This document shows, piece after piece, positions 1 through 32,679 of a stretch of 32,679 nt of DNA. The stretch spans positions 1 through 32,679 of the IMG/VR virus record IMGVR_UViG_3300027754_002263. One strand, written 5' to 3'. The first letter of the stretch is position 1. Each line of letters begins with the position of its first letter. Source of the stretch: a virus. The notes beneath the pieces are model-generated. The model saw only the letters and a program-made list of their open reading frames with translations. It did not search any database and was not told the origin of the DNA. The position numbers were made by a program, and so were the translations under genes.

Positions 1-169
1 TTCCCCAAATAGCAGCACCAATCTCAGGTGACAGACCAATGTATGCGCTGACAACCGCACTGATTAGCAATGCGATTCCCATATGATTGAACACACCAAC
101 GAGATATGTTCTGAGACCCCAATCAATGACTGGTGCTGGGTATGCGTGTGATTCGTTTTGATAAGACAT
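1..169 (-). CDS. Bax inhibitor-1 (YbhL/TMBIM) family membrane protein, 5' part only
   Basis: The reading frame starts with ATG at 169, preceded by an AAGGAG ribosome binding site 6 nt upstream, and stays open to the window edge (56 codons). After a short polar, proline-containing N-terminus it reads DWGLRTYLVGVFNHMG, followed by a hydrophobic helix (IALLISAVVSAYIG). That arrangement of a GLR-Tyr motif, an amphipathic stretch and the first membrane helix is typical of the N-terminus of the Bax inhibitor-1/YccA-YbhL family of seven-helix inner-membrane proteins. Family members act as ion or calcium leak channels or as membrane stress modulators; the role in a phage is unknown. The gene follows the 195-residue gene by 3 nt, so it is co-transcribed. 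The rest lies outside the window. The family call is good for so short a piece but cannot be finalised without the remaining helices. Confidence 0.65.
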   Translation of the reverse strand, partial: MSYQNESHAYPAPVIDWGLRTYLVGVFNHMGIALLISAVVSAYIGLSPEIGAAIWG

Positions 170-172
170 GCC

Positions 173-760
173 TTACTCCTTGTTTAACCAAGGCTCTGAG
201 CCTTGCCCATAGTTTTCGGTCCATTCGAGAGGTTCTTTCCCCTCCAATGCTTTGCGGCAAGCCCACAATTGACAAACTTGTCCGCTTTTCTCGTCGCAAT
301 TCGACTCGCAAACGCAATTTGCATATTTCCGCAGCACCGCCTCCAGCTTCTGGATACGATCTGCGGCTTCACCACAATGGCAACGGTCCCGTTCTGTTGG
401 GAAGATACAGGTGTCTGCACGGCGTAGCCGCTTCACAAGATCATCAGTCATCTTTCCCCCTCCTGCTTTTCGGGCTTCATCCCGCTCAATGACGCATTCC
501 TTCAACGCCTCTCTAGCACCGAGGAAGCACTCCATTGTATGCTCCAATGCCGTCTCTAGCTTCTCGATACGCTCCTCTTTGTCGGCGATGGTCTGCTTCA
601 TTTCCATGATGCCGCCAGGCCCAGAAGTTAGTTGTTCGATACGCTCAACACCAACTCTGATAGCACCTATTGCGATATCATATTGCGATTGTAGTCGTTC
701 GTTTTCTTTAGCAACAGCTTCGGCAAATTTCTCAAGAGGCATTTCAAGTTTGTTACTCAT
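173..760 (-). CDS. Hypothetical coiled-coil, Cys-rich protein (195 aa)
   Basis: I chose the ATG at 760 (MSNKLEMP) because GGAG lies 9 nt upstream. The in-frame ATG at 769 overlaps that ribosome binding site. The first half is charged and helical (residues about 10-95, KENERLQSQ..., KEERIEKLETALEH), predicting a coiled coil. The middle carries DDLVKRLR followed by CHCGEAADRIQKLE, a signature I know from many small proteins of alphaproteobacteria and their phages. The C-terminal part has at least seven cysteines, including CVCESNC, which could bind a metal. No enzymatic motif is visible. It overlaps the upstream 75-residue gene by 8 nt and sits in the unit downstream of gp41. The function is unknown. 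Confidence 0.7.
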   Translation of the reverse strand: MSNKLEMPLEKFAEAVAKENERLQSQYDIAIGAIRVGVERIEQLTSGPGGIMEMKQTIADKEERIEKLETALEHTMECFLGAREALKECVIERDEARKAGGGKMTDDLVKRLRRADTCIFPTERDRCHCGEAADRIQKLEAVLRKYANCVCESNCDEKSGQVCQLWACRKALEGKEPLEWTENYGQGSEPWLNKE

Positions 761-980
761 TTTCGTCATCTCCAGTATGAATGGTAAGTGTTGCTTCTCT
801 CAGTCTATATCCACGATCATGCCAAGCCTGGATTTTCCTTGAGATATCTTTATCGTCATAGGTTGATCGGCATTGGCGTATCCATGATTCCATCGAAGTC
901 ACACCAAAGGTATGATGAGCATAATACCCTTTAGTGTGTGGGCAGTATATCACAAATCCTTTGATGTGAGTTGTCATCAT
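753..980 (-). CDS. Hypothetical small protein (75 aa)
   Basis: This is a small basic, aromatic protein (MMTTHIKGFVIYCPH...) rich in His, Tyr and Trp. Its start overlaps the gp41 stop codon by 4 nt (977-980), a typical translational coupling. The second codon is also ATG, so the start may be 3 nt later. It has no membrane segment and no recognisable motif. It lies directly after the promoter at 1088-1116 and is therefore the first gene of a small unit with the 195-residue protein and the Bax-inhibitor-like gene. I do not recognise the family. Confidence 0.65.
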   Translation of the reverse strand: MMTTHIKGFVIYCPHTKGYYAHHTFGVTSMESWIRQCRSTYDDKDISRKIQAWHDRGYRLREATLTIHTGDDENE

Positions 981-2359
981 GATACCTTCAGTTTCTTGAA
1001 CTTGTCTTTGTTAGAATAAGAGTTGTTTGTGGTGATTTGATCCGATTGCCCAGAATCCATGATATCGATCTGTGCTGATTGTTCTACATCATACAGTCTC
1101 ATCTTCGCTCTGTCAACCCCCACCACAAATCTTTTGTTGCTTGTTGGATCGTTGTAACGGTTCTTTAACTGCTTAATCATAATCTGCCCAAGCTTTTCCA
1201 ATGTCTCATTGGTCATCAAGGCAAACATCAAGTCTGCGGTGGCCGGGAGCCCGAAGGACTCTGAGGTGTCTGTGAGTTCGACATCTGAGCTGGCAAATCC
1301 GCTTCTGGTTGTTTGTGTTGCACTGAGTACTGGTACGTTGAATTCCACTGCCAGCCCTCGTAGCTCTTCCGCGATTGACTTGATGAGCGTGTAAGAGTTG
1401 ACATTCGATCCAGCTTTAATGCGAGAAGAACAGCAAATGTTAAGATAATCGATGTAGATAATATCAGGAACAAAGTTTCGTTTAAGTCTAAGCTCATTCA
1501 ACAGACTCCTAAAGTGGTTGTATCCGGCCGCAGCGGTTGGATATTCTTTGATGATTAACTTACCATGTGCTTTCGCCTTCGCAGTACTCATCTTCTTGTC
1601 ATACATATCTTTCGATAGCTTCTCAAGGTCATGGATATCAACATTGAGAAGATTGGCATCGATACGTTCTGCAATCTTCTCTTCTGACATTTCCATTGTT
1701 ATATAGAGTACGTTCAAACCAGCAGAGATGTTAGCCGCAGCACAGTGACACATGAACAAAGATTTACCGACACCAGTGCCAGCAAGAGCGATGTTCAGAG
1801 TTTTCTTAGGCAAACCACCCTTGGTGATCTTGTTGAAGAAATCAAGGTCAAAGGGCACACGCTCTTCAACGCGATGATAGAAATCGAAACGCTCATCTGA
1901 GTTTTCGAAGTAGTCATGCCCAATGTTAGGATCAAACGATACAGCCAAAGCTTCTGTAAGCAAAGACGGTATAGCACCCTTCTGTAAAGCATTATCTTTG
2001 TTGTTCATAATATCAATAGCCCTCATCATGGCCTGGTAGATTGCTTTCTCTTGACAAAAGTTCTCAGTGCTATCAATCAGCCATTGCTCATTAACTTCAG
2101 CTTGAATATTGAAAGAAGCTAGGGCGCTTTTACACGCCCTAGCCTCATCTTCTGTGACACCATTCATGGCGTCGATTTCAATTGTCAATGCTTCAATGGT
2201 TGGGCGCTGATTGTACTTGCTTACAAACTTGTCAATTTGTTTGAAGAGGATCTTGTCCTCTCCGTTGAAGTATTCATCTTTGATGAATGGAAGGGCCTTT
2301 CGGTGATAGTCTTCGTTGGCTATCAGGTTCCTCAGAATAGTTTTCTCCAGCGACATCAT
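977..2359 (-). CDS. 41: Replicative DNA helicase, T4 gp41-like
   Basis: This is a 460-residue DnaB-family hexameric helicase, the replication-fork helicase that in T4 works with primase gp61 and loader gp59. The N-terminal half matches T4 gp41 in layout: a short helical domain, then SFDPNIGHDY near 141-150 and VPFDLDFFNKITKGG near 168-182. Walker A is GTGVGKS (194-200), a DnaB-type motif follows (LYITMEMSEEKIAERIDAN), and Walker B is IYIDYL (about 301-306). Further hallmarks are SIAEELRGLAVEFNVPVLSATQ and ESFGLPATADLMFAL. The length is close to T4 gp41 (475 aa). The start is ATG at 2359 (a second ATG follows). Its first 86 nt overlap the end of the upstream 125-codon gene. The C-terminal tail is polar and Asn/Ser-rich, as in T4. 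Confidence 0.95.
   Translation of the reverse strand: MMSLEKTILRNLIANEDYHRKALPFIKDEYFNGEDKILFKQIDKFVSKYNQRPTIEALTIEIDAMNGVTEDEARACKSALASFNIQAEVNEQWLIDSTENFCQEKAIYQAMMRAIDIMNNKDNALQKGAIPSLLTEALAVSFDPNIGHDYFENSDERFDFYHRVEERVPFDLDFFNKITKGGLPKKTLNIALAGTGVGKSLFMCHCAAANISAGLNVLYITMEMSEEKIAERIDANLLNVDIHDLEKLSKDMYDKKMSTAKAKAHGKLIIKEYPTAAAGYNHFRSLLNELRLKRNFVPDIIYIDYLNICCSSRIKAGSNVNSYTLIKSIAEELRGLAVEFNVPVLSATQTTRSGFASSDVELTDTSESFGLPATADLMFALMTNETLEKLGQIMIKQLKNRYNDPTSNKRFVVGVDRAKMRLYDVEQSAQIDIMDSGQSDQITTNNSYSNKDKFKKLKVS
1088..1116 (-). promoter_or_regulatory. sigma70-type promoter inside the gp41 3' end
   Basis: On the minus strand TTGACA (1116-1111) is followed by a 17 bp spacer and TATGAT (1093-1088). 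It lies about 110 bp before the 75-residue gene and would drive that gene, the 195-residue gene and the Bax-inhibitor-like gene. The hexamers score 6/6 and 5/6 against the sigma70 consensus. Confidence 0.7.
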
Positions 2360-2651
2360 CTTTTCCCTCCAGCGTTTCTAAAATTAAATGATTGAGTATG
2401 ATACCGATATGTTCAGTAAATCTCTTATCATTCCTTAATGCAGTTTCGATATGATCTCCCATCTCAAGGAGTTCATAGATGAACTGAAGAACAGCCTCAC
2501 CATCTTCCTTCTCTTTCACACCAATCTTCACATAACGATATATAACATTTTTATAAGGGCCTGTCAAGACCTCAATTGGTATCGTGTCGCCAACTTCACC
2601 TGGCTTATGCAAGTCATCACGAAACCTATAGTCTTTACCTATATCAAGCAT
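2274..2651 (-). CDS. Conserved T4-like hypothetical protein upstream of gp41 (125 aa)
   Basis: The ATG at 2651 overlaps the UvsX stop by 8 nt. The protein begins [16 protein letters not shown] and has a small beta-rich core ([26 protein letters not shown], then [12 protein letters not shown]). It ends with a helical segment around [19 protein letters not shown]. This layout resembles a short uncharacterised protein I associate with the position just before gp41 in cyanophage-like T4 relatives. The last ~30 residues ([13 protein letters not shown]...) are charged, low in complexity, and encoded within the first 86 nt of gp41 in another frame, so they may be a dispensable extension. No catalytic motif is seen. 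Confidence 0.7.
2539..2567 (-). promoter_or_regulatory. sigma70-type promoter upstream of gp41
   Basis: GGTCTTGACA ends at 2562, followed by a 17 bp spacer and TATATA (2544-2539), about 180 bp before the gp41 start and inside the 125-codon gene. The GAGGTCT prefix before the -35 box is shared with the promoter at 7214-7242. Confidence 0.6.
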
Positions 2652-3699
2652 CTTCTTCCTCCACAGTTGTTACATTTGACTTACCATACAAGAACTCACC
2701 CTTGCAGGCCTCGTCAATCTGATCGAGGACTTCTTTAGTGAAATACTTTTCAGGATTCTTTTCAATCACCGATTCAAATACCTTATCACCATTAGGCATT
2801 TCGAATCGAGTTGACACCTTCTTGAAGATGCCGAACTTCTCAGCAAGGTCAATCAACCCATAGTAAGGATCGAGACCATCTGCATAGTTTAGCAGGGTTT
2901 CAACCTTCTTGTTCTCAATAGTGAGGCGAGCCTTCTTCAAGTTAGCCGTGATGATAGCACCAGTGATAGAGTTATCAGACTTATCTTTGTCTTTCTTCTT
3001 TGAGAGGAAAACAATAGACGAAGCTGCATATTCAAGCCCAGAACCACCACCCATCTTCTTCATAGGCACATACGAACCAATCACATCATACACATGGTTG
3101 GTCACAATCAATGGCACGTTCGCTTTACCTAACTTGAGAGTAAGTACACGGAAGGCGCCACGAATTAATTGTGAACGGGTCATGTCACGAGTGTCTTTAC
3201 CTTCTGCGATATCGGACATCTCTTTCTCAGTTGAGAGATTTCCGAGCGAGTCAAGCACAAACATCATTGGCAATCTATCACCATGCTTTTGCTCAAGGTA
3301 CTTGTCGAGAATTTTCACGGCCTGTGTGCGAAACTCCTGAATGGTAGCAACAGGCATGATAGCGATACGCTTAACATCAACACCACGATCTTGCAGCATT
3401 GACTTTGAGATAGCCGATTCAGATTCAAAGTAGAACACGAAAGCTTTCTCATTGTCACGCAAGAACTGGCGAACCATGTTCATTGCATAGAAGGTCTTAC
3501 CTGTCGAAGGTTCACCTGCTAGTGCAGTAACTTTGTTACCAGGTAATCCACCGTAGATGGATCCAGAAAGTAGAGCATTGAGACTATAACTACCAGTTCC
3601 AATAAAACTAGTAACGTCGCCAGCCTCCACGCCATCGTCAACAATCCCAGCATACTCATTGCCCGTTTCTTTCATTAGTGATGCGAATATATCTGTCAT
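2644..3699 (-). CDS. uvsX: UvsX recombinase (RecA family)
   Basis: This is a 351-residue RecA-type strand-exchange protein. In T4, UvsX builds filaments on ssDNA to drive recombination-dependent replication and repair, loaded by UvsY and working with gp32. Visible features are Walker A GEPSTGKT (62-69), the following catalytic region [14 protein letters not shown], a Walker B-like [16 protein letters not shown], an L1/L2-like loop area ([40 protein letters not shown]) and an acidic C-terminal tail (TTVEEEDA), as in T4 UvsX. The length matches the family (T4: 391, cyanophage relatives about 340-350). It lies 10 nt after the cupin gene. The promoter inside the gp43 3' end (4138-4166) would serve both genes. 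Confidence 0.95.
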
Positions 3700-3709
3700 A
3701 AGTTTCTCC

Positions 3710-4039
3710 TTATTGTCCCATTCTTACAATGTCGTTCTCTTCGGTGATCTCACCGCACTGAACTTCTATGATAACTAACGGGATGTTTGATATGTTGGTG
3801 ATTTTATGTACTGACAAAGGTTTCACTACAAAGGTATCACCTTGTTTTACCCTAAACTTCTTATCATCAAGAATGACCTCACCAGCACCTTGTGTGATGG
3901 CCCATGTCTCTGACCTATGTATGTGATATTGAAGACTGATAGACTTGTCAGGTTCGATGGTCAGCTTCTTTACTTTATACCAACGCCCTTCTTCGATAAC
4001 TTCCCAGTTTCCCCATGGTCGTTCACATGTTTCTCTCAT
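3710..4039 (-). CDS. Stand-alone mannose-6-phosphate isomerase-type cupin
   Basis: The 109-residue protein matches the C-terminal cupin domain of type II phosphomannose isomerase/GDP-mannose pyrophosphorylase (ManC). It starts with [13 protein letters not shown], the usual 'RPWG' entry, followed by [19 protein letters not shown]. The metal-binding cupin motif is [13 protein letters not shown], then [16 protein letters not shown]. The full ManC would be about 470 residues; here only the cupin is present, with no nucleotidyltransferase domain. It may interconvert fructose-6-P and mannose-6-P or act as another sugar-phosphate cupin. Its ATG overlaps the gp43 stop codon by 4 nt, so it is coupled to the polymerase. 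A functional link to the GDP-mannose-type enzymes in the sugar operon is plausible but inferred. Confidence 0.85.
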
Positions 4040-6588
4040 GAAAAGAATGCCTCCAAGCTACTCACTTCTTCTGTCTTCCAACCAATGCTGTCCAAGACGA
4101 TCTTCAAAGGTTCGACAAAAGACTTTTCATATTGAGTATTATAGTCGATATACTTATGGATGTCAAGCTCTTTTGGTATTTCATTGGGGAAAGAAACGAT
4201 GTTAGATTGGATCGTGTTTGGTTCTTTGAGATAGATGAACTTGATCTTCTCGCCTTCCTTGATAAGCTCATACTTTTTTTCAAGCTTGTGTTTTCTCAGC
4301 AAGTTATTGTAGACGAGAGAACCACGAACATGGATTGGAGTACCTTTCTCAAAGATAGATCCGTTCTTACCACCATAGGTCTTCAATCCATTCACACCGC
4401 GAGGGAATGCAATGTTGACAGGATCCTGTTTCTTGAATTCTTGGCGAAACTCATCGATGAACTTGATGACTGCGGCCTGATCTTTGTTGAAGATGATATC
4501 AATAGCCTCCCACAACTTCTCTTTACAAGCAGCAGGAGTTGATGACTTAATCATCTCAAGACCCATGACCTTCAGCTTCGGCTTTGCATACTGGACTCCT
4601 TCGTTGTTATGCACACGAAGGATATATCTCTTCTTTGCAGTCCAGATACCTTTATCACACAAAGCTTCACGCTTCATCATCATCTTTTGGGCAAAAGCGT
4701 TAGTGTAAGTAGCAAGCTCTCCGTAAGATTTATCAATAAACGGTTGAATCTTAGCCTCACAGATTTTATCCATGAAGGCGATGACTTCATCTGTTGTACA
4801 AGAAGGATTCGTTTCTTTAATAGTTTTACTGACCAATTTATCAAGTGAAAGGTAGATTGAGTCCGTATCGCTTGCAATAACATAGTCTTCACCTTTAGTT
4901 TGTAGAATCTTGTTCATGTAGACGTTTAGTTTGTTTTCAATCCAGCGAATCGAAAGCTGGCCCGCAGTAGTGATACCAGAAGCTTGACGAATATCAAAGA
5001 AGCGGAAGTACTCATTACCCAAAGCACCGTAAGCTGAGTTCAGGCAAACCTTCTTAGCAAGCTGCAAGTTATTGTATCTTGCAATTCTCTTTTCAATTTC
5101 AAATCTAGCATCAGGGTCGCTTACTAGTTCAAGTTCTTTCTTGGCCGTAATAGCTTTCTTCTTGTAGACTGTACGGTCATTGTACATAGTCTCCATCATT
5201 TCAGGAAGAAAACCTTGCTTGTTTGTGCGAAAGAACTGCCCGTTAGGTGTTAGGGTGTGGCCAGCCAACCCATCTGTAGAAATAGACTGCCCAAGAAGGC
5301 TGTCAACATCAACATTACAAAGAAGGATATTGCGATGAGCATCTTCATAATCTTTTGGCTCCAATAGTGTTTCAGGTGAGATATTATATTGCATGATAAG
5401 ATGCGGATACAGGCTGTTCAAATCGAATGAAGCAACCCAGTGATGAAGCCCAATGATAGGGTCTTTCACATATGCACCAACATAGGCCTCAGACTTGCTA
5501 TGTTGTGTGATAGGCGGAAGAACCACATTACGCACTCGCAGATGATTATAGATGAGAGCATCCCACATACGAACCTGTGCGAACACATCATCATAGTTGG
5601 TCTTACTATCATACGCGAGAGTAAGGGCCAGCTCAATCAGTTTCAACTTATCATCAAGTCGTTCAATCAGTTCAACGTCCTTGATATTGTACTCAATGAA
5701 TAGCTGATAGTTGTCTTTGTAAAGTGTGTGAAGGTTACCATACTCTTCATAAGATAGCTTACGCTCACCAAGTTCTGCATTGGCGATGCTATCAAGTTTG
5801 TATGATGCTTGAGACTTACCTTCAGGAGCATATCGCTGATACAGGTCAATGTAATCAAGCACGGAGATACCGAGCATGATATAGGTCTTGAACTGACGGC
5901 CAGGCCCAAAGTTTACATCTCGCTCATTGAGGATACCCCAAGGCGAAAGACGACGAGCTTCATCCTCACCAAACAAACGCTTGATACGGTTCACAATGTA
6001 AGTAACATCGAAGAGCTTTACATTCCAGCCGGTGATGATATCGGGATAGTTACCAGTCCACTCATCAATGAACCTCTTGATGAGATCGAACTCATCACGG
6101 CACTTGATATACTTCACATCTTCACGGGTGTTGTTGAATTCGCCACACCCAAATACCATGAACTTATCACCCATCTTATAGGTGATAGCTGTGATAGGTT
6201 CAGATGCAGTTGCAGGTTCCGGGAAACCATTCTCAGAACCCACTTCGATATCGATGTTACAGATTTTGATATGATCGAGGTCCCAATCAACTTCGTTGGG
6301 ATACTCGTCGGCGATGAAGGCATATTCATACTTCTGGTTGCCATAAACCTTGAGGCCCTGCACATCATCATACTGCTTAACAAAATCACGACAGTCACGG
6401 ATTGTGCCAGGTTTAATCTCTGACACATGCTCACCCGTAACGGTTGTGAACTTAGTAGGTTTTGATGAGGGAACAAAGAGTGTTGGATGATAATCTGAGC
6501 GGAGTCTTACTCTCCGCCCATTATCAATACCACGATACAAGATTTTAGAACCATAGACCTGAACATTCGTATAGAATGATTTCGTCAT
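4036..6588 (-). CDS. 43: Family B DNA polymerase with proofreading exonuclease, T4 gp43-like
   Basis: This is the replicative phage DNA polymerase, 850 residues and apparently full length (T4: 898). The exonuclease motifs are intact: DIE (113-115), NVKLFD (189-194) and YNIKD (300-304). The polymerase motifs are motif A DLNSLYP (389-395), motif B KKVCLNSAYG (512-521) and motif C SDTDS (573-577) with its catalytic aspartates. The C-terminus ends in SLEAFFS. Such a short hydrophobic tail is where T4 gp43 binds the clamp gp45, so I infer the same here. The ATG overlaps the Sm-like gene's stop by 1 nt. Two promoters upstream (6685-6713 and 7214-7242) could transcribe it. Confidence 0.97.
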   Translation of the reverse strand: MTKSFYTNVQVYGSKILYRGIDNGRRVRLRSDYHPTLFVPSSKPTKFTTVTGEHVSEIKPGTIRDCRDFVKQYDDVQGLKVYGNQKYEYAFIADEYPNEVDWDLDHIKICNIDIEVGSENGFPEPATASEPITAITYKMGDKFMVFGCGEFNNTREDVKYIKCRDEFDLIKRFIDEWTGNYPDIITGWNVKLFDVTYIVNRIKRLFGEDEARRLSPWGILNERDVNFGPGRQFKTYIMLGISVLDYIDLYQRYAPEGKSQASYKLDSIANAELGERKLSYEEYGNLHTLYKDNYQLFIEYNIKDVELIERLDDKLKLIELALTLAYDSKTNYDDVFAQVRMWDALIYNHLRVRNVVLPPITQHSKSEAYVGAYVKDPIIGLHHWVASFDLNSLYPHLIMQYNISPETLLEPKDYEDAHRNILLCNVDVDSLLGQSISTDGLAGHTLTPNGQFFRTNKQGFLPEMMETMYNDRTVYKKKAITAKKELELVSDPDARFEIEKRIARYNNLQLAKKVCLNSAYGALGNEYFRFFDIRQASGITTAGQLSIRWIENKLNVYMNKILQTKGEDYVIASDTDSIYLSLDKLVSKTIKETNPSCTTDEVIAFMDKICEAKIQPFIDKSYGELATYTNAFAQKMMMKREALCDKGIWTAKKRYILRVHNNEGVQYAKPKLKVMGLEMIKSSTPAACKEKLWEAIDIIFNKDQAAVIKFIDEFRQEFKKQDPVNIAFPRGVNGLKTYGGKNGSIFEKGTPIHVRGSLVYNNLLRKHKLEKKYELIKEGEKIKFIYLKEPNTIQSNIVSFPNEIPKELDIHKYIDYNTQYEKSFVEPLKIVLDSIGWKTEEVSSLEAFFS
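4138..4166 (-). promoter_or_regulatory. Consensus sigma70 promoter inside the gp43 3' end
   Basis: TTGACA (4166-4161), a 17 bp spacer and TATAAT (4143-4138) match the sigma70 consensus exactly. It sits about 100 bp upstream of the cupin and uvsX genes, which it would transcribe apart from the polymerase. Confidence 0.8.
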
Positions 6589-6911
6589 TACATTCCTGGA
6601 AGTATGAGTTTAGATGAAGGTGCAACGATACCACCAAACATGGTGTTATATTGGTTGATAAACTCCTGCACCGGCTTCATTTGTACTATAACATGGGCCT
6701 TGTGAATTGTAAAGACCTTGTCATCCGACCATTCGACCCATGGAGCAAAACCCACGGTCGGTGTCGTCACACCATTCTTACTAGGAATTACAACGACACG
6801 AACAGGATTCTTGATTGTATATTCTTGACTGGTTGCGTTTGGCTCTGAGATGACTTCTACCATCACCTCTTCGCCGGTGATAATTTTAAAAATGAGTAGA
6901 TTGGCAGCCAT
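6588..6911 (-). CDS. Sm-like (LSM-fold) phage protein
   Basis: The 107-residue protein begins MAANLLIFKIITGEEVMVEVI, a strand-turn-strand pattern (LxTGEEVxxEV) like Sm1 of Lsm/Hfq proteins. It continues with YTIKNPVRVVVIP and a second beta-rich part. Similar small 'Sm-like' proteins of unknown role are common near gp43 in cyanophage-like T4 relatives. RNA binding is possible but not shown. The gene overlaps the 73-residue gene upstream by 1 nt and gp43 downstream by 1 nt, and it contains the promoter at 6685-6713. The fold call rests on pattern, with no single diagnostic residue. Confidence 0.6.
   Translation of the reverse strand: MAANLLIFKIITGEEVMVEVISEPNATSQEYTIKNPVRVVVIPSKNGVTTPTVGFAPWVEWSDDKVFTIHKAHVIVQMKPVQEFINQYNTMFGGIVAPSSKLILPGM
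6685..6713 (-). promoter_or_regulatory. sigma70-type promoter inside the Sm-like gene, upstream of gp43
   Basis: AAGGTCTTTACA (-35 TTTACA at 6713-6708) with a 17 bp spacer and TATAGT (6690-6685). It is about 100 bp upstream of the polymerase start. The AAGGTCT prefix is identical to that of the gp45 promoter at 25093-25121. Confidence 0.65.
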
Positions 6912-7132
6912 TAGTCTTGCAACTCCATCATATAATCATAAACACCTACCGTAACCCACTTCTCAGGAATGAGAGTAACACGGCTACCAGATTCCGTGCT
7001 GTAGGTATACTTGTTCTCATAGTCAATGATCTTTGCGATCCTCTCCCACTTGCCATCATAGGCTCTCTGCTTGAATTGTGTCTCAAGCACGTTAAGCCCA
7101 TACTCATAATTTTTCATCAAGTTACCTTTCAT
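6911..7132 (-). CDS. Hypothetical protein (73 aa)
   Basis: A small protein beginning MKGNLMKNYEYGLNVLETQFKQRAYDGKWERIAKIIDYENKY and ending YDYMMELQD. It mixes helix and strand and has no Cys, membrane segment or known motif. An internal ATG (MKNYEYG) 15 nt downstream is an alternative start. It overlaps the 95-residue gene by 4 nt and the Sm-like gene by 1 nt, so it belongs to the same unit running into gp43. I do not recognise it. Confidence 0.6.
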   Translation of the reverse strand: MKGNLMKNYEYGLNVLETQFKQRAYDGKWERIAKIIDYENKYTYSTESGSRVTLIPEKWVTVGVYDYMMELQD

Positions 7133-7416
7133 AGATCAATTCCAAAATAGTTAGAGGTTGAGATTAGTTTGAAGTGATACTTTTCTAATCCTGCTTCAAT
7201 GCAAGCATCACAGATTATACCAGTTGGATAGATGTTTGTCAAGACCTCATAGATGTAACCATCAGCAATTGTTGAACCATAATTGCCGGCCAAGTATTTC
7301 TTATCACCTCGCTCAAAGACATCTGTTGCACACTGAAAACCCTGTGTTTGGTTGTCTTCAAAGAATGGTTGAAATTCTTTCTTACAGTTGGTACAGATTA
7401 CCATCTTCAGTCCCAT
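7129..7416 (-). CDS. Hypothetical zinc-ribbon-like protein (95 aa)
   Basis: The N-terminus has a CTNCKKEF pair (C9/C12, about) and the second half has CDAC (GIICDACIEAGLEKY). The two CxxC pairs are separated by about 60 residues and suggest a zinc-binding knuckle. The stretch between them is soluble and Gly/Tyr-rich. The start MGLKMVICTNCK may really be the ATG four codons in (MVICTNC). The gene overlaps the 224-residue gene by 10 nt and the 73-residue gene by 4 nt. The consensus promoter at 7214-7242 lies inside it. Nucleic-acid or protein binding is a guess; no homologue is named. Confidence 0.6.
   Translation of the reverse strand: MGLKMVICTNCKKEFQPFFEDNQTQGFQCATDVFERGDKKYLAGNYGSTIADGYIYEVLTNIYPTGIICDACIEAGLEKYHFKLISTSNYFGIDL
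7214..7242 (-). promoter_or_regulatory. Consensus sigma70 promoter upstream of the Sm-like/gp43 unit
   Basis: GAGGTCTTGACA (-35 at 7242-7237), a 17 bp spacer and TATAAT (7219-7214): a perfect match in both hexamers and spacing. It would start a transcript about 80 nt before the 73-residue gene, continuing into the Sm-like gene and gp43. Confidence 0.8.
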
Positions 7417-8081
7417 AGTGCGCGATAATATCTACCGAAAAGCTTAAACGCATTTGCCTTACGAGCATCGAACTTAGTATTCTCTTCGTGATACTTTTCC
7501 CAAGACATAACATTTTCTGGCGAACCATCAAACGGGATACCATCTGATATCTTACGCGAATATGCACTAGGGCTTTCTGGCCCGTCAGGATCTTCGTTTG
7601 CTTCCTGATAAAACGCCCAAATCATTTCGTCAAGAATCCAATCCCAACGAGCTTCATGTAGTTTATCAACACCACCGTAGTTCTTTTCTTCTTCGGTCAG
7701 CGGAGGCGCAGCAGCAGAACGCAAATGCTCAGGCACATCTTCATCGTCTACGAAAGGAGAACCATGCTTAGTTGCCTTCAACTGAACGAGCATTGGATGA
7801 ATGATAAGCGATAGCGTATGATCCATTGACCATGTATCATAGTCGTCAATACGAATCTTGACCTTGCGCTTTTTCTTCGACTCAACCCAATTACAGAGAT
7901 TAGAAACCCAATCAACTTCAGCCAACCAATCACCAAACTTATCGTGAGCTTTATAGTCCCAACGATCAAGACGAGGATCATTATCGGCAAAGATGCCGCG
8001 ACGATCAATCCAAAAGAAAATCTTATCAGCAATCTGATAAGGACCTGTCCAGTTTCTGTAATGACCAATCTCAACTTTCAT
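7407..8081 (-). CDS. Conserved phage hypothetical protein (224 aa)
   Basis: The ATG at 8081 overlaps the upstream 73-residue gene by 11 nt. The protein starts MKVEIGHYRNWTGPYQIADK and is unusually rich in Trp and Asp (RLDRWDYKAHDKFGDWLAEVDW). It has a DYDTWSMDHTLSLIIHPMLVQL segment and an acidic region (DDEDVPEHLR), and closes with AFKLFGRYYRALWD. It resembles a ~200-residue uncharacterised protein that I recall from T4-like cyanophages and relatives. No active-site motif can be assigned. Confidence 0.7.
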   Translation of the reverse strand: MKVEIGHYRNWTGPYQIADKIFFWIDRRGIFADNDPRLDRWDYKAHDKFGDWLAEVDWVSNLCNWVESKKKRKVKIRIDDYDTWSMDHTLSLIIHPMLVQLKATKHGSPFVDDEDVPEHLRSAAAPPLTEEEKNYGGVDKLHEARWDWILDEMIWAFYQEANEDPDGPESPSAYSRKISDGIPFDGSPENVMSWEKYHEENTKFDARKANAFKLFGRYYRALWD

Positions 8082-8292
8082 CTCGGCACCCTACGTTATT
8101 ATCTATATCATCAAGAGCCATCATAGCATTGATAGAATCCATCAACGTCTTCTGAAGCCCAACTCTAGCAAAGACCTTGATAGCCTGCTCATCCATATCG
8201 ACAATGACAGTTGCAGTACCATCATCGTTAGAGATAACGTCATTCACGGTGATGAAACCACCTCCGAATGCGATAGGTTCATTCTCATTCAT
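8071..8292 (-). CDS. Hypothetical protein (73 aa)
   Basis: A small acidic protein, MNENEPIAFGGGFITVNDVISNDDG..., with alternating strands followed by a helix (LQKTLMDSINAMMALDDID). It begins 20 nt after the tRNA-Gly 3' end. Its start has the context GAGGCTATATT-ATG, an element also seen before dUTPase and gp45. No known domain is recognised. Confidence 0.6.
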   Translation of the reverse strand: MNENEPIAFGGGFITVNDVISNDDGTATVIVDMDEQAIKVFARVGLQKTLMDSINAMMALDDIDNNVGCRDES

Positions 8293-8311
8293 AATATAGC
8301 CTCACATGTTT

Positions 8312-8386
8312 TGGAGCGGGTGACTGGATTCGAACCAGCGACGAACAGCTTGGAAGGCTGACACTCTACCCCTGAGTTACACCCGC
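8312..8386 (-). tRNA. tRNA-Gly (anticodon TCC)
   Basis: The 75 nt minus-strand sequence folds into a full cloverleaf. The acceptor stem GCGGGTG/CACCCGC is perfect. The D stem is ACTC/GAGT, the anticodon loop CTTCCAA (anticodon TCC), the T stem GCTGG/CCAGT with one G-T pair, and the T loop TTCGAAT. The 3' CCA is encoded. The first anticodon-stem pair is a T-T mismatch. It reads GGA and GGG. It sits inside the small-gene operon, 7 nt after the 135-residue gene, so it must be processed from an mRNA. Confidence 0.95.
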
Positions 8387-8393
8387 AATTGTT

Positions 8394-8801
8394 TTACTTA
8401 GCCTTCTTGCCCTTCTTGGCCTTCTTGACTATCTCTTTGATCTCTTCTTTAACTTCTTTAATTTCCTCGACAACCACCTCGATCTTTTCTTCGACCTTGG
8501 CAGCTTCTATCTTGACTTCTTCAACAACTGGCTCAACAGTAGCTTCGATCTTTGCTTCAGCTTCCATCGCCTTAACAAAGGCAGCCTCTGTCGTAGCATC
8601 GATATCAGCCTTGATATCTTCTCTTGCCTTATCGATAACTTCTTCGGCCTTAGCTTCAGTCTTAGCCACAATCTCTTCAACAGCCTTGACAGTCTCGGCC
8701 AAACCTTCAGGGTTTGTCATATCTTCCGTTGCAGGTCTCATCGCCTTTAAGACGTAATACCCAACGACGCCAAGTATCAATACACCAACAATAAATTCCA
8801 T
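8394..8801 (-). CDS. Membrane-anchored Ala/Glu/Lys-rich coiled-coil protein
   Basis: The N-terminus is a single hydrophobic helix (MEFIVGVLILGVVGYYVL, residues 1-18). After MRPATEDMTNPEG comes about 100 residues built almost only from Ala, Glu, Lys, Val, Ile and Asp (EEIVAKTEAKAEEVIDKARED...). The tail is strongly basic (KKAKKGKKAK). This predicts a signal-anchored long helix or coiled coil. Composition resembles phasin/apolipoprotein-like helical proteins, but such bias makes homology unreliable. It follows the 77-residue gene by 12 nt and precedes tRNA-Gly. A role at the host inner membrane is a guess. Confidence 0.75.
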   Translation of the reverse strand: MEFIVGVLILGVVGYYVLKAMRPATEDMTNPEGLAETVKAVEEIVAKTEAKAEEVIDKAREDIKADIDATTEAAFVKAMEAEAKIEATVEPVVEEVKIEAAKVEEKIEVVVEEIKEVKEEIKEIVKKAKKGKKAK

Positions 8802-8813
8802 TTCATTTCTCCT

Positions 8814-9047
8814 TTAGATCAATCTACTCAAACCATATAACTCAGGATAGATGCGTTCAAGTACAATGAGAGCATCTTTCTTTCTGCCGTTCCTGAAGTG
8901 CCATACAACGTCTTCGATTTCTTGATCGAGATGGTCTTCTGACTTCTTCGTGATAAGATAACCACGATCTTCAAGTTCCTCGATAAGATCATCATCTTCA
9001 AAACTGTCGAGATCCTCTTCATCAACCCAGACTTCTTTGTACGGCAT
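8814..9047 (-). CDS. Hypothetical acidic protein (77 aa)
   Basis: A small acidic protein: MPYKEVWVDEEDLDSFEDDDLIEELEDRGYLI, then a helical charged part (SEDHLDQEIEDVVWHFRNGRKKDALIVLERI). It starts 4 nt after the epimerase stop codon. The charge pattern is compatible with a DNA-mimic or adaptor protein, but nothing diagnostic is seen. It would be the first gene read from the promoter at 9080-9108. Confidence 0.65.
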   Translation of the reverse strand: MPYKEVWVDEEDLDSFEDDDLIEELEDRGYLITKKSEDHLDQEIEDVVWHFRNGRKKDALIVLERIYPELYGLSRLI

Positions 9048-9051
9048 CCGT

Positions 9052-9990
9052 TTAGCTCCTCATTGACTTTATGATGGACACCATATCATGCTCTGGCTCA
9101 AATGTCAATACTTCTTTCATACGAGTAACATCAGAAACCAAACGATCCACATCACCAGGTCTACGATCAAGGAACTCAAGGTCGAACTTTCGTCTTTCGA
9201 TCTTAGATATGGTGTCAATTACTTCCAGTACGGAATAACCACGCCCTGTTCCTATGTTGCAAACAATTCCTTTATTGTTCTTTTCCATATACTCATAAGT
9301 TTTGATATGAGCCTTACAGATATCCACTACATGTATATAGTCACGAACGGCCGTGCCATCTGGTGTATCGTAATCGTTGCCGTAAATTTTTGCCTCGTTT
9401 GACTCCATAAGGATAGGAATCAGATGCGTCTCTGGATCATGCTCTTCGTATAAGTTAGCCTCTACATTACGCCCTGCTGCATTGAAGTATCGAAGAATGC
9501 CAACCTTCATCTTCTCATCTTTTGAAATATCAAGGAGTACGTCTTCTACCATGCTTTTGGTCTTCGCATAGATGCTTTTTGGATTCTTAGTCATATCTTC
9601 AGATAGTGGTACTTTACTAGGTCCATACACAGCACAAGTACTGGAGAAAATGAAATGCTTGGCTCTATGAAGCATCATATTTATCAATCTCAGAGAACCA
9701 CCAACATTGTTCCAGTAATACTTTCTCACCCACACCTCACCCTCTTCAACAGAAGATAGCGCAGCAAAATGAAATACACAATCGAAACCGATGTTATAAT
9801 CCATCAACATAGAAACATTGCTCATCGATAAGTCTATGGTATAGAAACGATCATATAGATGTTCAAGATGATCTTTTTGATCTTTATCAAGCCCAAAGAT
9901 TATGCAATCAGGATAGGCTTGGCGTAGTTCGTAGCACATATGAGAACCAATGTATCCATTGGCCCCCGTCACAAAAAATGTTTTAGGCAT
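9052..9990 (-). CDS. galE: NAD-dependent sugar epimerase, GalE-like
   Basis: An extended short-chain dehydrogenase of 312 residues. GANGYIG (9-15) is the NAD-binding motif, the catalytic triad region is FSSTCAVYG with YAKTK (Y141, K145), and GRGYSVLEVIDTI and RRPGDVDRLVSD fit UDP-glucose/UDP-N-acetylglucosamine 4-epimerases. I placed the start at the ATG at 9990 (MPKTFFVTG), 10 nt after AGGAAG; the ATG at 9999 is the alternative. It overlaps the preceding transferase gene by 8 nt. It is the last gene of the sugar operon. The exact sugar nucleotide (UDP-Glc/Gal or the N-acetyl form) cannot be read from the sequence. Confidence 0.88.
   Translation of the reverse strand: MPKTFFVTGANGYIGSHMCYELRQAYPDCIIFGLDKDQKDHLEHLYDRFYTIDLSMSNVSMLMDYNIGFDCVFHFAALSSVEEGEVWVRKYYWNNVGGSLRLINMMLHRAKHFIFSSTCAVYGPSKVPLSEDMTKNPKSIYAKTKSMVEDVLLDISKDEKMKVGILRYFNAAGRNVEANLYEEHDPETHLIPILMESNEAKIYGNDYDTPDGTAVRDYIHVVDICKAHIKTYEYMEKNNKGIVCNIGTGRGYSVLEVIDTISKIERRKFDLEFLDRRPGDVDRLVSDVTRMKEVLTFEPEHDMVSIIKSMRS
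9080..9108 (-). promoter_or_regulatory. Possible sigma70 promoter inside the galE 3' end
   Basis: TTGACA (9108-9103), a 17 bp spacer and TATGGT (9085-9080, 4/6). It would drive the 77-residue gene, the 135-residue gene and tRNA-Gly. The -10 box is the weakest of the set. Confidence 0.45.
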
Positions 9991-10783
9991 ATGGCTCATA
10001 CTTCCTTCTAGGCATGAATTCACAAGCTAAGTTAGATTGCGGCGGTGGTTGTTCTGCATTCTTCAGAGAAAGAATCTTAGCATCATCCTTACAGCAAATC
10101 CACATCTCATCACGAAGACGCCAAGTAAGTGTCTGCATGATAGGATGCCTTTGCAACTCACCTTTCCACCAGTCATCATTGCGAATGTCTGGAATGGTGC
10201 GGATGTATTCAGACTTTGCCCACCAATAGTTACCACTGAAATGCTTCATAGGCCAAGGCGCATAGTTAGCTGAGACCACATCATGGTTCTCAAGTAATCT
10301 ATTACACTCTGGCCATCTCTCAACCACCGCCCACTCAAGAAACTTCCTCCAGTAAAAGTAGTTCTTAAACTCATTGAACTTACCTGCACGGAGATGCCTC
10401 TCATATGAGGTGACGCCCTTGGCGTGCATATACAAGAAGTGAGCATCTTCACGGAGAGCATGGTCATAGATTAGCTGAAGTGTGGCATACTCGGTGATTG
10501 GGCGAGTGTTTCTGCCATATAGATCGGAGTCGAGAGAATGAAGATCATTGTCACCTTTGAAACGGTCTTCAAACTCTACGACTTCGATCTTGTTGCTCAA
10601 AGAACTTGCGAGGCCTTTTGCTAGAGCAACATTTGCTGGTTTACCTACAACTACAAGATAGAACTTCTCTGCTGCATCAATAAGCCCGTGGTCTTCACAC
10701 ATCTTGTATTGTTCAAGAAGATAGTTAGACCATGCAGCATGTTCATCAGGAAGATAGAGATGATAGTAGATATACTTTTTCAT
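9983..10783 (-). CDS. Putative glycosyltransferase-like protein (266 aa)
   Basis: The protein starts MKKYIYYHLYLPDEHAAW and contains YLVVVGKP, FLYMHAKGVTS, NHDVVSANYAPWPMKHFSGNYWWAKSEYIRTIP and DEMWI. A segment with 'HAKG' and 'HFSGNYWWA' occurs in uncharacterised glycosyltransferase-like proteins of LPS/capsule clusters. I place it there on pattern and operon position, not on a clear DxD motif. The gene overlaps the methyltransferase gene upstream (ATGA, 4 nt) and galE downstream (8 nt). It has no membrane helix, so it would be cytoplasmic. Confidence 0.6.
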   Translation of the reverse strand: MKKYIYYHLYLPDEHAAWSNYLLEQYKMCEDHGLIDAAEKFYLVVVGKPANVALAKGLASSLSNKIEVVEFEDRFKGDNDLHSLDSDLYGRNTRPITEYATLQLIYDHALREDAHFLYMHAKGVTSYERHLRAGKFNEFKNYFYWRKFLEWAVVERWPECNRLLENHDVVSANYAPWPMKHFSGNYWWAKSEYIRTIPDIRNDDWWKGELQRHPIMQTLTWRLRDEMWICCKDDAKILSLKNAEQPPPQSNLACEFMPRRKYEPYA

Positions 10784-12003
10784 TCTCTAATCTCCACTTT
10801 GGGGAAATAGGTTACATAACGATCAAATTCACTATGCTTGCTTGAACTACGAGCAGTCTTAATCTTCTTCACAATCTCATCATAGAAATTCCATGCAAGC
10901 GGAACAAAACAGACGGTATCATCAAGCTCTTTCAACTTCTCGGATGAATAGATTGGAATGCTAGAGCCTGGTGTGAAACGACCTTGCTTCAACGGATTGT
11001 CATCGATAATGAAATCGAGTTTGAGGCTAGAGTAGTTGAGCAATGTCATACCTTTTGCAGGTGCACCATAGCCAATACCATACCAACCAACTTCATTGCT
11101 GGTCATACGACTAACTACTTCGACCAACTCTTTGACAACCGCATTACAGTAGTTGGCATACTTCACATAGGTCTCAGGCTGATATAGACCATTTGCAGTT
11201 TCATCTTCAAGCCTCTGTTCGATCAGACTACCTTTCAGGTCTTTCTTTGAGACGACGAAGATATAACTTGTGCCATGAATGGGCATAGTCGTTACGTCGA
11301 TAAGATATAAACCAGCACGTTCACAAAGCTTCTTCATTGACAATGTATTGAAGAAAGAGATGTGTTCATGATAGATGGTATCAAACTCATTATTCACAAT
11401 CATATTAGCTTGTGAAGTCTGAATGAATAACAAACTATCCTCGTGCATCACCTTTGAGGCCGTCTTCAAGAAAGAAAGAGGATCGGCTGTATGTGCAAAG
11501 ACATTCTGTGCAGTTATAACATCGAAACAGAATACTTTCTCGGCAAACTCATCATTAAAGTATTCACACGCCACCGAATGATTCTTATTTGATAGTTCAT
11601 GAAGGTTCTTTGCAGGATCAACACCATAGGTATCATAACCCAGAATCTTGAAGTAGTCGAGCTGAGTACCATCATTGCAACCAACATCAAGCACAGTGTC
11701 CGATTCAGGTGCCATTTGATTGACATACCATGCGAAGTCTTCGAAATGCTTATGCCCTGTTTGAGTTGTGCCACTCACATAAAGATAATCTTCAAACATG
11801 AGTGAAGGATCAACAGCATGAGTAAGTTGTACATGATAACACTCTTCGCAGCGATTGATAGCCAGAGGAAACTCCGGCTGCCAATCATCTTTGTTTAGCT
11901 TATATGAATTGGCAAGAGGCTGCCTCTTCAAATCAAGAACAAGCTTTAACTTGTTCGAACCACACGCAACACACTCGGTAAGCTTAGTGCAATCCGCTTT
12001 CAT
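10780..12003 (-). CDS. Sugar C-methyltransferase (zinc-binding, SAM-dependent)
   Basis: About 407 residues from the ATG at 12003, chosen because GGAG lies 6 nt upstream; an in-frame ATG at 12015 overlaps the previous stop. The N-terminus has two Cys pairs (CVACGSNKL and CEECYHVQL) that form the zinc site of TylCIII/NovU-type C-methyltransferases. The class I SAM motif LDVGCNDGTQ follows near residue 110. The C-terminal part (GWYGIGYGAPAKGMTLLNY, IDDNPLKQGRFTPG) is the typical C-methyltransferase domain with its GAPAKG loop. In known pathways these enzymes methylate carbon 3 or 5 of TDP-4-keto-deoxy sugars, which fits the neighbouring 4,6-dehydratase-like gene. Confidence 0.88.
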   Translation of the reverse strand: MKADCTKLTECVACGSNKLKLVLDLKRQPLANSYKLNKDDWQPEFPLAINRCEECYHVQLTHAVDPSLMFEDYLYVSGTTQTGHKHFEDFAWYVNQMAPESDTVLDVGCNDGTQLDYFKILGYDTYGVDPAKNLHELSNKNHSVACEYFNDEFAEKVFCFDVITAQNVFAHTADPLSFLKTASKVMHEDSLLFIQTSQANMIVNNEFDTIYHEHISFFNTLSMKKLCERAGLYLIDVTTMPIHGTSYIFVVSKKDLKGSLIEQRLEDETANGLYQPETYVKYANYCNAVVKELVEVVSRMTSNEVGWYGIGYGAPAKGMTLLNYSSLKLDFIIDDNPLKQGRFTPGSSIPIYSSEKLKELDDTVCFVPLAWNFYDEIVKKIKTARSSSKHSEFDRYVTYFPKVEIRE

Positions 12004-12014
12004 AGTATTCTCCA

Positions 12015-13046
12015 TTAGGCCAGCAACCAATGATTATGTTGCAGTGTCCAGTTCACAACTTCTTCAATGCGATCACGCAGACGCACACGGGGTTCCCAAC
12101 CAAGGCTCTTCATATATTCACCACTCAGGCTATAACGAAGATCATGGCCAGGGCGAGACTTGTTAAAGTCAACGAGCTGATAGTTAAGGTCTTTATTCAT
12201 AACCTTAGAGATGATCTGAGCCAGCTCAAGGTTGTCAATCTCTTCATTGCCAACTACGTTGAACTTAGGGCACTTCGCACCACCATAATCAGGCATACTA
12301 AACTCGGACTCATCGAGCTTTAGAATGTGCATGAGAGCATCAGCAACATCAGACACATGAACATAGAAACGAGAACCAGGTTGCCCTGTCACGATATCGG
12401 CATGAACAGTAATCATCTCACCGTCACGGATATTCTTGATGCACTTCGGCACATACTTCTCAGGATGCTGACGCTGCCCAAACACATTCATCGTATGGCA
12501 GATGTAGACAGGCAGATTGTAAGTATTGTGGAATGAAACAGCCAACTCTTCGCCGCCTGCCTTTGTAGCAGAGTAAGGATTGGTTGAGTTATATCGGGCG
12601 CGTTCATCATAGAGAACACCCTTTGGTGCAGGACCAAATACTTCATCAGTAGAGAAGTAAACGAAACGCTCAAGGTTCTTACACTGACGAGCATAGTTGA
12701 GGATGTTACAAGTACCCACAACATTGTCCTGCACAAACTCAAGAGGTGCAAGAATAGCACGGTCAACGTGAGACCCTGCGGCCAAATGCAACACATAATG
12801 GCAATCGCCAATGTTGTTGAATGTGAGTGGATTGATTTCAGCCTTCAAATCATGGAAAACAAATCGAACACGCTTTCGCGTTTCAGCATCTTTTGTTTCC
12901 ATGAGTTCGTGAAGACGATTGAGATTACCTGAGAAGTCAAGACGGTCAATCGTTACGATATCCCAGTCTGTACGTTCGAGCAACATTTCGATGACATGAT
13001 GGGCGATAAAACCGGCACCGCCCGTAACCAACACTTTCTTTTTCAT
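12015..13046 (-). CDS. NDP-glucose 4,6-dehydratase-like enzyme (RmlB/RfbB type)
   Basis: A 343-residue extended SDR. The NAD motif is GGAGFIA (9-15). The active site reads STDEVFG (132-138), with the dehydratase Asp-Glu pair after the Thr, and YSATK (Y158, K162). These residues point to dTDP-glucose 4,6-dehydratase or a close relative (GDP- or UDP-sugar dehydratases share them). DRAILAPLEFVQDNVVGT and NPYSATKAGGEELA are also family-typical. The product, a 4-keto-6-deoxy sugar nucleotide, would be a substrate for the C-methyltransferase, which starts right after. The gene follows the upstream one by 2 nt. Confidence 0.87.
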   Translation of the reverse strand: MKKKVLVTGGAGFIAHHVIEMLLERTDWDIVTIDRLDFSGNLNRLHELMETKDAETRKRVRFVFHDLKAEINPLTFNNIGDCHYVLHLAAGSHVDRAILAPLEFVQDNVVGTCNILNYARQCKNLERFVYFSTDEVFGPAPKGVLYDERARYNSTNPYSATKAGGEELAVSFHNTYNLPVYICHTMNVFGQRQHPEKYVPKCIKNIRDGEMITVHADIVTGQPGSRFYVHVSDVADALMHILKLDESEFSMPDYGGAKCPKFNVVGNEEIDNLELAQIISKVMNKDLNYQLVDFNKSRPGHDLRYSLSGEYMKSLGWEPRVRLRDRIEEVVNWTLQHNHWLLA

Positions 13047-13048
13047 AA

Positions 13049-13795
13049 TTACCTCGCAAGTTCGAATGCTTTAAGAGTCACTTGAGAATCGACGAATTTC
13101 CAATTCTCTCTCTTGTACTTATCACGCATGATCCGAGGGTAAACCTCATAGATCATATGGTTCATTTCTTTCATAGCTTCATTCTGGTCATAGTATGAAG
13201 GTTTAATGTGATTCGGCGGATGATAGATAGATGCCGCATGGACTACATTAGCTGTACACTGTAGCACATCACAGAACACTTTGTCAATACCCCAACCAAC
13301 AGTAAAGTCAAGTTCTTTGAAAAAATCTATGGCCTTGTGAAACATATCTTGACGGAAGAAGGTGCTACCCATTTCAACAAAGTTAGTTTCAGAACACACC
13401 CAAGCCTTGTTCTGTTTCAGGCAATCATAGATGATACCTGAACCTTCCATCATAGATAGCTGCCACAGTTTCGAGTCGATTGTCTTTGCAATATGAAGCC
13501 CAAGATTGAAAGACTGGATATCGGTGATCTGGTCGTCATCGACACAACCAATATAGTCATACTTGGTAACATCGAAGAATTCAGGAATCTGCTTGATGAT
13601 TTGCCACTTATGCCCTTTCATTCGAAGGATATGATCGTATGAATTTGGCTCTGGTTCAAAGTCATTGTAGACTACGCAAAGCAACTCATAGTTACGCTCT
13701 CTCTTATTGGTGAACCGCCAATGATTCTCCGCATCAAAGCGAGGATCAAACGTCATTGGAATACCAGTAGGAGTAATAATTAGATTCTTAGCCAT
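13049..13795 (-). CDS. Putative glycosyltransferase (DUF707-like, 248 aa)
   Basis: The protein begins MAKNLIITPTGIPMTFD. It has a Tyr-Ile-Gly-Cys-Val-Asp-Asp-Asp motif (YDYIGCVDDDQI, about residues 81-92), a typical metal-binding DxD context. Further on, VEMGSTFFRQDMFHKA and TVGWGIDKVFCDVL resemble the second half of GT-A-type DUF707 proteins. It overlaps the GT10-like gene by 8 nt, and AAGGGTG lies 7 nt before its ATG. The donor and acceptor are unknown. It is co-transcribed in the glycan operon. Confidence 0.65.
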   Translation of the reverse strand: MAKNLIITPTGIPMTFDPRFDAENHWRFTNKRERNYELLCVVYNDFEPEPNSYDHILRMKGHKWQIIKQIPEFFDVTKYDYIGCVDDDQITDIQSFNLGLHIAKTIDSKLWQLSMMEGSGIIYDCLKQNKAWVCSETNFVEMGSTFFRQDMFHKAIDFFKELDFTVGWGIDKVFCDVLQCTANVVHAASIYHPPNHIKPSYYDQNEAMKEMNHMIYEVYPRIMRDKYKRENWKFVDSQVTLKAFELAR

Positions 13796-14675
13796 TCAAA
13801 ACACCCTTATAGACATTCTTATCAAACCAATTCAGAAAGCGGTCCTTGTCAAAGAACTTGTTGACTTTCTGATAATCGGCAAACATGGGTTGCATATACA
13901 TCTCTTCATACAAATCAGGATGCTCATCAATCTCTTTGATAGCAGCAAAGAACGCATCATCGTCCTGATAATCATGCCAGTTGAGAAAAGCCTTCGTATT
14001 GAAATCGACTTCAATAGTTGGGCTTCCCCAATAGATAGGAATGGTTTTAGCACATAGAGCATCATATAGCTTTTCTGTAGCGTAACCAGGATAGCTGGAG
14101 TTTTCGAAGCAGAGATTGAATCTGTGTTTGTTGAGGAATTGTAGTTTAGCTTGAACAGACTCTTCACCACGCGGTAAGATGTAGCCTGTGTTATTATATA
14201 GAGGGCCTGCGGAGGCTACTGGCTTATACTCATTCAGTCTATGAAACCATTTATTACGCATAGCACATGCTTCATTCTTCACAACAAACGAGCAGAAGTC
14301 ACTTGGTTGAAGAAGGTCGGCTGCGCTTCTATTAATAGTGCTTGTATTAGGTACATCTCTAAAGTGGTTATCATAGTCGTAGATGACATATAGAGGTAAC
14401 CGATAGTTCTGCCCGTCAAACTCAAAGTGGTCAAACGTGATTGAGTGATGACAACGATAATCCCACGGTCGAGCATTTTCACCCGTGTAGAATACTTTGA
14501 TACAGTTCTTCGCATCATAGTTGATATTATCACCACCGAAGTTTTTGTCACCAAAGATAAGATAGTCTGGATTGTTATCGTCACGAACAATATCATAACG
14601 CTCAGACAAAACCTTGGTGAAGAAGTTTTCAATACCACCGAACGTATCGGTGAAACCCAATCTCAATAACTTCAT
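13788..14675 (-). CDS. GT10 family fucosyltransferase-like protein
   Basis: From the ATG at 14675 (MKLLRLGFTDTFGG, overlapping the previous stop as ATGA) the protein has about 295 residues. The C-terminal half is the characteristic GT10 donor-binding region: FNLCFENSSYPGYATEKLYDAL followed by AKTIPIYWGSP, with the conserved Glu-Asn and Tyr-Trp-Gly residues. GT10 enzymes are alpha-1,3/1,4-fucosyltransferases using GDP-fucose or related GDP-L-sugars. The GDP-mannose-3,5-epimerase-like gene just upstream could supply a GDP-L-galactose-type donor, a chemical relative of GDP-L-fucose; that link is inference. Confidence 0.85.
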   Translation of the reverse strand: MKLLRLGFTDTFGGIENFFTKVLSERYDIVRDDNNPDYLIFGDKNFGGDNINYDAKNCIKVFYTGENARPWDYRCHHSITFDHFEFDGQNYRLPLYVIYDYDNHFRDVPNTSTINRSAADLLQPSDFCSFVVKNEACAMRNKWFHRLNEYKPVASAGPLYNNTGYILPRGEESVQAKLQFLNKHRFNLCFENSSYPGYATEKLYDALCAKTIPIYWGSPTIEVDFNTKAFLNWHDYQDDDAFFAAIKEIDEHPDLYEEMYMQPMFADYQKVNKFFDKDRFLNWFDKNVYKGVLNG

Positions 14676-15709
14676 ATCATTGATTCTTTCTTGACAACTT
14701 GATCTTCGATCCATTCATAAGTTGGAATCAAACCTTTGAAGAGTGTGTACTTAGGTTTCCATCCAAGCTTCTCTTCGATGAGACGATTATCAGAGTTACG
14801 CCCGCGGACGCCCGTGGGGCCAGGTATATGATTGACCTTCGGGTCTTTAAGCGCAATGAAAGAAACGAGACCAACAAGCTCATTGATAGTTACCATCTCT
14901 TCAGAGCCAATGTTAACAGGGCCCATGAAGTCTGACTCCATGTGCATTCGAACCGCATCAATGCAATCATCGATGTAGAGGAATGAACGTGTCTGTTCAC
15001 CATCACCCCAGATATCAACAACACCGTTGCTCTGAATTACTTTTCGGCACATAGCAGCAGGTGCTTTTTCTTTACCACCATCCCATGTACCTAAGGGACC
15101 ATAGATGTTATGGAACCGAGCGATGCGTACAGGAATATTGTAATTGCGATTATAGGCAAGATATAGGCGTTCACTGAATAGCTTCTCCCATCCATATTCA
15201 CTATCTGGATTTGCAGGGTATGCACTCGACTCTTCACAGTTTGGATTCTCCGGATCTAACTGATTATGTTCAGGATACATGCAAGCAGATGACGAGTAAA
15301 AGACCTTTGTGATATTCGTCTTGTGTCGATGATTGATATCTTTCACAGCATCAAGCACATTCAAGTTAATGCTTGCAGAGTTGTGCATAACATCTGCATC
15401 ATGTTCACCCGTGAAAATATAGCCAGCACCACCCATATCAGCAGCAAACTGATAGATTTCATCAAACGGCTTATCGAACTGCATCGCCCATATCTGATGT
15501 GGATTACGACAAGAGCCGGCAAAACCAATCAACTCTCTCACTTCTCTCGCATCACGCAAGTCACGCAATACAAAGTGATCGGCCTCAGACTTATCATACT
15601 CCGGATACTTCAAGTCAACGCCACGAACCCAATAGCCTTCAGCCTTGAGACGCTTGACCATGTGATTGCCGATAAATCCACCGGCTCCTAATACAAGTGC
15701 TGTCTTCAT
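14672..15709 (-). CDS. GDP-mannose 3,5-epimerase-like enzyme
   Basis: A 345-residue extended SDR strongly resembling plant/bacterial GDP-mannose 3,5-epimerase (GME), which makes GDP-L-galactose and GDP-L-gulose. Evidence: GAGGFIG (8-14), QFAADMGGAGYIF, SSSACMYPE with the catalytic Cys (C143) of the family, YGWEKL (Y172, K176), then RFHNIYGPLGTWDGGKEKAPAAM (200-220) and WGDGEQTRSFLYIDDC. These signatures are more specific for GME than for other epimerases. It follows the small methyltransferase-like gene by 2 nt and overlaps the GT10-like gene by 4 nt. It could be another GDP-sugar epimerase, but the SDR class is certain. Confidence 0.87.
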   Translation of the reverse strand: MKTALVLGAGGFIGNHMVKRLKAEGYWVRGVDLKYPEYDKSEADHFVLRDLRDAREVRELIGFAGSCRNPHQIWAMQFDKPFDEIYQFAADMGGAGYIFTGEHDADVMHNSASINLNVLDAVKDINHRHKTNITKVFYSSSACMYPEHNQLDPENPNCEESSAYPANPDSEYGWEKLFSERLYLAYNRNYNIPVRIARFHNIYGPLGTWDGGKEKAPAAMCRKVIQSNGVVDIWGDGEQTRSFLYIDDCIDAVRMHMESDFMGPVNIGSEEMVTINELVGLVSFIALKDPKVNHIPGPTGVRGRNSDNRLIEEKLGWKPKYTLFKGLIPTYEWIEDQVVKKESMI

Positions 15710-15711
15710 GA

Positions 15712-16251
15712 TTACCTCTTAGTCCAGAACCAAATTGCCCTATTGGATACCTGAATAGGTGTTCCAATCTTACTCTGCCTGCGAAACTCGGTAAGAGCAG
15801 TCTTGACCTTTACTGTCTCATGCCCATTACCGCAAAAGATTCCGCCGCTTGGAGTAATGTCATATGATAGCATAAGATTCTCAACAGTGCAAGTCATATC
15901 ATTCACACAGACAACATCTGGCAAACTTTCTTTGCTCTTCAAGCTTTCGATATCATTCTTCATCACCAACTTACCTTTTAGGTTCTTGGTGTTCTTAGCA
16001 AAGACGGCCTTAATCAAATCGGCATCATCACTCTCATACTTGTTGATGACATAAACTTTTTCGATCTTATCACCAGTAGTCTCAAGCATATCCACAATCG
16101 ATTCACCCTTGAGATCACCGATAACAGCTACATAGACCTTATCTTTTCTGATTCGCTTGATGTATGGAACAATACCTCTTGAGATAAAGTTCTGGTGAGG
16201 CCACATTCCGAAAATCTTCAGATTCTCAATATCAAAATATTCGGGGTTCAT
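15712..16251 (-). CDS. Small SAM-dependent methyltransferase-like protein (179 aa)
   Basis: The layout fits a class I methyltransferase of the Methyltransf_24 type: YVAVIGDLKGESIVDML near 37-54 in the SAM-binding position, VYVINKYESDDADL as the second strand, and SLPDVVCVNDMTCTVENLM. It ends with GGIFCGNGHETVKVKTALTEFRRQ, like the 'G..GDDY....V..AV..F' signature of those enzymes. The canonical Gly-rich loop is degenerate (GDLKGES), so activity is uncertain. It overlaps the transferase gene upstream by 4 nt (ATGA). Confidence 0.6.
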   Translation of the reverse strand: MNPEYFDIENLKIFGMWPHQNFISRGIVPYIKRIRKDKVYVAVIGDLKGESIVDMLETTGDKIEKVYVINKYESDDADLIKAVFAKNTKNLKGKLVMKNDIESLKSKESLPDVVCVNDMTCTVENLMLSYDITPSGGIFCGNGHETVKVKTALTEFRRQSKIGTPIQVSNRAIWFWTKR

Positions 16252-17132
16252 GCGTAAATCCTTTCAATCTGTTCTTTCAAACCATCAACACGGTCGTACT
16301 GATGGACAATAAAGTATGGCTCACCAGCAGGAGTCTTTACAACACCATCTTCAATGAGTGGCTGAACATCTTCATAAAGTGTTTTATATGTAGTTGGATC
16401 ATTCATGAAAATTTGACCGAGATCACCTTTACCAGATTGAACGGCACCAAGAGTTGTGCCAAGCTGAATAGCCCAACCATCTTCATTGGTCATAAAGTCG
16501 GTATCAAACTTGAAAGGCGCTGATGAGATGATGAAGTTAAAGACGGCCTGATCGACAATCTGAATAGGTCGATTCACACTGAGATGAAAGATGAAAGAGA
16601 GAAGCCCTTTGATGGTGTTGAATTCACCAGCCAAGACGCCGACATTATAGATGAGGTTCTCTTTGAGAATGTTGTGAAAGTATGGACCAAAAGTATCAAG
16701 CAGATTCTTATTACCCCAAGGTTCATTCTTATATCTCATACCTTCAGACGAGGCATAGAGAAAGTGAAACCTATCTACAAACCAATCAGATGGATTCTTC
16801 TGAAAGACTGCATCACGAACATCTGTGGTGATTACGTTGTTGTACTCTTCTTTGGTTGTCTCAAGGAAGTTCCAGAGATAGAAGAAACGCTCAACATGCG
16901 GAGCATTGTTATTTGGTGCAACCATATCACCGTCTGCATTCAATCGACCATAGAGGCTGAGAATGATACCCTCACTCGTCAGCTTGTCTATAGTGGCCTT
17001 CTTCATATTAGTGCCGACGATAGCAATATCACCTTCGAAGCCACTGCGCTTGATAGAGTTGACCCAAAACTTCAACTGATCCCAGTCATAGTTAGATGCA
17101 CCACCGATTACCAGATCCTTAGTCATTATCAA
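16248..17132 (-). CDS. Putative glycosyltransferase (DxD type, 294 aa)
   Basis: Begins MIMTKDLVIGGASNYDWDQLKFWVNSIKRSGFEGD, the opening strand-helix of GT-A-like folds. NVITTDVRDAVFQKNP (about residues 97-112) has an Asp-Val-Arg-Asp motif like the 'DxRD' donor site of DUF616/GT77-type transferases. Later elements are YNVGVLAGEF, QIVDQAVFNFII and FIVHQYDRVDGL. It overlaps both neighbours by 4 nt, and its start is ATG at 17132 with another ATG 6 nt later. The sugar is unknown. Confidence 0.65.
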   Translation of the reverse strand: MIMTKDLVIGGASNYDWDQLKFWVNSIKRSGFEGDIAIVGTNMKKATIDKLTSEGIILSLYGRLNADGDMVAPNNNAPHVERFFYLWNFLETTKEEYNNVITTDVRDAVFQKNPSDWFVDRFHFLYASSEGMRYKNEPWGNKNLLDTFGPYFHNILKENLIYNVGVLAGEFNTIKGLLSFIFHLSVNRPIQIVDQAVFNFIISSAPFKFDTDFMTNEDGWAIQLGTTLGAVQSGKGDLGQIFMNDPTTYKTLYEDVQPLIEDGVVKTPAGEPYFIVHQYDRVDGLKEQIERIYA

Positions 17133-17857
17133 TTCTCCTTCACGAAAAAATCGTCCCAGCGCGAAATCTCCATAAACTTCCGCTTGTATCCATTAGCAGT
17201 CATAAGCTCATGTAACTTGTCACGCATGGTAAAGTTATGTTCAACGCTGATACATCTTACTTCATACCTATTATTCTTCTGAAAGAACGCATTGAGAATA
17301 CCATATTCGCTACCTTCGGTATCAACAGACATGAAGTCGATAACCTCTGGTGCCATGTGTTCATCAAGCATATCATAGAGTGAGATTGTTTTAACTGAGA
17401 TTGTCTTAGCTTTCTCACGCTCGGACTTGAATTCATCATCACGACCAAATCCCTTGATGGTAGCCAAGTCGGCCGCATCTGTCATAAGAAAGTCTAGCGT
17501 CTCACCACTTACACTGAACACACACATATCTGTGATATTACAAGAACGGTTCTTATGCAGTTCTTCATGCCAGATTGGATTAGGTTCAGCAAGAATACCT
17601 GACCATCCGTATTTCTGTTCAAGTAGATAGCTGTTGCTACTAGTCTTACCATCAGTAGCACCAAACTCAACAAAGTACTTCATAGTATAGTTGTTTCTGG
17701 TTTCCCACAAAGCCCATACGTCTTGATAGCTCTGTGCTTCACTCTCATGTGCATGTTGTAAACAGAAGCCAATGAACTGAAACAACTCATCATTGCGAAG
17801 TTGTTCGTTTGATGCTTCTTTGATTGAGTAAATTAGTTTACCAAGATCCATAATCAA
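17129..17857 (-). CDS. FkbM-family methyltransferase
   Basis: 242 residues. KYFVEFGATDGKTSSNSYLLE (about 58-78) is the FkbM SAM-binding signature, continued by KYGWSGILAEPNPIWHEEL and a charged loop. The later VIDFMSVDTEGSEYGILNAF matches the conserved 'D.lk.DvEG.E..iL' of FkbM enzymes, which O-methylate sugars and polyketides. It overlaps the GT2 gene (ATGA) and the next transferase gene by 4 nt. It probably methylates a sugar hydroxyl on the glycan made by this operon. Confidence 0.88.
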   Translation of the reverse strand: MIMDLGKLIYSIKEASNEQLRNDELFQFIGFCLQHAHESEAQSYQDVWALWETRNNYTMKYFVEFGATDGKTSSNSYLLEQKYGWSGILAEPNPIWHEELHKNRSCNITDMCVFSVSGETLDFLMTDAADLATIKGFGRDDEFKSEREKAKTISVKTISLYDMLDEHMAPEVIDFMSVDTEGSEYGILNAFFQKNNRYEVRCISVEHNFTMRDKLHELMTANGYKRKFMEISRWDDFFVKEN

Positions 17858-18609
17858 GCCTTTAGCCAGGGAAATTCATTACCATAGATTACAGCCATAC
17901 TCTCATTTCCCTTTTCAAAGAAGTTGGCTGTTACTGAGTTTGGATTGCCATCAAGACGATAACAAAGTGTATGCTTACCATTCGTATCCCACTTGCAGTG
18001 GTCTTTGACGTTATAGAAGAAGTTGCGATCACCGCCCCAACCATGATGCCAGAACTGCGACACCTTGATTAGAAACTCACGGCGAAATGCAAATGAGGAT
18101 GTGTCGATGAGAAAGCTTTCTTCATTACCATGTGTGAAGTAGATAGGCCACTTACCAAGGCTCTCACAGTTGTCATCACAGAGATAGTTCTTATTCTCAT
18201 CATAGATTTGACGGAGTGAGTATGCAAACTTGTTTGTCTCTAATACCTTGACGAGGCTTTCGACATGATCTGGTGCATACCAGTTGTCTTCATCGAGGAA
18301 GAAGATATAGTCAGAGTTGATTAGATGTGGATAGGCTGCATAGATGCGGTGACCATAGAAACCATCACCAACTTTACCTGTATTGTATGGTGATGTTGTC
18401 AGAGTTACATGATTTAGCAAATCATCATCGTATGCGAAGTTATGCAAGAATTTTTTTTGATGTTCTGGACCATCAACGACAATTAGATGGTCGATATGAC
18501 CATACGTTTGATTCTTGATGCTCAAAATGGCATCAAGAACCTTAGGTGATCCGATTGTGGGGGTAATGACCGTTACGGTCTTGGGTTCTGTTACTATGTT
18601 GTATTTCAT
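17854..18609 (-). CDS. Family 2 glycosyltransferase
   Basis: From the ATG at 18609 (TGATG overlap with the upstream stop; AAGG 9 nt upstream) the protein is 251 residues. It opens with VTVITPTIGSPKVLDAILSIKNQTYG, the GT2 nucleotide-binding strand, and IDHLIVVDGP. The metal/donor motif is YIFFLDEDNWYAPDH (about 99-113, D-E-D in place of DxD). SFAFRREFLIKVSQFWHHG follows. It would be a cytoplasmic inverting transferase. It is the first enzyme gene of the sugar operon in transcription order. Confidence 0.85.
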   Translation of the reverse strand: MKYNIVTEPKTVTVITPTIGSPKVLDAILSIKNQTYGHIDHLIVVDGPEHQKKFLHNFAYDDDLLNHVTLTTSPYNTGKVGDGFYGHRIYAAYPHLINSDYIFFLDEDNWYAPDHVESLVKVLETNKFAYSLRQIYDENKNYLCDDNCESLGKWPIYFTHGNEESFLIDTSSFAFRREFLIKVSQFWHHGWGGDRNFFYNVKDHCKWDTNGKHTLCYRLDGNPNSVTANFFEKGNESMAVIYGNEFPWLKA

Positions 18610-18758
18610 CACCAATGCCTTATCACGCCAGCTATAATAAACATGTTCGTTAGTATATAGCTGAGAATTATGACCGTTCGGATGATAGCGACTCTATCAG
18701 CCTCAATGTTGTTCTTACCGTTCTTTTCACCTAGAGCCTTAGCCCACAGTCTCCACAT
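18609..18758 (-). CDS. Small single-helix membrane protein (49 aa)
   Basis: Starts at ATG 18758 (MWRLWAKALGEKNG), 9 nt after GGAG. It has a charged N-terminal part (NNIEADRVAIIRT) followed by one hydrophobic helix (VIILSYILTNMFIIAGVI) and ends RHW. I recall similarly short 'WRLWAKALGE...VIRHW' proteins from T4-like cyanophages, which supports a conserved but uncharacterised membrane peptide. A longer frame from 18809 would absorb a hairpin and the ribosome binding site, so I reject that start. Confidence 0.72.
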   Translation of the reverse strand: MWRLWAKALGEKNGKNNIEADRVAIIRTVIILSYILTNMFIIAGVIRHW

Positions 18759-18784
18759 AGTATAGTATTCTCCACATAAAGGCA

Positions 18785-18806
18785 AGAGGGAGATTTCTCC
18801 CCCTCT
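18785..18806 (-). terminator. Hairpin after the 59-residue gene, possible weak terminator
   Basis: On the minus strand AGAGGGGGAGA pairs with TCTCCCTCT across a 2 nt loop, with two unpaired Gs in the long arm. TGCCTTTATG follows, a poor U-tract. It sits 5 nt after the 59-residue gene, between it and the 49-residue gene. It could lower read-through into the sugar operon or stabilise the Hsp20 mRNA end. Confidence 0.4.
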
Positions 18807-18811
18807 CATTC

Positions 18812-18991
18812 TTACTTATAATTCTCGGTGGCCTCGTAGACGACACCATAGATTTCGTGTCTTTGTAGGTCTAGGTCTTCCAGTTCTTCTTTCGAAAGCT
18901 TCATCAGTTCATATTCAGCCTTGCGCTGCAAACGAAACGTATCAAAGAAACCTTGAAAGGCCTCTGTGAGTTCTTCTGTAAGAAAGATCAT
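18812..18991 (-). CDS. Hypothetical small charged protein (59 aa)
   Basis: ATG at 18991 with AGGA 6 nt upstream, stop TAA at 18812. The product reads MIFLTEELTEAFQGFFDTF at the start, then a helical charged segment (QRKAEYELMKLSKEELEDLDLQ) and the end YEATENYK. It starts 2 nt after the Hsp20 stop codon, filling the only gap between Hsp20 and the hairpin. The good ribosome binding site and packing make it a real gene. It has no known domain. Confidence 0.65.
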   Translation of the reverse strand: MIFLTEELTEAFQGFFDTFRLQRKAEYELMKLSKEELEDLDLQRHEIYGVVYEATENYK

Positions 18992-18992
18992 G

Positions 18993-19481
18993 TTAGTCCT
19001 TCAAAAATTGTTTTTCTGAAACGCTACCATCATTAATCTTGACCTTCTTAGGCTTCTTATCCTCAGGGATCAGACGCTCTAGCATGACCTTTAGCATACC
19101 ATTCATAAGGTCCGCATCCTTGACGATAATGGTATCAGCAAGAGAGAACTTACGAGTGAATGCACGATCAGCAATACCCTTGAACAGGTATTCAGAAGCA
19201 GGGAATGTGGAAGCATTTGTGCTACCCTTAATGGTAAGGGTGCCTTCGTCAATCTCGACCTCAATATCTTGGCTACCGAAACCGGCCACAGCAACCTCGA
19301 TGACATACTTGGTATCGTCAATCTTGCGGATGTTGTAAGGCGGATAGGTAGGAATCTTAGGAAGACTCTCGGTAATTTGATTCATCTTTTTGAAGATGTC
19401 ATCAAATCCAATAGCAGTCTTTGTCATATCGGCGATATTGAAGGTGAAAGGATCGAAGTGTGGGATTTTGTTGATAGACAT
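18993..19481 (-). CDS. hsp20: Small heat-shock protein (Hsp20/alpha-crystallin)
   Basis: 162 residues with a short N-terminal arm (IPHFDPFTFNIADMTKTAIGFDDIF) and an alpha-crystallin domain at about 45-140. That domain includes YNIRKIDDTKYVIEVAVAGFGSQDIEVEIDEG, LTIKGS, and FTRKFSLADTI...DADLMNGMLKVMLER. It is a cytoplasmic ATP-independent holdase and is a hallmark gene of cyanophage-like T4 relatives, where it probably helps virion protein folding. AAAAGGAG lies upstream of the ATG at 19481. It is read from the promoter at 19650-19680 through tRNA-Met. Confidence 0.93.
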   Translation of the reverse strand: MSINKIPHFDPFTFNIADMTKTAIGFDDIFKKMNQITESLPKIPTYPPYNIRKIDDTKYVIEVAVAGFGSQDIEVEIDEGTLTIKGSTNASTFPASEYLFKGIADRAFTRKFSLADTIIVKDADLMNGMLKVMLERLIPEDKKPKKVKINDGSVSEKQFLKD

Positions 19482-19516
19482 GTGTAGTTAACTCCTTTTA
19501 AGCAAGTTAGGGTTAG

Positions 19517-19541
19517 AACTCTTCCCATAAGGCAAAGAGTT
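19517..19541 (-). other. Hairpin immediately 3' of tRNA-Met
   Basis: On the minus strand AACTCTT and AAGAGTT form a 7 bp stem with an 11 nt loop. The stem begins with the last A of the tRNA CCA. There is no U-tract, so it is not an intrinsic terminator. It may mark or protect the processing site between the tRNA and the hsp20 mRNA. Confidence 0.5.
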
Positions 19542-19615
19542 GGTTGCGGAGGTCTGAATTGCACAGACGATCTTTTGGGTATGAGCCAAACGAGATCCTA
19601 CTTCTCCACTCCGCT
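19541..19615 (-). tRNA. tRNA-Met (anticodon CAT)
   Basis: The 75 nt minus-strand sequence folds as a cloverleaf: acceptor AGCGGAG/CTCCGCA (six pairs plus A1-A72 mismatch), D stem GAGA/TCTC, anticodon stem TTTGG/CCAAA with loop CTCATAC, T stem GTCTG/CAGAC, encoded ACCA end. The CAT anticodon means Met, or Ile if the C is modified to lysidine. The anticodon stem lacks the three G-C pairs of initiator tRNAs, so an elongator is likely despite the 1-72 mismatch. The T loop (TGCAATT) is atypical. It starts about 35 nt after the promoter -10 box. Confidence 0.82.
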
Positions 19616-19649
19616 ATAGTGTCAGAACGCATTACTCAATCTGACAGAC

Positions 19650-19680
19650 TATTTATATCACACCGGGTTTGAAATGTCAA
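19650..19680 (-). promoter_or_regulatory. sigma70 promoter with an overlapping T4-late octamer (tRNA-Met/hsp20 unit)
   Basis: TTGACA (19680-19675), a 17 bp spacer and TATAAA (19657-19652). The -10 box extends to TATAAATA (19657-19650), identical to the T4 late promoter octamer. The TGA inside TTGACA is the stop codon of the PAAR gene. Dual early and late use is inferred. Confidence 0.78.
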
Positions 19681-20006
19681 CCACCGGCAAAAACTGTTGG
19701 TGATCCTACGGCCACCCATGTACAAGTTGTAGGAATACCGATTGATATCAAAGCATCTAACATACGACCAGATCCTCTGGCATTTGTAAAAACCGTAAGA
19801 CTACCAATTGCAATATGACTAACATGGATAGGAGATGCAGCTCCAAAACATGCAGTACCAATATTTGCACGATGTGGTGTATTCACATCATATTGCCGAC
19901 TGAGAGGTTTACTGTTAACAAAAACATCCATAGAACCAACAGCTCGAACCATTGGGCTACAATGTGGAAAATCTGCTGCTCCCATAAATGTTACTGGTTG
20001 ACTCAT
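19677..20006 (-). CDS. PAAR-domain spike-tip protein (gp5.4-like)
   Basis: 109 residues, Gly/Ser/Pro/Val-rich. The short beta repeats with conserved Pro-His, 'VF(V/T)N' and 'IHVSHIAIGSLTVFTN' turns (AVGSMDVFVNSKPLSRQYDVNTPH, then GSPTVFAGG at the end) are the PAAR pattern. PAAR proteins cap the membrane-piercing spike with a zinc-bound cone; T4 gp5.4 does this on gp5. Zinc-ligand candidates are the spread His and Cys residues (H15/C16, H45, C53, H61, C94, approximate). It overlaps the 160-residue gene by 4 nt and lies with other baseplate-spike-like genes. Confidence 0.82.
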   Translation of the reverse strand: MSQPVTFMGAADFPHCSPMVRAVGSMDVFVNSKPLSRQYDVNTPHRANIGTACFGAASPIHVSHIAIGSLTVFTNARGSGRMLDALISIGIPTTCTWVAVGSPTVFAGG

Positions 20007-20485
20007 GGATACAAACTCTTTATATAATAGTAGGGTGCTGTGTAGTCTCGGGTCACAGTTCTGGTGATTGAAACATTATCGTTTGATCCTCCACCCGTAT
20101 ATTGTATGTTCAAATTATATGTAAATGTCATCGTTGTTGATGGATCAGAATTGACTTCATAAACAATCACATTGGCCGGTGTCGTATACATGTCAGCCGT
20201 AACTGAAGGCGTCAGCCAATAGTACGAGTTTTGAGTGTTCGATTGTAACGAAGTATATTTCACATTATCTGAATAACCGGTTGTATAAGAACCTGAAAAA
20301 CGAATAACATGATTGGATACATTTATCGTTACGTTACCAAAAGCCACGTTAGATGTGACGGTAACATTTCTCACATTGGCATTCGCACTAGAGCTACCAC
20401 TATTAGCCTGCACCCATACTTCATCGGAGAAGTAAGTTCTGAATACTTGACTAGATAGTGTATTTGGATAAAGTTCGACAGCCAA
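20003..20485 (-). CDS. Beta-rich probable structural protein (160 aa)
   Basis: It starts at TTG 20485 with GGGAG 7 nt upstream (read as MAVELYPNTLSSQ). It is nearly free of Lys, rich in Ser, Asn, Thr, Tyr and Val, and alternates strands (NVTVTSNVAFGNVTINVSNHVIRFSGSY). It ends DYTAPYYYIKSLYP. This composition is typical of virion adhesin or baseplate proteins. Its place between a spike-like protein and PAAR suggests a baseplate component, but no family is recognised. Confidence 0.65.
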   Translation of the reverse strand: MAVELYPNTLSSQVFRTYFSDEVWVQANSGSSSANANVRNVTVTSNVAFGNVTINVSNHVIRFSGSYTTGYSDNVKYTSLQSNTQNSYYWLTPSVTADMYTTPANVIVYEVNSDPSTTMTFTYNLNIQYTGGGSNDNVSITRTVTRDYTAPYYYIKSLYP

Positions 20486-20488
20486 TTG

Positions 20489-20842
20489 TTAGCTCCCGTG
20501 ACAGAAACGAGGAGAGTTTGGTATCTTCTTTTCTTTTTGAAACTTCTCTACCAACTGCTTATGTTCCTTATACCTGTCATCATCTTCATCTGGATTCAGG
20601 TCGATGCGTGGAGCCAAATGCACTAGATGCGCTTTCGACTCCACAAGAACCGTATCATCACCAACCATATTTATCTTCTTGGCATTGATGTTCAAGTCAC
20701 CATTACAGTTGAAGTTCATATCATTATGCCCATCGATATTGATGTTGTTGTTTTCATCTATACGAATGGTGATACCACCTTCAACTTCAATGAGTGCAGG
20801 CCTTGACTCAACCTTATGATAGTGATAGTTGGTGTCAGACAT
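20489..20842 (-). CDS. Baseplate spike-like beta-helix protein (117 aa)
   Basis: The centre is a run of short strands with repeated Asp/Asn-Ile alternation (GGITIRIDENNNINIDG, DLNINAKKINMVGD), as in the gp5/gpV trimeric beta-helix of phage spikes. The C-terminal part is charged (DEDDDRYKEHKQLVEKF) and ends SPRFCHGS. It is probably a spike shaft or spike-associated protein acting with PAAR, which lies downstream. It begins at the dUTPase stop (1 nt overlap, TAATG) and is followed by the 160-residue gene after 3 nt. Confidence 0.72.
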   Translation of the reverse strand: MSDTNYHYHKVESRPALIEVEGGITIRIDENNNINIDGHNDMNFNCNGDLNINAKKINMVGDDTVLVESKAHLVHLAPRIDLNPDEDDDRYKEHKQLVEKFQKEKKIPNSPRFCHGS

Positions 20843-21396
20843 TAAGCAACCTTCTTTGGTCTGCCACGCCCGCGCTTTTCAACAGCTGGTGTTTCAACAC
20901 CAGTGGAACCAAGCCCACCAACACGGTCAGTCTTTTGTGTAGGCGTTTCGGTCGTCTCAACAAGGGCATACTTCAAACTCTGTACCAATTCAGCTTGTGC
21001 GATACGGTCACCATTGCTGATAGAGATAGGATTCTCCGAGTGATTGGTGAGCAATACGAAGGTCTCTTGAAAGTAATCTGAATCGATTACCGCCTCAAGA
21101 TTGGCCAGCACCAATCCTTGCTTGTACGAAAGCCCAGAGCGAGGATGAATGCGAAGTGAATAGCCTTCGGGGATATCAAAGATAAGACCGGTCGGTACCA
21201 TGATACGGTCACCAGGCATTATCACCGCTCTACCGTCTTTAAGTGTTCTGGTGAAAGGTGAATTGAAACCACTGTAGCCAGCATACTCATACTTACCATA
21301 TGCTTGGAAAGCAATGTCGAAACATGCGGCCTGTTGTGTGCCAAAGGTAGGTAGAACCACTTCTGGATTAGTCTTGAAGATTTTCAACTGTGTCAT
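20842..21396 (-). CDS. dut: dUTPase with C-terminal AT-hook-like tail
   Basis: 184 residues, homotrimeric-type dUTPase: dUTP to dUMP plus PPi, which keeps uracil out of DNA and supplies dUMP. All five motifs are visible: ACFDI (24-28), HPRSGL (84-89), VIDSDY (103-108), NGDRIAQ (128-134) and DRVGGLGSTG (157-166). After motif V comes an extra tail with KRGRGRPKK (174-182), a textbook AT-hook for the minor groove of A/T DNA. Typical bacterial dUTPases end soon after motif V. GGAGCTATATT precedes the ATG at 21396. No sign of inactivation. Confidence 0.94.
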   Translation of the reverse strand: MTQLKIFKTNPEVVLPTFGTQQAACFDIAFQAYGKYEYAGYSGFNSPFTRTLKDGRAVIMPGDRIMVPTGLIFDIPEGYSLRIHPRSGLSYKQGLVLANLEAVIDSDYFQETFVLLTNHSENPISISNGDRIAQAELVQSLKYALVETTETPTQKTDRVGGLGSTGVETPAVEKRGRGRPKKVA

Positions 21397-21417
21397 AATA
21401 TAGCTCCAAAGTTCAGG

Positions 21418-21822
21418 TTAGTCTTCTCGGCGTTTCTTGCCAATGTTATATTTCGTCACCAGAATCCAGTCATTCTTCTCTTTGTGTGACAGTATCTTGA
21501 TCTGGCTAAGTGGTGAAACGGGGTCTTCGCTCTTTGCTGGATCGACCAGTGCTAGAAGATTCCATTCAGCCAATAGGTTAGCAATCGTATTTAGTCGACC
21601 CTTATCATCGTCTGAGAAGTCTGACTTCTTACCATCGAGTAGGAATAATTGCTTAAAGTGCAGGATATAATATTTTCCCTGCTTGTGCAGAATATGGCAG
21701 GACTGGTAGAGAGTCCTGTCTTTTTTTGATGCGACACCAATGCGCGAGAGTGTTTCTCTGATCTTTAGAAAGTCATCTGGTTCTGGTAGCGTCACCTCTA
21801 TCAGTTCGCTTAGATTTAACAT
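21418..21822 (-). CDS. regA: RegA translational repressor
   Basis: 134 residues (T4: 122). LIEVTLPEPDDFLKIRETLSRIGVASKKDRTLYQSCHILHKQGKYYILHFKQLFLLDGKK aligns residue by residue with T4 RegA (IEITLKKPEDFLKVKETLTRMG...), and DWILVTKYNIGKK at the end matches its C-terminus. RegA binds ribosome binding regions of early mRNAs to shut off their translation. The T4 order 44-62-regA is kept here. The ATG at 21822 lies inside the last 50 nt of gp62 with GGTGG upstream; the protein has six residues before the point where the T4 protein starts. Confidence 0.95.
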   Translation of the reverse strand: MLNLSELIEVTLPEPDDFLKIRETLSRIGVASKKDRTLYQSCHILHKQGKYYILHFKQLFLLDGKKSDFSDDDKGRLNTIANLLAEWNLLALVDPAKSEDPVSPLSQIKILSHKEKNDWILVTKYNIGKKRRED

Positions 21823-22237
21823 TCAAACCACCTTTGTTCAATTTTCTTTTTATATCATCGATTTGACCATCGGACAGAACCATCAGAACATCTTTGGCCT
21901 TCTCATTGGAGTAGTTGAAATACTCTTTGATAGCTTCAAGGTTCTCGATTGTCTCTCGCTTCTGCCACTTCTGGAATGGCCTTCTATAGGCCCGTATGGT
22001 ATTTAGATAATAGTGGTATTGAAGGAGACCGTCGATGTTTGGCACCTTGTTCATCTCATTAGCAAACAAGACGCAATCCTTGTGAAAGGAGAGCGCCTTG
22101 TTGACGATATATGCTGGATAATCTTTCTCGTCTTCTATCACATTCTTCTTTGTCTGAAGAATCGATGGCATGATATCTTTGAACAGGTCTACCATCAGTT
22201 CCATCCGCTTACTGAGTAACTCTGGAGTAGTATACAC
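21773..22237 (-). CDS. 62: Sliding-clamp loader small subunit, gp62-like
   Basis: 154 residues. YIVNKALSFHKDCVLFANEMNKVPNIDGLLQYHYYLNTIRAYRRPFQKWQKRE and the end IKRKLNKGGL match gp62 of T4 and cyanophages. Gp62 joins gp44 (4:1) to open and load the gp45 clamp. It begins with GTG at 22237, which overlaps the upstream nuclease-like gene by 43 nt; ATG codons at 22204 and 22195 are alternatives. The C-terminus overlaps regA by 50 nt. Confidence 0.9.
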   Translation of the reverse strand: MYTTPELLSKRMELMVDLFKDIMPSILQTKKNVIEDEKDYPAYIVNKALSFHKDCVLFANEMNKVPNIDGLLQYHYYLNTIRAYRRPFQKWQKRETIENLEAIKEYFNYSNEKAKDVLMVLSDGQIDDIKRKLNKGGLNVKSKRTDRGDATRTR

Positions 22238-22644
22238 TGTTCTTTACTCAAAGTAAAGAGTTCATCCATACTTTCTTGGTTGATAGGCACAGCAATCATA
22301 TCTCTACCGTCTTTCGTCTTGTATGGAGAGTGCTTCATCTCAGCAGACTTGATGAGATAAACCTTACCATCAGAATGATGCGGCTTCTCTTTGCTAGGTA
22401 CCGAGATGAAGATTACGCGGTCAGCATTCTTACACTTACGCAACTGATTAGGTTTGAAACTGAAAGCATTCTTGTATATGTAAGGTACTTGCGTCTTCAC
22501 TTCAATCTTTAGACCGTCGATAATCATATCTTTCTGACTATCATATTGGTCTTCAGATACTGTCACCTTCTGGCCAGCGGCCGTGCAGTAGTTGACTATG
22601 ATAGTCTCACCTGCACGACCCATCATTTCGATGCTCTTAGACAT
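22195..22644 (-). CDS. Putative PD-(D/E)XK nuclease-fold protein (149 aa)
   Basis: I chose ATG 22644 (MSKSIEMM) over the GTG at 22650; it overlaps the gp44 stop by 8 nt. The protein has an N-terminal helix (GRAGETIIVNYCTAAG) and then YDSQKDMIIDGLKIEVKTQ, which has the D...ExK spacing of PD-(D/E)XK enzymes (D39 or D43, E48, K50 counted from this start). KCKNADRVIFISVPSKE provides the following strand. It lies between the clamp-loader genes gp44 and gp62, where T4 has none. A structure-specific or repair nuclease role is speculative. Confidence 0.6.
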   Translation of the reverse strand: MSKSIEMMGRAGETIIVNYCTAAGQKVTVSEDQYDSQKDMIIDGLKIEVKTQVPYIYKNAFSFKPNQLRKCKNADRVIFISVPSKEKPHHSDGKVYLIKSAEMKHSPYKTKDGRDMIAVPINQESMDELFTLSKEQCILLQSYSVSGWN

Positions 22645-23575
22645 ATTCACAATCCACCATAATCTCGGTCAGACAAGCCACCAAGTTGATCTCTTGGTCA
22701 GCCACGAATGCAGACTGATATTGATAACGAGCCAGGATAACAACAGCCTGCGGAATGCTAGCCGGCTTAAAGTACTCATACAAACTATCGTAGACCTTAC
22801 GATAGATACGCGACGGTTCAATGTCAGAGTTGGTCACAACCCACTTCCGCATCTCTGCAAAGTTACCCTCTTTCAGATAGCCAACAAGGTCGGCAATTTT
22901 TCTTACATCTGAAATCTGAGCGAGAGTGCCAGCATCAATAGAACCACCAGAAGAATATCGTTGAAGCTCGTTGAGAGTCCGACGATAATCTGGGAAAAAC
23001 TTCTCGACAATCTTGATAAGAACTTGCTTGTCATATTCTACCTTCTGATTAATTAGAATAGTCGAAAGTCTCTGAAAGAGTTGTGCAGCCATACGAGGCT
23101 TCTCATCAGCCTTCAATGAGAAGTCAATCACAGAACAACGAGAATGTAAAGCATCAAGTAGACGAGACTTGAAGTTACAGGTGAAGATGAAAGAGCAATT
23201 CTCAGAATACTCTTCAACAGCACCACGCAATGCTGCTTGTGCATCAGGTGTAAGATAGTCGGCCTCATCGAGGATGATAACCTTACGCCCACCAGTCAGA
23301 GAGATTGTAGACGCATAGCCACGAATCTTTGTTCGCAGCATATCGATACCACGTTCTTCTGACGAGTTGATGAACATGTAGTTCAAACCAATCTCTTCAC
23401 ACATAGCCATAGCGACGGTGGTTTTACCAACACCAGCACTACCAGTAAGCATGAGATTTGGAATGTTTGCAGTGTCTACATAACTCTGAAAGACCTTCTT
23501 GATACGATCAGGAAGAATACAATCAGATACAGTCTTTGGCCTAAACTTTTCTACCCACAGGTATTCACCGCTCAT
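22637..23575 (-). CDS. 44: Sliding-clamp loader ATPase, gp44-like
   Basis: Start at ATG 23575 (MSGEYLWVEKFRPKTV), 8 nt after GGAGG, giving 312 residues (T4: 319). Walker A GSAGVGKT (45-52), DEAD box (ILDEADYLTP, 101-110), sensor 1 FIFTCNF and the arginine-finger SRC (145-147) are intact. AAA+ clamp loader large subunit; with gp62 it loads gp45 on primed DNA using ATP. It overlaps the upstream 71-residue gene by 11 nt. A longer frame to 23617 is unlikely, as it lacks a good ribosome binding site. Confidence 0.95.
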   Translation of the reverse strand: MSGEYLWVEKFRPKTVSDCILPDRIKKVFQSYVDTANIPNLMLTGSAGVGKTTVAMAMCEEIGLNYMFINSSEERGIDMLRTKIRGYASTISLTGGRKVIILDEADYLTPDAQAALRGAVEEYSENCSFIFTCNFKSRLLDALHSRCSVIDFSLKADEKPRMAAQLFQRLSTILINQKVEYDKQVLIKIVEKFFPDYRRTLNELQRYSSGGSIDAGTLAQISDVRKIADLVGYLKEGNFAEMRKWVVTNSDIEPSRIYRKVYDSLYEYFKPASIPQAVVILARYQYQSAFVADQEINLVACLTEIMVDCEYV

Positions 23576-23780
23576 TTTCAAGATCCTCCATAATCTTTTC
23601 AAAGATTTGAATTGCACCTTCTCTACCTAACTGTGCCTTGAAGATGTTCTTCGAAGTAACGGTCATGATAGAAGCTAAGGCAAACAAGTCTTGTACATCA
23701 TCGCACAACATGATCTGCCTGTCAATAGGCCTCATCAATTCTTTCATGCGATTTCTTCTTTCTGAAGGATTAAAGGCCAT
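23565..23780 (-). CDS. Hypothetical helical protein between gp45 and gp44 (71 aa)
   Basis: Predicted all-helical: MAFNPSERRNRMKELMRPIDRQIMLCDDVQDL, then ALASIMTVTSKNIFKAQLGREGAIQIFEKIMEDLENER. No motif is recognised. It follows the Cys-rich gene by 3 nt and overlaps gp44 by 11 nt, so it is in the clamp operon. T4 has small genes of unknown or transcription-related function near gp45. Whether this is one is unclear. Confidence 0.65.
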   Translation of the reverse strand: MAFNPSERRNRMKELMRPIDRQIMLCDDVQDLFALASIMTVTSKNIFKAQLGREGAIQIFEKIMEDLENER

Positions 23781-23783
23781 ATT

Positions 23784-24110
23784 TCATCCAATCATGTTAC
23801 TTTGGTCGATTGAGAGTCTTGTGTATCCGTCAGGATCAGTATAATGTTTGATGAGATCCAAATCTGAAGTAAACTTCAATTGACAACCTTCACATTCAGA
23901 CGGGCAAATTCCCCACAACCAATTGCGACGCACCTTTCTAATGTCATCATCATTCCAATCTGATGATGACCTATTGTTGTGCATATCGCAATTAGCATTA
24001 GGGATCCACGGAGCGGGGCAAAAGTCTTCGATGTTATTTTGAATCTCAGACTCTAGCGCCCTTAGCCTAAACAACTCTGTGGCATATTTTATTGCCGCCT
24101 GATTATACAG
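23784..24110 (-). CDS. Cys-rich SPASM-like protein, probably starting at CTG
   Basis: The in-frame TTG at 24074 gives only 96 residues and has no ribosome binding site. Extending the open frame upstream reaches CTG at 24110 with a perfect AAGGAG 7 nt before it, 1 nt after the DsbA-like stop codon. This adds a fitting helix (YNQAAIKYATEL before FRLRALESEIQNNI). The body has CPAPW, CDMH, WNDDDIRKVRRNWLWGI and CPSECEGC. That order resembles the cysteine motifs of radical-SAM SPASM domains, but no CxxxCxxC SAM core is present. Probably binds iron-sulfur or zinc. CTG initiation is inferred. Confidence 0.6.
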   Translation of the reverse strand: MYNQAAIKYATELFRLRALESEIQNNIEDFCPAPWIPNANCDMHNNRSSSDWNDDDIRKVRRNWLWGICPSECEGCQLKFTSDLDLIKHYTDPDGYTRLSIDQSNMIG

Positions 24111-24111
24111 T

Positions 24112-24402
24112 TTACGACTCCTTAATGATACTGTCGTAGAAATCCTGGAAGTTCTTCTCTTCTTCGACGATAGTGTTATAGTTGGCCATGAAGTAAGCCT
24201 TAGCCATCTTACGAACCAACTTCTTATCTACACCAAGTTCATCACAGATTTCGTTGATAGCTTCTTTTTGCAAGTCACGTTCACTAGCCACACGGGTCAT
24301 AGAGTCATTGATTGCATAGATAACATTCTTCAGCTTCTTCTTCTCCTCATTCGAAAGAGAATTAGGAGAGACGAAAGGCTTGTTGTGACCCATCATAGAC
24401 AT
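24112..24402 (-). CDS. dsbA: DsbA-like dsDNA-binding / late transcription protein
   Basis: 96 residues. The C-terminal half EICDELGVDKKLVRKMAKAYFMANYNTIVEEEKNFQDFYDSI resembles T4 DsbA (KDELGVD...ALYH...E....YD..F), a small helical protein that binds near late promoters. The N-terminus is a polar arm (MSMMGHNKPFVSPNSLSNEEKKKL). The ATG overlaps the gp45 stop by 1 nt (TAATG). Its place right after the clamp gene fits T4 late transcription, which needs gp45. The call is based on remembered similarity, not alignment scores. Confidence 0.68.
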   Translation of the reverse strand: MSMMGHNKPFVSPNSLSNEEKKKLKNVIYAINDSMTRVASERDLQKEAINEICDELGVDKKLVRKMAKAYFMANYNTIVEEEKNFQDFYDSIIKES

Positions 24403-25058
24403 TACTTCTTCTCCAGAGCGATGAAATACTTGAGGGTTGCGTTCTTGTTAGTCCAGCAGGTGAAACCACCAATCTTGATTTCGACCTTGTAGTCATCAGG
24501 GATCAGCTTCAGGTTTTCAGTCTTGAACATCACACTAAAGTCCGCACCATCATGGTCAGCGATCTTTGAAGAAGCGAAGTTCGATGTATCATTCTTCGAC
24601 TCATGGGCCTGAAGATAGATGCCGCCATTCTTACCGATGATAGAAAGATTGGAGAGATCATTCATTGAAGCCAAGCGAAGAAGCTTTTGCAAGGTTGCGT
24701 ATGTGAGATTGAAAGATACGTCAGCATCTTTCATCACAAGATCCTTGCCTTCAGGCGGAGAGATGATGAGATTAGGAGACGCAGAGTAGAAATTCAACTC
24801 AAGGTCAGCATCTTTCATAATGACAGACTGTGAAGTGAAGCTCAATTCAGGGCTATTCAAGGTCGTGACATTGCCGAGGAACTGATTCAAGTCATAGATG
24901 CCGAAAGTCTCAGTGAAGTCATCTTCAAGATGTGCCTCAACAAGGATTGTGCTTTCAGGAGATACGGTCTTTTGAATAAGACCTGGGCGAAGGACAACAC
25001 CAGAGTTGATACTGGCGAAGTTCTTCAAGACAGTTAGAGTACGTTCATTCATCTTCAT
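24402..25058 (-). CDS. 45: Sliding clamp, gp45-like
   Basis: 218 residues (T4: 228). MKMNERTLTVLKNFASINSGVVLRPG, IYDLNQFLGNVTTLNSPELSF, YATLQKLLRLASMNDLSNLSIIGKNGGIYLQAHESKNDTSN and the end VEIKIGGFTCWTNKNATLKYFIALEKK correspond to the two-domain, trimeric clamp. It tethers gp43 to DNA and, in T4, activates late transcription. The ATG at 25058 has AAGGAG 8 nt upstream. The promoter at 25093-25121 lies just before it. Confidence 0.95.
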   Translation of the reverse strand: MKMNERTLTVLKNFASINSGVVLRPGLIQKTVSPESTILVEAHLEDDFTETFGIYDLNQFLGNVTTLNSPELSFTSQSVIMKDADLELNFYSASPNLIISPPEGKDLVMKDADVSFNLTYATLQKLLRLASMNDLSNLSIIGKNGGIYLQAHESKNDTSNFASSKIADHDGADFSVMFKTENLKLIPDDYKVEIKIGGFTCWTNKNATLKYFIALEKK

Positions 25059-25076
25059 AATATAGACTCCTTAGTT

Positions 25077-25724
25077 TCAAGCTACAGATTTGATTATATC
25101 AGAGTTTGTTGGCCCTGTAAAGACCTTCATCATGTGAAGAAGATCAGATTCTAACATCACCAAACTTCCATTGTTTTCGATAGTGTAGTCACGATGATAG
25201 CCAACCCATGCCCATTCTGAATAATGGATCGGATAGTTTACCATGAGGTCGGTATTCTGTTCTTTGTTAGCCTGCACGGCTACATCATACCACTTCGGTG
25301 CTTTACCTCGGTTTACTTGCACGATGTATCCACCACTCTTGCGAATGAAGTCAATCTCATTTGGAAATCGAACATCAGGAATAACCACATGCTTGTGATC
25401 TTTCAATCGCTTTGCTACAGTATGAATCCAGATTTCATCATCAAAGACTTGGCGCCCGGCCTCAGTGCCCATCTTCTGCATCATCAGACGAGGTGTTACC
25501 TGATAACCAAATTTGTCAGACCACCAAGGATCAACCTTCTCACGCCAGTCACGGCTTTCTTTGGTATCACCTTCAAGCATTTGCCTATCCCAGCCAAAGA
25601 TAACCGAGACAGCATCTTTCAGTGCATCAGCAAAAGAAAGGCGAACGAATTGGTAATCTCTAATTAAGACATCACCAATCGTTCCCTTACCTGAGCCGGC
25701 GAATCCAACTACGCCGATCAACAT
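25077..25724 (-). CDS. Deoxynucleoside monophosphate kinase (T4 gp1-like)
   Basis: 215 residues. P-loop GFAGSGKGT (7-15), then VRLSFADALKDAVSVIFGW, a lid-like DTKESRDWREKVDPWW, PRLMMQKMGTEAGRQVFDDEIWI and VVIPDVRFPNEIDFI. These are the family features of phage dNMP kinases, which phosphorylate dGMP, dTMP and (in T4) hydroxymethyl-dCMP. It starts 2 nt after the glycosyltransferase stop. Its 3' end houses the gp45 promoter. No dCMP hydroxymethylase is in the window. Confidence 0.9.
   Translation of the reverse strand: MLIGVVGFAGSGKGTIGDVLIRDYQFVRLSFADALKDAVSVIFGWDRQMLEGDTKESRDWREKVDPWWSDKFGYQVTPRLMMQKMGTEAGRQVFDDEIWIHTVAKRLKDHKHVVIPDVRFPNEIDFIRKSGGYIVQVNRGKAPKWYDVAVQANKEQNTDLMVNYPIHYSEWAWVGYHRDYTIENNGSLVMLESDLLHMMKVFTGPTNSDIIKSVA
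25093..25121 (-). promoter_or_regulatory. sigma70-type promoter for gp45
   Basis: AAGGTCTTTACA (-35 TTTACA at 25121-25116), a 17 bp spacer and TATAAT (25098-25093), about 35 bp upstream of the gp45 ATG, inside the kinase 3' end. The prefix is identical to that of the gp43 promoter at 6685-6713. Confidence 0.75.
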
Positions 25725-25726
25725 GT

Positions 25727-26545
25727 TTAGAGGTTTCCTGTTAACTCTGCAATCTTGGGCATGTTACCTTGGAAGGCGTAAGTGCCAACATGCTGTGTCT
25801 GCATCCAAGGGCAGAGCCAGATGTTACCACCAATCGCACGCCAGTACTGACAGAACATATAGTCTTCAGACAGATAACGGTGAGAGTCGGGATCGATAAC
25901 GGTATCAAAGTAAGCATGAATGTACCTTGAGCCGTCGAAGTTCTGTTGCCCAACATGGTCAGGCTTATAGTTCAAATGCGGATACTCATCTCTGAACTTG
26001 TCGAAGACGGCTCGCTTGACGAGCATATAACCAGTGCCAATCTCCATGACCTCAAGCGGCTCACTCACGCGGAAGGTGGTTGTACCAGGAACAGGATTGA
26101 ACACATAATCACCAGTCAAACCTTCAAGCTCACCAGGATTGAACTTGGTGATGTCAAAGTTTGGATCTTCAAGCACACGCTTTGCACCAGCAAATACGTT
26201 ACGCCAGTTGATAGACTTCTTCGGATACGGGCCGCCAATCACATCCTTGTCGAGAGCAAGGAGAGCGAGAACGTCTTGAGGATTGAAAAGGATGTCTGAG
26301 TCGATGAAGAGAAGATGAGTATAGCCAGAGCGGATAAACTCATCGACAAGATAGTTTCGTGCGCGAGTAATCAAGCTTTCATTGAACAGAAACGAAAACC
26401 TAACTTCAATACCGTATTGCTGACAGATACCCTGAAGGTCAAGGCAGGCTTTCATGTAAAGCCCATTGCACTGCCCACCATACATAGGTGTTGCAATGAA
26501 TAGCTTGTTCTTTCTTAATTCTTCAACATTGATTGATAGTTCCAT
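25727..26545 (-). CDS. GT-A glycosyltransferase-like protein (Anp1-like pattern)
   Basis: From ATG 26545 (MELSINVEELRKN; GGAG 8 nt upstream) the protein has 272 residues. KLFIATPMYGGQCNGLYMKACLDL is the opening fold. TRARNYLVDEFI and THLLFIDSDILFNP carry the metal-binding D-S-D. DVIGGPYPKK, GTGYMLVKRAVFDKF and SEDYMFCQYWRAIGG are the acceptor-side and catalytic Glu-Asp region. Similar transferases occur near gp45 in T4-like cyanophages, as I recall. The substrate is unknown; it stands apart from the sugar operon. Confidence 0.75.
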   Translation of the reverse strand: MELSINVEELRKNKLFIATPMYGGQCNGLYMKACLDLQGICQQYGIEVRFSFLFNESLITRARNYLVDEFIRSGYTHLLFIDSDILFNPQDVLALLALDKDVIGGPYPKKSINWRNVFAGAKRVLEDPNFDITKFNPGELEGLTGDYVFNPVPGTTTFRVSEPLEVMEIGTGYMLVKRAVFDKFRDEYPHLNYKPDHVGQQNFDGSRYIHAYFDTVIDPDSHRYLSEDYMFCQYWRAIGGNIWLCPWMQTQHVGTYAFQGNMPKIAELTGNL

Positions 26546-26564
26546 AATGACCACTCCAGTTATG

Positions 26565-26601
26565 ACAAAAAAGGGACGCCACTATTATATAGCGTCCCTT
26601 T
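26565..26601 (-). terminator. Intrinsic terminator after the HTH gene
   Basis: On the minus strand AAGGGACGC and GCGTCCCTT form a perfect 9 bp stem around a 12 nt loop, followed by TTTTTTGTC. It is 20 nt past the stop of the 70-residue gene. The loop contains TATATAATA. Confidence 0.9.
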
Positions 26602-26620
26602 CTGAGGCTACCTGAAAATT

Positions 26621-26833
26621 TTAGGCAGCAATGCGATAAAACATCTTGCGCTGGCCCTTGACCATGCGGAAGTTGCTGTAGATAGCCTTACCTTCAATAG
26701 TGCGAAGGTCGTAGATGCGCTTGTAAACGCTCTCCTTCGAAACACCGGCAAGCTTGGCCAACTTAGCAGCAGTGACGCCTGGCCCGGTAGAGTTACGACG
26801 AAGATGCTTTGCAACCTTAGACAACTGAGACAT
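26621..26833 (-). CDS. Small winged-helix/HTH DNA-binding protein (70 aa)
   Basis: 70 basic residues. TAAKLAKLAGVSKESVYKRIYDLR (about 21-44) is a clear helix-turn-helix, followed by a beta-hairpin-like wing (GKAIYSNFRMVKGQRKMFYRIAA). GGAG lies 7 nt before the ATG at 26833. The gene stands alone between two terminators, so it has its own transcription unit, likely a regulator of phage or host genes. The 5' leader contains TATATTATGG. No effector domain is present. Confidence 0.8.
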   Translation of the reverse strand: MSQLSKVAKHLRRNSTGPGVTAAKLAKLAGVSKESVYKRIYDLRTIEGKAIYSNFRMVKGQRKMFYRIAA

Positions 26834-26863
26834 TCATTTTCTCCATAATATAAGCCACTAGAT

Positions 26864-26904
26864 AAAAAAGTCCATCAAGGTGAGTGGCTGAAACACCTTG
26901 ATGG
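26864..26904 (-). terminator. Intrinsic terminator after cobS
   Basis: Minus strand: CCATCAAGGTG and CACCTTGATGG pair as a perfect 11 bp stem with an 11 nt loop, followed by ACTTTTTTAT. It starts 18 nt after the cobS stop codon. Confidence 0.93.
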
Positions 26905-26922
26905 AGTATAGCGGAGTTTAAC

Positions 26923-28101
26923 TCAGAAGGCAACCTCTGCGGCCTTCTTGAGTTCGTTCATCTGTTGAGCAGGATCAAGAGGATTGATCGTCTCGTCCAG
27001 CTTCTTGTAGAGGTCCATGAAACCAGTCTTGGTATCAACGTCGAAGCGGTTCAGGCAAAGCTCAATAGCCTTGTCGCGCTTTTGCCCAAAGATCACGAAG
27101 GCTTCGCAGATGTGGACGAGACGGCGAGTGGAGATAATCTCACTCACAGCACCTTCATAGAAAGACTTGCGGATTACGTCGGCCCACTGCACAAGCTTAT
27201 CGGTGAAGCCAGTATCTTCAATACCGTTAGCACCAAGCACATTGTTCAGGATCTTTTGCTCTACCTTCTGAGCAGGATATTCTTGTTCCATGGTGATGGA
27301 GAAACGCTCAAGAAAGGCTTCGTTCATCACGTTGGTGCCAATGAAGCGCCCATCATCTGAACCCTTGCCCTTGGTGTTTGCGGTAGCAATCACATTGAAG
27401 CCAGCAACAGGGGTGATAACCTTGTTGATCTTTTTGAGATAGATCGGCTTGCCTTCAAGGACAGGCTGGAGACACATAAGCTTGTTAGAGCCAAGGTCAA
27501 CTTCATCGAGGAGCAGGACTGCACCACGTTCCATAGCCACAACAACAGGACCATTCTGCCAGACGGTACGACCATCGATCAGGCGGAAGCCGCCGATCAG
27601 GTCATCTTCGTCGGTTTCGATGGTGATATTGACACGGACCATTTCACGCTTTTCAGCGGCGCAGACTTGCTCTACCATCATGGTCTTGCCGTTGCCGGAC
27701 AGACCAGTGATATACATGGGATAGAATTTGTTGGACTTCACGATGGTACGAACATCTGCAAAGTTACCGAAAGGTACATAGCCAGAGGCCTTAGCAGGCA
27801 CAAGGTCAACAGGCGCAGACACATTCAACTGAACCGCTGCGGCTGCCATAGCAACCGCCATCTCAGGCATCACGGGTGCAGGCGGCGCCTGCTTGGTTAC
27901 CGGCTTTGCAGTACCAAAAGAAGCGATACTGTAAACACCGCGAGCAATGCGGTATTGCTTATCATTGACCAGCCAATTCGGATAATCAAGGTTGCGTGAT
28001 TCACAAAGCTCAATCACCATTGGGCGAGTGATGGAGTCAATGTTTCCGTAAGCATTACGGGCGGCTTCAATGAACTGCGAACGGTCAGTGATCTTAGGCA
28101 T
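26923..28101 (-). CDS. cobS: CobS-like AAA+ ATPase (MoxR type)
   Basis: 392 residues. An N-terminal helical segment (MPKITDRSQFIEAARNAYG...) is followed by a Pro/Ala-rich linker (about 66-104). Then comes the AAA+ domain: Walker A GLSGNGKT (133-140), LLLDEVD (196-202), sensor-1 region FNVIATANTKGKGSDDGR, and EAFLERFSITMEQEYP. CobS is the AAA+ subunit of aerobic cobaltochelatase, and CobS-like genes are a signature of T4-like cyanophages. No CobN subunit is in the window. The upstream partner is a VWA protein, as in MoxR/CobS-CobT pairs, so a protein-remodelling role is equally possible. A promoter and terminator flank it. Confidence 0.88.
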   Translation of the reverse strand: MPKITDRSQFIEAARNAYGNIDSITRPMVIELCESRNLDYPNWLVNDKQYRIARGVYSIASFGTAKPVTKQAPPAPVMPEMAVAMAAAAVQLNVSAPVDLVPAKASGYVPFGNFADVRTIVKSNKFYPMYITGLSGNGKTMMVEQVCAAEKREMVRVNITIETDEDDLIGGFRLIDGRTVWQNGPVVVAMERGAVLLLDEVDLGSNKLMCLQPVLEGKPIYLKKINKVITPVAGFNVIATANTKGKGSDDGRFIGTNVMNEAFLERFSITMEQEYPAQKVEQKILNNVLGANGIEDTGFTDKLVQWADVIRKSFYEGAVSEIISTRRLVHICEAFVIFGQKRDKAIELCLNRFDVDTKTGFMDLYKKLDETINPLDPAQQMNELKKAAEVAF

Positions 28102-28135
28102 CTGTCTTTCCTGTCTTTCTCATCATCATAGGAGT

Positions 28136-28164
28136 ATTATAGAGGAGTAGGGTGGCTTTGTCAA
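28136..28164 (-). promoter_or_regulatory. Consensus sigma70 promoter for cobS
   Basis: TTGACA (28164-28159), a 17 bp spacer ending in CTC and TATAAT (28141-28136). The TGA inside TTGACA is the stop codon of the CobT-like gene. It lies about 40 bp upstream of the cobS ATG. Confidence 0.82.
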
Positions 28165-28171
28165 GCCACCC
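28150..28171. repeat. Perfect inverted repeat over the cobS -35 box
   Basis: The arms GGGTGGCTT and AAGCCACCC (9 bp) flank GACA, so the -35 box and the cobT stop codon lie at the centre of the repeat. There is no U-tract. It could be an operator, or an RNA hairpin at the cobT mRNA end. Confidence 0.7.
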
Positions 28172-30338
28172 GCTTCTTGTCCGAGGCGATCTTATCGATG
28201 AACCGCTTCAGGAGAATACGGTTGACAGCTTTCTTTTCAGAAAACTTCATAAATTCCTTAGCAATCTTTGCTTTTGTCATGGTACTGTTGACTTCAAGCT
28301 TGTTTTCCGTATCTTTCATGGCCGGAGTATTGATGATGTAGTAATCATCATAACCATGGTTGGTCACAGGAATAAACTTGTTTTCATTCCAAGATTTCAC
28401 CATTGCAGCACGAAACTTTTCTTCGATAGCATAGCCGTAGAATTCATGGACAACACGGTTGGAACTTCTGTCATGCAGATAGAAGCCAATCAGGTTGCAA
28501 CCAGTACGATCCTTGAGTATCTTGAGAAGGTTGATTGTAATCTCATTGGCAGAACTATAGATATGATCTGTGAGATAGTAATCTTTCTTCATCACCTTGT
28601 CTTGGATGATATATTTGGTATCACCAGTCCAGCGGTTACCGATATCTGTACCTGTGACACCTTTGATGGTGTTCGAACCACCATCGGTCAGAAAGATCAC
28701 ATTCACAATCTGCACCTTGCTACGAGCCTTGAACTGGTTGACCAGTTGCTCGGTCACAACGATAGCACCGTTGAGCGGTGTACCACCCATAGGTTCCATG
28801 TGAGAACCAGACTTCGACATGGCCCAAAGTAGGTTATAAGCATTATTCAGTTCTGTGACATTCATGCGAGACGAAAGGATATTCCGCATGGTGAGATTTT
28901 CAAACTGAAGATCGCCTCGAAGCATTTCCCAAGAAGAACCTTTCGATACAGTATGATCGCGGAAAGTGTAGACTTCAAAAGGAATCTGTGTACGCTTACA
29001 GAAAGAGGTCAAGCTGATAAGCTGCTTGATGGTATCTCTCAGAGAACTGTGCATCGAACCAGACCAGTCAAGGATCATCACGAAGCCATGGTTCTTGCCA
29101 GTAGGCACAACGGCCTGACGACGAAAGATGTCTTCGTTATACTTGTAAGAATGGATCTTATTCGTATCAAGTACACCAGTTTTTGCAATCGAAATCCGCG
29201 AGAAAATATCCGCAGACTTCTTCATTTCAAACTCTTTCACCATGAAGGAGATTGATGCGTTTTCTTCGGTGCGGAACTTGGTCACCTCAGCTTGAATTGT
29301 AGGGAACCAATTTCTGTCGGCTGAATTATGCCCATTATAATAATTGAAGTTTTCTTTGAGGAAGACCTTGTAGTCATCGACAATCTTGGAAACGACAGGC
29401 TTAGGCACACCAACATACTGGTACTTTGTGGTACCGTTTGCGACCAGTTCACTCTGCTTTTGTTCCCAAGCTTTCTCAGTCTTGGACTCAGGAATGAAGT
29501 CACTCGAACCAGCGCCGTTTGAGGTCTGGTCTTGGTCATCACCTTCGCCGTCTTCTTCATCATCGGTCTGGTCATCAGAGGCCGAGATATCACCTTCGCC
29601 TTGATAACCTTTCGAACCTTCGCTTTCTTCATCATCATCTTCAAATTCATCGAAATCATCGCCGAAGTCTTCACCCTCATCTTGGTCACCATCACCAGAA
29701 CGAACGGCTTCCATCTGGATCTTTTGGTCTTCTTCACCGCGAAGCTTGGCATATGCAAAGACTTCTTCGGTAATCTTGACGACCTCTTTGAAGGTCTCGG
29801 CCGCATCGATACGCTTTACGAAGGCATTTTCTTCAGGAGAGAACTTGACACCGAGCGCAACACCACCTTTGAAGTAGATGTTAACACGGTCGATGAAGGA
29901 GTAAGAATTGATATCCTTGTTTGCAGTGCCGAAGAAATCACGGTCCATGAGTTCTTTGTAGCCGACAATGTAATTGCGGCGAGCGCCAGGATAACGACGC
30001 TTCTGACGCTTATCAATACGGGCATCCTCGATCACATTGAGGAAACCTTTGACAGCCATCTGGTTCTGTTTGCTGGTCGTGCCATATATCTTAGTGGCGA
30101 TATCTTTGATGGCATTCGTCCAGCCATCGCAGGGAGTATCAAGAGCATGGCCGACCTCATGTACGACCAGCATGTCTTCAAGGTCATCTGAGATACCTTG
30201 CCAGATAGGCAAAGTGAGGACGCGGTTCTTAACGTCAAACCATGCAGTCTGAGCGCCAGCCAGTTTTTGCATGGTGATGTTTTCCGTAGCCAACAGCTTG
30301 GCTAACACTGATTTGGATTGGCTTGCGATTACCGTCAT
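28161..30338 (-). CDS. CobT-like VWA protein with an HExxHxxD motif
   Basis: 725 residues. HEVGHALD (60-67) is an HExxHxxD zinc-binding motif in a metalloprotease-like N-terminal domain. About 215-290 is extremely acidic (GEDFGDDFDEFEDDDEESEG...), as in CobT. A von Willebrand A domain follows, with MIDAS LDWSGSMHSS near 421-430 and FLTDGGSN near 549. In cobaltochelatase, CobT pairs with CobS; here the CobS gene lies directly downstream. The start has GGTTCTAGGA upstream, and the stop is inside the cobS promoter. Peptidase activity is possible but unproven; cyanophage homologues have been called 'peptidase'. Confidence 0.85.
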   Translation of the reverse strand: MTVIASQSKSVLAKLLATENITMQKLAGAQTAWFDVKNRVLTLPIWQGISDDLEDMLVVHEVGHALDTPCDGWTNAIKDIATKIYGTTSKQNQMAVKGFLNVIEDARIDKRQKRRYPGARRNYIVGYKELMDRDFFGTANKDINSYSFIDRVNIYFKGGVALGVKFSPEENAFVKRIDAAETFKEVVKITEEVFAYAKLRGEEDQKIQMEAVRSGDGDQDEGEDFGDDFDEFEDDDEESEGSKGYQGEGDISASDDQTDDEEDGEGDDQDQTSNGAGSSDFIPESKTEKAWEQKQSELVANGTTKYQYVGVPKPVVSKIVDDYKVFLKENFNYYNGHNSADRNWFPTIQAEVTKFRTEENASISFMVKEFEMKKSADIFSRISIAKTGVLDTNKIHSYKYNEDIFRRQAVVPTGKNHGFVMILDWSGSMHSSLRDTIKQLISLTSFCKRTQIPFEVYTFRDHTVSKGSSWEMLRGDLQFENLTMRNILSSRMNVTELNNAYNLLWAMSKSGSHMEPMGGTPLNGAIVVTEQLVNQFKARSKVQIVNVIFLTDGGSNTIKGVTGTDIGNRWTGDTKYIIQDKVMKKDYYLTDHIYSSANEITINLLKILKDRTGCNLIGFYLHDRSSNRVVHEFYGYAIEEKFRAAMVKSWNENKFIPVTNHGYDDYYIINTPAMKDTENKLEVNSTMTKAKIAKEFMKFSEKKAVNRILLKRFIDKIASDKKRVA

Positions 30339-30366
30339 TCCTAGAACCTCTCTTCAACATATGTAT

Positions 30367-30394
30367 ATTATAGAGGATTTGGCGGGTATGTCAA
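30367..30394 (-). promoter_or_regulatory. sigma70 promoter for the CobT-like gene
   Basis: TTGACA (30394-30389), a 16 bp spacer and TATAAT (30372-30367), about 30 bp upstream of the ATG at 30338. The context ATCCTCTATAATA matches the cobS promoter (CTCCTCTATAATA). Confidence 0.8.
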
Positions 30395-30403
30395 CCAGAT
30401 GTT

Positions 30404-30422
30404 TGTAACAGAGTTTGTTACA
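30404..30422. repeat. Palindromic operator-like repeat upstream of the cobT promoter
   Basis: TGTAACA, 5 nt, TGTTACA: a perfect 7 bp inverted repeat ending 9 bp before the -35 box on the upstream side. The half-site TGTTACA recurs at about 31663-31669, before the ParB-like gene. Confidence 0.55.
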
Positions 30423-30427
30423 TAACG

Positions 30428-30457
30428 AAAGAAGGTCGGAATTGCTCCCGACCTTCT
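30428..30457 (-). terminator. Probable intrinsic terminator after the ParB-like gene
   Basis: AGAAGGTCGG and CCGACCTTCT form a perfect 10 bp stem with an 8 nt loop. On the minus strand TTCGTTATG follows, a weak U-tract. It lies 28 nt past the stop at 30485 and before the cobT promoter. Confidence 0.68.
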
Positions 30458-30484
30458 ATATTGTAGGCTATCTATGTAAGGAAA

Positions 30485-31630
30485 TCAAGCGTCGCAGTCT
30501 TCGTCTTCTTTGATTGGAAGAACATTTGTTGTTGAGACACCAAGTTTCTTACTCAATCTATCGGCATCGATTTTGGCCTTATTCTTTTCAAGTTCTTTGA
30601 TTGTGAACTTTAAGATTTCACCGTTGTTGATAGCATCGATTTCATTTCCTGTATTTTGAGGAAGAAACCCTTCAACATACCAAGGAAATTTTCTATTCTC
30701 TTCATAGTACTCAAAAATAGTCAACAACATTTCTTCGAAATTTTCAAGGTTCTTCAAAAACGATAGCCTGTTTTTGACCAGAGATCCTTCGCTGTCAGGA
30801 TTTCTTACATGACCAATGATATATGAAGACCTACGATCATCATAAAACTTAGACATAACATGGTACATACCTTTAATATGATATCCGCCGTCAAGCATGG
30901 TGAAACCATATTCATCTCTCTTCGTGTCTAAAGTACCATGTGAAGCCCTATCGAAATTTTTCTTGATGGTATCTTCTAGATTAAGATATCCATTCCAATT
31001 TACAAACTTGTCGTTTGTTGAAAAAGTTCTTGCGCCAACCGCTTTGGCAATTGTAGTTACTCTTGTCTTAGAGAATGTTGGGCAACATTCTTCAACATAT
31101 TCTCTTATAGCAGAGAGATCATTCTTAACCTGATTATTATTTACCACATCGGTGACTGCTGAAATGATATCATCATTGTCAGCCCTCTTTTTAGGTAAAC
31201 TAGTATTCTCTCTACAACTGACGACGGTAAGAGTTCTTAAAACTCCAAATCCTTCTTCACCGACCTTGATGATATCAAACCAATATCCTTCATAGCCTAA
31301 GGCTACAAGAGCTTTTAACCTATGATTACCGGCATTCAAACCATAGGCCTGCACATCACCTTTAGAATCTATTTTAGGAGAAGGAAGTACATATAATATC
31401 GGCAAGTCGGCTTTGAAATCGATACCATATTCAAGACTAGACTTAACTTCTAGAATATGAGCTAGATCATCGCCAGAAACTCGCCATGGGTTAGAAGTTG
31501 GTGTGAAATGTATGTTCTTAAAAAGAACCCACTTTCTTCCAACATAAGTCGCACCTGCAATTTTAGGAAGTTCTTGGTTTACATTACCATCATACAGATG
31601 GTTATCTTTACTTGTTATCATTGTGTGCAT
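30485..31630 (-). CDS. ParB/sulfiredoxin-like domain protein (381 aa)
   Basis: The ATG at 31630 has GGAG 9 nt upstream. The first half has LPILYVLPSPKIDSKGDVQAYGLNAGNHRLKALVALGYEGYWFDI (about 74-120). A G-N-H-R motif after a short strand is typical of ParB/Srx nuclease-like or kinase-like domains (GxHR). The rest is helical and polar, with no clear HTH, and ends in an acidic tail (KEDEDCDA). The product could bind or nick DNA, or modify proteins. It lies next to the DUF4338-like gene and has its own terminator. It looks more AT-rich than its neighbours, suggesting an accessory gene. Confidence 0.6.
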   Translation of the reverse strand: MHTMITSKDNHLYDGNVNQELPKIAGATYVGRKWVLFKNIHFTPTSNPWRVSGDDLAHILEVKSSLEYGIDFKADLPILYVLPSPKIDSKGDVQAYGLNAGNHRLKALVALGYEGYWFDIIKVGEEGFGVLRTLTVVSCRENTSLPKKRADNDDIISAVTDVVNNNQVKNDLSAIREYVEECCPTFSKTRVTTIAKAVGARTFSTNDKFVNWNGYLNLEDTIKKNFDRASHGTLDTKRDEYGFTMLDGGYHIKGMYHVMSKFYDDRRSSYIIGHVRNPDSEGSLVKNRLSFLKNLENFEEMLLTIFEYYEENRKFPWYVEGFLPQNTGNEIDAINNGEILKFTIKELEKNKAKIDADRLSKKLGVSTTNVLPIKEDEDCDA

Positions 31631-31709
31631 AGTCTAGTTCTCCATATTTTGCTGTACTAAAGTGTAACAGCTTATCATCTAGGCCTTTAATTTAAGAACC
31701 TAGAATCTT

Positions 31710-32679
31710 TCATCGACCTACTTGAGCGAGATACTTAGCTTTGGTATCTTCCCATGACAAGTAGATCAGATCATCGTAGAACAAAGTTTCGGTAGAGACA
31801 CGACTCTGTTCCTTCAATGACCGTATTCTCTTGGAAGCATACTTGGTTTTCCAGAGATTGGCAAGTGCTTCATACGAAGTATCGAAAGATTTTTCAAGTT
31901 TATTTTCTTCAATCTTTCCACACAGAAATTCGGTGCTATTTGTATATAGTGGCGCAAAATAGATACCACGCTGATGTTCTGAACGAATCAGGTCTTTTGG
32001 GATATTTATTTTCGAGTATGTGAAGTTATACGAACGGTTCTTGTGGTCGCGCTTGTAAGGTTGCCCAGACTGCTTCTTGGCCTGATACCATTCGAAATAC
32101 TTGCGTGTATGGTTCTTCTTCAACCAATCACGGATCATGTTCACAGTCGGCTTCGTGGTTTCATATGACACAGAACCAGAAGAGAAACCCATCTTCTTCC
32201 AATGCTTGAGATTATCATACTGAGACAAACCATTCAGCTTGTTCTTACCATACAAAGATGTGGTTGTCACACCAATGAGAGTATCACCATATTGCTTCTT
32301 CCACTGATACTGCACTTCATCAGAAAGGCAAAGCAATGCGAGAAGCTTGCCGCCAACATAGTTATAACCAAGAGGCTGCATCGGCACAATCGTAGAACCA
32401 ATGGCCGTATAGTTAATCATATGCCCTTGTGTCTTGTTCACACGATCCCAACCGATATACTGGTCACGAGGTGTCAAGTCAAGGAAGTCTGAAGAGATAC
32501 ACATAACACCGAGATACTTGCCGCTGGCCCTATCGATGACAATGTAATTCAGGTTTCGACCAATGTTAGAATTGTTTTTCATGGTCGAAGTGAATGTACG
32601 AATAGCATTCCAGGTTTCAGACAGTTCAGCATCCTTAGTATAGATCAACTCAGGCTGAAGGTTCATATAGTCGTCAACA
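31710..32679 (-). CDS. DUF4338 (DruA-like) protein, 5' end cut by the window
   Basis: The frame is open from 31710 to the window edge. The ATG at 32666 has no ribosome binding site and the frame continues upstream (VDDY before MNLQPE), so it is probably partial. Residues about 35-75 (counted from that Met; RNLNYIVIDRASGKYLGVMCISSDF, then RDQYIGWDR) match the core of DUF4338, the domain of Druantia protein DruA. MINYTAIGSTIVPMQPLGYNYVGGKLLALL, YGDTLIGVTTTSLYGK and HWKKMGFSSGSV keep the family's order. The C-terminal part is basic. In defence systems DruA's role is unclear; here no DruB-E genes are visible. Confidence 0.6.
   Translation of the reverse strand, partial: VDDYMNLQPELIYTKDAELSETWNAIRTFTSTMKNNSNIGRNLNYIVIDRASGKYLGVMCISSDFLDLTPRDQYIGWDRVNKTQGHMINYTAIGSTIVPMQPLGYNYVGGKLLALLCLSDEVQYQWKKQYGDTLIGVTTTSLYGKNKLNGLSQYDNLKHWKKMGFSSGSVSYETTKPTVNMIRDWLKKNHTRKYFEWYQAKKQSGQPYKRDHKNRSYNFTYSKINIPKDLIRSEHQRGIYFAPLYTNSTEFLCGKIEENKLEKSFDTSYEALANLWKTKYASKRIRSLKEQSRVSTETLFYDDLIYLSWEDTKAKYLAQVGR

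Follow-up and report, generated by a model that had tools for sequence, protein, structure and literature searches.

The gene truncated at the left edge of the window (the whole stretch of viral DNA analysed here, 32,679 nucleotides in length) is, judged by its relatives, the start of a YbhL-type Bax inhibitor-1 (BI-1) protein, and comparison among the phages that carry it indicates that BI-1 is a captured and maintained phage gene. The protein itself is unremarkable within its known family, and BI-1 proteins range from bacteria to humans. The phage lineage, maintained and exchanged, appears to be unreported in the open PubMed Central literature (the scope of our search). With a probability of about 0.5, phage BI-1 would act as a YetJ-like, pH-gated cation leak that steadies the inner membrane of the infected cell. 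The features of the window that bear on the gene are the following:

1..169, minus strand: 5' part of the BI-1 gene (YbhL-type, 56 codons), truncated by the contig end and assigned through full-length relatives
176..181, minus strand: AAGGAG, the ribosome-binding site for BI-1, read from the sequence
173..769, minus strand: ORF upstream of BI-1, 198 amino acids, coiled-coil-like, without an accepted family
753..980, minus strand: 75-amino-acid ORF, PHROG 31704, function unknown
977..2359, minus strand: gp41-like replicative helicase (T4-like phage context)
2644..3699, minus strand: UvsX-like recombinase (context)
4036..6588, minus strand: T4-like DNA polymerase (context)

Read on the minus strand from 169 to 2, the window yields a stop-free translation of 56 residues whose ATG is the complement of 167-169 and whose reading frame leaves the contig end. 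This ATG lies three bases after the stop codon (173-175) of the 198-amino-acid upstream ORF, and the AAGGAG site (complement of 176-181) abuts that same stop codon. An AAGGAG site also precedes BI-1 in the viral contigs L001, L004, L006 and L010, and pieces related to the 198-amino-acid ORF precede BI-1 in other phages too. The gp41-type helicase, UvsX and T4-like DNA polymerase upstream of BI-1 mark the contig as DNA of a T4-like phage. Its polymerase is at most 51% identical to those of typed phages, the nearest of which are cyanophages. Despite this affinity, psbA was found in none of the 21 BI-1-bearing records tested for marker genes (six of them at least 130 kb in length), which argues against cyanobacterial hosts. 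An Rfam scan gave two tRNAs and no other match in the window, and no match in L001 or L004.

Taken by itself, the 56-residue fragment matches no family: family profile searches gave no Bax1-I match, and a Pox_A14 match (E=0.036) was rejected as it was under the cut-off and covered one hydrophobic helix. The record has no DNA to the left of window position 1; intact copies were sought in other viral contigs, and claims on the C-terminal part of BI-1 rest on these full-length relatives, the window contributing 56 codons. The same BI-1 start is present in 13 other viral contigs at 83-100% identity. Eleven of these encode a full-length BI-1 of 229-233 amino acids, and two end within the gene. One of them, L001, contains the whole BI-1 gene, and its DNA is 95.4% identical to the window over 1-238 and 95.3% identical over 566-5421. 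The 233-amino-acid protein of L004 matches PF01027 (Bax1-I) from end to end (profile positions 1-207 of 207, E=2.1e-59, 201.2 bits against a cut-off of 34.1), and Bax1-I is also matched by two further relatives scanned with it and by five more divergent viral proteins. The original prediction had placed the truncated start in the YbhL/BI-1 family; the near-identical full-length copies, which supply the sequence beyond position 1, bear this out. Neither PHROGs nor PADLOC has an entry matching the full-length protein, and NCBIfam gave below-cut-off matches only. An identity as YccA was rejected (37.5 bits against the 353-bit cut-off of the NF007765 equivalog model). The Protein Data Bank sequence relatives listed at E<0.01 are B. 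subtilis YetJ entries only, with a best E of 4.8e-12.

The terminal position of BI-1 on the contig could point to contaminating cellular DNA or a chimeric end instead of a phage gene, and of the 14 records matched in the phage collection, 13 are contigs without annotation that could themselves be host DNA. We consider this explanation extremely improbable, as the junction between the upstream ORF and BI-1 recurs in L001, L002, L004, L006, L008, L010 and L011, BI-1 is internal to four contigs of 139-173 kb with the T4 major head gene (G001-G004), and the viral BI-1 copies form a clade of their own (described below). The phage location claimed at the outset is likewise upheld by the near-identical copies in other viral contigs.

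A wider profile search gave 42 viral BI-1 loci, 11 of which lie in contigs of the first search, and both searches combined give 44 distinct viral contigs with BI-1 relatives. The T4 head gene gp23 was found in five of the six BI-1-bearing records of at least 130 kb and in 7/21 overall (one via a short piece); the remaining large record, G012 (183 kb), gave no match to gp23, and its T4-like replication genes are distant only. Among 50,697 phage records, Bax1-I has 14 matches, comprising 13 unannotated contigs, which we guess may be host DNA, and one jumbo phage; BI-1 was not found in the typed T4-like phages of this collection. The prediction that a phage copy is unusual therefore holds for typed phages and fails for the present group, with its 44 viral contigs. 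BI-1 was also absent from the 80 other T4-like helicase loci listed, within flanks of up to 6 kb (these are fragments, and the window's nearest relatives are not among them), and from 20 of the larger contigs among them (likewise fragments, taken from the matches listed); this is weak evidence that BI-1 is not a core gene of the wider group. L203:3683-4354, which is gp332 of the 440-kb Salicola phage SCTP-2 and is annotated as a "hypothetical protein", matches Bax1-I (E=5.1e-28). This protein differs from those described here in its very long, separate branch and in having Glu/Ser at the Asp pair discussed below.

To examine the origin of the gene, we used a 90-row maximum-likelihood tree in which 39 viral and 45 alphaproteobacterial rows were joined by E. 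coli YbhL, YbhM and YccA, SCTP-2 gp332 and two records from faeces. Viral L002, L003, L008, L011 and L133 (near-copies or short pieces) were left out of the trees; the cellular rows, none of them cyanobacterial, were 16 of the 80 best loci of one search and 29 of the 30 of another. The 39 viral rows form a single clade (100/99) within the alphaproteobacterial proteins in this tree, in which the bootstrap had not settled and rooting is rough, with YccA, YbhM, SCTP-2 and one faecal row on very long branches. In a tree without outgroups, the 39 viral and 45 cellular rows split at 100/98. E. coli YbhL falls, with a short branch, within the alphaproteobacterial rows, and YccA is remote. The closest cellular branch to the viral clade consists of two contigs of metagenome-assembled genomes named Rickettsiales (91/89), with proteins 52-58% identical to the viral ones; this is no host assignment. 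The top cellular identity is 58% both among the 80 best loci (50-58%, from a pattern-based scan with one genome per species) and across 398 Pseudomonadota genomes, 305 of which had a match, and other viral clades are 45-66% identical to the window's clade. The phage proteins thus share whole-length homology with E. coli YbhL and the alphaproteobacterial Bax1-I proteins (PF01027), and differ from them in forming a separate, well-supported viral clade of T4-like phages. This distinct clade, at no more than 58% identity to cellular proteins, points to an old capture and not to a recent piece of host DNA, and BI-1 was probably captured by T4-like phages once, from an alphaproteobacterium-like donor.

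Since its capture, BI-1 has evidently been retained: dN/dS was 0.015-0.123 in all 13 countable pairs of viral BI-1 copies (the fourteenth pair was saturated), indicating that the gene is maintained in phages under strong purifying selection. Such selection implies that the protein does something for the phage and is worth having during infection. As the bacterial role of BI-1 is poorly understood, a phage lineage under selection of this strength offers a way to ask about it. The gene also seems to have moved. Between the window and L008, the BI-1 start is 95.7% identical, compared with 83% and 79% for replication genes. The phage of L007 (G003) is more distant still in its replication genes, with a helicase 62.5% identical to that of the window (synonymous sites saturated), a polymerase 44% identical and a UvsX 31% identical, and yet L007 BI-1 shares 92% identity with L004 BI-1 and has a dS of 0.41 from that of L001. 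Exchange of BI-1 between phage lineages is the simplest reading of these values, because BI-1 is more alike between phages than the adjacent replication genes are, and because the likeness extends to synonymous sites, which conservation of the protein by itself would not maintain.

An AlphaFold2 model of the L004 protein, built from a 39-sequence alignment (25 viral and 14 cellular), has seven long helices (residues 17-46, 59-76, 83-101, 110-133, 141-161, 166-196 and 200-229) and a mean pLDDT of 81.6; residues 131-170 are weaker, with pLDDT of 61-71 (means of ten-residue blocks). YetJ is the top fold match, with a Foldseek E of 4.8e-4 and a structure-alignment Z of 16.7 over 178 residues, and the next different fold has a Z of 7.7. 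Matches to MgtE, rhodopsins and TRIC (VIA-align, Z<8) were taken as common helical arrangements and set aside. In a pairwise alignment (numbering offset 5), Asp171 and Asp195 of YetJ align with D186 and D217 of the phage protein, and Arg60 of YetJ, a helix 2 residue bonded to the Asp pair there, faces a gap in a poorly aligned region. Position 186 is Asp in 38/39 viral rows and Glu in the other, and is Asp in 45/45 alphaproteobacterial rows; position 217 is Asp in 23/39 viral rows and Asn in 16/39, with 28/45 and 17/45, respectively, among alphaproteobacterial rows. The window's own clade has Asp/Asp at 186 and 217, positions that fall in the last two helices. The seven-helix layout and C-terminal Asp pair expected of the missing part of the gene are thus both present in its full-length relatives, the helices as predicted in the L004 model.

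Published work describes YetJ as a Ca2+ leak that depends on pH and is switched by its Asp171/Asp195 pair (PMC7349521, PMC9206080), and it is the fold and Asp pair common to YetJ and the phage protein that suggest the leak reading. Under this model, phage BI-1 would be inserted in the host inner membrane, where it would form a pH-gated leak for cations (Ca2+ and/or H+) switched by Asp186/Asp217 and would add to the YbhL of the host or overrule it; the membrane of the infected cell would then stay stable until the phage lysis proteins act. The two proteins differ in that their identity is about 24%, Arg60 is unmatched in the pairwise alignment and ion conduction by the phage protein is putative. 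The captured human cytomegalovirus (HCMV) homologue US21 is reported to have lost activity with D201N (PMC10470750); given the Asn at the second Asp position in many viral and alphaproteobacterial rows, a Ca2+ leak is not assumable for all members. It also counts against the model that a BI-1 is present in 179 of the 190 genomes sampled from the alphaproteobacterial class, so that the model does not account for the need of a phage copy.

US21 and the orthopoxvirus protein GAAP resemble phage BI-1 in being captured BI-1-family proteins kept by a virus, as reported for them (PMC10470750, PMC5451544), and differ in belonging to viruses of eukaryotes and acting on endoplasmic reticulum or Golgi membranes. 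That eukaryotic viruses have captured the same family (PMC10470750) allows testing of whether bacterial viruses use BI-1 alike.

The main rival to the leak model is modulation of FtsH, whereby phage BI-1 would bind and slow this membrane protease, so that membrane proteins of the phage or host would be spared in the infected cell. Restraint of FtsH-type proteases is a second activity reported in the superfamily: E. coli YccA is described as an FtsH substrate that inhibits the degradation of other substrates, and mitochondrial TMBIM5 has been proposed to inhibit the FtsH homologue AFG3L2 likewise (PMC7876416, PMC9379554). A non-channel role would agree with the lack of the second Asp from 16 of the 39 viral rows, and FtsH was found in none of the 21 BI-1-bearing records, so the target would be host FtsH. 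YccA belongs to the same Pfam family as the phage protein and its model gives the weak match noted above; this score is, however, far under the YccA cut-off, the phage protein is YbhL-like (with YbhL on its short branch and YccA remote), and YccA has Glu/Ser at the two positions that are Asp/Asp in the window's clade. A score and residues that are not those of YccA may still leave room for a YccA-like action of phage BI-1, and we regard FtsH modulation as a credible but rather unlikely alternative.

The leak model leaves lysis itself to other proteins. The original suggestion was that BI-1 might modulate host membrane stress or lysis timing. As a lysis-timing protein, it would be an inner-membrane channel that works as, with or against a holin, perhaps together with an outer-membrane pore formed by phage CsgG/CsgF. 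CsgG was found in 13 of the 21 BI-1-bearing records, including all six of at least 130 kb, and for methylophage Melnitz a role of CsgGF in the regulation of lysis has been proposed (PMC9004378). The distance between BI-1 and csgG is not fixed, however, being about 3 kb in G005 and about 49 kb in G002. The late-promoter word occurs upstream of BI-1 with at most one mismatch in 3/37 loci, none of them exceptional relative to shuffles (a rule was used to choose the start sites, in a few cases apparently wrongly), and thus a late-promoter signal was not seen. Usual holins are small, unlike a protein of 233 amino acids and seven helices. Among the 50,697 phage records, CsgG has seven matches, including Melnitz (4) and HTVC008M (2), which are phages of OM43 and SAR11 bacteria, respectively, and no Bax1-I match was found in these CsgG-bearing records. 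A part in lysis timing is accordingly improbable.

The csgF/csgG genes of pelagimyophages and Melnitz are comparable to BI-1 in that, going by the published descriptions, they are envelope genes with an alphaproteobacterial affinity and belong to T4-like phages whose hosts are marine heterotrophs, and differ in that curli genes give an outer-membrane pore; the main texts of these descriptions make no mention of "Bax". A far-reaching scenario, which we offer as a long shot, would join the two: one old capture would have given rise to a BI-1 cassette traded among phages with very different replication genes, and BI-1 in the inner membrane would form, with the CsgGF pore, a system controlling ions across both membranes that keeps the infected cell intact and determines when it lyses. 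Such a system would parallel, in prokaryotes, the TMBIM viroporins found in viruses of eukaryotes. In L004, CsgF, CsgG and a curlin-repeat protein are encoded at 8225-10142, and PHROGs lists this CsgF and CsgG merely as unknown function.

Several other genes were observed in the window and its relatives. A DruA-like protein, a homologue of a component of the Druantia defence system, is encoded in the window at 31710-32666 (minus strand; PF14236 and PADLOC DruA, both E=9.6e-22), in a contig of T4-like phage character. An AAA_5 ATPase (PF07728, E=5.4e-19) is located at 26923-28101 (minus strand), beside a 725-amino-acid protein at 28161-30338 (minus strand) that has no Pfam match at E 0.001. A 66-amino-acid ORF with one hydrophobic stretch is found at 18609-18809 (minus strand), and many BI-1-bearing phages share a 49-55-residue part of it (65-78% identity), often within a few kb of BI-1. 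Downstream of BI-1 in L001, two ORFs (5833-6276 and 6674-7123) have MNRR-type, export-signal-like N-termini; the first ORF also has relatives on the downstream side of BI-1 in other contigs, and for its copy in L004 neither PHROGs nor Pfam gives a family. Some BI-1-bearing records are rich in tRNA genes, with 32 in G003, 27 in G018 and 24 in G012 (counted without the last 3 kb).
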